A DNA stretch of 64,000 nt from Bacteriovorax sp. BAL6_X (lineage in GTDB: Bacteria; Bdellovibrionota; Bacteriovoracia; Bacteriovoracales; Bacteriovoracaceae): positions 372,001 to 436,000 of the forward strand of contig NZ_AUMC01000003.1 of assembly GCF_000443995.1 (NCBI RefSeq), in the 5' to 3' direction. Both the position numbers and the translations under genes were made by a program. The number at the start of each line of letters is the position of its first letter. The first letter of the stretch is position 1. This document shows, piece by piece, positions 1-64,000 of the stretch. The notes beneath the pieces are model-generated. The model was not told the origin of the DNA and searched no databases. It saw only the letters and a program-made list of their open reading frames with translations.

Positions 1-183
1 TTCTCCTCTAGTTCATCTTCTTCAGAGGATTATGAGTTTAGTGGAAGTAAGCTAATGGTCTACTCAGCAATGAATATTTATAACAAGTTCTTTATGCATG
101 CTTTATTTAAAATGCATAATATGACGGGACCAAGTGACTTAGTCGTTAATCGATTTGGACTGGGAGTTGGATATAGCTTTTAA
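1..183 (+). CDS. C-terminal end of an outer-membrane beta-barrel protein (partial)
   Basis: The frame is open from the first base to a TAA at 181-183, giving 60 residues. The visible part begins with a serine run and acidic residues and continues with alternating hydrophobic/polar stretches. It ends in GLGVGYSF, and a terminal phenylalanine is the usual beta-signal of outer-membrane barrels. Its stop overlaps the stop of recJ on the other strand by four bases. The start and most of the protein lie outside the window, so the exact family cannot be given. Confidence 0.6.
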   Translation, partial: FSSSSSSSEDYEFSGSKLMVYSAMNIYNKFFMHALFKMHNMTGPSDLVVNRFGLGVGYSF

Positions 184-1901
184 GTTATCTCAACTCTATC
201 AACCATCAGTTGAATATATTTATTACCGTTGAAATAGTTTAAGGCCAATGTGAAGTAGACCTCTAATACACTATTGGGGTCTGCTTGACGGTCATATATT
301 TGATCAGGTGTAAGTTGTCCCCACTTAGACATATAGTTAAAACTAATCCCTTTAAGATTAATTTTCTGATTTGTAATCGAAGTAAAATTCCATCTTACGT
401 GAACATCTTTTAATAGATCAAAGCTCTTAAGTTTTGCGCCTTTTAATTTGAAAATAGGCTTCTCATTGCCCATTCCAAATGGCTCAAGAGCGTCTAGTCC
501 TCTAAGGAGTCCTGGGTCTATTTCATCTGGTGTGATCTCAAGATCATAGAAGTCTTGCACAGTTCTTTCTATTAATGGAATGGCCTGAAGCTTTTCATTC
601 ATTGAAGTCTTGAATGTCTCAAGGTTATCAACTGGCATTGAAAGACCGGCCGCAGCCTTGTGTCCACCAAACTTTAAGAAAAGCTCACGGTGCTCATCTA
701 GTAGCTTGTAAATATCAAGCTCTCCTGCAGATCTAGCAGACGCCTTAATTACACCTTCGTCTTCAGCATTACTAAATACAATAGCAGGAACTTTAAAAGT
801 TTCAACAAGCTTTGAAGCAACAATGCCAATAACGCCCTCATGAAAGTGTGGGGCATAAACAATTGCAATGTCCAATTCACCATTTCTTTTGAGTTCATCA
901 ATAACTTGTTCCTTGGCCTCTTCAAAAACTTCTCTTTGAATGGCCTTGCGTTCAGTATTGCAATTTACTAGCTGATGATAGTATTCACGAGCTTCGTTAT
1001 AATCTTTTGATATTAAAAGTTTTAGAGCAACTTCAGGGTGGTCAAGTCGACCTTTTGAATTAATGAGGGGTCCTACATTAAAAGACAGTTTTTCACTTGG
1101 AATAATATCTTTGCCACGATCTGTTGGATCAAAGAAGGCCTTAATTCCTTCGTATTGAGTATTCTTAATCAGTCTCATCCCATGACGAACAAGTTTTAAG
1201 TTCATTGGAGAAAGTGGAGCAAGGTCACAAATAGTACCAATAGCAACGTATTGAAGAAGATCGTAAACAGACGGAATCTCTTGTCCACGGGCCAATAGCT
1301 TCTTTCTAATTTCCACACAAATAGCAAAAGCTACACCAACACCTGCAAGAGGTTTCATTGCTGAATCAGCAGGCTCATCACGGCGAGAAGGGTTAACTAC
1401 GGCTACAGCTTCTGGCATTGTTTCACGTCCATCCTTATGGTGGTCAGTGATAATAAGCTTTAGGCCTTTCTCTTTTGCATAAGCTGCTGCTTCAACATTT
1501 GAAATACCACAGTCAACCGTAATCATAAGGTCAATGCCTTCTTCAATAGCGCGATCAATTGAGCAATTATGAAGGCCATAGCCTTCGACAAAGCGAGAAG
1601 GTTGAATAAGATCAACTTCTAAATTTAGCTTTTGAAAGAATTGGTAGAAGAGTGCACAAGACGTCGTTCCGTCTACATCGTAGTCTCCATAGATGGCAAT
1701 CTTCTCATTATTATCAATGGCCTTGATGATCTCATCAGCGGCAATATCAATATCAATAAGTTCACCAAAGTTAGGTAATGCTTTCAGGTCCCAAGAAAGA
1801 AATTCTTGAATCTCTTCAACGCCCATTCCTCTTTTTTGAAAGAGTCTTTGAACGACTGGGTGTAAATTAAAATTTTGAGTTGCTTGTGTTGTGTTCTCCA
1901 T
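180..1901 (-). CDS. recJ: Single-stranded-DNA-specific 5'-3' exonuclease RecJ
   Basis: RecJ degrades single-stranded DNA 5' to 3' in recombination repair (RecFOR pathway) and mismatch repair. The 573-residue protein shows the DHH phosphoesterase motifs: DYDVDGT at residues 73-79, ITVDCG near 127-132 and TDHH at 152-155, whose Asp and His residues bind the catalytic metals. The length matches the bacterial family (about 550-580). The C-terminal half fits the DHHA1 and OB-fold region. It starts at ATG without a strong Shine-Dalgarno, 46 bases after a zinc-ribbon gene on the same strand, so the two probably share a transcript. mutL is also in this window but not adjacent. Confidence 0.95.
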   Translation of the reverse strand: MENTTQATQNFNLHPVVQRLFQKRGMGVEEIQEFLSWDLKALPNFGELIDIDIAADEIIKAIDNNEKIAIYGDYDVDGTTSCALFYQFFQKLNLEVDLIQPSRFVEGYGLHNCSIDRAIEEGIDLMITVDCGISNVEAAAYAKEKGLKLIITDHHKDGRETMPEAVAVVNPSRRDEPADSAMKPLAGVGVAFAICVEIRKKLLARGQEIPSVYDLLQYVAIGTICDLAPLSPMNLKLVRHGMRLIKNTQYEGIKAFFDPTDRGKDIIPSEKLSFNVGPLINSKGRLDHPEVALKLLISKDYNEAREYYHQLVNCNTERKAIQREVFEEAKEQVIDELKRNGELDIAIVYAPHFHEGVIGIVASKLVETFKVPAIVFSNAEDEGVIKASARSAGELDIYKLLDEHRELFLKFGGHKAAAGLSMPVDNLETFKTSMNEKLQAIPLIERTVQDFYDLEITPDEIDPGLLRGLDALEPFGMGNEKPIFKLKGAKLKSFDLLKDVHVRWNFTSITNQKINLKGISFNYMSKWGQLTPDQIYDRQADPNSVLEVYFTLALNYFNGNKYIQLMVDRVEIT

Positions 1902-1947
1902 TAGAGAACGATATCACGTTGGAACTTGATCGAGAATTAATAAAGTC

Positions 1948-2193
1948 TTACCAAAGTACGGTAATACCTTTAATAATATCTTCTTCGTGCAGCTCGTTAA
2001 CATCTGAAAACAATAGCTTAAAGTCAGAAGAGTTTTTTGCGTGGACTTTATCAAAGTATTTTGTTGGTAAGAATGATTTCTTGCAGCTTTGGCATTTTTG
2101 TACTTCGGTTGCGGTATCGTGCACATGGCCACAAACATGGCACTTTTTAATAATTCTTTTTTTAGCAACTTCCATATTAATTTCTTTCATCAT
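1948..2193 (-). CDS. Small zinc-ribbon protein
   Basis: This 81-residue protein carries CHVCG and, 15 residues later, CQSC, a CxxC-x(n)-CxxC zinc ribbon expected to bind one Zn ion. The C-terminal half is acidic and mixed helical. It has no signal peptide or membrane segment. It lies just upstream of recJ on the same strand and is the only frame here with a recognisable motif, while a competing frame at 1914-2168 has none. Its role is unknown; many zinc ribbons of this size bind nucleic acid or proteins. The second Met of the MM start or a downstream Met (MEVAKK) could be the true start. Confidence 0.6.
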   Translation of the reverse strand: MMKEINMEVAKKRIIKKCHVCGHVHDTATEVQKCQSCKKSFLPTKYFDKVHAKNSSDFKLLFSDVNELHEEDIIKGITVLW

Positions 2194-2271
2194 TCTAACC
2201 TTAATTCCTTTAGATGTAGTACATACCTCTTCGAAAGATAGGTGAATAAGTTTAGAAAAATCGGCAATAAT

Positions 2272-2311
2272 TACCGAAAAAAGTAAAGGCCGAGTGTCTA
2301 ACTCGGCCTTT
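2272..2311 (-). terminator. Rho-independent terminator of the coiled-coil gene
   Basis: A perfect 10-bp stem (2285-2294 with 2302-2311, AAAGGCCGAG/CTCGGCCTTT) with a 7-base loop is followed on the minus strand by a T-rich tract (2272-2284). It sits 28 bases past the stop of the minus-strand gene at 2339-3682. Confidence 0.8.
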
Positions 2312-2338
2312 GATCAAATTTAGAAGGGGGGATGGGTA

Positions 2339-3682
2339 TTAAAAAAGTTTTATGTTAGCACTATCATTAGCGTCTAAAGCAGTCGTGTAATTATTTAAAA
2401 TAGGGTTACTGTCTGCAGTATTGATACCCATATTAAAGTTTTGGTTTGGAATATTGTTATCCCAGTTATAGCCATGTTTTGAGTAATCAAAATTCTGCAC
2501 TTTAATTGATTGTTCTGGAGCGTAGTAGTTACCCCAAGGCATTGATTCACTTACTCTCAGCATCGGTGCACTTGTACCGTAATAATCGTTATAACTATAA
2601 TTCCAATTATTAAGGCGATTCAAATCTTGCATCATAAAAGATTGCTCTCTAAAGTCTCTAACCATATTTGAAAAGCTCTCTTGTCTCTGATTAAGGGCAT
2701 CGTATGTACCAAAGTATGAATTCACCTGTGGTTGCGTAAATTGAGAGGTAAGCATACTAACAAATTGTTGCATGGCCACGGCCTCTTGCTGTTGTTGGCG
2801 TTGGTACTCTGCTTGCTCCTTCATCTCTCGGATATATTCAATGAGAGCAAGTTCGGCCTCTGAGAGCTTGTCGTCTTCAGACTCGTCTTTTTCTTTCTTC
2901 TTTGCTTTCAATTTATCTTTATCTATTTCTTTACTATCTGCTTCAGCGGTAACTTGCTTTTCTTCTATATCAGTTGAATCATTCTTATAGTCTTCAAGCT
3001 CTGCCGTAATCTTTGCAAGTTCATCTTGAAGTTTCTTTATTTCATCAGTGTCAATCTTAGATTTTGCATTCTCCAGCTCACAAACTAAGATTGCATTTTC
3101 TTTCTTTAATTCTTCATTTTCTAATTCTAGTGCTGAAAACTTCTCACTGATTTCTTGAAGCTTCTCTCTTGTTTCATCAAATTTTGAAATTGCTTCTTTT
3201 GCCGTATCTAGCTCGGCTGTTCTTTGCTCGATTAATTCTTCGAGTGCCTTAATTTTTTCTTGGCGTATATTGTCATCAACAGGATCAGATGATTGTACAT
3301 TTGCTAATTTCGATTTTAGCTTAGATATTTCCTCACTACTTTTTGCAAGTTCTTGCGAGAGAGTATCTGATTTACCTTGTAGGTCCTCATATCTTTTTGA
3401 TAAGTCTTTGAAGTCTTTGACAAGCTTTTCATCGACGTCTTTAATTTCAATTTTTACAATATTTTCAACCTTGCCAAAGAGTTTCGCTGTATCGAACCAA
3501 AGATCAAAAATACCTTTTTGGTGGACTTGATAAGATGTTACAGAAACTTGCTTTTCACCAGCGATCTCGCGGTAATGGCCACTATGATATGAGTTGTCTG
3601 AAACTAGCATTTCATTTTGCACGTAAGTGCTCGATAGAAATAATGCACTCATAATAAACAGCTTTTTGTAACAAGCTTTCAT
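2339..3682 (-). CDS. Exported coiled-coil protein, unknown function
   Basis: The 447-residue product begins with a signal peptide (MKACYKK followed by a hydrophobic core, probable cleavage near residues 22-25). Residues about 75-245 are almost continuous coiled coil with heptads rich in Leu, Glu, Lys and Ile. A charged Lys/Glu/Asp segment lies near 245-275. A Gln-rich stretch (QRQQQQEA) at about 295 leads into an Asn/Tyr/Gln-rich tail from about 315 to the end. The layout suggests an elongated periplasmic or surface scaffold with a disordered tail. It is monocistronic, with its own terminator and a divergent neighbour. I do not recognise the family. Confidence 0.7.
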   Translation of the reverse strand: MKACYKKLFIMSALFLSSTYVQNEMLVSDNSYHSGHYREIAGEKQVSVTSYQVHQKGIFDLWFDTAKLFGKVENIVKIEIKDVDEKLVKDFKDLSKRYEDLQGKSDTLSQELAKSSEEISKLKSKLANVQSSDPVDDNIRQEKIKALEELIEQRTAELDTAKEAISKFDETREKLQEISEKFSALELENEELKKENAILVCELENAKSKIDTDEIKKLQDELAKITAELEDYKNDSTDIEEKQVTAEADSKEIDKDKLKAKKKEKDESEDDKLSEAELALIEYIREMKEQAEYQRQQQQEAVAMQQFVSMLTSQFTQPQVNSYFGTYDALNQRQESFSNMVRDFREQSFMMQDLNRLNNWNYSYNDYYGTSAPMLRVSESMPWGNYYAPEQSIKVQNFDYSKHGYNWDNNIPNQNFNMGINTADSNPILNNYTTALDANDSANIKLF

Positions 3683-3826
3683 AAATTCCTCCCAAGAATT
3701 TGATTCAATTTATTAGTTGCAACTGCTATGCCAAGAAAAAGGCCAAAAACCATGCAAAAATGCCATAGATACTGTTCATCTTTTAGACACTGGCCAAAAC
3801 CAATACGCTTTTGCTTTAATAGATGC

Positions 3827-4570
3827 ATGAAAGATAAAGTATTTAAAAAGACGTATCAGGTTAGTATCAATAGTGTGAATATCAACAAGAAATTGGGCCT
3901 ATTCGGTATTCTTGGTTATTTACAGGACATTGCTACTGTTCATGCAGAGGTGATGGGTTTTGGTTTAGAAGATATGATAAGAGATCAATCCTTTTGGGTT
4001 CTCGTAAGACAAAAACTTCGTATGACAAAATTTCCTGTATGGAATGAGAGCGTTGAAATTCAAACTTGGTCGAGGCCTCCCGAAGGAATGTACGCCTTTC
4101 GCGAGTTTGAAATCTTTCTTGATGGTGAAAAAATTGGAGATTGCTCAACTGTATGGATGATCCTAGATGGTGTGACAAGAAAGGTGAAAAAGCCTGACTT
4201 CTCAATGGAGAGAATTAATCCACGCACTGATTATCATTTAGATTATATTGCTCATAAAGTTGAGGTAAGGGATAACTTTGAAAAAGTTAATACCATTACA
4301 GTACGAAATAGTGATCTTGATTTAAATATGCATGTCAATAATACGAAGTATTCACAGTGGATTCTTGATTCGATTCCGATCGAACTCCATAAAACGGCAA
4401 CGCTTAATGAATTTGAAATTAACTTCATGGCCGAAACTCACCTAGGGGATGAGATCGATATTTACCGAGCTCGAAATGTTGAAGGGGAGTTTAAGCACGA
4501 TATCACCTATAAAGGAGTTAGGCACTCTGATGGCAAAACTTGTTTTTTAGCAAAGCTCTTAGCTGATTAG
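3827..4570 (+). CDS. Acyl-ACP thioesterase-family protein (double hotdog)
   Basis: The protein resembles the FatA/FatB-type acyl-ACP thioesterase family, which hydrolyses acyl-ACP to free fatty acid. An N-terminal hotdog domain begins VFKKTYQVSINSVN and includes the helix LQDIATVHAEVMGFG. A second hotdog domain begins near residue 150, with RNSDLDLNMHVNNTKY, where the Asn and His of NxHVNN match the catalytic pair of plant FAT enzymes. I place the start at ATG 3827 (247 residues) because the 33 residues upstream in frame (from 3728) are Cys/Arg/His-rich and look non-coding. No good Shine-Dalgarno is visible, so the start is uncertain. An acyl-CoA thioesterase role is possible. Confidence 0.8.
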   Translation: MKDKVFKKTYQVSINSVNINKKLGLFGILGYLQDIATVHAEVMGFGLEDMIRDQSFWVLVRQKLRMTKFPVWNESVEIQTWSRPPEGMYAFREFEIFLDGEKIGDCSTVWMILDGVTRKVKKPDFSMERINPRTDYHLDYIAHKVEVRDNFEKVNTITVRNSDLDLNMHVNNTKYSQWILDSIPIELHKTATLNEFEINFMAETHLGDEIDIYRARNVEGEFKHDITYKGVRHSDGKTCFLAKLLAD

Positions 4571-4571
4571 A

Positions 4572-7500
4572 TTAGCGTAGATAGAATTCAAAGCTACAGG
4601 CGCCTTTTCCTGAGTAGCACACTTCTGTTCCATATGCTGGTACAACACCTTCATTTCCACCATTGATGGTAAGATTATATGCATCGGCTCCATCATAATT
4701 ATCATTGGCATTTTGACCAGCGCATCCTTCTGTTCTACTTGTATGGCGAAGGTTTCCTGTACAATCCACTTTGTCGTAATCCCAAGTTCCATTGCCATTT
4801 TCAATAATCGGAGCACCGCCATTGTAAGATGGAGAGATAAACATAGCATCAGTTGTTCCATTGGCCCGTGAGAAGTACTCTGGGTTTATTGATGCTTGAG
4901 TATTAGGCAGTGTTCTCTCTGTTAAGAGATTGTCTGCAATTGCACTCACCATAATAGAGTTATCAAGATCTGTAACTCCACTTGAGCGAACAACAAGAGT
5001 CCAGCCTCCGCCATCTGTTGTCATATCACAGTAAACCGTACGCAGAGCGTTTTGTCCTGGTTGGAAGTTGATCGTGTAATTTCCTGAAGGAGCATTTGGA
5101 TTCTCTTCAAGAATTTGCTTACAAGAGGATTTGTATTCTCCATATGAATTCGATTCACGAATCATAAACCACCCATTTCCAGCACCAATTGCTGTTGCTG
5201 GATCTGTTGCCCATTGCTTAGCGGATCCACTCCAGTAGGCACCGTTAAAGTATCCACCTTCAGATGCTTCTCCCCCTCCATGAATTTTACCGCTCCAGCA
5301 GCTTGCATACCAGAAGGGTGTATCAGTATAAAATGTCGCACAATTCCCTGTATGAGTATCATTGTCTTGGTCTGTAGTAGACCACATCATTCCATTATGA
5401 CTTGTAGCAATTGGTGCAGCTACTGTTCCTAGTAATTGAGTATAAGATTCAATATTTAATCGATACTTATCAGCAGGATCAAAATTTTTCACTGTCATGA
5501 TTGCCTGTTGCGAGATCGTTTGTTCATAATCAGGTGACCAGGAATAGAGGAGCTGAAAATCATTATTTCCAGAAATCGAATTCCAATGTTTTAGACCGAG
5601 GAAATAATTAAAATATTCTAGGTAGTAATTCAGTGTTTGTGCTGCAGGCATTCCCGGTCTGGCGATTGGAGAGCATTTTCCCGTGAAATCATTTGATGAT
5701 GAACGATCATATGAACAACGTGGAGTTGTATTTATTGAATCACTATATGTAATACCTGTCGTTGGCTTATTTGTTCCTTCTCTCGTATTCCCCCATACTA
5801 GTGTCCAACCACCTCCTTGAGTCCCCATATCACATACTGTTGGAAAAGGAGGAGTTTCTCCAACGGGACTATCTGGATCAATTATATAAATCCCTGTTCC
5901 ACTTGAATAACCACGATCAAGAATCTCTCGACATGACTTCATTGAAGGAAGTGAACGTACCCAAACACGTGTTTCTTGATATTGTTTAAGAGTAAGACCA
6001 AGACCTGATTCAACTTCGGTACTATTATAAGCATTTGTACAGTAGTTGTTATCAGAAGATGTACAAGTCGTGATATCACTTCGTACCATTGAGTCTCTAG
6101 GAGTACATCTCTTACCGTAACCTCCACCAATGAAGATTCGGTCTGTAATATTTGGATCCACATTGACGCATGAATAGAAGACACGCCAGTTATTCCCGTA
6201 GCCATGGAAGAAATACTTCCCAACAAGTTCTACATCTTCTGTACCATCCATATCTGCAAATTTTACTTGAGGGCTTGTCGCATCTGCTTGGGAAACGACT
6301 TGTTGAAAATAGTCTGGAATTGTCTTATCGAGGTAAGCCGTCTCCCAAGTGTTATCTGTAATGCTAAATCCAGTGTTTACACTTTCGATGCGCATTTGAT
6401 TGAAGGCAATCGAGTTTGATTTCGAGTATACTTCCGCAGAAGTATCACCTCGAACAGCGTGGGTCGGGTAGCCATGCCATACTTTTGTCCAGCCACCGCC
6501 TTCTGTCGTCATATCACAGTCAACTGTAACGGCCGTTCCTTCTGGATAAATCGTATAAGAACCATTCCCTCGTGATTTACCACTTAAAAGAATATCCATA
6601 CAGTTCTTTGGACGATTATATTTTTCTCTTAAAAAGTAACGTGCCTTGACAGTAGCTTGTCCTGTGTTGAAACCACCAACTCCACGAACACGTGAAAGGT
6701 CGTCGCTTCCATTTGTATGATAAATATAGTGACGTGGCTGATCGTGTACGTCAGATGTTCCTGTTTGATTGTATGCGGGAAGACAGTCTCCCCATCCAAA
6801 ACCAACTCCTGCCCAGTTAGTTTGACTATCTAAGTAGTAACTTGTTCCATTGCTATTTCTAAAGTGAAATTGTGAGCCACCTGTCATAATGTCACAATCT
6901 CCTGGTGTCGTCCTACTTGGTCCTGCCTTAATATCAACAACAAGGTTAAAATCTTCTGGGTTAAAGAATTCAACAGTCGAGTAGTCAGTTGCTCCCCAGT
7001 TGCCGATATCTCGTGCCATCATTTGCGTTGCCGAGAAATCAAAGAAATTATGCATCCCAATTGTATTAATATCCGCATAATTTGTACTATTGATATTGAT
7101 GCCAGCAAATTCATTTTTCATTATGTTATATGACTTCTTCGTCGTCATTGCAGGATCTGCTGCATTGGCATAGAAGAGAGTCCAACCACCATTGTCGATA
7201 TCCATTTCACAATAAACTTGTGTGGCAGTAACTTGATCTGGATAGATCGTATAAACTCCTGAACCCTTGGATTCTCCTAGCTCTAAGATATGTTGACATG
7301 ACATTGGTCTCATCCCTTCATCGTGGAGATAGAGCTCTGCTAATTGTGTCCCAACATTATTATTGTGATCTGAAGGAATTCCCGTTTTATAAGCAGCATC
7401 TGAACCAATGGCAAAGTACCAATTTGAGTGGTTAACTGAACCATCAATAAGAGATTGATCACTATTTGAGTAGCCAAAACTATTATTTCCAAGCTCTAGG

Positions 7501-8147
7501 CCACCCCATCTTTGACTATTCATTTCAATATCAATTTCTCGATAACCACGAACAGGAGTGTCGTAAATTGGATTTGTAAATTGTGACCAAATATTTTTTT
7601 TACCTTCGTTAGGGTAGTTAATCCAAAAAGTAAAACGATTAAGATTTTCAAACTCATCAATATACTGAATGATGGAATAGAGGTTACCAGTCGGTGCTGC
7701 TTGATTATAGAGTAGAGCCGAATTAGTCGTAGGAAAGAATCCACCGGCGACATTATGCTTATAGATTCTCGTCCAGCCACCACCATTATTATCCATATCG
7801 CAATAAACGCTTAAGGCCGCTAGCGGTCCTGCTCCATCGATGTCAATTGTGTAAAGACCACTTGGATATGTTCCTGTTTTATTTAATGTCGAGCATGAAA
7901 CTTGACAGTCACGAACGACAATATCAGATGGTGCATTGGCATAGAAATTCATCCATTCTGGATTAGTCTTCGTTGCAACAAAATGTTCATTTGTTGTTGA
8001 TGTATTCCATACTTTCTTGCAAGTATTATGGGCCACTATTGTTTTAAGTTCATTGGTTGCTAGTTTGAAACCAGTATCAACAGTATTGATCGCAAGAACA
8101 GCTTGCGAGAAGAGTAGAGTAAATAGAAAACCTATTTGAATGTTCAT
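4572..8147 (-). CDS. Secreted protein with five fibrinogen-like modules
   Basis: The 1191-residue product has a signal peptide (MNIQIGFLFTLLFSQAVLA). It then has five repeats, each opening with a Cys followed by a short GxY(T/I)I segment and a Cys-aspartate GGGWT core of the fibrinogen C-terminal (FReD) family. The openings lie at about 81, 284, 516, 739 and 1009, and the GGGWT cores near 122, 319, 550, 778 and 1046 (the second reads NGGWT). Module 4 also has the late hallmark DQDND...NCA...WYASCW at about 926-951, the calcium-site and cis-peptide region of animal FReDs. FReDs bind glycans and acetylated groups. The gene overlaps the upstream fibre gene by four bases (ATGA), so translation is coupled. 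A surface or prey-binding lectin is the likely role (inferred). Confidence 0.8.
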   Translation of the reverse strand: MNIQIGFLFTLLFSQAVLAINTVDTGFKLATNELKTIVAHNTCKKVWNTSTTNEHFVATKTNPEWMNFYANAPSDIVVRDCQVSCSTLNKTGTYPSGLYTIDIDGAGPLAALSVYCDMDNNGGGWTRIYKHNVAGGFFPTTNSALLYNQAAPTGNLYSIIQYIDEFENLNRFTFWINYPNEGKKNIWSQFTNPIYDTPVRGYREIDIEMNSQRWGGLELGNNSFGYSNSDQSLIDGSVNHSNWYFAIGSDAAYKTGIPSDHNNNVGTQLAELYLHDEGMRPMSCQHILELGESKGSGVYTIYPDQVTATQVYCEMDIDNGGWTLFYANAADPAMTTKKSYNIMKNEFAGININSTNYADINTIGMHNFFDFSATQMMARDIGNWGATDYSTVEFFNPEDFNLVVDIKAGPSRTTPGDCDIMTGGSQFHFRNSNGTSYYLDSQTNWAGVGFGWGDCLPAYNQTGTSDVHDQPRHYIYHTNGSDDLSRVRGVGGFNTGQATVKARYFLREKYNRPKNCMDILLSGKSRGNGSYTIYPEGTAVTVDCDMTTEGGGWTKVWHGYPTHAVRGDTSAEVYSKSNSIAFNQMRIESVNTGFSITDNTWETAYLDKTIPDYFQQVVSQADATSPQVKFADMDGTEDVELVGKYFFHGYGNNWRVFYSCVNVDPNITDRIFIGGGYGKRCTPRDSMVRSDITTCTSSDNNYCTNAYNSTEVESGLGLTLKQYQETRVWVRSLPSMKSCREILDRGYSSGTGIYIIDPDSPVGETPPFPTVCDMGTQGGGWTLVWGNTREGTNKPTTGITYSDSINTTPRCSYDRSSSNDFTGKCSPIARPGMPAAQTLNYYLEYFNYFLGLKHWNSISGNNDFQLLYSWSPDYEQTISQQAIMTVKNFDPADKYRLNIESYTQLLGTVAAPIATSHNGMMWSTTDQDNDTHTGNCATFYTDTPFWYASCWSGKIHGGGEASEGGYFNGAYWSGSAKQWATDPATAIGAGNGWFMIRESNSYGEYKSSCKQILEENPNAPSGNYTINFQPGQNALRTVYCDMTTDGGGWTLVVRSSGVTDLDNSIMVSAIADNLLTERTLPNTQASINPEYFSRANGTTDAMFISPSYNGGAPIIENGNGTWDYDKVDCTGNLRHTSRTEGCAGQNANDNYDGADAYNLTINGGNEGVVPAYGTEVCYSGKGACSFEFYLR

Positions 8148-11100
8148 TTCTTATTTGCTTTTTGTAACTCTTTAATTGCTTTGCGCATCTCTTGCATATC
8201 TGCTTTAAGTTGCTCGTTTTCTTCTTTAAGTGAAGCAATCTCTCTTTTAACTTCTTCATCATTATTAAAGAGCTTATCAATCTTATTTGAAATTGATTTT
8301 ACTGCTTCTACTAAAAGCGCCGTGATATTTCCGTACTGAACAGATTTATAGCCATCTTGTCCTGTCTTTACTAATTCTGGTTGAACTTTTTCAACTTCCT
8401 GGGCGATAAAACCTACAGTCTTTTCTTTTGGAAAATTTCTCTCTGGAAATTCTTCTGTTTTCCAATCAAAAGTTACCCCACGTAGAGAGTTTACCTTGTG
8501 AAGTGGATCAATAATCGTTTCCACGTTTTCTTTGAATCTCTCATCTGAAGTGTAGAGGTAAGCTGCTGCGAGAACATTCCCCGCTACATGAAGCTTTTCT
8601 GTTGGAGTAGAAGTTCCTACTCCTATATTTCCTCCGGCCATCATTCGCATGATTGTTCCACCACTGTATTGTGTCGTAATATTTAAAGCATTAGTATCAC
8701 CGCTTCCAGTTCCATCATAGGTGATGCTAAAGTCAGAAGTATTAGCAGAACCGGCCTCTACAAAAGTAATGGACTTAGATCCTCCATTAGTAATATCTTT
8801 CATTAAAAGATTACCATTATAAATTTCTAGTTTTTCACTCGGGGTAATAGTTCCGATTCCAACATTTCCAGTTGGTGTAATTGTCATATGAGTATTTTTA
8901 TATGAGGCATCATCATTTCTTTGGCCAAGGTATAGATAGCCGTCATTATTGTTGAATGACCATATCTTATTATCGGCACCACCGGAGCGATCTTCTAGGT
9001 ATATATAAGAATTAAGAGCTCCACTTACATGTAGTTGACTTTGTGGTGTGGTCGTTCCTATACCTACGTTACCAGAGTTATAATAGATATTACTTCCAGT
9101 TGTTGTCCATTGAGATTGATTAATACCACCAATTTGAGTTGTTACATAACTTTTCATTGCACTAACTGAAGGAGCTTGTACCGTTTGAGCTCCAGCTGTC
9201 GAGTTTACAACTGCTGCTGATTGAGCTCGTCCATTCGTAAAGTATAAATTGGTTGCACCTTCGGCCAGGTCATCAGTATTTGCAAGACCCGTAATTGCTG
9301 TGTAGTTCGCATTGATTTGTGCCTGTAGTTTTCCGTAAGCATCCAGTATTGTATCTGTTGCAGCTAGTACAGAATTTGCTCCAACTGAATATCCTGTAAG
9401 AGGTGTGCTCATTACATTTGATGCTGGTACACGTCCACTTCCATCGAGTCTTAAAAGCTCATTGGCACCATTTGAAGTATTAACAGCTATATTCACATCA
9501 TCAGTGTTCGCCGTTAGAGTAAGATCACTAGAAGCTGTTAGGCCTTTGAATACTAAGTCAGTTCCAGTCTTTGTCTTATAGAGAGAAGTTCCACCGGCAC
9601 TTGAAGCAGTGTTTTGTTCTCCACTTGCTGCAACAACACCTGATAAACAACCTACACCGTCAATACAGATATCATTGCCTGTTGTGACATTCATACCACC
9701 ATCAATAGTAAGCTTCTGTGTTGGTGCGATATTTCCAATGGCAACATTTCCACCAGAAGACTGAAGATAGACATCAACATCACCAGCATTAGGGCCTGTG
9801 GCAAATGTTCTAAGGTATGTATGAGTATCACCACCTTCATAGATTAGGCGGAAGTTCATGTCTTGAAAGTCTGGTTCACCATTATCTTCAATTAGATCAA
9901 AGAAAGATGCTGTATCTCCAACAGTTAGTGAGAATGCTTCAGTTGTTGCACCTGCTCTTGAAATATAGAATGGTTGAGTGCCTGAATCCGTTGCAAAGTT
10001 TGCACCACCATTTACGGTAAGCTTGTGGCCTGGAGATGCAACACCAATCCCAACATTACCTGCACCATTAATTCGCATTCTTTCTTTATTAAGATCTGCA
10101 ATTAATGAACCACTTGTTCTAAAAACAAGGGAGGCTTGTCCATAGTCTGCATTGGCACCATCTGTTTCCTGAATCGAAGCAATCGATGCATTGGCAACTT
10201 TTGAAGATCCTGAGTAGTTAGATGTAAATAGAATATTACTTTCAGCGCCGATCGCTGGATCTGTCGAATTTAAACGTAGCATCGCAGGAAAATCTCTTCC
10301 TGCCGCAAGACTTACGGTTTTATCTACACCGTTAATATCAAGAAGCGAATATGGTGTTGTTACACCAATTCCAATATTTCCTGTCGGATAGTGAATATCA
10401 CTTCCTGCTGTTGTCCATTGTGTTGCGCGATTATCAACATATGATTTAATAGCAGCAACTGAAGGTGCCTGATCTGTCTCACTGCCTACTGTCGAGTTCA
10501 CAACTGCTGCAGTTTTTGCTCTGGCATCAGTGTGATAAAGGTTCGTTGAGCCCTCTGAAATATCATCAGTGTCATAAGCTGAGATTGATGCAAGAGACGA
10601 TGCGTGAGAGTCAAGTTGTCCTTGAACTTTTTGGAATGCTTGAAGGACACTATCTGTCGCAAGTACACTTGAAGCTGCACCTGTTGTAAACCCTGTTAAG
10701 GCAACATCAATGGCAGGATTATAGTTAATAATTGAATCTGCTAATTTATCACCAGCACCTACTTGAGCAATCTTGCCATTCGTTGTTCCGACATCAACTG
10801 CAAGAGTTCCCGAAGAAGTAATTGTACCACCAGTAAGTCCTGTACCACCAGTCACTGCTGTTACTGTTCCTGCGTTTCCTGTAGGCCATGCCGCGCGACA
10901 GTCAACACCGATACATAGCTCAGTTGCTTTTACCTTTCCAGCTACATCAAGTTTTTCTGTCGGTGTATCTATTCCAATACCAACATTTCCAGATTCAGTT
11001 ATTCTCATGGCCTCAGAATTTAGTGGCCTAAAAATAATATGTGCTTCATCAGCATCATTGGCCATTGTTCTAATCTTTAGCCCTTGATAGTCATACATCA

Positions 11101-12271
11101 TTTGAAAGTAATCAGTTGTACTATCCCATGAACGGTCCATTCTAAATGAGCTCGCCCAAGTATCATCAACTTCTTTGATATGAAGTTGCGATGTTGGAGC
11201 GTTAATATTGATACCAACTTTACCTGTTGAATAATGAATGTCGCTACCACTTGTTGCCCACTGAGATGAAGTAATAGCACCTGTTTGAGCTGTTACATAA
11301 TTTTTTACTGAATCAACAGAAGGTGCAGTATCTGTTTCTGTTCCTGCCATCGAATTTATAACTTTTGCATCGGCCATCGCTTGCGCAGTCGTATCGACGT
11401 AGCCTTTTACTGCAAGCTCACTTGGAACTTGAGTTGCTGAATCTAAAGTTCCCGAGTTATCAAGGTCACTTGCCGGAATTTGTGCTACATTGGCAACATT
11501 TCCAAGTCCGACATAAGTTTTATCAATTGTTGGCGCATTAATCTTTGACCAACTAATAGCTGCTGCTGCGTTAATATCCGCATCCATAATTGACCCATCT
11601 TGGATTCCACTTGAATCAATTTCTGGACTTGAACCGCTGGTTACACGTCCGAAGTTATCAACTGTTACCGATGTGTAAGTTCCGGCAGACCCAATATTTG
11701 CTTGACCAATAACTCCCGCATTATCAACTAGAGTCGTATCAACAGCAACCGCCGCCGTTTGATTCACACATTCAAATTCATTTGATGCATTTACAGAAAC
11801 AACTTGTCCTGGAGCACAGGCTCCATTGAAATCAACACTGTCAGGAGTCACTGCATCGTTTACAATGGCCTCTGCAAGAGCTGCGTGATTTGCATAAACT
11901 GAAATTGGATTCGCTAAGATATTTTGATAATCAAAAACGATTGAGTTCGTCGTATCTGTCACACGAATAACTAAGGTCTCTCCTACAGGAATAGTATTAA
12001 TGACTGTTGCAATACCGGCAAAATCTAATTCAACGGTATAAATTCCATTAGAGAGTGGAACACTATTAATTGTTTGAGTTGCAACAACTGTAGAAAGATC
12101 ATTTGAATAGAAGAGATCAAATTGAAGATTAGGAGTTCCTGTAATAGGAGTTCCATTACTTTGCACAAGACGTCCCGAATAACCGAGCTTACTTGTCGAA
12201 GCGTGTAGGTTTAAGGATAAGAAGCTTAAACTAAACGCTAAAATAAATATCAAGATTCTACTTACGTACAA
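8144..12271 (-). CDS. Phage-fibre-like surface adhesin with S74 chaperone domain
   Basis: This long fibre protein has a signal peptide, an N-terminal domain starting STSKLGYSGRL, and a shaft with at least eight repeats of the form GNVGIGxxTPxxxLxVxG, plus repeats of DDLAEGxTNLYFT type. Both repeat types are typical of phage tail fibres. The C-terminal ~135 residues are a peptidase S74/intramolecular chaperone domain: SDERFKENV carries the expected Ser-Lys dyad (Ser 1259, Lys 1264 counted from an upstream ATG at 12322), followed by GFIAQEVEKVQPELV and a terminal coiled coil. Such domains trimerise fibres and then cut themselves off. I start at TTG 12271 because AGGGGA lies just upstream and the signal peptide begins there. 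It resembles mosaic adhesive trimer fibres of Bdellovibrio. Confidence 0.8.
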   Translation of the reverse strand: MYVSRILIFILAFSLSFLSLNLHASTSKLGYSGRLVQSNGTPITGTPNLQFDLFYSNDLSTVVATQTINSVPLSNGIYTVELDFAGIATVINTIPVGETLVIRVTDTTNSIVFDYQNILANPISVYANHAALAEAIVNDAVTPDSVDFNGACAPGQVVSVNASNEFECVNQTAAVAVDTTLVDNAGVIGQANIGSAGTYTSVTVDNFGRVTSGSSPEIDSSGIQDGSIMDADINAAAAISWSKINAPTIDKTYVGLGNVANVAQIPASDLDNSGTLDSATQVPSELAVKGYVDTTAQAMADAKVINSMAGTETDTAPSVDSVKNYVTAQTGAITSSQWATSGSDIHYSTGKVGININAPTSQLHIKEVDDTWASSFRMDRSWDSTTDYFQMMYDYQGLKIRTMANDADEAHIIFRPLNSEAMRITESGNVGIGIDTPTEKLDVAGKVKATELCIGVDCRAAWPTGNAGTVTAVTGGTGLTGGTITSSGTLAVDVGTTNGKIAQVGAGDKLADSIINYNPAIDVALTGFTTGAASSVLATDSVLQAFQKVQGQLDSHASSLASISAYDTDDISEGSTNLYHTDARAKTAAVVNSTVGSETDQAPSVAAIKSYVDNRATQWTTAGSDIHYPTGNIGIGVTTPYSLLDINGVDKTVSLAAGRDFPAMLRLNSTDPAIGAESNILFTSNYSGSSKVANASIASIQETDGANADYGQASLVFRTSGSLIADLNKERMRINGAGNVGIGVASPGHKLTVNGGANFATDSGTQPFYISRAGATTEAFSLTVGDTASFFDLIEDNGEPDFQDMNFRLIYEGGDTHTYLRTFATGPNAGDVDVYLQSSGGNVAIGNIAPTQKLTIDGGMNVTTGNDICIDGVGCLSGVVAASGEQNTASSAGGTSLYKTKTGTDLVFKGLTASSDLTLTANTDDVNIAVNTSNGANELLRLDGSGRVPASNVMSTPLTGYSVGANSVLAATDTILDAYGKLQAQINANYTAITGLANTDDLAEGATNLYFTNGRAQSAAVVNSTAGAQTVQAPSVSAMKSYVTTQIGGINQSQWTTTGSNIYYNSGNVGIGTTTPQSQLHVSGALNSYIYLEDRSGGADNKIWSFNNNDGYLYLGQRNDDASYKNTHMTITPTGNVGIGTITPSEKLEIYNGNLLMKDITNGGSKSITFVEAGSANTSDFSITYDGTGSGDTNALNITTQYSGGTIMRMMAGGNIGVGTSTPTEKLHVAGNVLAAAYLYTSDERFKENVETIIDPLHKVNSLRGVTFDWKTEEFPERNFPKEKTVGFIAQEVEKVQPELVKTGQDGYKSVQYGNITALLVEAVKSISNKIDKLFNNDEEVKREIASLKEENEQLKADMQEMRKAIKELQKANKK

Positions 12272-12411
12272 CAAAGTTCCCCTGTGTTTACAGTGGCATA
12301 TCGACATATTATTATGAAACATTAAAGAAGAGAAATTTAGGTAGTTAAGTGGATAAATTTTCCAATTTAAGTGCCGGAGGTGCCAATTTTATTGGGCTTA
12401 CCCTCCAGTTA

Positions 12412-13209
12412 TTAAGGGGTTGCATTACATGGTGGATACATACGTGCAAGTTCTCCAATTGGCCCACCTGTCTGGCTATGATTAGGTCTTAATTTTTCCC
12501 AATAAGAGTTCGTTGGAAATATTTTACCATTCGCTTTATACATACCTTTTTTACCAAGGAGGATATTGTACATGATATCCATACTGCAGCGAACTTGGTT
12601 AATTGGTTCAATTGTCGACTTATACCCATTAGCAAATTGACAATTTTTACCTCGCCAATAACGTGCATCTTTTTTGCGATTTAACTGAAAGAGGCCAGTA
12701 GGGCGATCTGTAGGGTCTGGTACACGACCGGTATTTACTTTTGTTGGGTCACATGAAGATTCAACTTGAGCGATGGAAGCAAACATCCAAACCCAAAACC
12801 TCTTTCTTTGTTCATTATTAAGATTATACCAATTTGGACACGTATATGGTCTTGCTGTCATTCCCTTGATTTCATTATGTAGAAATACATCAGCAGCACC
12901 TGCTTCGTTATCGATATAATTTGTAATCATTTGTCCCCAAACACCTTCATTACCATCTTCATTAATGAACATCTGGCAGTCTTTGTTAAAGTACTTACCA
13001 TCTCTACGGTGCTCAGTAGGGAGAGGGTCTCCTTGAGATATTGTATTATCTTCGACCTGGCAATTATGGCAATCTCCATCGGGAGGATTCGTGAAACTAT
13101 TGATTACATTATTGAGTTCTTTCAAGAAATCTGCCTCTCTTGATTCGAGATCGTTACTATAAGAGTTAAAATTAAAAAATAGAATCAAAAAAAGAATAAG
13201 AGACTTCAT
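12412..13209 (-). CDS. Exported lysozyme-like (lytic transglycosylase-type) protein
   Basis: The 265-residue protein has a signal peptide (MKSLILFLILFFNFNSYS). The region from about 140 to 175 reads FASIAQVESSCDPTKVN...PTGLFQLNRKKD, which matches the core of the SLT/lysozyme fold: a catalytic Glu in a helix (QVES) followed by a GLFQ segment. Four or more Cys pairs suggest disulfides in the periplasm or outside the cell. It probably cleaves peptidoglycan glycan strands, perhaps of prey; the substrate is inferred. The start ATG overlaps the stop of the 157-residue gene upstream by one base (TAATG), so the two are coupled. The fibre operon follows on the same strand after about 140 bases. Confidence 0.6.
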   Translation of the reverse strand: MKSLILFLILFFNFNSYSNDLESREADFLKELNNVINSFTNPPDGDCHNCQVEDNTISQGDPLPTEHRRDGKYFNKDCQMFINEDGNEGVWGQMITNYIDNEAGAADVFLHNEIKGMTARPYTCPNWYNLNNEQRKRFWVWMFASIAQVESSCDPTKVNTGRVPDPTDRPTGLFQLNRKKDARYWRGKNCQFANGYKSTIEPINQVRCSMDIMYNILLGKKGMYKANGKIFPTNSYWEKLRPNHSQTGGPIGELARMYPPCNATP

Positions 13210-13682
13210 TACTTTGCCTCCTTATTTTTTTGAACTTTAATATAGGAACACTTGATACCACTCTCTTTTGATTCATAGTTGATCATATCACTCTTTATTT
13301 CTAGAGTTTGAGTGCTCAACGAATCTTTCTGCTTAGTGGAAGGCATACAGTTCTTAACCTCACTAATTTGTACTACTTTTGTCTTCGTATAAGTGAATGT
13401 TGAAGTGTATGTACAATCTGACTTTTCACTTTTGTTCTTATCAGTAAGGGGTCCGATAAAAATTCGATGACCAATTCTTAGACCTTTCATAGGTGACTTT
13501 TCATCAACAAATTGAATTTCTGAGGCATCACAAAAGTCAGAGTTCTTTACAAGGGTATTGTATTCACCGACGTGTTTCTTCATCGTGGAGATGAAGTCAC
13601 TTGCGTTCGAGGCAAAAGCAATTGAAGGAAGTATTAATATTATTACCAGTTTACAGATACTTATAGTTGAAATCTTAATCAT
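13209..13682 (-). CDS. Small exported protein, partner of the lysozyme-like gene
   Basis: The 157-residue protein has a signal peptide (residues 1 to about 24, ending in AFA) and four Cys in the mature part (DFCDAS, KSDCTY, KNCMPS, IKCSYI). It has no motif I recognise. Its stop shares one base with the start of the lysozyme-like gene, implying one transcript and coupled translation. An accessory or inhibitor of the neighbouring wall enzyme would fit the context, but nothing in the sequence shows that. Confidence 0.6.
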   Translation of the reverse strand: MIKISTISICKLVIILILPSIAFASNASDFISTMKKHVGEYNTLVKNSDFCDASEIQFVDEKSPMKGLRIGHRIFIGPLTDKNKSEKSDCTYTSTFTYTKTKVVQISEVKNCMPSTKQKDSLSTQTLEIKSDMINYESKESGIKCSYIKVQKNKEAK

Positions 13683-13860
13683 ACTAATCCTCTTATTAAC
13701 TTCTGTATTGTACCATTTTATAGGGGGTTAGGGCACTAGGGAGACAAGTTTTCCACATCGATTATGACATGGCCTATGTTTTGTGTTCATTATTACACAC
13801 TCTATGACAAATTAAGGATTTCGTTGGTAGTAATGAATATTACAAAAATGGGAGAAGCTT

Positions 13861-15240
13861 ATGAAAAGAATGGTCAATATTGCGACGTTAATGACACTTG
13901 CATTACTTGTGTCATGTAATACTGAAAAAATATCGAAGATAAAATTTATCCATGCTCTAGAAGGTGAGTCTCTTTCTGGTGAAATGAAAATCAACGGCCA
14001 AGAGCTAAATCTATCTGGATCAGCGGAAGAATCATTTGAAGTTAAACCAATGTATCCAAGAAAGTTAAAGTTAAAGCTAGATTATAATCATGGCCCAGAG
14101 CTTAATAAACTTTCAGCAACTGAAATTAATATGGAATTTGAAGTACGTAATTACGACTCTGAAGAGGGAAGTGTTGATCTAAGAAAAGCAGGAACTGTAA
14201 AGCTTCAAGGTGATAAGCTTAAGCTAACAAATTGTACTAACACAGTTGATTTCAAAGTGAATGGTGATGAACTTGTAGTTGATATGTCGAAATTCAAAAG
14301 TCTTGCATCTTGTAAAGTAGTAGGAAAGTACAATAACTATAATCGTATTGGCGAAGAAGGTCGTCTACACAATGGTTTTGGACGAAACTTCTTTAAATTT
14401 GCAACTGATTCGCAGTTTGGGAAGGACGCTGCCTACGAAATTGTAAATAACTTCTCACGCTATATTTATCAAGATGGTGAAATGGCCGAGTACTTAAAAA
14501 CAATGATTTCAAAAATCGCGAAATCATCTGATATGCCAGATGTTGAGCCAAAGGTTTTCTTTATTAATGCACCAATTGAAAATGCATTTGCTCTACCTGG
14601 TGGATATGTTTTTGTCTTTAGAGGTTTAATTGACTCTCTAGAAACTGAAGCAGAGCTTGCAGGTGTTTTAGGACACGAATGGGCACACGTAACTGAAAGA
14701 CACGGTACTGAGTCTGTTACTAGAAATCTAAAGTCAATTGCTACTAAGTTTGTTGGTGCAGGATTTGTTTGGGCAAACTTTGGAATTCTTGGTGGTGCAG
14801 CAACTTACTATGTTTATGATAAGTTAGAAGATATTCCGCTTATGGGGTTTAGCCGTATTCAAGAACTTGAAGCCGATAAGCTAGGTGTTCAGTATGCTTA
14901 TAAAGCAGGATATTCTCCTTATGGACTTGGTAAGTACTTCTCATCAGTTCCTGATTATGATGAGACTTTCTTCCAAGCAATTACTTCGAGTCACCCGAAA
15001 TCATCAACTCGTGTAGAAAAAATTGAAGAGTTAATCTTTAATTATATTCCGTATGATTCTTCTCTTGTTGTGACAAGTACTGAGTATGAAAAAGCAAAAG
15101 AGTCGATCGATGAATTACAGGCTATGCCACCATATGTTGTAAGACAGCTAATGGTTTCGATGGGCGCACTTGTTGAATCAAGTATTAAAAAGAGTGTACG
15201 TAAGAAATTAAAACTAGATCACAAATTAGAAGAACGATAG
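13861..15240 (+). CDS. M48-family zinc metalloprotease lipoprotein
   Basis: This is a periplasmic M48 peptidase with a lipoprotein signal (lipobox LLVSC, Cys 19). Residues 271-276 read GHEWAH, the HExxH zinc site, and ELEAD near 335-339 supplies the third ligand, as in BepA/YcaL/LoiP proteins. The family degrades misassembled outer-membrane proteins. An N-terminal region of about 170 residues before the catalytic domain is unusual for the short family members and looks like a beta-rich extra domain. Length is 459 residues. A GGAGAAG-like Shine-Dalgarno (gggagaagctt) precedes the ATG. It is monocistronic, ending in a strong hairpin, and faces the peptidase-barrel gene. Confidence 0.9.
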   Translation: MKRMVNIATLMTLALLVSCNTEKISKIKFIHALEGESLSGEMKINGQELNLSGSAEESFEVKPMYPRKLKLKLDYNHGPELNKLSATEINMEFEVRNYDSEEGSVDLRKAGTVKLQGDKLKLTNCTNTVDFKVNGDELVVDMSKFKSLASCKVVGKYNNYNRIGEEGRLHNGFGRNFFKFATDSQFGKDAAYEIVNNFSRYIYQDGEMAEYLKTMISKIAKSSDMPDVEPKVFFINAPIENAFALPGGYVFVFRGLIDSLETEAELAGVLGHEWAHVTERHGTESVTRNLKSIATKFVGAGFVWANFGILGGAATYYVYDKLEDIPLMGFSRIQELEADKLGVQYAYKAGYSPYGLGKYFSSVPDYDETFFQAITSSHPKSSTRVEKIEELIFNYIPYDSSLVVTSTEYEKAKESIDELQAMPPYVVRQLMVSMGALVESSIKKSVRKKLKLDHKLEER

Positions 15241-15245
15241 AAAAT

Positions 15246-15272
15246 AGGCCCTCGAAAGAGGGCCTTTTTATT
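15246..15272 (+). terminator. Bidirectional rho-independent terminator
   Basis: A perfect 8-bp stem AGGCCCTC/GAGGGCCT (15246-15253, 15258-15265) with a GAAA tetraloop is followed by TTTTTATTTT on the plus strand and preceded by AAAATA. It can therefore serve both the M48 gene and the convergent gene ending at 15273. Confidence 0.85.
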
Positions 15273-18107
15273 TTAGAATGTAAGTCCAATTCCCAAGAAA
15301 ACTTCATTTATATTTTCTTCAGTTTCATGTGTTCTGACAAAACGATAACCAAAATCTACAGGGATTGACCTGAAGATAGATGTATTAAAGACAATCTCTG
15401 CCCCATAACTACTTATATGAAATCCATTGTCAGCTGAAATTGCATAGACTTTCGTATTGTCATAAAAGAGATTCATATAGATACGCTTAAAGTAAATTAG
15501 AGATGCAATATTGTAATCTGGATAGAAGAGAGGGAATAGGTAATTTGAACTTGTTTTAATATATCTATTGGTAGCAAAATAATCATACCCACGAGAAAAT
15601 ACATATCCCATAATCTCTTGTGATGTCGGCTGGAAGCGATAACTTGTTCCTTCTCCGTACTTTTCTCCTGTAATAGAGAATTTAAATCCATTGTTTCTAA
15701 ATAGACCTGGCGTTGTTAATGCGATGTCACCAAACCATCGATAATCTCCAACGACACCTGTTGTATCATTAGTGTCTGCATCTTGATACATACCAAGTAG
15801 TGAAAAGCTCCATGGGGAAATAATTGATCTTGCAGTAAAGTCTTTGTAAAGATCGATATTCAACGTTGTCGTTTGACGAATTAAATCGGCTTCACCATTA
15901 ATATCAATGTCATTTGAGTTGTAGTCCTTTGTTTGCACGTATTCAGCACTGTAACCTAATGTAATATTCAGATTGTATAAGTTATGGCGAGAAACAAATG
16001 GAAGCTGTGCTTGAACTCCTACTGTATTTTCATCCCAACCATAGTTATCATTATCTGTTCCAAGACGGCTCACTTCTCTCTCTCTTAAATCAGCGATAAG
16101 GCTAAAAATTGGCCAGTATCTCTTAAAGTCAATTTGTAGTGAAGAATAAGATGTGTTCTCAGCTGCTTCATACCCAAGGTTAACATTCCAGCCAAAGTCT
16201 CTTAGATAATTATCTGCCCATAGAGATAGGCCATAACCTTGTCCAACAAAGAAGCTCCATGAGTGAGGCGTTAATGCCCTCCAGTCAAATCCTGAGTAAT
16301 CTTTTTCTTTGTATTGCTCATAATTCTTAGTTGCGACTTCTTTTCGATCTTTAAAATCAATTCTTTCAAAATTATTTAAACGGTCACTAGGACTATCCTT
16401 AGAGTAGTATTTATCAGGATCTGTAAGGTATGAAATAGGAATGGACAGACAATTATCTGTTGTCACTTTACTAATTCTTTTCCCATTGATCGTTTGTTCA
16501 GAGAAGAGAATTTCACCATTTGTCATTGTCGGTGTATAGGCCGCGATTTTAGAAGTTGTACACTTCGCTAATGATTTGGTTTCAAAATTAAATTTGAAAA
16601 CTTCTACCGCACCGTTGTGTTGCCCTTCAAATAAAATATTGCTTTTGAAATCTGTTTGTAGCCAGTATAGATTGTTAAAACTGATAGGTATTAAAGTTGT
16701 TACTTGTTGTGTTTCAAAATTTGCTTTTACAATTCCTTTTCCACCTGTGTCGATTGTCACTAGAGCGATAACTTCATTTCTGTTAATGGCCACTGCTTCA
16801 AGAAATTTATACTTTTCATTTTTAATGTGACGTAGCATATTTCCCGCAAGGTCCATCTCTTGGACAAGCCACTTATTTTTTGAGTCAAAATTAATCGCAA
16901 TGATTTTGTCTCCAGCTTTATTAAAATGAGGATTGTATAATCGATGTCCAGAAGTGATATATTTTTTGCTTCCATCTTTTAAATCGATAAGACTTAAATC
17001 AGAATAGCTTTTAAATCCGTAGCGCCAATGTGGTAAGAAGTGCGACTGAATAGCATGACTCTTACTATAATCAAGTCGTGTTAAATCTTCACTGTAGGGA
17101 ATATCTGTAAGAACTTCTTTTTCCCCATTGGATTCTCTAATTAAACGATAGAAGTTATTAAGGTCATATTCTAAGTAATATAAATCATCACCATTTTTAA
17201 ATTGGTTCGTCTTAATCTTAAATTCTGTTGCTTTTAATTCTGGGAAGCTATCTTTTTTCCACTTCTTTCTAAGTTCTTCAAACGCTTCGTAGTAGAAGTC
17301 GTAAAAGTCGACACCAGAAGCATTTTCAATTGCACCAACAATACCATTTGGATATGGCCTTGCTGTCATATTGTCCATAACAATGTTCCAGAAATTATCA
17401 CCATATTTTTTGTAACCATGAGAGATGAGTACATATCCATAAATATACCAATTAACGAGTTTGTCATTATATGTACCATTTACAAATTGATCGTATGTTG
17501 GAGTTTCACCTTTTAGTAGGACTGCCTTAAGCCTTGCCATAAAACGAGAAGAGCGTCCACGGCCTGATTGTGTGTATTTTGTTTCAGCATATATAGCATC
17601 TCCTTCCATAAACCATGGCTTACTTGCAAGAAAATTTAGAATCGATTGTCCGGAATCACCCATTAGTACATCAAAAGCTTTAACCGTTTTCTTATTGAAG
17701 ATATCTTGTTGGATTATGTGGCGATATTCATGAATTGATAAATTTTCGTGCCATTCAACAGTACTCACGTGAGCAAAGAAGTTCGTCGAATCGAACCACT
17801 CTGTTCTTCTTGGCGTAAGAGTAACGAAACCATTTGGATTACCCATCTGAGGCCGATAAATTAAACTAACTTGTTTTGGCTTTTGTAGGCCATACGAGAG
17901 TCCAACGTATTTTGAATAGTGCTCCATAAGGTTTGCCATATAAATCGCATTATTCTTGAAGCCTGTAGGATATATAACCTGAACAAAATCATTTTCTACT
18001 GATGACCAGCTTTGCGGAGGACTTTGAGTATTTGCCCAATTATGTTGGGCCAATGTGTGAAAAGATGTTGATAATATAAAGGCAATAAAAAGTGCAAATC
18101 TTTGCAT
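15273..18107 (-). CDS. Gluzincin metallopeptidase fused to an outer-membrane beta-barrel
   Basis: The 944-residue protein has a signal peptide (ending TLAQ). A peptidase-MA-like zinc domain follows: HEYRH at 126-130 is the HExxH site and WFMEGD near 165-170 gives the downstream Glu ligand. Residues about 320-560 contain repeated short beta units resembling TolB/WD-type propeller blades. The C-terminal ~330 residues are rich in alternating aromatic strands (for example WSFFVGQGYGLSLW, NVNLGYEAAENTSYSSLQIDF) and end in GIGLTF with a terminal Phe, as in outer-membrane barrels. The protein therefore seems to display a protease from its own barrel. It is monocistronic, and its target is unknown. 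Confidence 0.75.
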   Translation of the reverse strand: MQRFALFIAFILSTSFHTLAQHNWANTQSPPQSWSSVENDFVQVIYPTGFKNNAIYMANLMEHYSKYVGLSYGLQKPKQVSLIYRPQMGNPNGFVTLTPRRTEWFDSTNFFAHVSTVEWHENLSIHEYRHIIQQDIFNKKTVKAFDVLMGDSGQSILNFLASKPWFMEGDAIYAETKYTQSGRGRSSRFMARLKAVLLKGETPTYDQFVNGTYNDKLVNWYIYGYVLISHGYKKYGDNFWNIVMDNMTARPYPNGIVGAIENASGVDFYDFYYEAFEELRKKWKKDSFPELKATEFKIKTNQFKNGDDLYYLEYDLNNFYRLIRESNGEKEVLTDIPYSEDLTRLDYSKSHAIQSHFLPHWRYGFKSYSDLSLIDLKDGSKKYITSGHRLYNPHFNKAGDKIIAINFDSKNKWLVQEMDLAGNMLRHIKNEKYKFLEAVAINRNEVIALVTIDTGGKGIVKANFETQQVTTLIPISFNNLYWLQTDFKSNILFEGQHNGAVEVFKFNFETKSLAKCTTSKIAAYTPTMTNGEILFSEQTINGKRISKVTTDNCLSIPISYLTDPDKYYSKDSPSDRLNNFERIDFKDRKEVATKNYEQYKEKDYSGFDWRALTPHSWSFFVGQGYGLSLWADNYLRDFGWNVNLGYEAAENTSYSSLQIDFKRYWPIFSLIADLREREVSRLGTDNDNYGWDENTVGVQAQLPFVSRHNLYNLNITLGYSAEYVQTKDYNSNDIDINGEADLIRQTTTLNIDLYKDFTARSIISPWSFSLLGMYQDADTNDTTGVVGDYRWFGDIALTTPGLFRNNGFKFSITGEKYGEGTSYRFQPTSQEIMGYVFSRGYDYFATNRYIKTSSNYLFPLFYPDYNIASLIYFKRIYMNLFYDNTKVYAISADNGFHISSYGAEIVFNTSIFRSIPVDFGYRFVRTHETEENINEVFLGIGLTF

Positions 18108-18199
18108 TAATGTCTCGCTATGTTTAAGTCTAATTTTATTTATATAAATTAAACTTTATTGTCGTGAATATGTAAACGAAATGCTGCTAAGGATAGTTT

Positions 18200-18832
18200 A
18201 TGAGAATACTTCTTTTAGGTGCAACAGGACTGGTTGGCGGCCAAATATTAAAACAAGCATTAGAGAATCAAAGTGTTGATTTTGTCGTTGCACCCGTACG
18301 TCGTGAAATTAGTTCACACACTAAACTAAGTGCACCTATTATCGACTTTGATCATATAACGAAAGCTATGCTTAAAGAATGGAATGTCGATGCCGTTATT
18401 TGTGCTCTAGGGACAACCATTAAAGTGGCCGGGAGTAGGGATGCTTTTTCAAAAGTCGATTTTGAATACCCTCTCGCATTTGCAAAATGTGCAAAAGAGG
18501 CCGGTGTTGAAATATTTGTTTTAAATTCAGCAATGGGTGCAGATGAGAGTTCAAGGATTTTCTATAATCAAGTTAAAGGTAGAATAGAAAATGCCTTAAA
18601 AGAATTAAAGTTCAGATCGCTCTATTTCATAAGGCCAGGACTCATTGGTGGGGAGAGAGCGGAGTTTCGTCTTGGTGAGATTCTTGGGAAAATAGTTTTA
18701 AAATCACTACACTATGTCTTACCAAAAAAGTTACGTATTAACCCCGCTTCATCAATTGCAAGTGCCATGCTACAGGCCGCTATTGAGGGGAAGGAAGGGG
18801 TCGAAATTATGACATCTGACAGATTAATTTAA
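18200..18832 (+). CDS. NAD(P)-binding Rossmann protein (atypical SDR, HTATIP2-like)
   Basis: The 210-residue protein opens with MRILLLGATGLVGG, the GxxGxxG dinucleotide-binding loop. It also has VICALGTTIK, FVLNSAMGAD and the FIRPGLIGG segment seen in atypical short-chain dehydrogenases such as HTATIP2/YwnB-like oxidoreductases. The size fits that group. Substrate and pathway are not evident. It is expressed divergently from the peptidase-barrel gene across 92 bases. Confidence 0.8.
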   Translation: MRILLLGATGLVGGQILKQALENQSVDFVVAPVRREISSHTKLSAPIIDFDHITKAMLKEWNVDAVICALGTTIKVAGSRDAFSKVDFEYPLAFAKCAKEAGVEIFVLNSAMGADESSRIFYNQVKGRIENALKELKFRSLYFIRPGLIGGERAEFRLGEILGKIVLKSLHYVLPKKLRINPASSIASAMLQAAIEGKEGVEIMTSDRLI

Positions 18833-19002
18833 ATTCGAAAATGAGTTTTCAATACCTTACTTCGAGATTGATATAAATTTTGTTCCGATTGTATTTTATA
18901 ATTTAACTATTTGAAATTACTGTTAAGAAATTGAAATAGTTGTCGATAGGTAGAGATATAGATTTTTCATCTATGGGGATTTTTTATAATTCGGAGAACT
19001 AT

Positions 19003-20865
19003 GTGAGCGAAGCTTTTAAAAAAGGTATTGAGTGGGATATTATCAGTCTTGCTAATTATGTGTCAGAAATTGTTTCAAAAGAAAGTGGAAATATTTTAGG
19101 GCCAGCACAACAGTCGATGGTAACAAGTCGTCTTAAAAAGAGAATGATGACCTTAGGTTGTTCGACTCCGGAAGATTACTATAGTTATCTTACAAAGAAT
19201 TATAATAAGGAATCGTCTCATCTCATTTCGATGCTAACGACTCACCATACTTACTTTTTTAGAGAGTTCTCGCACTTTGAATATCTCTTGAAAAATATTG
19301 ATAGTATTGTTGCAAATGCTAAGAAGCGTGGAGACTCAACAATTCGAATTCTTTCGGCCGCTTGTAGCCGTGGACAAGAAGTGTATTCACTTGGAATGTT
19401 CTTTAATCATCATTTAAAAAACTACCCAGGTATGCGTTTTGAAATTATCGGAACTGACATTGACCCAGAAAGTGTAAAGATCGCTAAGAATGGTGTTTAT
19501 CGCTATCGTGAAATTAAATCAATTCCAACTGTTTACCTAACTGGAAATTGGATGCGTGGCTCTGGTGAGATTTCGAAGTTTGCAAAGGTAAATGCTAACA
19601 TTAAAGATAATTGTCAATTTGGTGTTATGAACCTACTTTCTCCTGAGAAGTTCTTAGGTAGTAAAAAGTTTGATATTATTTTTTGTCGTAACGTTTTTAT
19701 CTATTTTGATCAGAAATCAATTGAAAATATCGTAGTTAATTTTAAGAAGTATCTTCATAAGGATGCTTTATTTGTCACGGGGATTAGCGAGTCTCTTAAA
19801 GGCACTAGCTTAAAAGTTCAAACATTGGCACCAAGTGTTTATAGTCTTGACCCATCAGCACCAGTTAAAACTGAGAGAACTCTTAGTCTTGTTAACGATG
19901 GTAGCACACCAATTACAAGAACGACTTCGAGACCTAAGTCATTGCTTTCATCTATCCCTAAGCCTATTCGTATGCTAGTTGTAGACGACAGTTCTTCTGT
20001 TGTGAAACTACTAACAAAGATCTTTGAGAAGGATGAGGATTTTGAGGTTGTTGGTACAGCTGCTAATGGAGTTGAGGCACAGGAGTTTCTTAAAACTAAC
20101 AAGGTCGATGCAATGACTCTTGATATTCATATGCCTGAGATGGATGGTGTTGAATATCTTAAAAAGAACTATCGCATGGGGCATCCTAACGTCATTGTTG
20201 TTTCTAGTGCTAGTCGAGAAGATACACGCTATGCTCAAGAAACTCTAAATAATGGTGCATGTGATTTTGTTGAAAAGCCCGCTTTAAACAATCTTTCGGA
20301 ACGAGCGGAAGAAATTAAGAATAAAATTAAAATGTCATTCCTGAACTCAGGAACAGTATTGACACGAATTGACCGTTCGTTTCAGAAGAGCTTCGATATT
20401 AAATCGCCAGATACGAAGGCGCGCTTTTTTGTCGGTAACTTTAGTGATAAGAAGAAAATTGTCGCAACACTTGATGAATTAAGAGGGAATCAGCCTCCAA
20501 CATTCTTATTTTTTGAAGGTAACGGAAACTTCCTTGAGATGATTAGTGAAGAGTTTAAGTCTGTTCCAAATGTTGAGGTTTTTTCTCAAATGACTACAGT
20601 TGTGAATAATGCTGTCTATATTTGCGATTTCAAGACTCACTTTGCAGCTGTTAATTCAAAAACATCATCTAGAAAGAAAAGCTTATCGGTTTTTGGTATC
20701 GTTTCAAAGCAAGTGGAGAATTCATTCTTTGAGTTAAAGAATACTCAAATACTTATTGAAGATACAGAAAGTATTAACGAGAGTGTCAAAGAAGTCGCTT
20801 CAGATATCTTCCCATGGACGAGTTTTGCTCACCTTGGAACTGAATATCTTGCAGACGATGAATAA
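19003..20865 (+). CDS. CheR methyltransferase-receiver fusion with degenerate CheB domain
   Basis: The N-terminal half is a CheR chemoreceptor methyltransferase: helical N-domain, THHTYFFRE, RILSAACSRGQEVYSLG (SAM loop) and FDIIFCRNVFIYF. After a Ser/Pro/Thr linker comes a receiver domain (MLVVDDSS, phosphoacceptor in LDIHMP, conserved SS and K at EKPA). The last ~170 residues align by pattern with the CheB methylesterase (PPTFLFFEGN, NAVYICDFKTHFAAV) but lack the expected GASTGG serine loop and GxDG aspartate segment, so esterase activity is doubtful. I choose GTG 19003 (620 residues), which has GGAG six bases upstream; TTG 18940 and ATG 18973 lack a Shine-Dalgarno. It probably adjusts a chemotaxis-like pathway; no other che genes are nearby. 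Confidence 0.85.
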   Translation: MSEAFKKGIEWDIISLANYVSEIVSKESGNILGPAQQSMVTSRLKKRMMTLGCSTPEDYYSYLTKNYNKESSHLISMLTTHHTYFFREFSHFEYLLKNIDSIVANAKKRGDSTIRILSAACSRGQEVYSLGMFFNHHLKNYPGMRFEIIGTDIDPESVKIAKNGVYRYREIKSIPTVYLTGNWMRGSGEISKFAKVNANIKDNCQFGVMNLLSPEKFLGSKKFDIIFCRNVFIYFDQKSIENIVVNFKKYLHKDALFVTGISESLKGTSLKVQTLAPSVYSLDPSAPVKTERTLSLVNDGSTPITRTTSRPKSLLSSIPKPIRMLVVDDSSSVVKLLTKIFEKDEDFEVVGTAANGVEAQEFLKTNKVDAMTLDIHMPEMDGVEYLKKNYRMGHPNVIVVSSASREDTRYAQETLNNGACDFVEKPALNNLSERAEEIKNKIKMSFLNSGTVLTRIDRSFQKSFDIKSPDTKARFFVGNFSDKKKIVATLDELRGNQPPTFLFFEGNGNFLEMISEEFKSVPNVEVFSQMTTVVNNAVYICDFKTHFAAVNSKTSSRKKSLSVFGIVSKQVENSFFELKNTQILIEDTESINESVKEVASDIFPWTSFAHLGTEYLADDE

Positions 20866-20882
20866 TTAATACTTTAATATTG

Positions 20883-20912
20883 AAAGTCAGGAAGATTATT
20901 TCCTGACTTTTC
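20883..20912 (+). terminator. Rho-independent terminator overlapping two gene ends
   Basis: An 11-bp perfect stem (20883-20893 with 20900-20910) and six-base loop are followed by TTCT. It lies after the CheR-receiver gene and includes the last codons and stop of the convergent phosphoribosyltransferase gene. Confidence 0.7.
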
Positions 20913-21612
20913 TAACTGGTTCGTCCTCACATTCAAATTTCTGAATTTGCTCGTATTTACGTTCATCTTTAGTTAAGAAATAGATCTCCTCTAAGAATTC
21001 TTGAGCTTGTGTGTTACTGACCTGTGGAAAATCTAAGTAAAATTCTGCTACAGATAAGAAGTTATGAGGTGTCTCAAGTACTAGCAAATCATCAACAGTA
21101 TTAGTGATATCACTCCACGCTTCTCTAGAACAAACAGGAGTGAGAACTTGTATTTGATTTGGTTTATGTTGCTTGATTAGTTTTATCGCTGCTTTGACTT
21201 TCGCACCCGTTGCAATACCATCATCCACAATGAGAATATCACGGCCAGAAAGATCGATTGGTGAATTCTTCTTTCTTAAGAGTTTTGCTTGCTGTATTGC
21301 CTCTTGTTTTTTTTCATTTGTTAATCGCCGCAGTTGTAGTTCATTAAGTCCAAAATGGCTCACTAGCTCTTTATTGTAATAAATTTCCCCTGACTCGGTT
21401 ACTGCACCGATCGCCAGATCTTGATTTTTTGGAGCGGTGATTTTCTTGACACATATAATATCAAGAGGGAGTACGAACCTTTTTGCAATTTCGTATGCTA
21501 CTGGAACACCTCCTCTTGGGAGTGCAATGACTACTTTATTGCCATCATCGAGTATCTTATCTTTAAACTCTTCAGCAAGCAGTTTTCCTGCCTCATTTCT
21601 ACTCTTAAACAT
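20896..21612 (-). CDS. Phosphoribosyltransferase-domain protein
   Basis: The 238-residue protein has the type I phosphoribosyltransferase fold: ALPRGGVPVAYEIA early, AIGAVTESGEI in the middle, and the PRPP-binding loop ILIVDDGIATGAK at about 130-142. Proteins of this group often occur beside stress and hypoxia genes, and their nucleobase substrate is usually unknown. It follows the CBS-domain gene by 12 bases, with AGAGGAAG as Shine-Dalgarno, so the two form an operon. Confidence 0.85.
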   Translation of the reverse strand: MFKSRNEAGKLLAEEFKDKILDDGNKVVIALPRGGVPVAYEIAKRFVLPLDIICVKKITAPKNQDLAIGAVTESGEIYYNKELVSHFGLNELQLRRLTNEKKQEAIQQAKLLRKKNSPIDLSGRDILIVDDGIATGAKVKAAIKLIKQHKPNQIQVLTPVCSREAWSDITNTVDDLLVLETPHNFLSVAEFYLDFPQVSNTQAQEFLEEIYFLTKDERKYEQIQKFECEDEPVRKVRK

Positions 21613-21624
21613 ATTGGCTTCCTC

Positions 21625-22110
21625 TTATGCAACTTTTACTTGTCTTTTTTCACCTATTGGACATTGAATGGCCGATTCTTTTTCTATTTCTAAATTAACA
21701 ATTTTAGATAAGTCATAGAGCTCATTTCCAATGGTTTGAATAATATCATCAGAGGAGATAATTCCTATGATCTGATCCCTTCCATTAACAACCGGAAGAC
21801 GTTTAATACCATTTGCTTGCATCTTTTTTATTGTGTCCACCACGCTATCATTGGGTGTACATAGAACAACATTTTTAGTCATAATTTCACTTACTTTAGA
21901 ATTTGGTTCAATTTTACCTTTTTTACCAAATGAAATAGCTATATCTCGATCGGTTAAAATTCCAATAGGAGTGTTCTTCTTTCCTGTAACATTATCCACG
22001 ACAACGATAGCACCGACATGCTTCTCATACATCTGTTTAGCAGCGTCTTTTAGTGTCGCATTTGAATTTATGATGACAGTGTTCTTTTGAATCATATCTT
22101 TGATTGCCAT
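21625..22110 (-). CDS. Tandem CBS-domain protein
   Basis: The 161-residue protein consists of two CBS motifs (about 1-70 and 75-135), with ATLKDAAKQMYEKHVGAIVVVD...GILTDRDIA and DSVVDTIKKMQANGIKRLPVV...GIISSDDII. Paired CBS domains bind adenosine nucleotides and act as energy or redox sensors. I start at ATG 22110 because AAAGGAGAA lies just upstream; an in-frame ATG at 22134 lacks a site. It forms an operon with the phosphoribosyltransferase gene. Confidence 0.88.
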   Translation of the reverse strand: MAIKDMIQKNTVIINSNATLKDAAKQMYEKHVGAIVVVDNVTGKKNTPIGILTDRDIAISFGKKGKIEPNSKVSEIMTKNVVLCTPNDSVVDTIKKMQANGIKRLPVVNGRDQIIGIISSDDIIQTIGNELYDLSKIVNLEIEKESAIQCPIGEKRQVKVA

Positions 22111-22223
22111 TTTTTCTCCTTTTAAACTCTTCATCTCAAGATGATTATAAGAGGAGTTATTTGCAGATATGATTTAATTATTTTTAAAGAAAGGTTTTGA
22201 TTAATTTGCGATTATTGTTCAGA

Positions 22224-22286
22224 TTAGCGCCGGTGTATCGTCTAAAAATGGAAATATCTTATTTATTAAAAGAATGGAGCGCGTGA
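22224..22286. repeat. 63-bp direct repeat, copy A (orphan tRNA-Gly 3' tail)
   Basis: This copy is identical to 22325-22387 except at one base (C at 22242 versus T). On the minus strand it begins with the acceptor-stem end and CCA of the neighbouring tRNA-Gly (TCACGCGCTCCA) and continues with 51 bases of its 3' flank. No complete tRNA precedes it. The 38 bases between the copies include a perfect hairpin (8-bp stem CTGAACAC/GTGTTCAG, loop GCAA, 22289-22308). Confidence 0.85.
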
Positions 22287-22324
22287 TACTGAACACGCAA
22301 GTGTTCAGCAAGATTAACCAAGCG

Positions 22325-22387
22325 TTAGCGCCGGTGTATCGTTTAAAAATGGAAATATCTTATTTATTAAAAGAATGGAGCGCGTGA
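22325..22387. repeat. 63-bp direct repeat, copy B (3' end of the intact tRNA-Gly)
   Basis: Copy B lies 101 bases from copy A and overlaps the last 12 bases of the intact tRNA-Gly gene. The arrangement suggests a tandem duplication that lost one tRNA body, or an attachment-site-type duplication at a tRNA 3' end. Confidence 0.85.
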
Positions 22388-22451
22388 CAAGATTCGAACT
22401 TGCGACATCCACCATGGCAAGGTGACACTCTACCAACTGAGTTACACGCGC
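22376..22451 (-). tRNA. tRNA-Gly (GCC)
   Basis: A 76-base cloverleaf is read from the minus strand. The 7-bp acceptor stem GCGCGTG/CACGCGC has discriminator T and an encoded CCA. The D arm contains AGTTGGTAGAG, the anticodon loop is TTGCCAT with anticodon GCC, and the T arm contains GTTCGAATC. It is flanked by its own promoter upstream and by a duplicated 3' tail downstream. Confidence 0.95.
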
Positions 22452-22468
22452 TTACTTGAGTGAAAAGG

Positions 22469-22497
22469 AATATATTGCTGAGAGAAAAAGTTGTCAA
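22469..22497 (-). promoter_or_regulatory. Sigma-70 promoter of tRNA-Gly
   Basis: TTGACA (22492-22497) and TATATT (22469-22474) are separated by 17 bases on the minus strand. The -10 ends 17 bases before the first base of the mature tRNA, which is ideal placement. Confidence 0.8.
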
Positions 22498-22548
22498 TAC
22501 TTATGGATTAAAAAATCTAAGAAAAATTTTAAATACTTAATTTTACAA

Positions 22549-23727
22549 TCAAATAATAAGAAATAATATATTTACTATGACGGCCAATATAGGCGTCCAA
22601 AGATATTTAACTTTGATCTGTCTATTCTTTATTCTAATTAAAACAAGCGACGTGTTTACCAAGGTGAAGATAATAAGAATAATAAAGCTTGTGGCCATGG
22701 CCAATGATTTTAATTCAAAAAAGCTTATAAGTATGGTGATGACAACAGCTATAACAATAGTTGCGTTGATAGGTGTTTTTGTTTTTTTATTCACTACAGA
22801 TAAAAAGCTCATCCACTTAAAAGGGTGCCTAAGTCCATAGAGTATTCGTGATCCCATAATTACTTGGGCCATTATTCCGTTGAATATCGCAAAAGATCCT
22901 ATCAGGCCAATAACAAAGGGATCGCCTCCATGATGTACATACATATCTTTGATGGGAGCAGGACTAGTATTTAATTTATTTAAGGGAATACTTGAGATTG
23001 CGACAATCGCCACTAGAATGTAGAGAATAGTCGAAGTGATTAAAGCAATATAAATGGAGCGACTAATAGTGACTCTAGCAACAGTCGTTTCTTCTGCAAG
23101 ATTTACCATATCTTCAAATCCAATAAAGGCATAGAAGGCAATGAAAGCTCCAGCAAGGATTGATTGAGATTTATCCCAAGAAATATTTTCTAACATTTTT
23201 GGAATCATGAAGTTACTTTCAACTAGTTCTGGCCACGCCACTAAGCAAACTAAAATAAGGCCAGTTACTTCAATAAGAGTGAAGATGATAATAAGATTAA
23301 TTGATTCCTTAATTCCTTTGATAGCGAGAAGGGTGATAACTAGAATGACAAGGGTGGCTATGAGAGAATTTGGTATGTCTATAAGTACTTTGAAGTAACC
23401 AATAAACGCCTTCGTTAAAGTCGATGCACTAATAACGCCAGTAAAGGCCACTAACCAGCCGACGAGGTTTGACAGGCCTATGTTTTTAAATCCTTGATAG
23501 ACATATTCTGCTTCTCCGGCACTTTTGGGATGGAGCTTTACTAGTTGTGAGTATGATATTGCCGTTAAAGAAGCAATGAGTGCTGAGAGCATAAAAGAGA
23601 CAGGGGCCAGAACTCCTGAGGTTGCAGATATTTTTCCAATAAGTGAATAAATTCCTGCTCCTAAGATTGTACCAATACCATACAAAGAAACTTGAAATGT
23701 ATTGAGAGTTCTTTTTAGTTTTACCAT
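22549..23727 (-). CDS. APC-family amino acid permease
   Basis: The 392-residue integral membrane protein has about 11-12 hydrophobic segments and the APC superfamily opening LNTFQVSLYGIGTILGAGIYSLIG (the GxG(I)xxG substrate-binding helix 1 motif). A helix-6 type stretch reads FIAFYAFIGFEDMVNLAEE. It should carry an amino acid or amine across the inner membrane; the substrate cannot be read from sequence. I start at ATG 23727, preceded by AAGG, and not at the adjacent TTG 23730. A 19-bp inverted repeat lies just upstream. Confidence 0.85.
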   Translation of the reverse strand: MVKLKRTLNTFQVSLYGIGTILGAGIYSLIGKISATSGVLAPVSFMLSALIASLTAISYSQLVKLHPKSAGEAEYVYQGFKNIGLSNLVGWLVAFTGVISASTLTKAFIGYFKVLIDIPNSLIATLVILVITLLAIKGIKESINLIIIFTLIEVTGLILVCLVAWPELVESNFMIPKMLENISWDKSQSILAGAFIAFYAFIGFEDMVNLAEETTVARVTISRSIYIALITSTILYILVAIVAISSIPLNKLNTSPAPIKDMYVHHGGDPFVIGLIGSFAIFNGIMAQVIMGSRILYGLRHPFKWMSFLSVVNKKTKTPINATIVIAVVITILISFFELKSLAMATSFIILIIFTLVNTSLVLIRIKNRQIKVKYLWTPILAVIVNILFLII

Positions 23728-23742
23728 CAAAGAACCTTATCA

Positions 23743-23761
23743 GGTACGCGGACACTTTTCG
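23743..23761. repeat. 19-bp inverted repeat, left arm
   Basis: The arm GGTACGCGGACACTTTTCG is a perfect inverted match to 23926-23944 and lies just upstream of the permease start. The enclosed segment carries no convincing gene. A second, smaller inverted pair (TCGACTTATT at 23759-23768 and its complement near 23875-23884) is nested with it. Confidence 0.85.
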
Positions 23762-23925
23762 ACTTATTAAAGCTTTAGCAATTCTTTACTTAAAAAGTCT
23801 CAACTTTTCGGGCATTTTTTATTCGTTTTCGATGAATTATGCACCTTCTTATAAGGGCTAGCTCACTAACTAATGAATAAGTCGAAATGGGTTGATGGCA
23901 AGTTATGTCTAAGTGATTTAAATTG

Positions 23926-23944
23926 CGAAAAGTGTCCGCGTACC
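23926..23944. repeat. 19-bp inverted repeat, right arm
   Basis: This is the exact reverse complement of 23743-23761. It ends one base before the stop codon of the radical SAM gene (23946). Together the arms bound 202 bases, the size of a small non-coding mobile element. I could not identify a target-site duplication. Confidence 0.85.
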
Positions 23945-23945
23945 A

Positions 23946-24875
23946 CTATAGATTTCTTTTTCCAGAGCCATCCGGAGAGTCCAGAATATATTGGGGGAGA
24001 AGCCAACCCGGAACTTGGCGACGAAGTTTGCGATAAATTTCACGGCCCTTATCTTGAGAGAGATAAAAGTGCATGGCACCTTTGGTTTGATCTGGATGAT
24101 GGAGGTAGTAAGGTCTTACTCCTAATTCATGTAATGTGTAGATAAGCTTCACTAAATCATCAACATTATCGTTCACACCTTTTAAAAGCACGGATTGTGA
24201 AAGTAGTGAAAAGCTACTTCCAAGCCTTGCTATGCAATTACGTACATCTTTTGTTATTTCATCTGTGTGATTTATGTGAATAACAATATTGATATCGTTA
24301 AAATCTTGCCTGTAGTTGTTAAGAACTTCGATTACTTCATTACCAATATAATTTGGAAGCGAGGCCGGAGTTCTCGTATGAAAGCGTATGAATTTAATAT
24401 GCTCAATTTTACTAAATTGATTTAGGTAGAAATCAATCTTTGAAGCAGAAAGCATGAATGGGTCACCACCTGAAAAAATGATTTCATTAATTTCTGAATG
24501 GGACTTTAAATATGCAATAACTTTCTCAAAGTCGGCCTTAAAGATTTCATGCTTGTCGCTTAGTTCGTTCTTTCTAAAACAGTAGCGACAGATAACTGGA
24601 CATATCGTTGTCGGTGTAAAGAGAACGCGATTATCGTAGCGGTGAATGAGTTGTGGGGCAACGTATTTTTCTTGGTCGCCAATTGGATCTTCAAGTCCCA
24701 TATCCGAAGACTCAAAAGCTGAAGGAAGGAATTGTTTGGCATGAATTCCGTCTAAGCCTTCTTTCTGAATGATTTCATTGATGTGGTCGGGGATAAAGAC
24801 TTCGTAACGAGAAGGCCCTAAATTTAAACCAAAGCGAGCATTGATTTCATCTGTGCTTCGCAGTCCTTTTCTCAT
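23946..24875 (-). CDS. Radical SAM lysine 2,3-aminomutase family (EpmB/KamA-like)
   Basis: The 309-residue protein has the radical SAM cluster motif CPVICRYC (Cys 92, 96, 99) after LIHRYDNRVLFTPTTI, then IIFSGGDPFML. These are hallmarks of the lysine 2,3-aminomutase family, which uses PLP and SAM. The short length without extra N-terminal domains suits EpmB, which makes beta-lysine for elongation factor P, better than catabolic KamA; efp and epmA are not in view. The C-terminus (LDSPDGSGKRNL) keeps the Ser-Gly-Lys expected for PLP binding but ends early, exactly where an inverted repeat begins. It overlaps the membrane-protein gene by four bases. Confidence 0.85.
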   Translation of the reverse strand: MRKGLRSTDEINARFGLNLGPSRYEVFIPDHINEIIQKEGLDGIHAKQFLPSAFESSDMGLEDPIGDQEKYVAPQLIHRYDNRVLFTPTTICPVICRYCFRKNELSDKHEIFKADFEKVIAYLKSHSEINEIIFSGGDPFMLSASKIDFYLNQFSKIEHIKFIRFHTRTPASLPNYIGNEVIEVLNNYRQDFNDINIVIHINHTDEITKDVRNCIARLGSSFSLLSQSVLLKGVNDNVDDLVKLIYTLHELGVRPYYLHHPDQTKGAMHFYLSQDKGREIYRKLRRQVPGWLLPQYILDSPDGSGKRNL

Positions 24876-25138
24876 TTTTGATCTTGATCTTCTTGATTTC
24901 TTTGTGCTTCTTCGTGTTTCTTAATATCGTTTAAATGATGCCACTTGGCCCAAGCTGCACAACCACGAATAAGTAGGGCACCGTAAAGTGCAATTCCCGT
25001 AAAGTGAAGCATAACACTTATAGTTGAAAGAACACCTGTATTTTGAAGTAACCAGTAAATCCAATAGAGTAAGGCGATGTGAATAACGAAGATCACAACA
25101 AATTGGATTTTATATGAGATAGATTTTCCTGCTAACAT
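24872..25138 (-). CDS. Small two-helix membrane protein
   Basis: The 88-residue protein has hydrophobic segments at about 11-32 and 39-58 and a charged C-terminal tail (KKHEEAQRNQEDQDQK) likely in the cytoplasm. No family is recognised. Its stop overlaps the start of the radical SAM gene (ATGA), so they are translationally coupled. It follows the exonuclease gene by 15 bases on the same strand. Confidence 0.65.
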   Translation of the reverse strand: MLAGKSISYKIQFVVIFVIHIALLYWIYWLLQNTGVLSTISVMLHFTGIALYGALLIRGCAAWAKWHHLNDIKKHEEAQRNQEDQDQK

Positions 25139-25153
25139 TGCGCCTTTATATAA

Positions 25154-26005
25154 CTACTTTGAGTCATTTTCAACATACTCACGGATTTCTTGAATCTTTT
25201 TAATGGCAAAAGACTTGTATATATCTGTAAGTAGGCAGTGAGCGTAGAGAACATCTCCTGCTGGCATTGGAAGCAAGGCAACAGGTTTTATTGGTCTAAA
25301 CTTGCCTTTATAAGATCCGCCCTTATATTTGATATCAATTATTTCTTGTTTAGAAATATGCTCTTGAAGTTTTTGGATTGTTTCAGGGGCTTCTGCAATA
25401 TTGGCCTTTCTGAAATCTTGAATATTTAAGATTTCACCTTCTTTGAGCTGGCGATTGGACTTTACTCCATCAAGGGTTTTGGCAAAAACTCGCAGACATG
25501 CGATTGTATCGTCTAGTGCGCGATGGTGATTTTCAAGTGGAATATCAAAATGTTTACACAATGAACTTAGTTTATGGTTTTCACTGCCTTTGACGTATTT
25601 ACGAGAAAGTTTGCATGAGCAATAAACTTTGGCTTTATGTAATTCTATCTTAAGTTGATGCATAGCAAAGACGATAAAGCCTATATCAAATTTTGCATTA
25701 TGGGCAACGAGAGTGTGAGTTCCACAGAACTCAAGAAATTTTGGTAAGACTTCTTCAATTGAAGGAGAGTCCTTAACCATCTCGTCAGTAATACCATGGA
25801 TTTTTGTTGTGAATTCTGGAATTGGATTTATAGGTTTTACAAGGGTTTCGAAAGTTTCGATTTTATTCCCGATGACTTTAATAGCCGCAATTTCAATGAT
25901 TTCGTCAACTAAAGGGGAGAGTCCAGAGGTCTCTAAGTCGAGTGCTATAAGGCCTTCTGGGAAATACTTATTGATATTTTTAATTTCGCTTTGTGTAAAA
26001 TTAAT
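25154..26005 (-). CDS. DEDDh 3'-5' exonuclease (DnaQ-like), probable ATT start
   Basis: This protein resembles the DNA polymerase III epsilon exonuclease domain. In a 283-residue reading it has LDLETSG (Asp 23, Glu 25), HGITDEM, HNAKFD (Asp 107) and NHHRALDDT, which complete the DEDDh active site. The first in-frame ATG (25780) would remove the essential LDLET motif. Between it and the in-frame stop near 26041 there is no ATG, GTG or TTG. ATT at 26005 is preceded by AAAGGG with six bases between, so I propose a non-standard ATT start. The C-terminal ~100 residues form an extra domain (IDIKYKGGSYKGKFRPIKPVAL), perhaps a WYL-like or binding module. Confidence 0.75.
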   Translation of the reverse strand: MNFTQSEIKNINKYFPEGLIALDLETSGLSPLVDEIIEIAAIKVIGNKIETFETLVKPINPIPEFTTKIHGITDEMVKDSPSIEEVLPKFLEFCGTHTLVAHNAKFDIGFIVFAMHQLKIELHKAKVYCSCKLSRKYVKGSENHKLSSLCKHFDIPLENHHRALDDTIACLRVFAKTLDGVKSNRQLKEGEILNIQDFRKANIAEAPETIQKLQEHISKQEIIDIKYKGGSYKGKFRPIKPVALLPMPAGDVLYAHCLLTDIYKSFAIKKIQEIREYVENDSK

Positions 26006-26180
26006 GAGAATCCCTTTAAGTTGGCTTATAGAGGGCTGTTACGACGATTTGTAAATATTAACGAATCGTAGCAACGTGTCATGCCAATTTTAAATAATTT
26101 TAGTACGTTGAAGAACCTTAAATCTTAACTTTTATTACTGATTATGGGCCTTATGGTCAATAGTTTGAGGAAATATTTTT

Positions 26181-27569
26181 ATGAAGAATTTTGATGTTAT
26201 TGTTATTGGTTCTGGGCCTGGTGGATACGTCGCCGCTATTCGTGCAGCCCAACTTGGAAAGAAGACTGCGATCGTTGAAAGTAAAGAGCTTGGCGGTGTT
26301 TGTCTTAACCGTGGATGTATTCCAACGAAAGCGGTTCTAAAAGCGGCTCACAGTGTACACGAGCTTGCTGATATGAAAGATCTTGGTATTGATGTTGAAC
26401 TGAAAGGTTTAAATGGTGGCCAAGCTGTTAAGCGTGCAAAAGGAATCTCTGCAAAGATTTCTGGTGGTGTTGCTTACCTAATGAAGAAAAACAAAATTGA
26501 AGTTTTTGAAGGTTATGGAAAACTTCGCACTAATACACAAGTTGAAGTTACTTCATCTCGTGGTCACACTGAAACAATTGAAGGAACAAATATCATCCTT
26601 GCAACTGGTGCTCACTACCGCTCATTCCCTGGACTTGAGCATGATGGGAAGAGACTGATCGGTGCTTGGGAAGCGATTAAAATGGAAGAGCTTCCAAAGT
26701 CAATTGGTATCATCGGTGCAGGTGCAATTGGTGTTGAGTTTGCTTACTTCTGGAATGCGTTTGGTGTTGATGTTCATATCTTTGAACTACAAAAGCATTT
26801 ACTTCCAATTGAAGATGAAGAGTCATCTAAAGTTGTGGAGAAAGCATATAAGAAATACGGAATTAAAATGTCTCTTGGTGTTGAAAAAGTATCTGCTAAG
26901 AATAATGGAAATGACGTTACAATCACGGAAGTTAAAGGCGGAAAAACGGTTGAACACAAGTTTGACATGGGTCTTATCGCTGTTGGTATGACAGGAAATA
27001 TCGATGGAATCGGACTTGAAACAGTTGGTGTTCAAACTGATCGTGGATTTGTTGCCGTAAATAATACTTACCAAACAAATGTACCTAATATCTACGCAAT
27101 TGGTGACCTTGCTGGTCCTCCTCTTCTAGCGCACGCAGCTTCTCACGAAGGTATTATTGCAGCTGAAGCAATTGCAGGTCTTCACCCACACCCTCTAGAT
27201 AAGATGAATGTTGCTGGTTGTACTTACTGTCAGCCTCAAGTTGCATCTGTTGGTTACACAGAAAGAGCTCTTAAAGAGCAAGGTATTAAATACTCAGTAG
27301 GTAAGGTTCCATTTACTGCAAATGGTAAGGCCATGGCCTCTAATGAAACAGAAGGGTTTGTTAAAACTCTTATGGGTGAAGATGGAGAAATGCTTGGTGC
27401 ACACATTGTTGGTACTCATGCAACTGAACTAATTCACGAGTATGTACTGTTCAGACAAATGGAAGGTGTTGATGAAGAAATGTTCGCAACAATTCACCCA
27501 CACCCAACTTTAGGTGAATTCCTAGCTGAGTCTGTGTTAAACGCTAAAGGTAGATCAATCAATTTTTAA
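26181..27569 (+). CDS. lpdA: Dihydrolipoyl dehydrogenase (E3)
   Basis: E3 reoxidises dihydrolipoyl groups of 2-oxoacid dehydrogenase complexes with NAD+. The 462-residue protein shows the FAD motif GSGPGGY (10-16), the redox disulfide CLNRGC (Cys 41, Cys 46), the NAD motif GAGAIGVEFA and the C-terminal catalytic HPHPTLGE. The length is standard. GAGG lies near the start. The E2 gene follows after 19 bases, so the two form an operon. Confidence 0.95.
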   Translation: MKNFDVIVIGSGPGGYVAAIRAAQLGKKTAIVESKELGGVCLNRGCIPTKAVLKAAHSVHELADMKDLGIDVELKGLNGGQAVKRAKGISAKISGGVAYLMKKNKIEVFEGYGKLRTNTQVEVTSSRGHTETIEGTNIILATGAHYRSFPGLEHDGKRLIGAWEAIKMEELPKSIGIIGAGAIGVEFAYFWNAFGVDVHIFELQKHLLPIEDEESSKVVEKAYKKYGIKMSLGVEKVSAKNNGNDVTITEVKGGKTVEHKFDMGLIAVGMTGNIDGIGLETVGVQTDRGFVAVNNTYQTNVPNIYAIGDLAGPPLLAHAASHEGIIAAEAIAGLHPHPLDKMNVAGCTYCQPQVASVGYTERALKEQGIKYSVGKVPFTANGKAMASNETEGFVKTLMGEDGEMLGAHIVGTHATELIHEYVLFRQMEGVDEEMFATIHPHPTLGEFLAESVLNAKGRSINF

Positions 27570-27588
27570 TTATATATAAGGACTGAGT

Positions 27589-29220
27589 ATGAAAAATGAT
27601 ATCGTAATGCCTCAAATGGGGGAATCAATTACAAACGGAACGATTACGAAGTGGCACAAGCAAGTTGGTGACACGATTGAAATCGATGAGATCCTACTAG
27701 AGATCTCGACTGATAAAGTTGAATCAGAAATTCCATCACCATATTCTGGAAAGATCGTTGAGATTCTTTTTGAAGAAGGTGAAACTATTGATGTTGGGAT
27801 TAAGATCGCAGCAGTTGATGATGATATGAATGCTGATGTTTCAGCAGCAGCTCCAGCGGCGGCACCTGCTCCTGCAGCAGCAACGCCGACTCCAGCTGCA
27901 GCACCAGCGGCTTCTTCTGACACACTTGAAGATGTTGTTATGCCTCAGATGGGTGAATCAATTACAAACGGTACAATCACGAAGTGGCACAAGCAAGTTG
28001 GTGACATGATTGAAATTGATGAGATCCTTCTTGAGATCTCGACTGATAAGGTTGAGTCTGAAATTCCTTCACCATTTGAGGGACGTATTGAAGAGATCCT
28101 TTTTGAAGAAGGTGAAACAATTGATGTTGGGATTAAAATCGCATCTGTTGAAACAGATACATCAAAGCCACAAGGGGCAGCGTCTTCAGTACCGGCAGCA
28201 GCAAGTGCTCCAGCAGCAGCACCAGCGGCAGTTGCAACAGCTCCTGCAGCGGCAGCATCTGTTCCAGCAGGACGTCGTTTCTATACTCCACTAGTAAGAA
28301 ACCTTGCTCAAAAGCATGGAGTTGATCTTAACGAATTAGCTCACCTAAGTGGAAGTGGAGCAGGTGGACGTGTTAACAAAGCTGACTTCATGAACTATTT
28401 AAATAATAGAGGGGCAGCTCCAGCTGCAACAACTTCGGCTCCAACAGCGACAGCGGCAGCTCCGGCTCCAAAGGCAGCACCAGCTCCTGCAGCTTCTTCT
28501 GTTCCATCGGCAACAAGTGGACGTGTTGAAGTTATTAAAATGGACAATATGAGAAAAGCGATTGCTAAGAATATGATCGCTTCTAAAATGACTTCACCAC
28601 ACGTTAACTCGATTGATGAAGTTGATATGACAAATCTATTTAAGTTTAGAGAAGGATTTAAGAACCAATTCAAAAAAGAAGAAGGTTTCTCTCTAACTTA
28701 CACGCACTTCATTCTTTATGCTCTAGTACAAGCACTTAAAGAGTTCCCAATGGTTAACTCTTCAATTGTTGGTGATGAAATCCACATGAAGAAAGATATC
28801 AACCTTGGTTGTGCAGTAGCAGTTCCTGGTAACGGACTTGTTGTTCCAGTAATCAAAGGTGCTGATAACTTAAATATTAGAGGTATGGCAAGAAAGCTTG
28901 ATGAGCTTGTTCAAAAGGCAAGAGCTAAGAAGCTTACAATGGATGATATGTCAGGTGGAACTTATACTTTCACAAATAACGGATCATTTGGAATTCTTGC
29001 AGCTACTCCTGTTATCCTTCAACCACAACTTGGTATCTTCTGTGTTGGTACAATGAAGAAGCGTCCAATTGTAACTGAAGATGATGCAATTGCAATTCGT
29101 CAGATGATGTATGCAACTCATACATATGACCACAGACTAATTGATGGTGAAATTGGTTCTAAATTCCTTAGACATGTAATTAACACTCTTCAAACAACTG
29201 ATTGGGCACAATTATTCTAA
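27589..29220 (+). CDS. 2-oxoacid dehydrogenase E2 (dihydrolipoamide acyltransferase)
   Basis: The 543-residue protein has two lipoyl domains (about 1-78 and 114-190; lipoyl lysines 43 and 154 in STDKVESE) and Ala/Pro linkers. A peripheral-subunit-binding domain lies at about 230-272 (YTPLVRNLAQKHGVD...GRVNKADF), followed by the acyltransferase domain with the catalytic YDHRLIDG near 515. The two lipoyl domains are almost identical, pointing to a recent internal duplication. No E1 gene lies nearby, so whether it serves pyruvate, 2-oxoglutarate or branched-chain acids cannot be decided; MPQMGESI lipoyl starts are commonest in branched-chain and oxoglutarate types. Confidence 0.92.
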   Translation: MKNDIVMPQMGESITNGTITKWHKQVGDTIEIDEILLEISTDKVESEIPSPYSGKIVEILFEEGETIDVGIKIAAVDDDMNADVSAAAPAAAPAPAAATPTPAAAPAASSDTLEDVVMPQMGESITNGTITKWHKQVGDMIEIDEILLEISTDKVESEIPSPFEGRIEEILFEEGETIDVGIKIASVETDTSKPQGAASSVPAAASAPAAAPAAVATAPAAAASVPAGRRFYTPLVRNLAQKHGVDLNELAHLSGSGAGGRVNKADFMNYLNNRGAAPAATTSAPTATAAAPAPKAAPAPAASSVPSATSGRVEVIKMDNMRKAIAKNMIASKMTSPHVNSIDEVDMTNLFKFREGFKNQFKKEEGFSLTYTHFILYALVQALKEFPMVNSSIVGDEIHMKKDINLGCAVAVPGNGLVVPVIKGADNLNIRGMARKLDELVQKARAKKLTMDDMSGGTYTFTNNGSFGILAATPVILQPQLGIFCVGTMKKRPIVTEDDAIAIRQMMYATHTYDHRLIDGEIGSKFLRHVINTLQTTDWAQLF

Positions 29221-29244
29221 GAAGTTTTAAAATTTCATAATAAG

Positions 29245-29270
29245 AAAGGCTACCGATGGTAGCCTTTTTT
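29245..29270 (+). terminator. Rho-independent terminator of the E3-E2 operon
   Basis: A 10-bp perfect stem (29245-29254, 29258-29267) with a GAT loop ends in six T. The last bases overlap the stop of the convergent glutathione transferase-like gene. Confidence 0.85.
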
Positions 29271-29841
29271 ATGTTCTTGGTGCTGACTTTTGATAGCGCT
29301 CTTTATCTTTTAAACTCTCATATAAGTTTTCTAGGGCCAGATGGCCTTTTTTCCAGTTAAAGACTTCTCGAAATGAAAGCCAATCAAGGACACAAAGTAA
29401 CCAGTCCTTCTCCATTTGGTGAAGTCCACCTTTATCAACTTTTTTTTCTAGTGAAGCAAGAATGCTTTTAACTCTCTCAAATTGAACTTGCGAAAATTTT
29501 GACTCCCATTTGAGATCACATTCCCAAAGCTTTTGTTGAAAGAGGATAATACAGGAATCACAAAGCTCATCTATTAGGCGTAGTGCTAATTTAGTTTTTA
29601 CATCTATTTGCTTTCCTTGCTTTTCAAGTAGGTATTCACAAATAATAGTCGAATCAAAAATAGATCCATCTTCTGTTTCTAGAATTGGAATTCTTCTTGC
29701 AGCATTGTATTTTCCAATCTGCTTTGCACCATCTGGAGTAAGAGATCTCACTTGCTCAAGCTCATAAGGGATTCCTAAGTCTTCGAGTACGAGAATTACT
29801 TTTCTAACAAAAGGTGATGTCGTTGATCCTATTAATTTCAT
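29269..29841 (-). CDS. Glutathione S-transferase-like protein
   Basis: The 190-residue protein has an N-terminal thioredoxin-like domain (MKLIGSTTSPFVRKVILVLEDLGIPYE, the cis-Pro segment RRIPILETEDG and FDSTIICEYL, typical glutathione-site positions) and a shorter helical C-terminal domain. Ser/Thr in STTSPF replaces the Cys of the thiol transferase types. The function could be conjugation or a stress role like SspA. It follows the 204-residue secreted-protein gene by eight bases. Confidence 0.85.
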   Translation of the reverse strand: MKLIGSTTSPFVRKVILVLEDLGIPYELEQVRSLTPDGAKQIGKYNAARRIPILETEDGSIFDSTIICEYLLEKQGKQIDVKTKLALRLIDELCDSCIILFQQKLWECDLKWESKFSQVQFERVKSILASLEKKVDKGGLHQMEKDWLLCVLDWLSFREVFNWKKGHLALENLYESLKDKERYQKSAPRT

Positions 29842-29849
29842 ACCGGTCC

Positions 29850-30464
29850 TTAGTTTAAATTATTATCAATTTTAATTTTTGGATTAACTGCCTTAATTGT
29901 AACGTTAAATTGGCATTGGTAGATATCTTTTTTCTCATTCTTTTCAATGTAGCAATTAAGGTGTTTTCCTTTTCTAACCTCGTACTTTTTATTTCCAATT
30001 GTATGATAGTTCTCAGCAATTAGATCGAGTTTGTTCCAAAAGCGTTTTGCTAGATGGGAATCGAATTTAATTCTTAGGGTATTATTATCGTAGCTAATTG
30101 TTGATTTACCATTACTCTTTGAACTCCCAAGAAACTCACTAATTGCTCCTTTGCCAAAATCTGTATCCTTATCAAAGGCCGATAATTGTCCTTCTCCACG
30201 GCCATTCAAATAAAGGTGGCAATGAAATTTATGACTTGGTTCACGTACACAAAAGAAATACTTATGATAGCGAAAGACAAGTCCATGAACGAGATCAGCG
30301 TAGGTATTCTTAACGGGGAGACCAAGAAAGATTTCTCTGGCATATTTTGAGTCGACGACAGAAAACTCATTAACGTGACTAGAGACGGCAATACCCGAGA
30401 TTTCAGCAGCAAATGTTTTAAAGGTTAGGATAAGAGCAAAGGATATTAGTGCAAGCTTCTTCAT
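29850..30464 (-). CDS. Exported protein, unknown function
   Basis: The 204-residue protein has a signal peptide (MKKLALISFALILTFKTFAA). The mature part has four Cys (FFCVREP, FHCHLY, LNCYIE, YQCQFN) and beta-rich patterning. No family is recognised. It lies directly upstream of the glutathione transferase-like gene and probably shares its transcript. Confidence 0.6.
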   Translation of the reverse strand: MKKLALISFALILTFKTFAAEISGIAVSSHVNEFSVVDSKYAREIFLGLPVKNTYADLVHGLVFRYHKYFFCVREPSHKFHCHLYLNGRGEGQLSAFDKDTDFGKGAISEFLGSSKSNGKSTISYDNNTLRIKFDSHLAKRFWNKLDLIAENYHTIGNKKYEVRKGKHLNCYIEKNEKKDIYQCQFNVTIKAVNPKIKIDNNLN

Positions 30465-30557
30465 AACTATGAACTATAGATTTCATCGATAATGAAGTAA
30501 AACAAGTTCACAAAAGCTTAACAAAGAAAACAGTAGGCCAACAAACTAAAAATCTAA

Positions 30558-31289
30558 CTACTTGTAAATAGTAACAAGGCTTCGATACATCTTCTTTGCC
30601 TTGTGTGATTCTACATTTTTATTAATCTCATTGAACTTTGTACGATATAAATTTGAGTTTCCTTCAGCAATAAAATCAGGACCTAGCTTTTCTAAAAGTT
30701 CCTTGGCCTTATTATTAAAAATAAGGTCATCTTGAGTGAAATCCTGAACTTCAAATTTATCTTTATATTTATTGGCCAGGGCCTTACCAAGTCGAGTCTT
30801 GTAAAATGGCCTCTCGGAAGTATAAGTGAGGATGAATCTTCCCTTTGGCTTAAGGCTGTCCATAACCTTATTTAGAGTGCGGTAGAGATCATTTAGCATA
30901 TAGAAGCCATCTAGTGAGATCACAAGGTCAAATTCGTTTTCTCCTAGCCATGTTGTTTCATAATTTGCTTCTTTAAACTCATGGTCACTTTCAACTAAAT
31001 CAAACCCCTTGGCCTTAAGTTTATATTTTTTGGCAAAGTAGGCCGTTAGCTGACCTGTTCCACAGCCAATATCGAGAACTTTCTGATGAGGCTTAAAGTG
31101 GGAGGTTAGGGCATAGAATTGCTTCTTTGAAAGATTATTCTGCATGAAGCATTCGATTCCGTGCATCTCTTTACAGTAGATGAGATAAGATTGTGATTCT
31201 TTTGCAAAACGGTAGTAATTTGAAAAGGCCTGCTTCGCTTTGGCGTTGAATCCTTTCTGACTAAGTAATTTACGAATAATTTGAAACAT
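30558..31289 (-). CDS. SAM-dependent methyltransferase (class I)
   Basis: The 243-residue protein has the class I SAM-binding motif VLDIGCGTGQL at 71-81, an acidic post-motif (GFDLVESD) and FDLVISLDGFYML as motif II. The best general match is the small-molecule methyltransferase fold (Methyltransf_11/25 type). Substrate is unknown. It is monocistronic. Confidence 0.8.
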   Translation of the reverse strand: MFQIIRKLLSQKGFNAKAKQAFSNYYRFAKESQSYLIYCKEMHGIECFMQNNLSKKQFYALTSHFKPHQKVLDIGCGTGQLTAYFAKKYKLKAKGFDLVESDHEFKEANYETTWLGENEFDLVISLDGFYMLNDLYRTLNKVMDSLKPKGRFILTYTSERPFYKTRLGKALANKYKDKFEVQDFTQDDLIFNNKAKELLEKLGPDFIAEGNSNLYRTKFNEINKNVESHKAKKMYRSLVTIYK

Positions 31290-31351
31290 AGTTTTTTATA
31301 CTCCTATTTTCTTTAAAATTCTATCTTCATGAAATCTTAATCATTTAGAAT

Positions 31352-31381
31352 TTGTGAGAACTTTAATTAAGTGTTTAAAAT
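31352..31381 (+). promoter_or_regulatory. Probable promoter of the 44-residue peptide gene
   Basis: TTGTGA (31352-31357) and TAAAAT (31376-31381) are spaced by 18 bases, 28 bases ahead of the ATG at 31410. Match quality is moderate. Confidence 0.45.
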
Positions 31382-31409
31382 ATATTAAGAAACCAAATAG
31401 GAGGTTCCT

Positions 31410-31544
31410 ATGATTAAGTTTTTGGTATTTTTAGGTTTGCTTGTGACTTTAGCGAATGCTGCTGTAACGACGGTATTTATTGACGGCCTCAATTTACAAG
31501 GCCGCCAAAAAGTTGAAAATATATTAGAAGTCTTTGATATCTGA
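31410..31544 (+). CDS. Small exported peptide (44 residues), unknown
   Basis: The ATG at 31410 is preceded by AGGAGG with an ideal gap. The frame encodes a clear signal peptide (MIKFLVFLGLLVTLANA) and a 27-residue mature peptide starting AVTTVFIDG and ending VFDI. Its end overlaps the 3' end of the minus-strand endonuclease gene by 21 bases. A promoter-like pair lies upstream. The strength of the ribosome site and the well-formed signal peptide argue for a real gene; there is no homology I recognise. Confidence 0.55.
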   Translation: MIKFLVFLGLLVTLANAAVTTVFIDGLNLQGRQKVENILEVFDI

Positions 31545-32276
31545 AACTAGCTCAGGAAAGTCGATAAAAGGATTTCTATTTCCTTGAATTCTCTCGATTT
31601 TATCATTGCGCTCGATCTCTTCACTATCTACCGGATCTTCCGCGTGCCATCTTCTTAAATAGTTTTCCATTCTACTGTTAATCTTTGCTCCATAGCGTGT
31701 TGCAAAGTAGAACATTGCACGAGCAACGTTACCTTTGTGCTCTACAGGTGGCTCAAAATAGTGCCCATCTGAGTGAGAGGCAAAGCAGTCTCTTGTCGCG
31801 CTCTTACCACTTTTAATATCACCAAAGTCATTGGAGCTACGTACGCTATTTGCTTTTGAATCAGTTGGGAAGAGGTGGTGAAGATCTCCTTTTTGTAGCC
31901 TTGAACTAAAGGCACCCGTAAATTTTGACTGAGGCCAAGTGTGTTCACAGTTTACGACCTGATGATTTGGAGTTCTTCCATTTCCAATTGAACCAATATT
32001 TGGAGTGTTCCCATTAAATACCTTATTACAGTAAACACCTTTTACATAAGGCTTATTACCTTCATCGTATTTTAAATGTAATTCATTAAAAAGGTAGCGC
32101 TTGGCCTGAGAGTAAGAATTTTTTGTGTGATTTTGGCTTGTAATTCTCTGTAGTTGTGTTCTTAGGTTTTCATTTTTTAAAAGGTCATTTGCGATATCTG
32201 CTTTAAATGATTCCGGATAGTAACCGGCAGTAGCCGTTAGGGCGAGTAGTGCCACTACTAAGAGTCTTAATTTCAA
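31524..32276 (-). CDS. Secreted endonuclease I family nuclease (paralogue 1)
   Basis: The 250-residue protein has a signal peptide (ending ATAG) and the endonuclease I core: NCEHTWPQSKFTG, LHHLFPTDSKANSVRS, FEPP...KGNVARAMFYFATRY and NRNPFIDFPELV. In the family (Vvn/EndA/BsnI) the His of EHTWP is the general base and the later Glu/Asn bind the metal. It degrades DNA in the periplasm or outside. In a predator it would fit prey DNA digestion (inference). It is a tandem paralogue of the next gene upstream. Confidence 0.92.
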   Translation of the reverse strand: MKLRLLVVALLALTATAGYYPESFKADIANDLLKNENLRTQLQRITSQNHTKNSYSQAKRYLFNELHLKYDEGNKPYVKGVYCNKVFNGNTPNIGSIGNGRTPNHQVVNCEHTWPQSKFTGAFSSRLQKGDLHHLFPTDSKANSVRSSNDFGDIKSGKSATRDCFASHSDGHYFEPPVEHKGNVARAMFYFATRYGAKINSRMENYLRRWHAEDPVDSEEIERNDKIERIQGNRNPFIDFPELVSDIKDF

Positions 32277-32340
32277 AATCTAATCCTTGATAATGTTTTT
32301 GTACATAAAAGCATCTCAAAGATAAAAGGCTTTGCAAAAT

Positions 32341-32377
32341 AAAAAATCAAATAGAAAGGCCTTCTTAACAGAAGGCC
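32341..32377 (-). terminator. Terminator between the two endonuclease genes
   Basis: The stem GGCCTTC/GAAGGCC (32358-32364, 32371-32377, 7 bp, 6-base loop) is followed on the minus strand by TTTCTATTTGATTTTTT. The two nuclease genes therefore appear to be separate transcription units. Confidence 0.75.
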
Positions 32378-32408
32378 AATATTAGTACTGAAATGGAATA
32401 GTCAGATA

Positions 32409-33227
32409 TTAGAAGTTATTGATCTTATCAGCTAGGTTAGGGATATCAATAAATGGATTTCTGTTATTTTGAACAGAATAAATAATATTATTTCTTTCTC
32501 TTTCTTCTGCATCAACTGGATCAAGTTTGTCCCACTCTCTAAGAACTCTTTCTTGGTTACTTGAGATTGAGATATCGTATCTTACAGAGAAGTAGAAAAG
32601 TGCTCTTGCAACATTTCCTTTATGATCCGCTGGTGGCTCGAAAGCACCATTACCTTGAGTTTGAGAAGCTGTACAATCTTCATAATCTACTGGAAAACCA
32701 TCTACATTATCAAACTCGTAGTTACCTCTTACAGAGTTTGCTTTTGAATCAGTAGGGTATAGGTGGTGTAGGTCTGACTTTTGAAGTCCTTTATCAAAAC
32801 GGCCAGTAAATTTTGATTGTGGCCAAGTGTGCTCACAGTTTAGAACGTTAGAGTTAGGGATTTGCCCTGGACCCATTGAGCGAGTTTGGTATCTTCTTAG
32901 TGTTTTCTGGCAGTATACATCTTTAATGTAGTAACCTTTATCATCTTCTTTTAAATGGATTTTTCCGAAAAGAACTTTTCTAGCACCTTTGTATCCAAGG
33001 CTTCTTTGGCCATAACAACGACCTTTATTCTTAGAATCACATCCAAGTACATCCTGTGCATTTGTTTCTTGGTGAGTTGTATTTAGGACTTCAAAAAGAT
33101 AGCTCTTTAATTCCTCTCCACCTCTTGCAAGAAAATTTTTAGTTTCTTTTGGGTAGTAGTTGTTTAATTCCGAAGCATTAATCGTAAGAGCGAGAAGTAG
33201 TGTTGATAGAACGATTGCGATTTTCAT
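32409..33227 (-). CDS. Secreted endonuclease I family nuclease (paralogue 2)
   Basis: The 272-residue protein starts at ATG 33227 (AGGGGA just upstream; a TTG directly before it is less likely) with a signal peptide ending INAS. It contains NCEHTWPQSKFTG, LHHLYPTDSKANSVRG, FEPP and GNVARALFYFSVRY, then NRNPFIDIPNLA, matching paralogue 1 closely. It has an extra segment with two Cys near 64-72 (LGCDSKNKGRCYG) missing in paralogue 1. DNA and RNA cleavage are both known in the family. Confidence 0.92.
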   Translation of the reverse strand: MKIAIVLSTLLLALTINASELNNYYPKETKNFLARGGEELKSYLFEVLNTTHQETNAQDVLGCDSKNKGRCYGQRSLGYKGARKVLFGKIHLKEDDKGYYIKDVYCQKTLRRYQTRSMGPGQIPNSNVLNCEHTWPQSKFTGRFDKGLQKSDLHHLYPTDSKANSVRGNYEFDNVDGFPVDYEDCTASQTQGNGAFEPPADHKGNVARALFYFSVRYDISISSNQERVLREWDKLDPVDAEERERNNIIYSVQNNRNPFIDIPNLADKINNF

Positions 33228-33459
33228 CAAATCCCCTTTGGTGTTTGTGTGTGTGAAACTTTTATAGGATATAATTATTAAATTGGCTAATGGGAATATT
33301 AAGTTTTTCTAATAAAATCTAACACAAGTTCTAATTTCAGTAATTAGACGCATTGCTCTTAATTAAACTTTGACAAAAGTTTCGAAAAATCTAGCTTTCT
33401 TTAGTGTGTTTTTGTATAAGTCATCAAAGAAATCAACAACACTATTAGGGTAACTTAAT

Positions 33460-33864
33460 ATGAAATACATCTTACTTGCATCTTTGCTTATATCTTCAAG
33501 TGTATTTGCTTACACTAAGACAACTCTTAACTGTATTAAAAAGTTAACATATGATCTAAATGTCGATAGCCGTGCCTTTAAAATTAATACAGATGAGGTT
33601 GATGTAGATATTGACTTTGAGGGAAGACCCCTAGATGAAGCAATTGCTATCATTAGAACGACTCTTGAACTTAACGGATGTAATAGTCATAACACAATTA
33701 ATTTTTCTAAGACGCCATCTGGGCGTGCCAAGAGCCGTTGTGTGGAGCTTGTTCCTGGACAAGACTACTCAATGAGCTGCTATATTGAATCAAATATGGG
33801 CTTCTTTTTTGTGACTAAAGACCTACAAACTGATGCTTTTGTCGTTTACTCTCGCTGGGACTAA
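33460..33864 (+). CDS. Small exported protein, unknown function
   Basis: The 134-residue protein has a signal peptide (MKYILLASLLISSSVFA) and four Cys in the mature part. A segment VDIDFEGRPLDEAIAIIRTTLELNGC resembles secretin/STN-type short domains in pattern only. It ends directly against the stop of convergent rarA. No family can be assigned. Confidence 0.6.
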   Translation: MKYILLASLLISSSVFAYTKTTLNCIKKLTYDLNVDSRAFKINTDEVDVDIDFEGRPLDEAIAIIRTTLELNGCNSHNTINFSKTPSGRAKSRCVELVPGQDYSMSCYIESNMGFFFVTKDLQTDAFVVYSRWD

Positions 33865-35112
33865 TTAATAGCCCCATAATTCTGATAAGCGCTTTTTAAT
33901 ATTCTTTTCGACACCTATATCTTTAGGTTGATAGAACTTTGGTGTACCATTAGGTGCATATTGTTGTCTCACGAATGAGCCTTCAAAACTGTGTGGGTAT
34001 TGATACTTTACCTTGTGAAACTTATCTGGAAAGTTTTTTAAATGCTCGGGAACCTCAATTGTCTGTGAGTTTTCAACGTAGGCCAGTGCTTCATTTATAG
34101 CATTATAAGCAGCATTACTCTTTACTGTACTAGCTAGATAAGTCGTCGCTTGAGCGAGTGTGATTCTTGCTTCTGGCATTCCAATATTTTGAACTACATG
34201 AAGGGCGTTTGTGGCCACTGTTAATGCGTTTAGATCAGCATTTCCGACATCCTCACTGGCAAAGATTACAAGTCTTCTTGCAATGAAAACTGGATCTTCT
34301 CCACCATCTAGCATAACAGCTAGCCAAAGAATGGCCGAGTTAGGATCACTCCCACGCATACTCTTAATGAAAGCCGATATCACATCGTAGTGACGGTCTC
34401 CACCAGCATCAAAATTACGGGAGTTCTCTTTAATAATATTTTTAACAGTCTCAAAATCAATTTCATCTTCTTGCTCAAGAAGAGAGAAGATTACTTCTAA
34501 ACTACCGAGGGCAATTCTTGCATCACCGTTGGCATAGTCGCAAATAAGTTCGAGATACTCTTGTGACAATTCTTTTTCCAACTTGGAAATAGTTCTCTTT
34601 ATCAGTGAGCGAATCTTATCTGTTGTAAAAGACTTAAGCTCAATGATCTTCATACGTGATAGGAGAGCGCGATTTACAGATCGACGAGGATTCTCAGTTG
34701 TTGCACCAATAAGGATGAAGCTTCCTTGTTCAACATGAGGAAGGAGGGCATCTTGTTGGGCCTTATTAAAGCGATGTATTTCATCAATAAAGATAATGGA
34801 TTTTCTTTGGAAGTCACGGGCCTCTTCCTGGGCCTTTTGAATAAGCTTTTTTAGATCTGCAACTCCTGATAGAACAGCACTAAATTCATAGAAATTTGCA
34901 TGAATTTCGTTACCCAAAACCTTGGCCAAAGTAGTCTTTCCACTTCCAGGAGGCCCCCAAATTATTAATGAAGGAATAGTATCGCTTCTGAGGAAAGGAA
35001 AGCGTCTAGCTAGCGCGTCAAAGCCTTCATAATCCTGCCTATTTTCAGGTCTAACCTGATGGGCCAGGGGAGTAACTTTATTATCTTCTGCGTTAAATAA
35101 GCCTTGTTGCAT
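33865..35112 (-). CDS. rarA: Replication-associated recombination protein A (AAA+ ATPase)
   Basis: RarA/MgsA acts at stalled replication forks. The 415-residue protein has Walker A GPPGSGKT, Walker B IIFIDEIHRFN, sensor 1 IGATTENPRRSV and the MgsA C-terminal tetramerisation part (YDVISAFIKSMRGSDPNSAILWLAVML...PEARITLAQATTYLA). The N-terminus PLAHQVRPENRQDYEG is standard. Length and order match the family. It is transcribed away from rpsU. Confidence 0.95.
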   Translation of the reverse strand: MQQGLFNAEDNKVTPLAHQVRPENRQDYEGFDALARRFPFLRSDTIPSLIIWGPPGSGKTTLAKVLGNEIHANFYEFSAVLSGVADLKKLIQKAQEEARDFQRKSIIFIDEIHRFNKAQQDALLPHVEQGSFILIGATTENPRRSVNRALLSRMKIIELKSFTTDKIRSLIKRTISKLEKELSQEYLELICDYANGDARIALGSLEVIFSLLEQEDEIDFETVKNIIKENSRNFDAGGDRHYDVISAFIKSMRGSDPNSAILWLAVMLDGGEDPVFIARRLVIFASEDVGNADLNALTVATNALHVVQNIGMPEARITLAQATTYLASTVKSNAAYNAINEALAYVENSQTIEVPEHLKNFPDKFHKVKYQYPHSFEGSFVRQQYAPNGTPKFYQPKDIGVEKNIKKRLSELWGY

Positions 35113-35136
35113 ATATTACCTATTCGTTATTGGCCA

Positions 35137-35166
35137 TTGACACACTGTGGGGCCGTCGTGTAATTT
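35137..35166 (+). promoter_or_regulatory. Probable rpsU promoter
   Basis: TTGACA (35137-35142) and TAATTT (35161-35166) are spaced by 18 bases, 110 bases before the rpsU ATG. Confidence 0.45.
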
Positions 35167-35275
35167 AACATACCAATTAAAGCTAGACAAAATTTGTGCT
35201 TATTGAAGCACTAATAAATCTCGCAAATGCGTCGTTAAAGGCGTTGAGAAAAAAAAATAGAAGGAGGTGAATGTT

Positions 35276-35500
35276 ATGTCTAAAGATTACTCAATCAAAA
35301 TCGAGATCGATGAAAGATTAAGTGCGGAAAGAGCTCTTAAGAAATTCAAGAGATACTGCGAAGCTTTCGGTGTTATTAGAGAATACAGAAAGAGACAAGA
35401 GTATAAGAAGCCTTCTATTAGAAATAAAGAAAAGCTACAAGCGGCTGAGAAGAGAAGAAAGAAAACTCAGACGAAGTACAGTAGAGGTTCTAAAATCTAA
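35276..35500 (+). CDS. rpsU: 30S ribosomal protein S21
   Basis: The 74-residue basic protein MSKDYSIKIEIDERLSAERA...RALKKFKRYCEAFGV-type matches S21, with a Lys/Arg-rich C-terminal helix (REYRKRQEYKKPS, EKRRKKTQTKY). I start at ATG 35276, which follows AAGGAGGTG; a GTG within that site (35267) is not a credible start. S21 sits near the mRNA/anti-Shine-Dalgarno contact on the small subunit. It is monocistronic with a strong terminator. Confidence 0.93.
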   Translation: MSKDYSIKIEIDERLSAERALKKFKRYCEAFGVIREYRKRQEYKKPSIRNKEKLQAAEKRRKKTQTKYSRGSKI

Positions 35501-35525
35501 TTTGATTTAAATTTCTTATATACTG

Positions 35526-35556
35526 AAGGGCTCCCGATGGGGGCCCTTTGTATTTT
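35526..35556 (+). terminator. Rho-independent terminator of rpsU
   Basis: A 10-bp stem with one G-T wobble (35526-35535, 35539-35548, loop GAT) is followed by TGTATTTT. Confidence 0.75.
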
Positions 35557-35561
35557 AGCTA

Positions 35562-36383
35562 TCAATAAAACATAAGTTTAAGAATACTATTCCAACGAGC
35601 GTGCATAACCTTAACGTTACGAACATATTCTCTTGGAAATCCAGTTTGACCCTTTTCTAGGTCCATGTGAAAAACATTCCATTGCATATTAAGATCACCA
35701 AGGCGGTCGATAAACCAGCGTTTATCAAGTTCTGGAATCATCTTTAGCTCTAGTGGCGAGAGAAAATTATCAAGAAATTGTTCAAAAGATGGCTTTAACT
35801 CATTTGGAATAATGTAGATAAAGGCATCATTTGAATAGTTGTACATCTTTCCAACGTAATTCTTATACTTTTCAATATGTGGAGTATATGTCGAAAAGTT
35901 AGTTCCCTCGGTTAGGTGAAGAAGCTGAATATAGGATTGAACCCTGAGGTTTAAGTTGTCGATATTATCAAGAAGGGAGATAAGGTTAATATAGTCATCA
36001 ACATTTCCGTACTGCTTACTTGGTAGTGAAATAAAGTCTTCTCGTAGCTTTTTGATATTTCGCTCAATTGCTTGAATTAGTGGAATAACTTCCTTTACGT
36101 ATTGATAGCAGGTCTTTTGATTTTTCTTACAATTGTTAAATGCACCATCAAATTGAAGAACGAGTTTTAATGTGTTCTCTCTTAAGTTGATGAAGTCTTG
36201 AGATGTGTACGTGATTCTTTTTACGATATAGTAGAAGTCATTCTTGATCGAACGAAGCTGTGGACGTACATAGCGTCGATAGCTGTAATCACTTAGCTTT
36301 AGTTTTGAAGAATCGAAGTTAAAGTACGGATACTCCGCAAAACTTGAAAACGTTAAAAGAATGGCAAAAATTATTTTCTTCAC
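35562..36383 (-). CDS. Exported helical protein, unknown function
   Basis: The 273-residue protein has a signal peptide (MKKIIFAILLTFSSFAE). The mature part is predicted mostly helical with many Tyr, Lys and Leu and two Cys (NCKKNQKTCYQY). No motif is recognised. It faces rpsU and is followed upstream by another unknown gene on the same strand after 48 bases. Confidence 0.65.
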   Translation of the reverse strand: MKKIIFAILLTFSSFAEYPYFNFDSSKLKLSDYSYRRYVRPQLRSIKNDFYYIVKRITYTSQDFINLRENTLKLVLQFDGAFNNCKKNQKTCYQYVKEVIPLIQAIERNIKKLREDFISLPSKQYGNVDDYINLISLLDNIDNLNLRVQSYIQLLHLTEGTNFSTYTPHIEKYKNYVGKMYNYSNDAFIYIIPNELKPSFEQFLDNFLSPLELKMIPELDKRWFIDRLGDLNMQWNVFHMDLEKGQTGFPREYVRNVKVMHARWNSILKLMFY

Positions 36384-36431
36384 TTCTTAAATGATTGAAG
36401 AGATGGCGCAAAATGTCAATGAAATGAACTC

Positions 36432-36977
36432 TTAACCAACCAGATCGAGATCAGCTTGAGGAGAAATATGACTTAGTTCAATGAACTTTGGTTTCTTTTG
36501 AAGAGAGCGAAAATCTCGCACCCAACTATCGGTGTTACAAAGTGAGATTGAAATATTATATCTTGGGATTTTGTTCTTTGCTAAGTTTCTTGGAAATAAT
36601 CTCAATGGTGCACCGTGAAGTTTGAAGTGAACATCAAGATGAGAAGGGATTTTTCCTGAATAAATAAGCGCTAAGCAAATAAAGGCACCAGCATTTGATG
36701 ATTCAATTTGAATTCTATCGCCTTTAGATCTTTTAATAAGAGAAAGTAGATCATTTGAATATTTTTCGATTTCTTTAGTGTTTAAGTTTTCAAACTTGAA
36801 GATATCTTTTCTGTTTTTAGAAGTTAGAACTCTTTTTTCATTCTCTGAAAAATTAAGGTGAGAAAAATTATTCATCATCACTTCATCAAAGGTAGGCTCT
36901 TGAGTATCAAATTTATAAACTACATCAGCTCCAGCACCTTTTACTTTGATTTTTCCAGAAAATAAGACCTTAGACAC
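36432..36977 (-). CDS. Cytoplasmic protein, unknown function
   Basis: The 181-residue protein has no signal peptide. A central stretch IQIESSNAGAFICLALIYSGKIP followed by VHFKLHGAPL looks like an alpha/beta/alpha core, perhaps of the crotonase/ClpP type, but the expected oxyanion-hole glycines are not clear. It lies between the ppsR-like gene and an exported-protein gene, all on the same strand. Confidence 0.55.
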   Translation of the reverse strand: MSKVLFSGKIKVKGAGADVVYKFDTQEPTFDEVMMNNFSHLNFSENEKRVLTSKNRKDIFKFENLNTKEIEKYSNDLLSLIKRSKGDRIQIESSNAGAFICLALIYSGKIPSHLDVHFKLHGAPLRLFPRNLAKNKIPRYNISISLCNTDSWVRDFRSLQKKPKFIELSHISPQADLDLVG

Positions 36978-37090
36978 AACGAACCCCGTAGTTACTAAAT
37001 TGATAATGTTATTTAGTTAATCGGAACGATTGGGTACTAAGTTAAGTAAATTTCCTATAAAATTTGAAATTTAACTAATTATCATCGAAT

Positions 37091-37933
37091 TTATTCGTCA
37101 GACTCACTCATTAACTGCTTGAAAATATTATTCTTTCTCATTTGAAGCAGTTTCATGATATCTGTGGCCGTCTCTTCTAGGGCGCGGTCAGTAACATCAA
37201 ATACTGGCCATCTCTTATTCTTGCCAAAGATTTCATTGGCCCATTCCAGCTCTTCGATAACTTTATTAGTATCTGCATAATCGCCCGTGTGCTCAGTTGC
37301 ACCAAGTTTATTTAAACGATTTTTACGAATTGAATAAAGTGCTTCAGGATCAATTGTAAGCGCAAAGATTTTTCTTTGATCAATTTCAAAGAGTTCTTTT
37401 GGAAGATCTTGTCCATTAATAATAGGGATATTTACAACCTTAATTCCGTGTTGAGATAGGTACACTGAAAGAGGTGTTTTCGATGTACGAGAAATCCCTA
37501 CAAGAATTACATCCGCTAGGTGGAGAGTTTCAACATTTCTTCCATCATCGTGGTTAAGCGTAAACTCCATGGCAGCAACACGGTCAAAGTATTCAGAATT
37601 AACAGCATGTAGAAGACCGGGTTCACTCTTAGGCTCTTGATGAAAGTAATTAGAGAAAGTCGTAAGTACTGGCCCCATTAAATCAAGAGAGCGCACATGC
37701 TTTTGCATTGAGATTTCTTTTGTATATTCTCTAAGTTCTGCTGAAACGATTGTATAAATTACGAGGTCGTGATGAATAGCTGCTTCGTCAAAAATTGATT
37801 TAATTTGTTCCTTTGTGCGAACATTTTTAAAACCTGTATAGAAGACTTCGCTTTCTGGGAACTGTGTCATGGCCGCGCGACTGATCGCTTTTGCTGTTGA
37901 ACCTGTACCGTCAGAAATAATAATTATTTTCAT
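37091..37933 (-). CDS. ppsR: Bifunctional kinase/pyrophosphorylase, PEP synthase regulatory type
   Basis: The protein belongs to the DUF299/PSRP family that reversibly phosphorylates PEP synthase or pyruvate phosphate dikinase, using ADP and Pi. It shows IIISDGTGSTAKAISRA at the start, VLVGISRTSKTPLSVYLSQHG (P-loop-like nucleotide site), VNIPI and the late GLTIDPEALYSIRKNR-type segment (ALTIDPEALYSIRKNRL). I start at ATG 37933 (280 residues); a TTG at 37942 is possible. No ppsA or ppdK gene is in the window, so the target enzyme is not known here. Confidence 0.88.
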   Translation of the reverse strand: MKIIIISDGTGSTAKAISRAAMTQFPESEVFYTGFKNVRTKEQIKSIFDEAAIHHDLVIYTIVSAELREYTKEISMQKHVRSLDLMGPVLTTFSNYFHQEPKSEPGLLHAVNSEYFDRVAAMEFTLNHDDGRNVETLHLADVILVGISRTSKTPLSVYLSQHGIKVVNIPIINGQDLPKELFEIDQRKIFALTIDPEALYSIRKNRLNKLGATEHTGDYADTNKVIEELEWANEIFGKNKRWPVFDVTDRALEETATDIMKLLQMRKNNIFKQLMSESDE

Positions 37934-37974
37934 CTTTTTCAAAATTTAGCCTCGATTTAATTCTTTAATCTACT

Positions 37975-38934
37975 TTATTCAAGAATGAAGTCTTCGACAA
38001 GGTTATAGATGTCATTTCGCTGACTCAACGGGTGAAAGCGAGATAGGGGAGTCACTTTCTTTAGGAAGGTTTTTTGGGACTTGGCAAGTCGGCGAGTTGC
38101 AAAATAAATCTTCTCGATTAATTCCTCTTCAGATGTAATCTCACCATTTAAGAATTGGATGCTTTCTTTGTAGCCAATGGTCTTTAAGGCCTTAAGTTCA
38201 GCATGATGCTTACTGCTCTTCATAATCTCTTTGACTTCATCTAATAAACCTTGAGAGAGCATCTGCTTTGTGCGTTTTAAAATAATTTCCCAATGTTCTT
38301 CTTTTGGTAAATCAAGGCAGATATTTAGAGTTTCCCAACCGTGAATATTTGTTGAAAAGTCATACGCACCCTGATCATCGGCTTGCTTCTTCTGCTCAGA
38401 GATTCTCTTCCCCGTCATACGATGATACTCATAGGCACGAGTACGACGATAGTGATCGTTCTCATGAAGGTTCTCAAGTGATTCAGGATCATGTATCTTA
38501 AGGTAGTTCACAATTGGGGCCATACCCTCTTTTTCGTATAGGGAGCGGGCCTCTTGCTGAATGGCCTCATCTGTTGATTCGGACTCGTACATGCCACGAA
38601 TTAAACTTCTAAGGTAGAAGGCACTTCCTCCAACAAGAATAGGAATAATTCCTCTTGCATGTAGCTCATTGATTTTATTCTTTGCTAGCTCCACAAAATC
38701 TGAAGCATTAAGTTCATTTGTAATGGGGGAGATACTAACAAGATGATGGGGCACGCCATTCATTTCTTCTTCATCAGGCTTGGCACTTCCAATATTTAAT
38801 TCATTATAAAAGAGGACACTATCGAAATTGATAACGTGGCATCTTTCGATACCTATTTGCTTAGCAAGCTCAATGCTAATACCAGTTTTTCCAGAAGCCG
38901 TAGGCCCTAATATAAGAATCAATTTCTTTGTCAT
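37975..38934 (-). CDS. miaA: tRNA dimethylallyltransferase
   Basis: MiaA adds a dimethylallyl group to A37 of tRNAs reading UNN codons. The 319-residue protein has the P-loop GPTASGKT, NFDSVLFYNELNIGSAKP (substrate region), PHHLVSISP and LVGGSAFYLRSLIRG. Its start overlaps the stop of mutL by four bases, a common mutL-miaA arrangement. Confidence 0.95.
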   Translation of the reverse strand: MTKKLILILGPTASGKTGISIELAKQIGIERCHVINFDSVLFYNELNIGSAKPDEEEMNGVPHHLVSISPITNELNASDFVELAKNKINELHARGIIPILVGGSAFYLRSLIRGMYESESTDEAIQQEARSLYEKEGMAPIVNYLKIHDPESLENLHENDHYRRTRAYEYHRMTGKRISEQKKQADDQGAYDFSTNIHGWETLNICLDLPKEEHWEIILKRTKQMLSQGLLDEVKEIMKSSKHHAELKALKTIGYKESIQFLNGEITSEEELIEKIYFATRRLAKSQKTFLKKVTPLSRFHPLSQRNDIYNLVEDFILE

Positions 38935-40622
38935 TTTAATAATTTTCTCAATTTCTTTGGCGAGATCTTCTTTGCAATCTTCTTCTCAACTAGCTCGTAG
39001 AATGAAATAAATGAAAGGAGTTTTCTAACTTCATTTACTTGAAGCTCTAAATCTTTAAGAAGCTCACAATCATTAATTATATTAGTAGCAATCTTTGCGT
39101 AGGGAAGGTCTTCAAGAACATGGGATACTGATCTTAAGACACATGTGTGTCCATCAAGGCGCTCAATTTCAATCCCCATTGCCATGTATTGTGCAAGATT
39201 TTCCAGATCTGAGATATCTTTTGAGATTGGCTCAGAAATTAACAAAGGAGTCATATTATCGATATCAATATGTTCACAAGCTTCATCTAGGAAGACTTGG
39301 GCATCCACAAAGTGCGGCCCTCTTTCAACGTGATTAAAGAGAAAGATATTCTCACCCAGCGCCGAAATAGTTAGCTCACTTTGTTGGCCACTAGCGTTTT
39401 CTCCAAACAGAGAACTCTGCCCATGAAAGTCAGTAGATTGGTTTAATTCATTTTGAAATCTTTGAAGATTTAACCCTCCACTAAAATTATCGGCAATGAT
39501 ATTATCTGCACCTTGGTTAAAGAGGGCACTTGAAAGGGAATTAAAATTCGCCTCTTCCTCATTTATCTCAAGAGAGTGATTCTCTGTAATAAGGTCTTGA
39601 TTTTCTGAAATAAGCTTCTTTGCTGTTGCACTTGTTAGAGAGAATATCTCATTACTTTTTAAAAATTTAATAATGGTTTTATTAGGGTGAACGTTTACAT
39701 CAATTTCATTTTCTGGAACTTTAAATTGCATGATGTAATCACCAGTAAGGCCTTGAGGCCAAAACTTTTCCATATTTCGAATTATGATTTGATGAATCTT
39801 CTTATCTGTAAAGAGGCGGTTGTTTACAAAGAGAAACTGCTGTTTACCGCTATAACCTTTAGAGGCATCTTTTGAAATATAAAACTGGCAACTTGATCCA
39901 AGATACTCACCATAGGACTGAAGTATTTCAGGCCTATTCTTACGAGACTTCTTTTTAAAAATTTCTCCAACACGATTAACAGTATGCTCTTGAGCTCGAT
40001 AAATATCAGGGTCTTGATCATCCCAAGTGATAGAAAACTCAACTTGTGGATAGTTAATTAAGAAAGAATTGATAACACGTTTAAGTGCATTCTTCTCACT
40101 TTGACCAGATTTCACAAATTTTAAGCGAACAGGTGTATTAAAGAAGAGGTCTTTGACATAAGTCGAAGTCCCACTCTTATGTGTTGAGTACTTTGAATGC
40201 TCAACTGTTCGCGCACCGTGAATGACATACTTTGCACCTTCCTCCGGATTAGAGCGAGGGGCAGAGTGACAAGATATACGTGCAACTGAAGAAATTGAGG
40301 CAAGGGCCTCGCCACGAAAGCCAAAAGTATTGAGGCGATAAATATCTTCAAAATTATTTATTTTAGAAGTTGCGTGACGGCAGAAGGCATAGGGGAGTTC
40401 GTCAAAGAACATTCCATCGCCATTATCTTCAATTGCAATGAGGTCAAGTCCTGCATTGATAATAGTAACTCGAACTTTAGTTGAGTTTGCATCAATTGAA
40501 TTTTCTAGTAATTCTTTAAGAACATTGGCCGGGCGTTCAACAACCTCACCGGCCTTGATTTGATCAATTAAGTGTTCGGGAAGAAGGTTAATTCTATTTT
40601 GTGTATTTTCTGATATTTCCAT
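38931..40622 (-). CDS. mutL: DNA mismatch repair protein MutL
   Basis: The GHKL ATPase motifs are clear in the first 150 residues: ELLENSIDA, DNGDGM, TFGFRGEAL and KSGTSTYVKDLFFNTPVR. The protein has 563 residues with a C-terminal dimerisation domain. Where endonuclease-type MutL proteins carry DQHAxxE, this one reads DAQVFLDEACEH, so the nicking site is apparently absent, as in MutH-dependent MutL. It overlaps miaA by four bases and follows the diguanylate cyclase gene by eight bases. Confidence 0.95.
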   Translation of the reverse strand: MEISENTQNRINLLPEHLIDQIKAGEVVERPANVLKELLENSIDANSTKVRVTIINAGLDLIAIEDNGDGMFFDELPYAFCRHATSKINNFEDIYRLNTFGFRGEALASISSVARISCHSAPRSNPEEGAKYVIHGARTVEHSKYSTHKSGTSTYVKDLFFNTPVRLKFVKSGQSEKNALKRVINSFLINYPQVEFSITWDDQDPDIYRAQEHTVNRVGEIFKKKSRKNRPEILQSYGEYLGSSCQFYISKDASKGYSGKQQFLFVNNRLFTDKKIHQIIIRNMEKFWPQGLTGDYIMQFKVPENEIDVNVHPNKTIIKFLKSNEIFSLTSATAKKLISENQDLITENHSLEINEEEANFNSLSSALFNQGADNIIADNFSGGLNLQRFQNELNQSTDFHGQSSLFGENASGQQSELTISALGENIFLFNHVERGPHFVDAQVFLDEACEHIDIDNMTPLLISEPISKDISDLENLAQYMAMGIEIERLDGHTCVLRSVSHVLEDLPYAKIATNIINDCELLKDLELQVNEVRKLLSFISFYELVEKKIAKKISPKKLRKLLK

Positions 40623-40630
40623 TGTACGAA

Positions 40631-41536
40631 CTAGTCGCGATAGAAATTAACCTGGTTTCTTCCACCTTCCTTGGATTTGTATACTGCAGAGTCGGCCCTT
40701 TTAAATAGGTCTGTTCCACTACTAACTCCCTGTCTGTAGTCTGAAACACCAATCGATGCAGTTACCGGTAACTTATTATCGTCGTAAATGAAATCGTGAG
40801 TCTCAACGGCCTTTCTTAGGCGCTCAGCGATTTCGTATGATTGTTTAATATTAGTTTTTGGAAGTAGGACAACAAACTCTTCTCCACCGTAGCGAGCAAA
40901 GATATCAGTTTCTCTAATTCCATTTGATCGAATGACTTCAGCTAGTTCTTTTAAAACGTAGTCTCCAGCATCGTGTCCATAATTATCATTAAGTTTCTTA
41001 AAGTGGTCTAGGTCGAAAACAATTAAAGAAAGTGGTGTACCTGTTACTTTCGACTTCTTTACTTCAATATCAAGTTTCTTGTTAAAGAAAGACTTGTTGT
41101 AGCAAGCAGTAAGCCCATCTGTATTAGCTTCTAGTTGAAGTTTATCATATGTAAGTCTTTCTGGATCACCTTTAGGAAGGTATTTAAGTGCCATTGCACC
41201 CATCTTAATGATGTCACCTTTTTGTAATTCAGTAGGGGCTTCAACTTTACTATTGTTTAGGAAGGTTCCATTTCTAGAGCCTAGATCAACTACTTGATAT
41301 CCATCTGTTGATGAAACTAGTTTAAAGTGCTCTCTTGAGATTCCATTAAATTCAAGTGGAATATCACACTTTGCACTTCGACCAACCGTAATCTCTTCTT
41401 CCTTTAAATCGAAAAGAGTACCGTTTAAATCACCACCAACAACAAGAAGGGCCGCAGGCTTATCTTCGGCTTCTTTATTCGCTGATGCTAGGGCAGCTTT
41501 GATGTCAGTTAATACTAGAGTAGCGTCATCACTCAT
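40631..41536 (-). CDS. FHA-GGDEF diguanylate cyclase (DgcB-like)
   Basis: The protein makes cyclic di-GMP. FHA domain at about 48-112: EEITVGRSAKCDI, GISREHFKL, DLGSRNGTFLNN, which binds phospho-threonine. GGDEF domain at about 140-298 with GGEEF at 217-221 and an RETD inhibitory site at 208-211, exactly five residues before it. This order and length match DgcB of Bdellovibrio, which is needed for prey invasion (established for that species; homology here is inferred). It is the first gene ahead of mutL-miaA, so its transcript may run into them. Confidence 0.92.
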   Translation of the reverse strand: MSDDATLVLTDIKAALASANKEAEDKPAALLVVGGDLNGTLFDLKEEEITVGRSAKCDIPLEFNGISREHFKLVSSTDGYQVVDLGSRNGTFLNNSKVEAPTELQKGDIIKMGAMALKYLPKGDPERLTYDKLQLEANTDGLTACYNKSFFNKKLDIEVKKSKVTGTPLSLIVFDLDHFKKLNDNYGHDAGDYVLKELAEVIRSNGIRETDIFARYGGEEFVVLLPKTNIKQSYEIAERLRKAVETHDFIYDDNKLPVTASIGVSDYRQGVSSGTDLFKRADSAVYKSKEGGRNQVNFYRD

Positions 41537-41578
41537 ATTCGTCCTTTCAGTACTTTATAATAGATTGTTTCCTTGTAG

Positions 41579-41607
41579 ATTTTAACTAGCGCCCCGATTT
41601 TAATCAA
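41579..41607 (-). promoter_or_regulatory. Probable promoter of the FHA-GGDEF gene
   Basis: TTGATT (41602-41607) and TAAAAT (41579-41584) lie 17 bases apart on the minus strand, 42 bases before the ATG. Confidence 0.5.
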
Positions 41608-41646
41608 GATTGGAAAACATTTCTATCTGTCTAAATCAAGTATTTC

Positions 41647-42873
41647 TCATAGGTTATCAAGCCATTCAAAGCTATATATTTTTCCGGCCTCAACTCCAGG
41701 TTGGTTAAACGGATCAATATTTAGGCAATAACCTGTGATAGCTGTCAAGTACTCGAAGAATACAATCAACTTGGCCAAACTTGGTTCATTTAGTTTTTCT
41801 ATTTCAAAAGTAATATGTGGAACCTTTTGTTCTTCTAAAGCTTTCCTAGTTCCATAGAACTCCGAGTCCATTAAGTTCTTCAATGTATACTTTCCGAGTT
41901 TTTGTAATTTCGGATGATTGAATGAATTACTTAATTTAAAATCGTGTTCAAATTCTTTAATACGAATTAGAAGCATCACTTTATTAAGAGGGCCTTCCAT
42001 GAATAGCTGCATTTGTGAATGCTGATCAGTAGCACCATATGAAGGAATTGGAGTTAGCCCAATTCGTGAGCCATTTTCATTTTTCTTTCCAAGACTTTCG
42101 GCCCATAATTGGACGAACCAATATGCAAAATTTTTCATTTTGCTTGAGTAGGGCATGATCACTGTTTGATCGTAGCCTTGTTCTTGATGATTTAAGAAAG
42201 AACTAGTTACTTCTTTAAACTCTTGTGACTTTTTTAGTGAGTGGCCATACTCAAAGCCGCTCTTGCAAAGAGCGTGAATATCAATTCCTGCAAAAATGGC
42301 AGGAAGAAGGCCAACTGGAGTTAGAACACTAAAACGGCCACCAACATTTGTAGGAATATCTAGTGTTGTAATACCAAGTTCATCTCCAAGCTCTCTAAGT
42401 TGTGACGTATCTGGGTCACTTGCAAAGACAAAGTAGTTTTTGAATTCATCTTCTTTAATACCGAGCTTTATTAGTTCATTTGCAAGGATGGCAAATGAAG
42501 CAAGAGTTTCGGCCGTGCCACCAGACTTTGATACCACATAGATTAGTGAATTTTTTAAATCAATACTTTCTAATAATTGGTTTGTGTCATCTGGATCAAT
42601 ATTATTAAAGAAGAAAAAGCGACGTTTTATATCTTTTTTAAGTGCGCTTACAAGCATCTCTGGCCCAAGTGCACTTCCGCCAATACCGACTTGGATAAAG
42701 TCGTGACGGTCACTGTATTTATTAAATATATCAACACATTGTTGTGGATAATATTCTTCGCCTAATTTTGTCACAAATTCAAAGCGTGGATTTGTTTGAA
42801 ACTTTTCAATCTGCGCCGAGACTTGATCTGTCTTGTCTTGTTCTTGAATATAGGAGTTAATTGAAATTTTCAT
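41647..42873 (-). CDS. pgi: Glucose-6-phosphate isomerase
   Basis: Pgi interconverts glucose-6-phosphate and fructose-6-phosphate. The 408-residue protein is short for the family but has all the core motifs: VGIGGSALGPEM, VVSKSGGTAET, NVGGRFSVLTPVGLLP and YGATDQHSQMQLFMEGP. It lacks the N-terminal extension of the 550-residue proteobacterial form. The start shares one base with the acyl-CoA dehydrogenase stop (TAATG), so translation is coupled. Confidence 0.93.
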   Translation of the reverse strand: MKISINSYIQEQDKTDQVSAQIEKFQTNPRFEFVTKLGEEYYPQQCVDIFNKYSDRHDFIQVGIGGSALGPEMLVSALKKDIKRRFFFFNNIDPDDTNQLLESIDLKNSLIYVVSKSGGTAETLASFAILANELIKLGIKEDEFKNYFVFASDPDTSQLRELGDELGITTLDIPTNVGGRFSVLTPVGLLPAIFAGIDIHALCKSGFEYGHSLKKSQEFKEVTSSFLNHQEQGYDQTVIMPYSSKMKNFAYWFVQLWAESLGKKNENGSRIGLTPIPSYGATDQHSQMQLFMEGPLNKVMLLIRIKEFEHDFKLSNSFNHPKLQKLGKYTLKNLMDSEFYGTRKALEEQKVPHITFEIEKLNEPSLAKLIVFFEYLTAITGYCLNIDPFNQPGVEAGKIYSFEWLDNL

Positions 42874-44006
42874 TAGGCTCCGTATTCCTTTTTAAGTAGG
42901 CGAGAAATGACAACTTTTTGAATCTGATTAGTACCTTCAACGATTTGAAGAACTTTTGCATCCCTCATAAATCTTTCTACAGGATATTCTTTTGTGTAAC
43001 CAACACCTCCAAGAATCTGAACTGCATCCGTTGTTACTTTCATTGCTGTATCACTTGCACGCATCTTTGCCATTGAAGCAAGTTTCTGATTAGAAGCTCC
43101 GTCATCAATTGATTTAGCAGCAGCTTGAACAAGTAGTCTTGCCGCTTCTACATCACAGGCCATATCCGCCATCATGAATTGAAGTCCTTGGAAGTCAAAG
43201 ATTGGTTGTTTAAATTGTTGTCTCTCTAGCGAGTACTTAATTGCTTCATCAAGAGCACGAGTTGCACAACCTACTGAGATTGAACCAATTGCAATGCGTC
43301 CTTTGTCAAGCCCACTCATTGCAACTTTAAATCCTTCGCCTTCTTTTTGTAGAAGGTTTGCTTCAGGAACAAAACAGTTTTCAAAAAGAAGTTCGCGAGT
43401 AGGTGAGATATTCCACCCCATCTTTCTTTCTTTTTTACCGTATGAGAATCCTTCCATTCCATCTTCAACGATAAATGCAGAAACACCCTTTGCTCCTTCT
43501 CCGCCTGTTCTTGCCATTACGATATAAGTTTTCGCAATTCCACCTGAAGTGATCCAAAGTTTTGAACCATTTAGAATATATCCACCTTCCACTTTCTTTG
43601 CAGTTGTTTTAAGTCCTGCTGCATCTGAGCCTGCTCCCGACTCAGAAAGTGCGAAAGCACCAATTGCTTGACCACTTGTTAGTTCTGGAAGGTACTTTTG
43701 TTTTTGTTCTTCGTTTCCAAATATATCTAGGATAGATTGAACCATTGATGAAACAGAGATTGTCACAGCATAAGCAACAGAAGACTTTGCAATTTCTTCT
43801 AGAGCATAACTATAGTCTTGAACTGGAAGGTTGAGTCCACCATACTCTTCTGAAACAGTCATACCAGTGAAGCCAAGCTCTCCAAGTTCATTGAAGATTT
43901 CCATGCGAAATTTTCCTTCAAAGTCATCGTGCTCCATATGTGGCTCGATTTTTTCAAGTCGAAAACGCTTTAGTCCTTCAACGATCTCTTTTTGCATCTC
44001 ATTCAT
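42873..44006 (-). CDS. Acyl-CoA dehydrogenase
   Basis: This FAD enzyme oxidises acyl-CoA to the enoyl form. The 377-residue protein shows GAFALSESGAGSDAAGLKTTA, WITSGG, the MSGLDKGRIAIGSISVGCATRALDEAIKY helix, and the C-terminal YTKEYPVERFMRDAKVLQIVEGTNQIQ with the catalytic Glu in VEGTNQ. It most resembles short-chain acyl-CoA dehydrogenases. It is coupled to pgi. Confidence 0.93.
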   Translation of the reverse strand: MNEMQKEIVEGLKRFRLEKIEPHMEHDDFEGKFRMEIFNELGELGFTGMTVSEEYGGLNLPVQDYSYALEEIAKSSVAYAVTISVSSMVQSILDIFGNEEQKQKYLPELTSGQAIGAFALSESGAGSDAAGLKTTAKKVEGGYILNGSKLWITSGGIAKTYIVMARTGGEGAKGVSAFIVEDGMEGFSYGKKERKMGWNISPTRELLFENCFVPEANLLQKEGEGFKVAMSGLDKGRIAIGSISVGCATRALDEAIKYSLERQQFKQPIFDFQGLQFMMADMACDVEAARLLVQAAAKSIDDGASNQKLASMAKMRASDTAMKVTTDAVQILGGVGYTKEYPVERFMRDAKVLQIVEGTNQIQKVVISRLLKKEYGA

Positions 44007-44255
44007 ATCTATATCCTTTGAGTTCTTCAGTAAGTTCTTTAAGTCATTCGATTCATTATAAAATCCACCTACAGTACCAAATAAATCATAAATGGTTAAA
44101 TTTTATGAAATTGAATGCTAGAAGCTTGAATTTTTAAACGTAATTCCAGTATGTTAGAAGATATAACCATTAACTATGTTTTATTTAATGAGTTTGTGCG
44201 ATACAATAGTACAAAGGGTGAAACTCCCTTCCTAGGCGCTAGCAAGGAGAATACA

Positions 44256-44429
44256 ATGAGACACGATATCAATTTGGCCCATTCTGATAAGGCCAATGTA
44301 GAAGAGGTTGAGTTAACTAACTCGTTTCCTTACATGCTCTTGATTGCCTCAATGGCCGTGATCACTATCATGCACTTAATTCTTTACCCATTGGCCAAGC
44401 AATTTGCAGCAAGCTTCGCTGGATTTTAG
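44256..44429 (+). CDS. Small single-pass membrane protein
   Basis: The 57-residue protein starts at ATG 44256, preceded by AAGGAG. One hydrophobic segment (MLLIASMAVITIMHLILYPLA) lies in its C-terminal half. The start was set by the ribosome site; 35 further in-frame codons upstream have none. Function is unknown. Confidence 0.6.
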   Translation: MRHDINLAHSDKANVEEVELTNSFPYMLLIASMAVITIMHLILYPLAKQFAASFAGF

Positions 44430-44548
44430 GAGTCATGCCATAGAATTTTGTCGCTGAATTCTTAGTGGATTCTGACTTAAGTGTTTAATTTTACTTCCTA
44501 ACTAACGAAGTTCTTCGTGTCTATCCCGATAACTTTTATAATTTGAAT

Positions 44549-45247
44549 ATGAAAACGCTACAAGAATTTAGACCATCTCATAAAAATGTAATCAGCAACG
44601 GAAAAGCAAAGAAAGTTCGTGTCGCTCGAAAAGTAAGGAAGGGCAAAAAGGGGAGCTCTTCTTTTACTCCTTCTGGTAACCTGACAAATATAGCACTTGC
44701 ACTCTGTGCTGTTCTTATGGGTTTTGGACAATATAAGAAGTCATCTGAAGTAGCTAAGTTAAAAGAGGCGAATGCTTCTTTAACTAAAGAGATTACAGCT
44801 CTTCAAATGAATTCGATGAAATATATGGCAGACAAGAAAATCCAAGAAATTTCAAAAGAAACTTATAAAAGTAAAGTTGCTCACGTGGATTCATTGAATG
44901 CCATTATTGCAAAAAGTAAAGTTGAGCTTGCTAAGGCCAATTTGGAAATTGATAAGCTTAAGAACCTAAAGATGTCTGAGCTACAGTACAAGACTAAGCT
45001 TGCACAAATCGAAAATGAATATCAGAAACGTCTAGATGCGCACAACAGAGCAAGTACTGAAACGATCACTCGCATGGGGCGTAAGATGATGGCCGAAGTT
45101 GATAGTACAAAGACGCGTGAGCCAGCAAGTGCTACACGTCATGTTGTTCAATTTAAAGGAAGTAAGCCTGTGAATGCAAGAGTACTTACTAACCAAAAAA
45201 CTACTATTGAATCAGATGAGTGGCGCTCAAATAATATGGAACTCTAA
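44549..45247 (+). CDS. Membrane-anchored coiled-coil protein
   Basis: The 232-residue protein has a strongly basic N-terminus (AKKVRVARKVRKGKKGS), one membrane segment (LTNIALALCAVLMGFG) and a long coiled coil from about 65 to 170. The C-terminal tail is disordered. The topology suggests a cytoplasmic basic N-terminus and periplasmic coil. It overlaps the convergent 45244-45795 gene end by four bases. No family is recognised. Confidence 0.65.
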   Translation: MKTLQEFRPSHKNVISNGKAKKVRVARKVRKGKKGSSSFTPSGNLTNIALALCAVLMGFGQYKKSSEVAKLKEANASLTKEITALQMNSMKYMADKKIQEISKETYKSKVAHVDSLNAIIAKSKVELAKANLEIDKLKNLKMSELQYKTKLAQIENEYQKRLDAHNRASTETITRMGRKMMAEVDSTKTREPASATRHVVQFKGSKPVNARVLTNQKTTIESDEWRSNNMEL

Positions 45248-45795
45248 TTACTTTCAAATTTTGAAAGAAGTTTCATTGCCATATCCTTTCGATAGGCGAT
45301 ATCGGTCGGGAGTGCTCTGAAGTCAATTTCATGAAGTAAACTCATAAATTTTTTATATCGCTTAGAGAGATCTTCTCGTGTCTTTCCAATAAAGAAGACA
45401 TCGAGAAATGTAATATTATTTCTTGCAATTGAAATTTCTCGCATATTATTAAAGTAAATCGCCATATTCTCAAGATAGAGTAGAGCCGCAATACTTTGCT
45501 CTTCATTAGATGAGCTGTTTTTTAAGTCACGCTCATACAAAGAATATATAAACTCTTCAATCGTTGTAACATCAATTGGTCTTGCAACAGAGATAATTTG
45601 AATGATATCGCGTCTAAGGCATGACTGATACTCTGTCTGTTTATCTTGTTGGATGCACTTGTCGTAATCTATCTTATTAATTCTTTCTTGTGCCACTGAA
45701 GGAACTATAAAGAGGTAAGTTGGAATTGTTATTCCTAAGAATACGACAAATACAACGATAAATTTAATAAAGTCTCTAAGCTTATTTCTTGTCAT
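45244..45795 (-). CDS. Membrane protein coupled to motAB, unknown
   Basis: The 183-residue protein has an N-terminal anchor (FIKFIVVFVVFLGITIPTYLFIV) and a periplasmic helical part with two Cys (DKCIQQ, QSCLRR). I start at ATG 45795, which lies inside motB's last codons; the overlap argues for co-expression with motA and motB. A role in stator function or its control is suggested by context only. Confidence 0.6.
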   Translation of the reverse strand: MTRNKLRDFIKFIVVFVVFLGITIPTYLFIVPSVAQERINKIDYDKCIQQDKQTEYQSCLRRDIIQIISVARPIDVTTIEEFIYSLYERDLKNSSSNEEQSIAALLYLENMAIYFNNMREISIARNNITFLDVFFIGKTREDLSKRYKKFMSLLHEIDFRALPTDIAYRKDMAMKLLSKFESN

Positions 45796-46519
45796 TAAAA
45801 TATATTCCGAATCCAAATTTAATTTTAGATTTTGGATCTTTAGGTTCTACAACTTTGATAATAACTCTTCTATTCGGGTTAAAGAAAATTTTCTCTTTGT
45901 TTTTTTCTTTTAACTTTTCTAGCTCTTCTTTTGTGATAAGAGGCTCAGAGTCGCCCTTTGTAGTGGCCGCAAGTGTAGCCGGAGGAAAACCAAAGTACTC
46001 AAAGCGAGAAAGAACTTTTGCAGCTCTAACTGCTCCTAATTGCCATGGACCTTCGATCCCTGGAGCAATACTTCTTTCATCTGAATCAGTATGTCCTTCA
46101 ATCATAATTCGATAGTTAGGATTCTTTGTTCTGATAATATCAATCATAGTATCAAGTGATTGGATACTACTCTTACTTAACTTAGTACTTCCTTCAGGGA
46201 AGAGGATACTACTTGAAAATGAAATAATTAGCTCATTATCAATGAGTGATATTTTACTATTTTTTTCAAGTTCAGGGTGCTTTGATATCTCTTCTGTTAG
46301 CTCTGATAATTCTGTTTCTGAGCTTTTATATTTGTCCTTTTGAAATGATGTTGAGAGGTCCTTAGCTTTCTTATTGAATCCCACTGGGTCATAATTAGCA
46401 AAGGCCATCATTAGAATGAAGAAGCATGCAATTAGGGTCATCATATCTGCATAGGATGTCATCCAATCGCCATCACTGCCTCCACTATCTTGTTTTACTA
46501 CTTTTTTCTTAACTGCCAT
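45782..46519 (-). CDS. motB: Flagellar motor stator protein MotB
   Basis: MotB anchors the stator to peptidoglycan and carries the proton-binding Asp. The 245-residue protein has one N-terminal membrane segment with DWMTSYADMMTLIACFFILM, where Asp after YA is the ion-binding residue. A C-terminal OmpA-like domain contains MIEGHTDSDE and PNRRVIIKVVE. It lies two bases after motA. Confidence 0.92.
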   Translation of the reverse strand: MAVKKKVVKQDSGGSDGDWMTSYADMMTLIACFFILMMAFANYDPVGFNKKAKDLSTSFQKDKYKSSETELSELTEEISKHPELEKNSKISLIDNELIISFSSSILFPEGSTKLSKSSIQSLDTMIDIIRTKNPNYRIMIEGHTDSDERSIAPGIEGPWQLGAVRAAKVLSRFEYFGFPPATLAATTKGDSEPLITKEELEKLKEKNKEKIFFNPNRRVIIKVVEPKDPKSKIKFGFGIYFNDKK

Positions 46520-46521
46520 TA

Positions 46522-47304
46522 TTAACTCGCCGATTTCCAGTCTAGTCTTTCAGACGGTAAAAGGAATGAGTTTAGCTCTTCTGCCACAAGAACTGGGTTA
46601 GACTTGTCTAGAATATGCTTAATTCCTTCGATAATGATATTATCTTTTGTCTCCATTTGAATTTGGATATCTTCTAAGTTTTCAGCAATTGGAATAAATC
46701 CTAAGTTGGCAATGATAACTCCATAAAGTGTCGTAATAAGACATACACCCATGGCCGGCCCAATCATCTTCATAGCGTCAGCTCCACCGAGGTTGGCAAG
46801 AAGTACGATCATTCCAATTGTTGTTCCCATCATTCCAAATGCCGGAGGAAATTTACCAAGGGTTTTAATCTTTCTTGTATCTTCACTACGAATTGCATGC
46901 ATATTAACAGCGCGTTGCTCGAGAATTTCGATAATCTTCTCTTTTTGCAGGAATCCATCTGCAATTAACTCAAGTCCTTCCTTGAGGAACTCATCATTTG
47001 CTTTACCTGGTAGATTCTCTGCTGCTTCACCTGAACGGTAAGCTTCACAGATTTGCATGATCTCTTTTATCACTTCGGCCGAATTAACCATTTTTCCACC
47101 AAGGAATTGTTTAAGGAAAATCTTAAAAAGTGCACCAATTTTATTTAATTGGAAAGCTACTGATGTAGCAGCGAAAGTTCCACCAATTACAATAAATAGA
47201 GAAGGGCCATCGACAAACAGACCGAGATTACTTGATGACATTCTTAGCCCTGCAAAGAGGACACCGGCCGATATTATTAGTCCAATTAAAGAAAAAATAT
47301 TCAT
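46522..47304 (-). CDS. motA: Flagellar motor stator protein MotA
   Basis: The 260-residue protein has four predicted membrane segments: two near the N-terminus and two late ones, PPAFGMMGTTIGMIVLLANL and MGVCLITTLYGVIIANLGFIP. These carry the residues of the ion channel, with a charged cytoplasmic loop between. AAAGGTG precedes the start. It forms an operon with motB and the small membrane gene. Confidence 0.92.
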   Translation of the reverse strand: MNIFSLIGLIISAGVLFAGLRMSSSNLGLFVDGPSLFIVIGGTFAATSVAFQLNKIGALFKIFLKQFLGGKMVNSAEVIKEIMQICEAYRSGEAAENLPGKANDEFLKEGLELIADGFLQKEKIIEILEQRAVNMHAIRSEDTRKIKTLGKFPPAFGMMGTTIGMIVLLANLGGADAMKMIGPAMGVCLITTLYGVIIANLGFIPIAENLEDIQIQMETKDNIIIEGIKHILDKSNPVLVAEELNSFLLPSERLDWKSAS

Positions 47305-47616
47305 TTATTCACCTTTGTAAATATTCATAACAAAATCTTACTATTTTTAACTACTTAGGTTAACTCTCTAAGAATACAGTCACTTTTTTCCTGTCGTGAA
47401 TTAAAGTTCTTCGAGTATTTTACTCGTCTATGTAGAGGCAACTATGGTTGGCATCGGTACCCAAGACTGAAAAGTTAAAGATTTTACTAATAAACACTGT
47501 TCGGAATAATTTTCCTTTAATTTTAGCAACTTATATTAGTTGTCATTTTGTTTTATGATAAATGTCATATTGCTGTGTGTTATCTTTTTAACAGTTTTAC
47601 AATACTTGGTGTTTAT
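47305..47616. other. Intergenic region, motA to lipoprotein operon (312 bp)
   Basis: These divergent genes are separated by AT-rich sequence holding their promoters. A perfect 6-bp hairpin CGAGTA-TTT-TACTCG lies at 47412-47426. It is followed to about 47475 by a stretch richer in G and C than its surroundings. I see no gene and cannot assign a known riboswitch. Confidence 0.5.
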
Positions 47617-49503
47617 ATGAATAAAGTTTTACTAATTTTTGGTTGTTTTTTACTTTTTGGCTGCGTTGGAAAGGTTGAGGATGCAAATTCTGAACAAACT
47701 AAGGGAATTAATGATGGAGAGACTGTTATTAATTACACGGGAATTCAAGATGCTTTTCCGATAGCTCACGATAAGGTTGAGATCTACTTCCCACCATCTA
47801 ATTTAGACCCATTAAAAGTTACGTATATTATCAACTACGATGGTGCTATCGCGCCAATTACAGTACCGGGTCGAACTCTAGTACCTGATTATCGTGGCTT
47901 TCTTCGTTATACGGTAACTGGTTTAAATATTAATGAACAATATATTTTCAATGTTCAGGCCAAGGATGATAAGGGACAGCAGTCAGTAAATGATGCCTTT
48001 AAATCTGTGACGACATATTCAAACCAGACCGCAAATTTTACAGGAATTGGTAGTATTAAAAATGTATCAGGAGGAGCTTCTAAGAACTCATTGTTAATTG
48101 AATGGCCGGCCGCAGAACGTACTGGTGGTTATATTCCTGAAGACTCAGATGTTTCAAAATATGAAGTTGTGTTAATTAACTCTGATACAGCAACTCCAGT
48201 TGCTTTTGATGATACTTCATTTTCAGCACCAACTCGTATTGTAAATTATGTTGATGGAAAAAAGATTTCTCAACAAGTTAACGGTCTTCTACCTGGAACA
48301 ACTTACTACGTAAGAGTAAGAGGTATTCACCATGGTTTTAGTAAATATAGCTCAGATCCAAGTTACTTTTATGAGAAGAATAATAGTTACTTAAGTGCAA
48401 CGACACTAAGTGATAGTGTAGGTGATATTCAAGTTGATCTAGATTCTTTTGAAGTTACAACACCAAGTAATAGTACTGGTAAAACTTCTCTTGATTTAAG
48501 TTGGGCCACAGGTATTGGTGCTATTGATCACTATCGAATTTATTACAAACAAAATGGTACAGGTGAGGCGTGGTCAACATATAAGAATAGTCGCGATGAT
48601 ATTTGCAATGGCGAGGAAACGACAGATCCTGCTTACTATTGTAAGCAAGTTACATATGAAGATAGTAAATCTAAACTTGTTGAGCTTGAGCCTTATACTT
48701 CTTATGAAGTATATCTTATTATGTGCTTAGATTCTTTATGTTCGCCAGGAAAGTCTATTATTTATAATTCTCCTAGCGTATATCGCACAAGCCCTCCACT
48801 TGTCAGTTTTTCAGGGATTACAGAAATTAATAATCCACGTTACCACTGGGCACTTAACGAAATCTACTTAAGTTATGAACCTGTCGATCTTGCAAGTGGT
48901 GTAATCGATGGGATGTTAATTGAGGTTAAGGGAAGAAGCTCTGGAGAGCCTTATATTGATACATTTATTAACTTTCCGGATGGAAATAATACAACATCAT
49001 TAAATCCATCAACTCTTGATTTTACTAATGGAACAGAAGTTTCAATTAGAGGGATCGATATTAATTCGACAGAAGAATACTGCTTCGCTTTACTGCCTTA
49101 CGTTTACGTTGGAGATGTTGTTACGCCTAATCGTGACTCAGAAGTTGTTAGTTGTATTGTTCCACAAGTAATGACTCCTACATATGAAGACTTTACTGGG
49201 ATTAGTTCACTGTACTTTGACAGTTCGAATAATTCGGCGGCTATTTCTTGGACACCACCAGAAGAAGGTGTGTACGACCGATATGTTGTCTTTATGAAGA
49301 CAACTGCTGGAACTTTTAGTTTCAGTGATGCTGTTAATGGTGACAATGATTACTTAAGATTTGAAGCGGAAGAGAATGCACTTGGTATTACAATTCCTTT
49401 TATTCCTGCTGGGACATATTACTTTGGTGCTCTTACTTACTTGTATCAAGAAGACAAATATTCTGAATTTAATAATAGTATTCAAACACTGGTGGTTGAG
49501 TAG
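47617..49503 (+). CDS. Fn3-repeat lipoprotein (paralogue of the next gene)
   Basis: The true start is ATG 47617 (628 residues), which gives the signal MNKVLLIFGCFLLFGC with a lipobox Cys; upstream in-frame codons look non-coding. The protein is a chain of fibronectin type III-like domains, recognised by repeated GLxPGTTYYVRVRG, LEPYTSYEVYLIMC and IPAGTYYFGALTY segments that close each domain. The mature N-terminus CVGKVEDAN is identical to that of the next gene, three bases downstream, so they arose by duplication. The expected place is the outer membrane, possibly on the surface. Confidence 0.75.
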   Translation: MNKVLLIFGCFLLFGCVGKVEDANSEQTKGINDGETVINYTGIQDAFPIAHDKVEIYFPPSNLDPLKVTYIINYDGAIAPITVPGRTLVPDYRGFLRYTVTGLNINEQYIFNVQAKDDKGQQSVNDAFKSVTTYSNQTANFTGIGSIKNVSGGASKNSLLIEWPAAERTGGYIPEDSDVSKYEVVLINSDTATPVAFDDTSFSAPTRIVNYVDGKKISQQVNGLLPGTTYYVRVRGIHHGFSKYSSDPSYFYEKNNSYLSATTLSDSVGDIQVDLDSFEVTTPSNSTGKTSLDLSWATGIGAIDHYRIYYKQNGTGEAWSTYKNSRDDICNGEETTDPAYYCKQVTYEDSKSKLVELEPYTSYEVYLIMCLDSLCSPGKSIIYNSPSVYRTSPPLVSFSGITEINNPRYHWALNEIYLSYEPVDLASGVIDGMLIEVKGRSSGEPYIDTFINFPDGNNTTSLNPSTLDFTNGTEVSIRGIDINSTEEYCFALLPYVYVGDVVTPNRDSEVVSCIVPQVMTPTYEDFTGISSLYFDSSNNSAAISWTPPEEGVYDRYVVFMKTTAGTFSFSDAVNGDNDYLRFEAEENALGITIPFIPAGTYYFGALTYLYQEDKYSEFNNSIQTLVVE

Positions 49504-49506
49504 CTT

Positions 49507-52500
49507 ATGAAATTTTTATCAATTGTACTTAGTTTATTATTACTTGCCAGTTGTGTTGGAAAAGTAGAAGACGCTAATCTCGAAAATGCAAGAAATGCAG
49601 AGAGTGGACGACAGACTTTTCAGTTTGCAGGTATTTCTAAAGTTATCCCTATTTCAAATGATAAGGCTGAAGTTTACTTCTTTCCTGCAAACGGACCTGC
49701 ATCAGAGTTAACATACCTTATAAAGGTTAACGATGCGACGATTCCTGTTGAAGTTAAAGCAGACTCTTTGACAGTAAATGACGAGGGTATGTATCGTTTT
49801 ACTGTACGTAACTTAAATGTAAATACTGAATATACATTCTCTGTGGGTGTACGTGATGGTAGTACTGGAAGTCAGAGTGAGAATGATGCAACTTTAACGG
49901 CCAGAACATTTTCAAACTATACAGCTGACTTCGCAGGCGTATCAAGTGTCGAACCTCTTGTTGGTGCAGCTGGACAAAATACTGTTCTTGTAAAATGGGT
50001 ACCGGCCGTAACACTTGGGTCGACTTATAATCCAATGCCAAATGATCCAATTGCATATGAAGTTGCTTATATCGCAGCTGATGATGGAACAATTTCAGAT
50101 TTATTCAATAATACACATCCTGCAATTCAAAGAGATCTAAAGCCTGGTGAAGTAACAGCATCAACAGGTGGAACGACTGAAAGAGAAAGACAAGTTACTG
50201 GATTAATGCCAGGTAAGCAGTATTATTTCAGAGTAAGATCTATTCATAAGAGTTATGGAACTTATCAAGATACACAAGGTTACCGCTTTGAGGAAAATAA
50301 TAAAGTTGCTTCAGTTACAACATTAGGCTCAGGTGGGCTTTTTGATTGGGATACACTCTCTCTAAGAGTGTCTACTCCAGACAAAAACTTAGGTTTAACT
50401 TCTATCGATTTAACTTGGGCAGCTGCAGCAGGGCCTTTTGAAAATTATAGAATATATAATTATAAGCTTGGTGAAGCAGAAGAAGATGTTGATCTTGTAA
50501 GGGCAAGAATTCCAGAGGAAATAGATTCTTCAGTTATTGATCCATTAAATTCAGCTGGTGATTATCGTACTGCTGATGCAGATGAATTTTCAAAAAGAAT
50601 AGGAAGTTTGGAGGAGTATGATTACTATCTAACATTTGTAATTGCTTGTCGTACTCTAACTTGTGGTGATGGTGAGAGAATAATTGGAAAGCCAGTTTTC
50701 TATCGTGCTGTACCAAAGCTAGCTTCTTTCTCTGGTATCTTAGGTATTCAGAGTCCTCAAGATATTTCTAGACTTAATGAAATAACAATAAACTTCGATC
50801 CTCCAGTAATTGAAACGGGTTACTTAAATGGATTTGATATTTACTGTTATGAGGGGGAAAGCGATACAAGTCCTACACTTTTGAACTTTAATGTTGCAAA
50901 TGCAAGTGGGAAGGCGGCATGTGATGGGCTCATTAGGATAGATGATAATCCTAGTGATTATACTGGATTTGGCTCTTATACGAATGTACGTATTCAAGGA
51001 AACTTCTTTGGGCCTGGGGATACTGTTGCTGATAAGGAGTATTGTTTTTCAGCTGTTCCTAAAATTTCTGGGAATAATTTTTCATTAAATGATGTTGAAA
51101 ATGCGATTGTAAAATGTATTACTCCAATCGTTAAGGTTCCAACTGTAGAGCAATTTCCAGGTGTTCTAAATGCATGTAATACGGGTGCTGATTATATTAC
51201 TGTTGGTTGGGATGCTCCAACTGGTGGTATTTATGACAAGTATGCTGTTTTCTATAAAGAAAAAGACGGTAAGGTATTTAAGTATACAGATGCACTAGCA
51301 AATGATCCTGCCTATACTCGAGTTGATGATATTGTTGCGACAACATATACGTATACAATCCCTTCTCTTGTTCCTGGAAAGATTTATCAATTTGGTGTTC
51401 TTCCTTATATTGATGGTCCAGACCCTATTTATGCAGATATCAACACTGGATTAGGTGAGTGTAAAATTGAGGTACCGAAACCAAAGTTTGAAGAATGGGT
51501 TGATATTTTTGCAATTGGTCCAAAAGCAAATGGTATGGTTACACCAACGGGACCTGATCGTAATAAAGATTATATTTTAGAAACATTAAACGATAGTGGT
51601 CAACCAATTGAAGTTGAAGTTGATCCCTCAACACTAGCTCCAACAAGTAGTTTTGAAGATCAGTTTGGCGTTGCAAGTGGAAGTACTCAGTTTAGTGGTG
51701 TTTATGGTGCTAAAGATGGAGTGACAACAAACTCTCTCCACCAATATTCAAATTCCGGAATCATTCGTATTGCTTGGAAGGATGTTACTTTTACTAGTGG
51801 TACGCTTTCAATGCAAACATTTATTGATGCCTATGAGACCGGTATGCAAAAGAAAGATCATAAAATTGGATATCGTGTATATCGCTCAGATGATAATAAA
51901 ATCACTTGGAAAGATATCACAAGTGGTGACTTTGATTTCCAAACTCTGACGAATAAAGGTTTAATTCACCCTGCTGATTATACAGAAAGAAGTCGTACTA
52001 ATGAAGTACTTGAAACATATCGTGCCGTGATGTTTACAGACTATTCTGTAAAACATATTCAGGCCGGTGATGACTATAATCACGCTCGTGTTTACTATTA
52101 TAAAGTAGTTCCTGTTTTTAGGGGAGTTGAACTCGAGTATGAAAGAGAGACAACGAATCCTCAGCATATTATTAAGGTTGTTCTACCTCCTGAGAATATG
52201 GCACTTGTTCATAGGCTTATGGCAAACCGTCAGCAATGTCGTGAACTTGGAAAAGTTCACTCAAAAGATATTAGTCAGAAATATACTTGTTCTTGGAATG
52301 GGGTGGGGGCCAGAGGTCTAACATCTCCATGGATTAAAGGATCAACAGTTTATGACTTTGGCCCAAGTATGTTGATTGACCGTTTTGAATTAGGTTGTAA
52401 TTTCACGAGAGGGGATTACGCTTATGAAAAAAGTAACTTTTCTGGAACGATTCCAAACTTTACAGGTTCTAATGATTTAGGTTCTGGTTTTATGGGGTGT

Positions 52501-54666
52501 TTTAACGGTAACGTTCCTAGTTTTACAGCAGGAGCTAATCACCCTAATACTGGAGAGTCTTATACTGATCGAAGCCAACTTCGTGTCGGTGATTGTTTTG
52601 GTGAGGATACTGCTTCAATTGCAATTACAAGTAATGCATGTAGCGATCCAGATACTGCTGATCGAAGAAACTTTATTTCTCCAGGACTTTATGGTGACTT
52701 TACTGATTGTACTGATCCGGCCAATATTGCGAAAAATTTCTTTGATCCTTATGCTGGAAATGGAAGTTACGCTTCTTATAATGTGCAAAGTGAATTTGCA
52801 GCAGTTTACTATTCAAGAAATGCTGTTAAAAGTTATGAAGACCGTATTAGTCATGGTTACTATAGGGGTGCTGGTGGTGCGGCCCTTGCCGATGGTAATA
52901 ACCTAAGAAATAAAAATTACCTTGGGCCATCACGTTGTATGATTAATATTCCTGTATCGGATTCAACTGATGGTGATAAGCTTAAGCCAAGATGGATTGC
53001 TGTAAATAATCTTTCTACTCTTGCTCATGGTGTAGATGATGTTGATATTCTTGATATGTCGATAAATGATGTTCTTGCTAATAATAAGTTATACGATTCA
53101 GGGATTAATGCAGCTCCAAGTCCTACTTATACTAATGTTGATGCATCACCACGTTATCGTGGAAATACAAAATTATCACGTATCTTTTCTTCTAATGATT
53201 CAAAACTTCCTCCACTAACAGGACTTAGCCAGAGTCAGGCAAGTCGTGTGTGTAATTCATATGAGGTAAAGATTGGAACATATGATGATGATGCGGAAGA
53301 ATTTAATCAAATTGGGCCAATAAGAGAAAAGAGGCTTATGCGTCGTGGAGAAGGAGTAACGGCAAGTCGCTATCCTAAAGACTTTGATGAAGCAGCTGTT
53401 GCAGAACTTGAGACAGGAACAAGAAGTGATGCTCCTGTAACAAGTGGTGTGAATTTTGAAAATTCATGTAATGTCTACGATAGAGACGTTGTAAGTGGAG
53501 CAGCGACAAATCAGCAAAGATCAGGTGATCGTCTAATGATCAATATGCCAAGTAGTTACCAAGGAACAGTAACGACGCCGCGTCGTATACCATTTATTTC
53601 TGGTTCAAGCTTCTATGATAATGGCGGAACGCAATTTACGACTCAGGCCTGTACATCACGTTTTGGTGTACAAGATATTATTGGAAATAAGGCCGAAATT
53701 TCATCAGAACAAATCTTTTGTGGTTTTGAAAGTGAAAAGCTAATGCTTGGAGCTGGTCTTGCCTCAAACTCTGTTGAGGCCCCAAATGGTGCTTACTACC
53801 TAAATACGTTAATCTCTTGGGTTATGTCTGATACAGATACTGGCCGTTGTTCATTTGTTGAGCCAGGTGGAGCGAGAGGTGGTAACTATCTTGTTAATGG
53901 TGCTTTTACACCTATTTTCGATCTCTTTGGAAATGTTAATACTGAAGTTGCTGAGTCAGTAAACTCAATTGATCCTGGAAGTGTTAGTTATTATAGAAAT
54001 GGTGACGGCTTCTTCTTGGACTTTGGGCAGGATAACTTTGCACCGAAACTTTCAATTAACGATACTATGGCCCTTAAGTGGGATCAGGATGTTATTGATC
54101 GTGCTCAGGATATTTCAACAGATCCACGTCGTGGACGCTACTTTAATCCAATTATAGGTTTACCTCTAGAATGTCAGGGTAGTTTATGTTCAGAAAGTTT
54201 AGATAATATGTCGATTTCTCTTGATACTTTTGTAACAGACTTTAGTCTCGATGCTTCGACAATGGATATTCCAAATTTCCCTATTGGTGATAGTCAGATT
54301 TTTTCAGATGGGATGTCTGAAACTAGAATTAGTCGTAATGCGTATATGTCTCCATCTTCAAGAGAATATTTTTATGACTTTATCGAGACTGTAGACCCTT
54401 CAACGGACACATATGCCACATATTCAAGTACTCGTGGTGGTGCTCTAAAGTCCTCGCTGGATAATGATGGAACATCTGTTGACTATGTTAGATGGAGTCT
54501 TTCTCGAGACACGCCAATCTATATGCTGAATTTTGGAGAATCAAATACAAAGAGTAGTGGCCGTTATTCAGCAAAGTTTAATGCTAGAAATGATCACGAG
54601 CAGATGAGAACTGAATATTCAGCGGTTAGGTGTGTTGTACGCATCGATGATGAGTCATTTCAATAA
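49507..54666 (+). CDS. Giant lipoprotein with Fn3 array and FGE-like C-terminal domain
   Basis: The 1719-residue lipoprotein (lipobox LLASC) starts CVGKVEDAN like its neighbour and has about five fibronectin III-type repeats in the first ~650 residues. The part from about 900 onward has the pattern of formylglycine-generating-enzyme/C-type lectin-like domains: SQASRVCNSYE near 1240, FGVQDIIGNKAEIS near 1385, GGARGGNYL and the closing SAVRCVVR near 1707. The catalytic Cys pair of true formylglycine enzymes is not evident, so it is probably a binding domain. It is co-transcribed with both neighbours. Confidence 0.7.
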   Translation: MKFLSIVLSLLLLASCVGKVEDANLENARNAESGRQTFQFAGISKVIPISNDKAEVYFFPANGPASELTYLIKVNDATIPVEVKADSLTVNDEGMYRFTVRNLNVNTEYTFSVGVRDGSTGSQSENDATLTARTFSNYTADFAGVSSVEPLVGAAGQNTVLVKWVPAVTLGSTYNPMPNDPIAYEVAYIAADDGTISDLFNNTHPAIQRDLKPGEVTASTGGTTERERQVTGLMPGKQYYFRVRSIHKSYGTYQDTQGYRFEENNKVASVTTLGSGGLFDWDTLSLRVSTPDKNLGLTSIDLTWAAAAGPFENYRIYNYKLGEAEEDVDLVRARIPEEIDSSVIDPLNSAGDYRTADADEFSKRIGSLEEYDYYLTFVIACRTLTCGDGERIIGKPVFYRAVPKLASFSGILGIQSPQDISRLNEITINFDPPVIETGYLNGFDIYCYEGESDTSPTLLNFNVANASGKAACDGLIRIDDNPSDYTGFGSYTNVRIQGNFFGPGDTVADKEYCFSAVPKISGNNFSLNDVENAIVKCITPIVKVPTVEQFPGVLNACNTGADYITVGWDAPTGGIYDKYAVFYKEKDGKVFKYTDALANDPAYTRVDDIVATTYTYTIPSLVPGKIYQFGVLPYIDGPDPIYADINTGLGECKIEVPKPKFEEWVDIFAIGPKANGMVTPTGPDRNKDYILETLNDSGQPIEVEVDPSTLAPTSSFEDQFGVASGSTQFSGVYGAKDGVTTNSLHQYSNSGIIRIAWKDVTFTSGTLSMQTFIDAYETGMQKKDHKIGYRVYRSDDNKITWKDITSGDFDFQTLTNKGLIHPADYTERSRTNEVLETYRAVMFTDYSVKHIQAGDDYNHARVYYYKVVPVFRGVELEYERETTNPQHIIKVVLPPENMALVHRLMANRQQCRELGKVHSKDISQKYTCSWNGVGARGLTSPWIKGSTVYDFGPSMLIDRFELGCNFTRGDYAYEKSNFSGTIPNFTGSNDLGSGFMGCFNGNVPSFTAGANHPNTGESYTDRSQLRVGDCFGEDTASIAITSNACSDPDTADRRNFISPGLYGDFTDCTDPANIAKNFFDPYAGNGSYASYNVQSEFAAVYYSRNAVKSYEDRISHGYYRGAGGAALADGNNLRNKNYLGPSRCMINIPVSDSTDGDKLKPRWIAVNNLSTLAHGVDDVDILDMSINDVLANNKLYDSGINAAPSPTYTNVDASPRYRGNTKLSRIFSSNDSKLPPLTGLSQSQASRVCNSYEVKIGTYDDDAEEFNQIGPIREKRLMRRGEGVTASRYPKDFDEAAVAELETGTRSDAPVTSGVNFENSCNVYDRDVVSGAATNQQRSGDRLMINMPSSYQGTVTTPRRIPFISGSSFYDNGGTQFTTQACTSRFGVQDIIGNKAEISSEQIFCGFESEKLMLGAGLASNSVEAPNGAYYLNTLISWVMSDTDTGRCSFVEPGGARGGNYLVNGAFTPIFDLFGNVNTEVAESVNSIDPGSVSYYRNGDGFFLDFGQDNFAPKLSINDTMALKWDQDVIDRAQDISTDPRRGRYFNPIIGLPLECQGSLCSESLDNMSISLDTFVTDFSLDASTMDIPNFPIGDSQIFSDGMSETRISRNAYMSPSSREYFYDFIETVDPSTDTYATYSSTRGGALKSSLDNDGTSVDYVRWSLSRDTPIYMLNFGESNTKSSGRYSAKFNARNDHEQMRTEYSAVRCVVRIDDESFQ

Positions 54667-54681
54667 AATAAGGTAGAATAA

Positions 54682-57600
54682 ATGAAGAAGTACGTATGGT
54701 TGATCTTATTCTTTTTTACAATTATTTCGTGTACTCCTGTCGAGAAGGCAGAGGAGACTGCTGAGATCTTAAATGATGGAGTCGATGGTACTGTTGAATT
54801 TTCTGTCGTAGGAAATCTCGACCGAGGAGAGTTTCTACTTGGTGGGCTTGGCGATGAAATACTTATAAGAGTAAAAAATAATACTGGTTATAACCTAAGT
54901 GATGCACAACTTTTAATAGATCAAACTTCATCTGCGGGGGTTAAGTTTTTTCCTGATGAAGCTGGTGAGTCAGAAAGCCCTGGTTTTGGTGGGGATTGTG
55001 GACTTATTATTCCTTCTAAAGCAACTTGTTATTATAAGTTGAGATATGAAGCACGAACTTCTGGTATTCATACTCAAGATCTCCAATTTAATTATAAAAC
55101 TCTAATTGATAATTTTTCACAGTCAACACAGTTGAAGTTTTTAACGGGAACTCCAGCATCATTAGTATTTGAAGAGGAGAAAATTAATTATTCATTTGGT
55201 GTTGTTGAAAGAACGGAGCCAAAAGTTTTTACTCAAAGACTTGTTGTTGTTAATACGGGAGAATTAAGGGCCCGCAATATCACAATGACTAAACTTGATA
55301 ACACGACATCAAATGCGATTAGTATTGTTTCAAATACATGTGGAACTGTGCTTTTACAAAATGAAACGTGTGAACTTGTTGTTGAATTTGAGGCTAAAAA
55401 TTATGGTGTAGACGCACCTGATGGTAACGTTGATGTTGATTACAACTCAAATATTAGATTCGATTATGGCCGTGATCCTGAGGGAGGTATTAATGCTCTT
55501 AACGTTTACTTTGATGCCAAATCAATTCGAATTGAAGGAGATATTCAAATTGGTGGTCTTCCTAATTTAAGTTTTGATGACCTTGTCGTAGGTAATATTG
55601 ATACACAAACATTAAAAGTTTCTAATAAAGGATATAAAGAAGCGATTGTTCTTAGTGTTGACATTAGAAATGCATCAAATACGCTTGTTGCACGATGTTT
55701 AAGAGACGATAGCTCTGGGGGAGATAATCTAATCTGTCGTGATCCTTTAGGAGACTTAACAAATAGTTCAAGTAATCTACCTTTAACTATAGTTCCTTTT
55801 AAATTTCTTGATACAAGTAAATGTTTTATCGATGTAAATGATTTTAGCTATGTTCGTGGTGAAGATGGTCGAATAACTAATACAGCATTAAAACAAGTTG
55901 CTGGAAGAACGGTTTCTGATCCAGGCGGTTCTTGTTTCTTTAACGTTACTTTTCATCCTAGTGTGCAGTTTGGAACAGACGGGAGCTTTAATAACTTTCG
56001 CTTTAATGTGCGTTATGATTCAACATGGAAAGATAATGTCGTAATAAAGAACGACCTAGAGTCAGATGAGAATAGCTACGTTGTTGAGGATGCTAATTAT
56101 TTAGCTGCTGCAAAACTAAGCTTTGATGTCATTGAGTATAAGAATACAACATATACTAATACAGATACTGCTGATAATGACTTATTTGATTATGATCTAG
56201 GACGTATCTCACTAATTGCTAACTCAAACTACAAAGAAAGACTTAGAATTAGAGTTAATAATAGTGGTTCGACGTTTGGTGAAGTTGTAAGTGTTACTGA
56301 TGGAGCACAACCTACTCCTAATGCTATTACTGAAACAAGCTATAATATTAATAACTATTATCAAAATATAAAAAATTCTGGATGTGGTTTTCTTAATCCA
56401 TATAATGGCCAGTGTGATATTTTATTTGATCTAAATCCAATTGTATCGACAAACCCTGATAGTACTGCCGCTGAGAATGAAGAAAATTCAGCAATGTATG
56501 ATGTACTAGAGGCATATCCAAATCGTTATAAAATTTTCAGAATCAAGTACAAAGATGGGACTACTTACAATGACGATATGTCTCCACGAACAGATCGTGA
56601 AATAGAGATGAAGATGCGCGGCCTTCTTGTGAGAAAAGGCTTATTATCTTTCTCCGATTATACAATGACAGAAGGTATTACATTTTCTCCTGTTACGGCC
56701 AATGAAACACGCTATTTTCATTTAAAGTTAGAAAATGTTGGTACTGGCGGTATTACTTATATCAACCTCAACACTCCTTTTGTATTTCCTGGAACTTCCT
56801 TTTGGGCCCCAGACTCCAATACTCCTCTATTTGGTGGTGAAATTGTTGATAATCCAAACACAGCCCTTGTGAATGGTGTTGATAAAGATTGTTACAATAT
56901 TATGGATTCTGGTGGTGCTGCAGGGCCAGTTGCTGCGTCTCCTGGGACAAATGCACCTTCTCTTCTTTCTCCTGGAGAAGTTTGTAGTCTAACAATTAAA
57001 TTGGAAAAATTATCAAATGATAAACGTGAAGATAGTTACTACAGTACTAATGATCGTAAATGGCAACGTCATTTTTCGGCTCCTCTAAATGGCTCGCATG
57101 CTCTAAGAGAATATACTAGTGGGATGATGGTTCAAGACATCTTTAATTTTGGATACTTTGATGGAGACGGGATTGCTGATGCTGCAACTGGATATACGCC
57201 TGAATTAGATGGACATGGTGGATTCTATTCGACTCAAGATTACCCTGTTGCAATAAACTCGAGAAGATCTGCGGCGCTTGTTCCTGAAGGAGCACAGCCT
57301 ATGATTAGTGCAATTCTATGGCGTCAGCAGGTTGATATCCCTTCTCACTCACCACTTGCAGGGGAGTGGGGAAAAAGCTTTGGAAGTTATTCTATTCCTG
57401 CTATGTATCGAGATCTTGCTAAGGGAACAGCTGAAGAGCCTATTTCTTATGCTCCGACAAAGTCTATTAATAGAATTGCTCCTTTTAGAGATTCTACATA
57501 TGACTATGTTCTTTATGCGGGTACTTACTATGCTGGAGAGACGGTTTCACTTCCTTTTCAATTATATAATGCAGGAGAAAGACAAGCTTCTTCGTTAGTT

Positions 57601-59673
57601 GAAATGTTAAACGGCGATAGTGAGTTTGCTGTTACAACAATGCCTGGAGCAGTTGGCCAAGCATCTCTGGCAAATATTGAATTAAGCTTTGCTCCGGTAA
57701 CTCAAGGTACTTTTCAAACTGAACTAGAAATTCAATATAGGGACGGATCGCAGACTCTAGTCGATCGTGATTCATATTCTTATACAGATAATATTAAGTC
57801 GCTTCGTATTCTTGTTGTTGCAGAAGCAGTTGCGGCAAATACTGGAAGGATTTCATTAAAGTCTCAAAAGTATACTGTTGAATATGATGAATTAACTTCT
57901 TCTCATACTGAAGCTCTCGATGTGGCCGTAACTGATCATAACCTAGTTATGAATGGCTATGATACTGCAACATCGGTTAGTGTTGAAGCCGTTCGAGGTT
58001 CAAATGTTTATGCAAAAACTCGTCTTGTCTTTACAAATGAAGGGACAACTACTGTTAATAATGTAAAGTTTAATTTAAAGACGTCACTTCTTGGGGCCAT
58101 CCATGATAATAATGGTGCGGGTGTAGGATACTCTCTTGAGTCTGTTAATTGTGGAGCAAGTTTGGCTCCAGGTGCTTCTTGTTTTGCTGATGTAAAGCAT
58201 AAGGCAAGTATCGCAGAGTTACCGCTGACAACTCGTTACGGAATTATTTCATATGATATTGGTTCCGATCAATACTATGCAGAATCTTTTAGAATTCAGT
58301 TTACAGCAGTTGATCCTGCCAAAGTTGCTGCTGGGAATTTAATTACTAATAACATTAGTGACGGATCAGGTGGGACAATTCCAAATGCTTACTTTATTGA
58401 TATTGGAACTTACATAAACCCGGCCCATCCGATACTTTCAACATACCCAAGTGGGTCATTGATTAAAAACATTAATTTAAATAATCCAAGTGATGAGAAA
58501 GCAAGCTTCTTAAAAGAGTATAGGGAGTACGTTGGTAATCAAAGTGCAGTGATTCCTGCGGGAGACTTTCATACAATATACAATCAAGGTTTTATTAAAG
58601 TTGAATTAAATCGACCATGTTTTTATGGTGATGATGAAGATGGCGCCCTTCCAGAAGAAGAATGGGGATTCAACGTGAATACTACTAGTACCTGTACAAT
58701 GAGAGTCACATTCACATTTGATGAGACATACCTTGGGCAGTATGTAGATGAAAGTGAAAACTACGCTATTTTAAAATACTACGATAGTAAAAGGGCATCA
58801 GTTTCTACACTTCCAATTTATGTCAAAGGGTTTATTGAGCCAAACCGTTCAAATGCGATGACGAATGAAATCTTCAATGTTGAAACAGATGATACTGGAA
58901 GAATTTATTTAGAATGGGTTGATTTTACACCAATTAATAATGATTGGGGACCAATCATTTCATATCGAGTTTACTATAGTGAATTTGAAAATAATTTAAA
59001 TGATTTATACAACTCTACTGGTTTAACTTTTGTTGAAACAGCTGGTGTTACACCTAGTGTTGAAATTACAGGGCTTCTGCAAAATAGATTCTACTACTTA
59101 AAAGTTGTTGCTGTTAGAGAAACATCATCTGGTAAACAGTATATTTCTATGCCTAATGGATTCACAACGAAGGAAGTTGTCGTTCCTGACGAGACGGCAA
59201 TTTATGATTATTCGAGAGGACTAATAATTGATAAATTTGCTCTTCCTGAGGGGTCCGGTTCTCCTACTTTCATTACAAAGTCTGAGGCCATTGAAAATTG
59301 TGAAGGAACGACTCGTACAATAAGAAAAATGGGGGGGAATAGAAGTAGAGCAAAAGAGCTTATTGATTTAAATGATTACTACCTAATAAAGGCCGATGAT
59401 ACAAATAGTGACTATCCTTTCTTTGCGTTCCCGCATTGGCTAGCCGATGCTCAAGAGGATATTGCGCCATTATTCCCTGGCTTTAGTTGTGATTTAACAA
59501 ATATGCACAATGAAGAAGATAGTATTATGTATATTAAGAGCTGCGATAATTGTACATGTAATAATTTATCAAAGATTGTTGGAGGGGAAGACTTTCCTCT
59601 TGATACAATCATTTATACTTATGATGACTTTAGTGGTGCAGCTAGATGTCGTGTTTCACAAGATGATTTCTAA
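54682..59673 (+). CDS. Giant lipoprotein with choice-of-anchor/ASH-like repeats and Fn3
   Basis: The 1663-residue lipoprotein has lipobox IISC. Many domains of about 120-150 residues show the choice-of-anchor D/ASH pattern: a strand with FGxV, then LxVxNxG, and a closing Cys pair around CGxxLxxxxxCxxxxxF (for example NTCGTVLLQNETCELVV and NCGASLAPGASCFADV). Such domains are found in cell-surface proteins. A fibronectin III domain lies near 1400-1500, and the last ~150 residues have six Cys and end in AARCRVSQDDF. AAGGTAGAATAA precedes the ATG, 15 bases after the previous stop. Confidence 0.7.
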   Translation: MKKYVWLILFFFTIISCTPVEKAEETAEILNDGVDGTVEFSVVGNLDRGEFLLGGLGDEILIRVKNNTGYNLSDAQLLIDQTSSAGVKFFPDEAGESESPGFGGDCGLIIPSKATCYYKLRYEARTSGIHTQDLQFNYKTLIDNFSQSTQLKFLTGTPASLVFEEEKINYSFGVVERTEPKVFTQRLVVVNTGELRARNITMTKLDNTTSNAISIVSNTCGTVLLQNETCELVVEFEAKNYGVDAPDGNVDVDYNSNIRFDYGRDPEGGINALNVYFDAKSIRIEGDIQIGGLPNLSFDDLVVGNIDTQTLKVSNKGYKEAIVLSVDIRNASNTLVARCLRDDSSGGDNLICRDPLGDLTNSSSNLPLTIVPFKFLDTSKCFIDVNDFSYVRGEDGRITNTALKQVAGRTVSDPGGSCFFNVTFHPSVQFGTDGSFNNFRFNVRYDSTWKDNVVIKNDLESDENSYVVEDANYLAAAKLSFDVIEYKNTTYTNTDTADNDLFDYDLGRISLIANSNYKERLRIRVNNSGSTFGEVVSVTDGAQPTPNAITETSYNINNYYQNIKNSGCGFLNPYNGQCDILFDLNPIVSTNPDSTAAENEENSAMYDVLEAYPNRYKIFRIKYKDGTTYNDDMSPRTDREIEMKMRGLLVRKGLLSFSDYTMTEGITFSPVTANETRYFHLKLENVGTGGITYINLNTPFVFPGTSFWAPDSNTPLFGGEIVDNPNTALVNGVDKDCYNIMDSGGAAGPVAASPGTNAPSLLSPGEVCSLTIKLEKLSNDKREDSYYSTNDRKWQRHFSAPLNGSHALREYTSGMMVQDIFNFGYFDGDGIADAATGYTPELDGHGGFYSTQDYPVAINSRRSAALVPEGAQPMISAILWRQQVDIPSHSPLAGEWGKSFGSYSIPAMYRDLAKGTAEEPISYAPTKSINRIAPFRDSTYDYVLYAGTYYAGETVSLPFQLYNAGERQASSLVEMLNGDSEFAVTTMPGAVGQASLANIELSFAPVTQGTFQTELEIQYRDGSQTLVDRDSYSYTDNIKSLRILVVAEAVAANTGRISLKSQKYTVEYDELTSSHTEALDVAVTDHNLVMNGYDTATSVSVEAVRGSNVYAKTRLVFTNEGTTTVNNVKFNLKTSLLGAIHDNNGAGVGYSLESVNCGASLAPGASCFADVKHKASIAELPLTTRYGIISYDIGSDQYYAESFRIQFTAVDPAKVAAGNLITNNISDGSGGTIPNAYFIDIGTYINPAHPILSTYPSGSLIKNINLNNPSDEKASFLKEYREYVGNQSAVIPAGDFHTIYNQGFIKVELNRPCFYGDDEDGALPEEEWGFNVNTTSTCTMRVTFTFDETYLGQYVDESENYAILKYYDSKRASVSTLPIYVKGFIEPNRSNAMTNEIFNVETDDTGRIYLEWVDFTPINNDWGPIISYRVYYSEFENNLNDLYNSTGLTFVETAGVTPSVEITGLLQNRFYYLKVVAVRETSSGKQYISMPNGFTTKEVVVPDETAIYDYSRGLIIDKFALPEGSGSPTFITKSEAIENCEGTTRTIRKMGGNRSRAKELIDLNDYYLIKADDTNSDYPFFAFPHWLADAQEDIAPLFPGFSCDLTNMHNEEDSIMYIKSCDNCTCNNLSKIVGGEDFPLDTIIYTYDDFSGAARCRVSQDDF

Positions 59674-59674
59674 T

Positions 59675-59738
59675 AAATTTAAGTTTGTATCAGTGGCTAA
59701 CAATTAGTTTGATGATGCAAACTTAAATTTTATTTAAA
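59675..59738 (+). terminator. 13-bp inverted repeat with T-rich tail (possible terminator)
   Basis: AAATTTAAGTTTG (59675-59687) is a perfect inverted match to 59718-59730, followed by TATTTAAAT. The loop of 30 bases and A/T-rich stem make it a weak or conditional terminator. It lies between two halves of the envelope gene block. Confidence 0.45.
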
Positions 59739-59838
59739 TCTTAACTAAATCTTTATGAAAATCTCAGTAATATCAGGAGTTTCGAGAGGTTTTTGCCCTG
59801 TATTATTTAGTGTTTAGTTAACTTAGAATATTTATGTG

Positions 59839-61248
59839 ATGAATACGTTCTATATTTATATTCTAATATTTTTTCTCCCTTTTTCTTCTTTAGCAGAGGA
59901 AGTAAAGGTTGTTGAAACAGTAACTGTTCAAGAAGAAAAAGAAGAGATCACTCCTTATATGATGATTAGAGTGATTGAATCAAGAGGGATTGATAGGCGT
60001 GACCTTGCTCTCATCCGTAAATCTGCAATGGAAATAGTTCTTGGAACTTCTTCATTTGAAATATTAATGGGAGATAGCTCCGCTGCAATTTATCAAAATA
60101 CTTTTGCACTAGATCTTTCAACGAAGAAAAAAACTAATAATTCGTATGCTATCGATTTTAAAATCTTAGATATTCAAAATGGAAAAACGGTTACTCAAGT
60201 TTTTAAAGATAATGTTGCGAGAAAAAGGTTTCATCTTGAAGTAAGAAAGTTATTGTATGAATTATTCTATGGCGACGGGTCATCAAACTTAAGGCCGTCA
60301 AAGAAAAACCCTAAGAAAAAGAATGCTGAGAAGAAGTTAAGTAATGACATTGTCTCAGCAATAAACTCACTTAAAAATTCTCAAGCTATTAACTCTAATG
60401 CTGTCAGTATTTTCTCTGTTGATGAATCTCCAACTGTTGAGGAGATTGTCGTTGCTGGAGATATTAATAAGATTAATAAAAAGAAAAAAGAAAAAAAGAA
60501 AGAGAAGAAGAAAGAAGAGAAGGTTGAGATTAGTAACTTTAAATCTCCTGATCTAGATCTAAGAATGAATGCGAAACCTGAAAAGGTTGAGGCATCAACT
60601 CTAACATTAATCCCAGATAGCTTCTATGCAATTGGCTACTTAAAAGAAACAACGCTAGCTTCAAATACTCTTAATACAAGTGAAGTAGTCGATACTAGAA
60701 CTAACCTTACAAGTGTGAATCTTACGTATTTAAGTAATTACAAGGTCGAGGAGTGGCAAGAGTACTTCTCTGTTGGTGGTTCATTTTCAAATATTCTTAG
60801 TGAAAACCCTTATGGTATCTCTCCTCGTATGTCTGTTTACGGTGCATATAATAAGCTCCTTCTAGGGGATTCATTTTTCGCTTCAGTAGATGCTGAGTAT
60901 GAACGCATTAGCTTTGCCAATATCAAGGATAGAGGTACAGGGATTACTGGATTTTCTAATAATATATTTTGGTTTGGCTTTGGTTTTAAGTATGTCAGTG
61001 AGCACTTTGCTAAGAAAACAGTTGTGGAAGGGTTCTTTAAAAAGGCACTTATTGGTTCTTCTGATTTAAGTACGACAGGGGACTCTACGCCATTAGATGG
61101 TGATAAATATGTGTTAGATTTTTCAGTTAATTTATATAAAAACTTTGGTCTTGGTGGGTATGTTGAAGTTGTAAATCTTGCCTCAGCAGCTACATCCGCT
61201 TTTGATACTTCTCACCAGATTTTCGGTGTTAGATTAGTTTATAATTAG
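59839..61248 (+). CDS. Outer-membrane barrel protein with periplasmic domain and KE-rich linker
   Basis: The 469-residue protein has a signal peptide (ending SLAEE). Residues about 30-150 have the look of a CsgG/TolB-like alpha/beta domain (IRVIESRGIDRRDLALIRKSAME...NSYAIDFKILDI). A segment near 215-235 is almost only Lys and Glu, a stiff or disordered spacer. From about 255 to the end are alternating strands ending FGVRLVYN, as in an outer-membrane barrel. Start is ATG 59839; a GTG three bases before is possible. It is the first gene of the downstream operon. Confidence 0.65.
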   Translation: MNTFYIYILIFFLPFSSLAEEVKVVETVTVQEEKEEITPYMMIRVIESRGIDRRDLALIRKSAMEIVLGTSSFEILMGDSSAAIYQNTFALDLSTKKKTNNSYAIDFKILDIQNGKTVTQVFKDNVARKRFHLEVRKLLYELFYGDGSSNLRPSKKNPKKKNAEKKLSNDIVSAINSLKNSQAINSNAVSIFSVDESPTVEEIVVAGDINKINKKKKEKKKEKKKEEKVEISNFKSPDLDLRMNAKPEKVEASTLTLIPDSFYAIGYLKETTLASNTLNTSEVVDTRTNLTSVNLTYLSNYKVEEWQEYFSVGGSFSNILSENPYGISPRMSVYGAYNKLLLGDSFFASVDAEYERISFANIKDRGTGITGFSNNIFWFGFGFKYVSEHFAKKTVVEGFFKKALIGSSDLSTTGDSTPLDGDKYVLDFSVNLYKNFGLGGYVEVVNLASAATSAFDTSHQIFGVRLVYN

Positions 61249-61259
61249 GAATTGTTACT

Positions 61260-61802
61260 ATGGATTTTAAGGATAAAATTGAAAGCCTATTCTCTTCAAC
61301 GGAACCTGAAGTAAAACCGATTCAAGAGGAGACACTAATTTATTTTGGTGATAATCAAAGGCAACAAGTTAAAGATTTTTCAATATTTAGTAAGTCATTT
61401 AAGGATCAATCCTTAAAGGCTCTCCAGATCAAGAATGTAGAAATTAAGATCTTAAAAAACTGTTTAGAGAAAGAGTTAATCAACGCATATCTTGTTCAGA
61501 AATTGTTAATTGATGAAATGAAGCTTTTAAAGAAAGTCGTAGGAAATATCAATGGAGTGAAGCTTTATGTCACGCCTAGCTTTATGACTATTCAGCTTTG
61601 TGAAATTGGGAATATCAGAGCATCGTTAAGTAATATTCAAAGTGACATTTTTGGTAGACGTGGTCTTAAGAACCTTGTTGCAATTAGGCTCACTCGAAGT
61701 GTTAAAAAAATGAATTTAGTTTTAAAAGTTAAGTATAAAAATATTGATGAAAAAGATTTTCTACAGTTTAGAAGTCGTGAGGTGATAAATGAAGTTCTTT
61801 GA
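61260..61802 (+). CDS. Cytoplasmic protein in envelope operon, unknown
   Basis: The 180-residue protein lacks a signal peptide and membrane segment. It looks alpha/beta, with helical stretches (LEKELINAYLVQKLLIDEMKLLKKVV) and a later beta part. I recognise no family. It starts 11 bases after the barrel gene and overlaps the next gene by 14 bases, so it is expressed with an envelope system and probably works on its cytoplasmic side. Confidence 0.6.
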   Translation: MDFKDKIESLFSSTEPEVKPIQEETLIYFGDNQRQQVKDFSIFSKSFKDQSLKALQIKNVEIKILKNCLEKELINAYLVQKLLIDEMKLLKKVVGNINGVKLYVTPSFMTIQLCEIGNIRASLSNIQSDIFGRRGLKNLVAIRLTRSVKKMNLVLKVKYKNIDEKDFLQFRSREVINEVL

Positions 61803-62682
61803 TGTTGCAGAAAAAACAAGCCAAAAGGTTGAATTAGATAAAACTGTTAAAAAGACTAAGGTCTTTAAGAATCTTCCAGGTATTGCTCTAGTTGTGATCG
61901 ATGAAAATGACCAAGTAATCAAAGTGAATACTGAGTTCAAAAAAATGTTTAATAATGTAAACCTAAAAGGTGGAAGTTGGGATATTTTCTTTAAGACAAC
62001 ATTTCGTAAAGAGAAGGGACTTGCAGAGACAAGTAATCTTTTCAAGAATTGTAATGATATTCTAAACGATTATATTATTCATACAGCAATGGATGAGTCT
62101 ACTGGTTACCGATATGGTTGGATTTATAAAATTCCAGTTGAAATTATGAATAAGGTTTCTCAAAAGAGAACGGCACTAATGGAGTCGAAGAAACTAGATG
62201 CTTATAATCTAATTGAAGATGAAGTATTTGGTAAGAGACTTAGTTGGATTAATAACAATTTGTCTCTTTCAGATTTTCTATATGCTGATGATTGCGTTCT
62301 TTATTCAAATAGTAATGAAGCTAAGATGTTACTAAAAGACTTTGTAGAGCTTCTGTATGGTGTTTTAAACATGAAAACAGAAGAATCTCATTGCACAGTT
62401 GAATTCTCTAGAGGAAAGAGCGGTTTACAAATTACAGGTGTTTTCTCTAATTTTAATTTCTCGGATGGTGACTTTCAGTCAAATATCAGTTGGCATGGAA
62501 GAAAGATGCGCCTTAATGATATCTGTAAGGTAATGGAATCACGCTTACCTGATCTTTATACATCGATTTATGTAAAGAACTCTAAAGCTGATCATCAATC
62601 AAAACTTAAAATTACTTTAAATGTAAACGATATCGATGGTGTTAGATGGCACGTATCAAGAGGGACTGCAGGTGGTCTTTAA
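61789..62682 (+). CDS. PAS-like protein, possible degenerate sensor
   Basis: The 297-residue protein is cytoplasmic. Residues about 28-75 (LPGIALVVIDENDQVIKVNTEFKKMF) fit a PAS fold. The rest has helices followed by beta strands, recalling a histidine-kinase ATPase region, but without clear H, N or G boxes. The likely class is a regulator, and kinase activity cannot be claimed. It overlaps its upstream gene by 14 bases and the next by 11. Confidence 0.55.
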   Translation: MKFFDVAEKTSQKVELDKTVKKTKVFKNLPGIALVVIDENDQVIKVNTEFKKMFNNVNLKGGSWDIFFKTTFRKEKGLAETSNLFKNCNDILNDYIIHTAMDESTGYRYGWIYKIPVEIMNKVSQKRTALMESKKLDAYNLIEDEVFGKRLSWINNNLSLSDFLYADDCVLYSNSNEAKMLLKDFVELLYGVLNMKTEESHCTVEFSRGKSGLQITGVFSNFNFSDGDFQSNISWHGRKMRLNDICKVMESRLPDLYTSIYVKNSKADHQSKLKITLNVNDIDGVRWHVSRGTAGGL

Positions 62683-63292
62683 AAAGCTATTGATTCTTGG
62701 GCTTCTAAGCTCAAGTTTACTTGCAAACGAAACATTCTATAACTCTGCTAGTATTTCACTAGGGATGATGAATTACTCTGTTACTCCTAATGAAAGTACT
62801 CTTCAAAATACTGATGGTACTTCAACAGGTGAGGAAACTGCCGATGCAGCAGCTGCTGCTGTTTCTGCAATTTCAATTCAGGTAAATTGGGAATTCAAAT
62901 CAGAGTTAAAGAAAAGTTACTATATTAGTGGTGTTCTTCCAATGATGTCAGCAGAAGGGACAGGTGTCTACTCAACTGTAGTCGGAATGAATTGGTACTT
63001 TGGTGATATTGGTACGAAATACTCGTATACAAGTAATGGCCAAAACTTAACGATTACACCAACAAGTAAGTATTACTGGGGTGCTTTTGTTGGCCCTGGT
63101 TACGTTATTTATAATACTGATTCTGCTAAATACTCAGATATTTTCTTTGATTTAGGCGTAAACCTAGGCGCTGGTTGGCGTTGGGGGAAGAATAGAACAA
63201 TTAAAGCTGAAGCGGCAGTTAGTCGTGCAACAGGAATTAAAACAACTGGAATTAAAATGGGGGTATTTGTAGGTATTAGCCAATATCTATAA
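62672..63292 (+). CDS. Outer-membrane beta-barrel protein
   Basis: I start at GTG 62672 (206 residues), which has AGGGA six bases upstream and gives the signal peptide VFKKLLILGLLSSSLLA. The body has alternating strands with aromatic ends (WEFKSEL, YYISGVLPM, YYWGAFVGPGYVIY, FFDLGVNLGAGWRW), as in small eight-strand barrels, and ends FVGISQYL. It lies between the PAS-like and PEGA genes. Substrate or partner is unknown. Confidence 0.65.
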   Translation: MVFKKLLILGLLSSSLLANETFYNSASISLGMMNYSVTPNESTLQNTDGTSTGEETADAAAAAVSAISIQVNWEFKSELKKSYYISGVLPMMSAEGTGVYSTVVGMNWYFGDIGTKYSYTSNGQNLTITPTSKYYWGAFVGPGYVIYNTDSAKYSDIFFDLGVNLGAGWRWGKNRTIKAEAAVSRATGIKTTGIKMGVFVGISQYL

Positions 63293-63303
63293 ATAATTTT
63301 TTA

Positions 63304-63900
63304 ATGAAGTACTTATTACTATTATTACTATCTACATCTGTATTTGCTGCTAAGTTTAATGTTAAGTCTGATCCTAGTGATTGTGACGTATACGTTATTG
63401 ATAAAAATGGTAAAAGAGTTTCTCTTGGAAAAACACCATATGAAGCTGATGTCGAAACGATGCAAACAAATTATGGTGCAAATGGACCAATTCAAATTGA
63501 AGTTTTTAAGCCTGGATTTGAACCATATAGTTTATCTGTTCCAATTCTTGCAAAGTCGGATATAGATATCAGTGCTAATTTAAAGGTTGAGAAAAATATT
63601 GAATTAGCTCAGGACTTTGACTTTCTAGTTGGTGATTTATTTGATGTACTAAGGTTAATGAGAGGAAAGAACTTTGATCTTGCTTTTGCTAAGCTTGAAA
63701 AACTTGAAGTAAAATTTCCTCACTTTTCGATTATTCATGAAATGAAAGGTTCTATTTCATACTTAAAGAAAGATTTTAAAAACTCTCTTGCTTTCTATCG
63801 TAAAGCTTTTGGGATTAATCCTAAAAATAGAGAAGCATATAAGATGAAAATTTATTTAGAAAAGAAATTTAATGTTTCTAAGAATGAAGGAGGTAAATAA
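63304..63900 (+). CDS. PEGA-domain protein with TPR repeats
   Basis: The 198-residue protein has a signal peptide (MKYLLLLLLSTSVFAA). A PEGA domain follows at about 17-95 (DPSDCDVYVIDKNGKRVSLGKTPYEADV, then IEVFKPGFEPYSLSVPI). TPR-like helices at about 105-190 (AFAKLEKLEVKFPHFSIIHEMKGSISYLKKDFKNSLAFYRKAFGINPKNREAY) form a protein-binding surface. PEGA proteins are common in surface-layer and adhesion systems. The gene shares one base with the next ATG. Confidence 0.75.
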   Translation: MKYLLLLLLSTSVFAAKFNVKSDPSDCDVYVIDKNGKRVSLGKTPYEADVETMQTNYGANGPIQIEVFKPGFEPYSLSVPILAKSDIDISANLKVEKNIELAQDFDFLVGDLFDVLRLMRGKNFDLAFAKLEKLEVKFPHFSIIHEMKGSISYLKKDFKNSLAFYRKAFGINPKNREAYKMKIYLEKKFNVSKNEGGK

Positions 63901-64000
63901 TGAAGAAGTTGGTATTTATCTCATTACTACTACTTTCTTCTGCGGCTATTTCAAATCCCAAAATGAATGTCCTGCCAAGTCTTGAGTGGCAAAAGAATGA
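63900..64000 (+). CDS. N-terminus of another exported protein (partial)
   Basis: The ATG at 63900 shares its A with the preceding TAA and follows AAGGAGG. The first 33 codons show a signal peptide (MKKLVFISLLLLSSAAIS) and continue past the window edge. It belongs to the same operon as the PEGA gene. Confidence 0.7.
   Translation, partial: MKKLVFISLLLLSSAAISNPKMNVLPSLEWQKN

What the first reader, a model, noticed from the sequence alone, without database searches (positions are those of the whole stretch)
25154..26041. Exonuclease gene with no ATG, GTG or TTG start
The DEDDh motif I lies upstream of the first ATG, and no standard start exists between it and the upstream stop. ATT at 26005 has AAAGGG at perfect spacing. 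ATT starts are rare (infC and pcnB of E. coli) and are used for autoregulation by initiation factor IF3.
Basis: seen in the sequence. Interest (0 to 1): 0.6.

Follow-up and report, generated by a model that had tools for sequence, protein, structure and literature searches.

The report
AUU-started exonuclease, conserved in its genus
A bacterial nuclease gene lacks every normal start signal and most likely starts at the rare codon AUU, and its relatives in the same genus seem to start at AUU, AUC or AUA too, which probably keeps the enzyme scarce.

Summary
The open frame at 25154-26038 (minus strand) has no ATG, GTG or TTG before DEDDh motif I; the first is ATG 25780. ATT 26005 has AAAGGG at a 6-nt spacing. 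A sequencing error is unlikely: in all 6 genomes of the genus the orthologue has an in-frame ATT, ATC or ATA behind a Shine-Dalgarno (SD) sequence and no canonical start with an SD, and three of the six have no canonical start before the conserved core at all. The coding signal begins near codon -14, where the ATT lies. infC of the same six genomes starts at ATT behind a strong SD, so AUU initiation is expected in this lineage. A second genus (3 of 3 orthologues) and two single genomes of the family look alike; most other orthologues have a canonical start. The protein is a DEDDh 3'-5' exonuclease with a C-terminal WYL domain. Best reading: translation starts at AUU and is held low by start-codon discrimination, as for pcnB and infC of E. 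coli. IF3-dependent control is inferred, not shown. This is a new member of a known kind.

The parts
26003..26005 (-). ATT start codon (AUU), best-supported initiation site
   Evidence: In-frame ATH codon with the best SD pairing in this frame; aligned to ATT of L003 and ATA of L005 at codon -14
26012..26017 (-). Shine-Dalgarno AAAGGG, 6 nt before the ATT
   Evidence: Sequence; computed pairing -4.4 kcal/mol with an assumed anti-SD
25154..26005 (-). DEDDh exonuclease-WYL gene, 283 aa plus stop
26039..26041 (-). in-frame upstream stop TAA
25484..25948 (-). RNase_T (DEDDh) exonuclease domain, residues 20-174
   Evidence: Pfam PF00929 E 4.4e-41
25931..25939 (-). Exo I motif DxE (D23, E25)
   Evidence: Invariant in A1, 17 rows, and A2, 28 rows
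25685..25687 (-). Exo II aspartate D107
   Evidence: Invariant
25508..25525 (-). Exo III motif HxxxxD (H161, D166)
   Evidence: Invariant
25181..25384 (-). C-terminal WYL domain, residues 208-275
   Evidence: Pfam WYL 0.13 in this protein (below cut-off) but listed in 15 of 28 family members, best 9.7e-14; PADLOC WYL 1.1e-07
25778..25780 (-). first canonical start (ATG); would delete Exo I and the first strands

Best explanation
The gene encodes a 283-residue DEDDh 3'-5' exonuclease with a WYL domain. Translation starts at AUU (26005), guided by AAAGGG 6 nt upstream. AUU is a near-cognate codon that the 30S subunit and IF3 discriminate against, so the enzyme is made at a low level. Shown by sequence: no canonical start, SD plus AUH (AUU, AUC or AUA) in all six genomes of the genus, a coding boundary at the AUU, and AUU also at infC. 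Inferred: initiation at this codon, a low level of protein (likely), and sensitivity to the IF3 level (about even odds).
For: No ATG/GTG/TTG before motif I. Six of 6 genus orthologues have an in-frame ATT/ATC/ATA behind an SD, and their canonical codons, where present, have no computed SD pairing. Summed best-SD energy for the ATH class is -24.7 kcal/mol, the best of 16 NNH codon classes; codon-order shuffles reach it in 15 of 2000. Changed codon pairs are synonymous in 54 of 135 at codons -12 to -1 and in 12 of 156 at -25 to -15, so coding starts near -14. infC starts at ATT 4 nt behind GGAGGTG in 6 of 6 genomes. The predicted N-terminal helix (residues 5-14) begins just after the AUU, mean pLDDT 85.4. 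A second genus has CGGAG followed by ATT in 3 of 3 orthologues held.
Against: In L005 and L006 an ATG lies in frame upstream, and in L003 and L006 a GTG overlaps the SD; any of these could be used without an SD. By my threshold 50 of 115 family orthologues have a canonical start without an SD, so SD lack alone does not exclude a start. L006 has a stronger SD-like stretch with no start behind it. The six sequences are related, so the shuffle figure is not an independent probability. The anti-SD was assumed: no 16S rRNA was found in this assembly. No expression data were available.
Confidence: 0.82

Rival explanations
1. A base error in the assembly hides a canonical start.
For: One changed base would suffice in a single genome.
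Against: Five other genome assemblies of the genus, 52-63% identical to this protein, show the same SD plus AUH layout. infC of the same genome also reads ATT.
Confidence: 0.03
2. Translation starts at ATG 25780 and the product is a 208-aa protein.
For: It is what a gene finder limited to ATG/GTG/TTG would call.
Against: It removes D23 and E25, invariant in 28 of 28 rows of A2, and the first strands of the fold. Codons upstream of it are under coding constraint in the genus.
Confidence: 0.03
3. The ribosome does not select the AUU de novo but reaches it by coupling to an upstream small ORF, or translation starts at the ATG of the conserved GCATGA motif.
For: L002 and L005 have small ORFs whose stop lies near the AUH. 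In L005 and L006 the GCATGA ATG is in frame and open to the exonuclease.
Against: In L001, L003 and L004 no such ORF was found near the AUH; the GCATGA ORF there is 18, 5 and 5 codons and ends 20-60 nt upstream of the AUH, and it is out of frame in L001, L002 and L004. The motif overlaps the intergenic region shared with the divergent lpd gene and I see no SD before it.
Confidence: 0.08
4. Initiation is at AUU, but this is a neutral, tolerated variant with no regulatory role.
For: Two other genes of this genome, an rlmN paralogue (ATA) and a lipase-like gene (ATT), appear to have AUH starts that the congeners examined do not share. Most family orthologues have canonical starts.
Against: The exonuclease keeps an AUH start in 6 of 6 genomes of the genus although codon identity and position change (ATT, ATC, ATA), and AUH recurs in other genera.
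Confidence: 0.3

Closest known systems
infC (IF3) AUU start
   Same: AUU with SD; found in the same six genomes. PMC9410913 (passages read) describes the AUU start and IF3's discrimination against it.
   Different: The product here is a nuclease, so any IF3 effect would be on a target gene, not feedback.
pcnB AUU start of E. coli
   Same: A single enzyme gene limited by AUU; per the PMC9410913 passages it and infC are the only two AUU-started genes of E. coli.
   Different: pcnB is a poly(A) polymerase (recalled), not an exonuclease; no pcnB match over the cut-off was found in this genus.
cvfC1 (AUU) and ccpN (AUA) of Staphylococcus aureus
   Same: Conserved non-canonical start with SD; reporters gave about 10% of AUG in poor medium (PMC13009471, passages read).
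   Different: Different proteins and phylum; those sites have extended SDs, here only AAAGGG.
DnaQ/PolC DEDDh exonucleases
   Same: Fold and catalytic residues.
   Different: Here fused to a WYL domain and not part of a polymerase.

Membership tests
Genes with a conserved near-cognate AUH start (infC/pcnB kind) | no usable canonical start; AUH in frame at SD spacing | tested here: met
Genes with a conserved near-cognate AUH start (infC/pcnB kind) | AUH start kept among relatives | tested here: met
   6 of 6 in genus g1; 3 of 3 in g61; mostly not elsewhere in the family
Genes with a conserved near-cognate AUH start (infC/pcnB kind) | initiation at the AUH codon and IF3-sensitive, low expression | not testable with these tools
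   Needs reporters and proteomics
DEDDh (RNase_T, DnaQ-like) exonuclease | Exo I DxE, Exo II D, Exo III HxxxxD; RNase_T profile over cut-off | tested here: met
WYL-domain proteins | WYL profile over the curated cut-off | tested here: inconclusive
   Pfam 12.7 bits against a cut-off of 21.8 for this protein; 15 of 28 members list WYL at E up to 1, best 9.7e-14; PADLOC WYL E 1.1e-07
DNA polymerase III epsilon (dnaQ_proteo, TIGR01406) | score over the equivalog cut-off | tested here: not met
   93.8 bits against 222.7

The most novel reading that the evidence does not exclude
A DEDDh-WYL exonuclease is placed under start-codon discrimination repeatedly within one bacterial family (genus g1, genus g61, G032 and G074), so that its synthesis follows the ratio of IF3 to ribosomes. 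This would tie a nucleic-acid 3'-end enzyme to translation capacity and form an IF3 regulon beyond infC and pcnB.
Probability: 0.25. Interest if true: 0.62.

Novelty: new member of a known kind. Interest (0 to 1): 0.47.

Why it matters
Few conserved AUH-started chromosomal genes turned up in the papers I could search, and this adds one with comparative support. It is testable with one codon change. Gene finders limited to ATG, GTG and TTG would cut this enzyme to a 208-residue fragment without its first catalytic motif, or start it wrongly in its relatives. It also gives a second gene, beside infC, in which to ask what start-codon discrimination is used for in this lineage.

Tried and rejected
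The genus was not found in genome contigs; the best hit was a Bacteriovoracaceae MAG (L031), so placing the window in or near that group is inference. pcnB was sought in the genus: 4 of 6 genomes gave sub-threshold matches only, so pcnB starts were not compared. A 16S 3' end pattern and the Rfam 16S model found nothing in this assembly, so the anti-SD was assumed. The order-wide search returned the same 129 genomes as the family search and added nothing. A promoter scan of 25900-26300 gave 2 overlapping weak sites on this strand against 1.0 expected. RNA folding of the start region was unremarkable, z -1.2. The careful tree did not finish; the quick tree (90 of 115 rows: 4 rows dropped as short or misplaced, and all but 4 of the g24 rows left out by me) needs 4 changes for the AUH label, but starred branches force only 1, so one origin is not ruled out. 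L192 was counted as start-less through my misplaced core; it has an ATG, so the count is 7 of 115, not 8. L124 has only a TTG at codon -4 and stays unresolved. Coupling to upstream ORFs was looked at and is not general.

Full report
Observation. The frame 25154-26038 (minus strand) is open for 294 codons and has no ATG, GTG or TTG before ATG 25780. DEDDh motif I (D23, E25 counted from the ATT) lies upstream of that ATG. ATT 26005-26003 follows AAAGGG (26017-26012) with 6 nt between. The finding is confirmed.

What the protein is. Pfam RNase_T covers residues 20-174 (4.4e-41). The catalytic residues D23, E25, D107, H161 and D166 are invariant in 17 of 17 rows and 28 of 28 rows. The C-terminal part is a WYL domain: below Pfam's cut-off in this protein, but listed in 15 of 28 members, best 9.7e-14, and matched by a PADLOC WYL profile at 1.1e-07. 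The predicted structure has mean pLDDT 85.4. Its best solved-structure matches are DnaQ-type exonucleases, and by sequence the PolC exonuclease domain. The first helix, residues 5-14, starts right after the ATT. A product from 25780 would lack Exo I.

Comparison in the genus. The window's genus has 6 genomes held, and all 6 have an orthologue, 52-78% identical in protein to one another. L001 (the window), L002 and L004 have no canonical start before the conserved FP motif at the head of the core. L003 has one GTG that overlaps the SD, L005 an ATG far upstream, L006 an ATG and a GTG. In all six an in-frame ATT, ATC or ATA stands behind an AAGG- or GAGG-type SD: ATT, ATC, ATT, ATC, ATA, ATA in L001-L006. 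Canonical codons have no computed SD pairing in any of the six. Among 16 NNH codon classes the ATH class has the best summed SD energy (-24.7; next -18.3), and codon shuffling reaches this in 15 of 2000 trials. The six are related, so this is support, not a strict probability. For L002, L004 and L006 the exact AUH codon is less certain than for L001, L003 and L005, whose AUH codons align at codon -14.

Coding boundary. Over 15 genus pairs, changed codons are synonymous in 230 of 324 at codons 0 to +29, 54 of 135 at -12 to -1, and 12 of 156 at -25 to -15, counted from the FP motif. Coding constraint therefore reaches to about -12 and fades beyond -14, where the ATT lies.

Lineage context. infC of all 6 genomes has an ATT 4 nt behind GGAGGTG; one of them (L132) also has an in-frame GTG further upstream. 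So AUU initiation at a well-known gene is expected in this genus. In 844 kb of this genome 3 of 656 called genes have a start-less coding stretch of 36 codons or more: this gene, an rlmN paralogue with ATA overlapping the upstream stop, and a lipase-like gene with ATT. For the last two, the congener orthologues examined have ATG or TTG, so those AUH starts look local to this species. The same screen gave 1 of 338 in G003 (unresolved) and 0 of 291 in G007. It counts any ATG, GTG or TTG as a start, so it is a lower bound.

Wider family. 115 of 129 genomes of the family have an orthologue. Of these 115, 57 have a canonical start with an SD, 50 a canonical start without, 7 none, and one (L192) was misplaced by my script but has an ATG. 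Genus g61 has CGGAG followed by ATT in 3 of 3 orthologues; one of the three also has an ATG without SD. G032 (L023) and G074 (L154) are two further single cases. On a quick tree of 90 rows the AUH label needs 4 changes, with 0 of 500 shuffles as low, but a single origin is not excluded.

Mechanism. Near-cognate AUH codons are discriminated against by IF3. [quoted passage not shown] PMC9410913 (passages read) gives infC and pcnB as the two AUU genes of E. coli. PMC13009471 (passages read) reports about 10% of AUG reporter expression for AUU and AUA sites of S. aureus in poor medium. The most likely role here is low, perhaps IF3-sensitive, synthesis of a nuclease that could harm the cell if abundant. 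Initiation at AUU is well supported by comparison; low expression, IF3 control and harm from excess are inference.

Against. Canonical codons exist in frame in three of six orthologues. SD absence does not exclude a start in this family (50 of 115). The anti-SD was assumed because no 16S gene was found in the assembly. No expression evidence was available.

Literature. Searches for AUU start with infC and pcnB, non-canonical start with IF3 and exonuclease, Halobacteriovorax with start codon, AUU/AUC/AUA with infC, infC with AUU and Bdellovibrio, and WYL with DEDDh exonuclease listed no paper that I recognised as describing this gene. Only the open library was searched, and only listings and the passages named were read.

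Noticed in passing
L133 (G000:C8:142748-142954, minus) and L128-L132: infC has an ATT start 4 nt behind GGAGGTG in all 6 genomes of the genus.
   Followed up: yes
L285 (G000:C3:524142-525176, minus): An rlmN paralogue has no canonical start for 131 codons; an ATA overlaps the stop codon of the upstream gene (TAATAG), which suggests a coupled AUA start. Congener orthologues examined have ATG.
   Followed up: partly
L297 (G000:C3:79853-80794, plus): A lipase-like secreted protein whose signal peptide is preceded only by ATT codons behind an AAGGGCGG stretch; congeners have ATG or TTG.
   Followed up: partly
G000 and congeners: rlmN-like genes are present in up to 4 copies per genome in this genus.
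   Followed up: no
window 23946-25153, minus: Directly downstream lie a small membrane protein gene and a KamA-family radical SAM gene (TIGR00238 over cut-off; related to EpmB), possibly one operon with the exonuclease.
   Followed up: no
window 26071-26087, and L002-L006 upstream regions: A conserved, partly palindromic element (TTGGCATGAC, followed in congeners by TGTCAA) lies between the exonuclease and the divergent lpd gene; perhaps a promoter or operator for lpd.
   Followed up: partly
G003:C9:278201-279040, minus: A gene with a start-less coding stretch of 48 codons in a congener; start unresolved.
   Followed up: no

Follow-up and report, generated by a model that had tools for sequence, protein, structure and literature searches.

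A candidate non-flagellar motor locus encoding lipoproteins with a predicted non-catalytic FGE-like module in Bacteriovoracaceae

Overview of the locus

Two adjacent lipoprotein genes of a Bacteriovoracaceae (Bdellovibrionota) genome, here called SHORT and LONG, are flanked on the left by divergent MotA-MotB genes and on the right by a FliF-FliG-like gene, which lies across the right edge of the window, i.e. the whole stretch of 64,000 nucleotides analysed (contig C3:372001-436000 of a genome 99.98% complete). LONG is predicted to end in a module of the FGE/C-type-lectin fold from which the active-site cysteine pair of FGE is missing. We give roughly even credence to the reading that SHORT, LONG and a third lipoprotein, HYD, serve as non-enzymatic surface or outer-membrane parts of a rotary motor that is not flagellar and may drive gliding or prey attachment. 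The reading draws on lipoprotein form, fold, the missing active site, gene order, co-inheritance and FliF/FliG homology, all as judged from sequence.

The features of the cluster are listed in Table 1. The lipoprotein genes are transcribed divergently from MotAB. From SHORT to the PEGA/TPR gene, all on the + strand, the spacings between successive genes range from -47 to 162 bases. Other flagellar genes (export apparatus, rod, hook, filament) were not recognised among the cluster genes of the window by Pfam or NCBIfam models. Upstream of 47617, an Rfam search at gathering thresholds returned only the tRNA and no riboswitch or other structured RNA; the 5' region gave two sub-threshold eukaryotic Rfam matches and a folding z-score of -0.47. 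Promoter-like sites were not above those of shuffled sequence, and terminator-like sites were about equal to shuffles.

Table 1. Features of the lipoprotein and motor cluster (positions within the window)
Feature	Position	Strand	Basis
190-aa membrane protein after MotB; few relatives have one, membership uncertain	45244..45816	-	
MotB of the cluster: plug, TM with channel Asp in YAD, OmpA-type peptidoglycan-binding domain	45782..46519	-	
MotA of the cluster: flagellar-type stator A subunit	46522..47304	-	family models
SHORT: signal/lipobox, Fn3 array, without FGE module	47617..49503	+	ORF, Pfam, BLASTP, tree
LONG: signal/lipobox, Fn3 array (residues 1-655), linker, C-terminal FGE-like module	49507..54666	+	
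Predicted FGE/C-type-lectin-fold module of LONG (residues ~858-1719)	52078..54663	+	profile, model, structure alignment
HYD (third lipoprotein): choice-of-anchor-D/HYDIN-type Ig repeats, one Fn3, probably degenerate FGE-like end	54682..59673	+	
470-aa secreted protein: charged middle, probable C-terminal outer-membrane barrel; conserved in the cluster	59836..61248	+	sequence reading
180-aa protein; similar-sized gene at the matching place in close relatives	61260..61802	+	
297-aa protein, weakly PAS-like; relatives' forms longer (~500-600 aa), membrane-anchored	61789..62682	+	
218-aa secreted protein, probable small outer-membrane barrel; conserved in the cluster	62636..63292	+	sequence reading
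198-aa secreted PEGA + TPR protein	63304..63900	+	
Start of 707-aa FliF(RBM3)-TM-FliG-like fusion; runs on to C3:438023 beyond the window	63899..64000	+	

SHORT and LONG are paralogous lipoproteins

SHORT comprises 628 aa when read from its ATG, or 651 aa if translation began at a TTG at 47548, and LONG 1719 aa; 3 bases separate the two ORFs. Each carries a lipobox, and in both the mature part starts with CVGKVEDAN at residue 16. In a BLASTP alignment of 649 columns the two proteins are 33% identical (290 bits, E 3e-93), a likeness far beyond chance, and Pfam fn3 was found in SHORT (E 7.9e-19, 4 stretches) as well as in LONG (E 5.8e-21, 3 stretches). Thus, the original prediction of lipoprotein paralogues with a common start, a three-base spacing and a shared Fn3 array was borne out by the ORF coordinates, lipoboxes and alignment. 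The lipobox pattern was present in 43 of the 44 SHORT, LONG and HYD proteins examined, the 44th having TNSC, which the pattern misses.

The part by which LONG exceeds SHORT amounts to ~1,060 residues. It had been described as about 1,000 gained residues with FGE-like motifs; the motifs held up in the family, and the FGE-like stretch is real, but the module itself spans residues ~858-1719 and residues ~660-857 form a separate stretch. The word "gained" was not supported. A quick maximum-likelihood tree with midpoint root was made from 40 Fn3 arrays. In it the 14 SHORT copies formed one group (SH-aLRT 98) beside 16 LONG copies, and the 10 outer rows across the root all bear the FGE module (one of these, L095, is cut by a contig end just after the start of the module). 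Since all 10 outer rows bear the module, loss of the tip in SHORT is simpler than its gain in LONG. The tree therefore suggests, as moderate evidence, that duplication of a long form followed by tip loss in SHORT is the simplest history.

The C-terminal module of LONG has a predicted FGE/C-type-lectin fold

As a single sequence, the C-terminus of LONG matched nothing in Pfam or PDB, and a family profile was therefore needed. With the profile built from residues 856-1719, the loci fetched from family genomes yielded 42 ORFs. Of these, 24 matched PF03781 (best E 1.1e-8), the window protein itself being unmatched. LONG carries an insert, at roughly profile positions 160-340, which is absent from compact members of the family. 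Compared with PDB, the family profile gave PorK/GldK, SUMF2, PvdO and FGE as top matches, all of them weak (E 0.008-0.2).

An AlphaFold model of residues 851-1719 (m523fe757e565) had a mean pLDDT of 70.3 and a pTM of 0.81. Foldseek alone found no significant match to this model in PDB (best E 0.22), so the fold assignment rests on a second look with VIA-align together with the profile evidence. VIA-align placed TaqVP first (Z 16.6, 275 residues, 4.3 A), further matches being MTD (Z 12.7), PorK (12.6), CarF (12.1), FGE (12.0) and TvpA (12.0). Among the matches listed, all those with Z of at least 9 belonged to the FGE, DGR-variable-protein, PorK, CarF, ToxD or EgtB group, and the sole one outside the FGE-type fold group had Z 3.9. 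The fold prediction, named beforehand as the point on which the FGE/C-type-lectin proposal depended, thus came out in its favour.

The active-site pair of human FGE, C336 and C341, lies five residues apart and shortly before the final GFRC. LONG is free of Cys over the 45 residues that precede its final RC, and a C-x4-C pair at the active-site place is absent from every member of the module family inspected, in agreement with the earlier expectation that LONG would lack the pair. The fold and the missing pair together indicate a module of the FGE/C-type-lectin fold without FGE chemistry.

The last ~130 residues of HYD (LIIDKF ... GAARCRV) resemble a degenerate FGE-like end, sub-threshold in the window copy. 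Such an end is clear in the HYD homologues of L085, L087 and L182 (L-numbers denote loci and G-numbers genomes, G000 being that of the window). HYD therefore probably ends in a degenerate FGE-like module.

Further proteins of this kind are encoded elsewhere in the genome. A compact FGE-module paralogue of 1546 aa (L038:3959-8599, G000:C8), of a type present in many genomes of the family, lies on another contig away from motor genes; it adjoins a ParA-like ATPase of ~290 aa, similarly in L046 and L064, and a fibre with an endosialidase-chaperone domain is also beside it. A 406-aa ORF at G000:C10:617654-618268 gave a clear FGE-sulfatase match (65.8 bits) and, by sequence, is a conventional FGE-family protein.

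Stator and rotor-like proteins of the cluster

The MotA of the cluster matched PomA/MotP/MotA models at 3.2e-41 and weaker and TolQ at only 0.004, which places it in the flagellar class as far as family models tell. With its plug and OmpA domains and channel Asp (motif present in 25/26), MotB likewise has the features of a flagellar stator. The strongest MotA_ExbB match of the genome lies in a locus that looks like Tol-Pal.

We read the 707-aa protein as a FliF-FliG fusion in the inner membrane on the basis of profile and predicted fold. A profile of 17 rotor homologues, searched against all PDB sequences with E up to 10, retrieved four sequences only, namely FliG three times (1.8e-8, 2.1e-4 and 0.018) and FliF (0.12). 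Against the flagellar FliG of relatives, hhalign gave E 1.4e-5 over 234 columns. Among 24 rotor homologues, Pfam gave MgtE_N in 13, FliG_C in 3 and FliG_N in 2, with weak E-values. The structure model is that of the L074 homologue, not of the window's copy (mean pLDDT 73, pTM 0.39). Its residues 16-177 matched FliF RBM3 (Z 10.3) and residues 316-615 matched FliG (Z 9.9), the match to the isolated FliG C-domain covering 89/89 residues at Z 9.3 and 2.6 A; the middle stretch, with a predicted membrane helix, was hardly covered by the structure search. Here also Foldseek alone gave no significant match in PDB (best E 0.009), so the assignment rests on the VIA-align second look and the profile evidence. 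The torque-helix charges of FliG were sought by a regular expression, which found no match.

The cluster thus resembles the flagellar motor in its MotA and in the FliF/FliG homology of its rotor. It differs in that the FliF and FliG parts are fused, with a single RBM-like domain, and in that the remaining flagellar genes were not recognised in it, while elsewhere the genome encodes both a conventional FliG and a further MotA. In another family of the phylum (L187, G042:C11), MotA lies beside an ORF of ~740-759 aa with a FliG_C match (E 5.6e-10); from these matches it is an independent pair of MotA and a FliG-domain protein.

Co-inheritance and linkage of lipoprotein and motor genes

Co-inheritance was followed in 58 genomes, 36 of them in the family and the window's own genome included, with cut-offs of >300 bits for the cluster MotA clade and >150 bits for the PEGA/TPR protein. 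The two markers identified the identical 14 of the 36 family genomes. LONG-type proteins occurred in 11 of these 14 (12 with profile search) and in no others; the cluster-positive G019 and G027 of this set had no LONG match beside the cluster, and G021 had one by profile only. In G041, of a more distant family, such a MotA was found at 326 bits with a weaker TPR match. The whole set was absent from all five sister species of the genus, two or three of these genomes being incomplete. Class-wide, the cluster MotA clade (E up to 1e-60) was present in 47 of 129 genomes.

Across the phylum the rotor was found in 31 of 192 genomes, and in 14 of these 31 an FGE-module gene lay within 20 kb of it, as against 0.73 expected at random. 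The corresponding P of 8e-17 is not to be taken literally, for the calculation ignores shared ancestry and contig breaks, and shared ancestry inflates the co-occurrence as well as the proximity numbers. Gene order varies. In the window's genome, L033/L126 and L069/L184, the lipoproteins fill the space between the rotor and a MotAB far to its left; in L083, L084 and L127 MotAB is close to the rotor; and L182 has nearly everything in one same-strand run (LONG-HYD-MotA-MotB-354 aa-TPR-rotor). The order has been rearranged, yet the cluster stays together, which is stronger than mere inherited order.

Paralogous sets of PEGA/TPR protein, MotA, MotB, a rotor-like protein of ~550 aa and a small barrel were observed in L133, L136, L138, L142 and others, with giant lipoproteins of NHL repeats (L133, L136) or RCC1 repeats (L142) beside them. 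This pattern is suggestive only, because genes of more than 900 aa are common here. As the paralogous clusters carry other giant lipoproteins, or none that was resolved, such clusters can do without the FGE lipoprotein.

A possible machine and its alternatives

In the reading we prefer, SHORT, LONG and HYD belong to one conserved cluster with MotAB, the fusion rotor, the periplasmic PEGA/TPR protein and the two probable barrels. MotAB would most likely turn or drag a FliF-FliG-like ring in the inner membrane, and the force would pass through the periplasmic and barrel proteins to SHORT, LONG and HYD. The non-catalytic module of LONG would then be used for binding, either with ligands on prey or surfaces as its targets or with partners docking on it as on PorK/GldK, and the output would be surface movement (gliding) or forceful attachment. 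We infer here that a single machine is assembled, that the lipoproteins are exposed at the surface, that force is coupled to them and that gliding or prey attachment is served. More tentatively, and as a possibility we rather doubt, there may be a Bdellovibrionota-wide class of such machines, in which MotAB-driven FliF-FliG rings, barrels and PEGA/TPR proteins would be combined with interchangeable giant lipoproteins bearing FGE/lectin, NHL or RCC1 tips.

The FGE, Fn3 and HYDIN-type lipoproteins could instead scaffold a non-flagellar motor as a ring or disc on the periplasmic side, under the outer membrane and with no outside ligand. PorK/GldK, which are non-catalytic FGE-fold docking hubs (PMC12421860), rank high among both the fold and the profile matches, and SHORT, LONG and HYD are all built of scaffold-typical repeats; however, no relative of PorN/GldN, PorL or PorM was recognised among the cluster genes by Pfam or NCBIfam, and the Fn3 arrays, together with the NHL and RCC1 propellers beside paralogous clusters, fit display proteins at least equally well. 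We hold this periplasmic arrangement to be improbable, though worth serious consideration. It is unlikely that SHORT, LONG and HYD are ordinary prey- or surface-binding lipoproteins and that the co-inherited MotAB and FliF-FliG-like genes drive something else. FGE/C-type-lectin folds are common as ligand binders, giant genes are common in the window and the compact paralogue beside the ParA-like ATPase implies that the module can work without this motor, but the lipoprotein genes co-occur tightly with the motor genes, they lie between those for stator and rotor, and L182 has a single run, all of which speaks for a link.

Two further readings have very little to recommend them. Catalytic activity of the formylglycine-generating or a related kind (sulfatase activation, or an EgtB- or PvdO-like reaction) would agree with the fold and with PF03781 in over half of the module family, but the window protein falls short of the Pfam model, and LONG was rejected as an FGE enzyme on account of the missing cysteine pair; we consider such activity extremely improbable. 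A variable protein of a diversity-generating retroelement, with targeted hypervariation of its C-terminal lectin fold, would suit the best fold matches, TaqVP and then MTD. However, a search with PF00078 at E up to 10 detected no reverse transcriptase in the nearly complete genome, which makes a diversity-generating system unlikely; the link to such systems drawn in the original prediction found no support, LONG was rejected as a DGR variable protein, and we give this reading hardly any credence.

Comparison with known systems

PorK/GldK of type IX secretion and Bacteroidota gliding are, like LONG, lipoproteins with a non-catalytic FGE fold. Lipoproteins of the FGE fold that work with a motor are thus already known: PorK/GldK are outer-membrane lipoproteins in which the FGE fold has been repurposed as a docking hub without catalysis (PMC12421860), and GldK has covalent, force-bearing links (PMC12635249), a precedent for an FGE-fold lipoprotein as a force-bearing element. 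PorK/GldK work with the ion-driven motor PorLM/GldLM and the partner PorN/GldN, whereas the cluster has MotAB and the FliF-FliG-like fusion; LONG also exceeds them greatly in size and has an Fn3 array and inserts. In Myxococcus, the AglRQS-Glt system is an ion-driven gliding motor linked to outer-membrane barrels, TPR proteins and lipoproteins. AglRS belongs to a TolQR-like generic class (PMC12505986), in contrast to the flagellar-type MotA of the cluster. No Glt model matched among the cluster genes, and weak homologues could escape such models.

The DGR proteins TaqVP, MTD and TvpA share the C-type-lectin/FGE fold with the LONG module; LONG differs from them as a lipoprotein with an Fn3 array in a genome with no detected reverse transcriptase. 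FGE, SUMF2, PvdO, EgtB and CarF share with the LONG family the fold and motifs (FG.QD..GN.xE and a G.RC end), and differ from LONG, which lacks the active-site pair and has the context of a giant lipoprotein. In the literature searched, coverage of which was incomplete and did not include subscription papers or preprints, we found no description of a FliF-FliG fusion in a non-flagellar cluster, nor of a non-flagellar MotAB and fused FliF-FliG locus linked to FGE-fold lipoproteins.

The locus is therefore a candidate new surface machine driven by a motor, and it lets one test whether stator and rotor parts of flagellar type are in use without a flagellum. Its genes are concrete candidates for deletion in a related predatory family, to which the named strain Bacteriovorax sp. 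BSW11_IV (L070) belongs. It would be the second case, after PorK/GldK, of a repurposed FGE fold beside an ion-driven motor, and the non-flagellar machine class, if true, would provide the motor and adhesins that gliding or prey attachment still lack.

Other giant genes of the window

At the left end of the window, two adjacent giant ORFs (4572-8147 and 8144-12322) both lie on the - strand. The ORF at 8144-12322 has a C-terminal endosialidase-chaperone (Peptidase_S74) domain and a weak match to the N-domain of mosaic adhesive trimer fibres (Bdello_MAT_N, E 0.03), and the pair is probably a MAT-type fibre.
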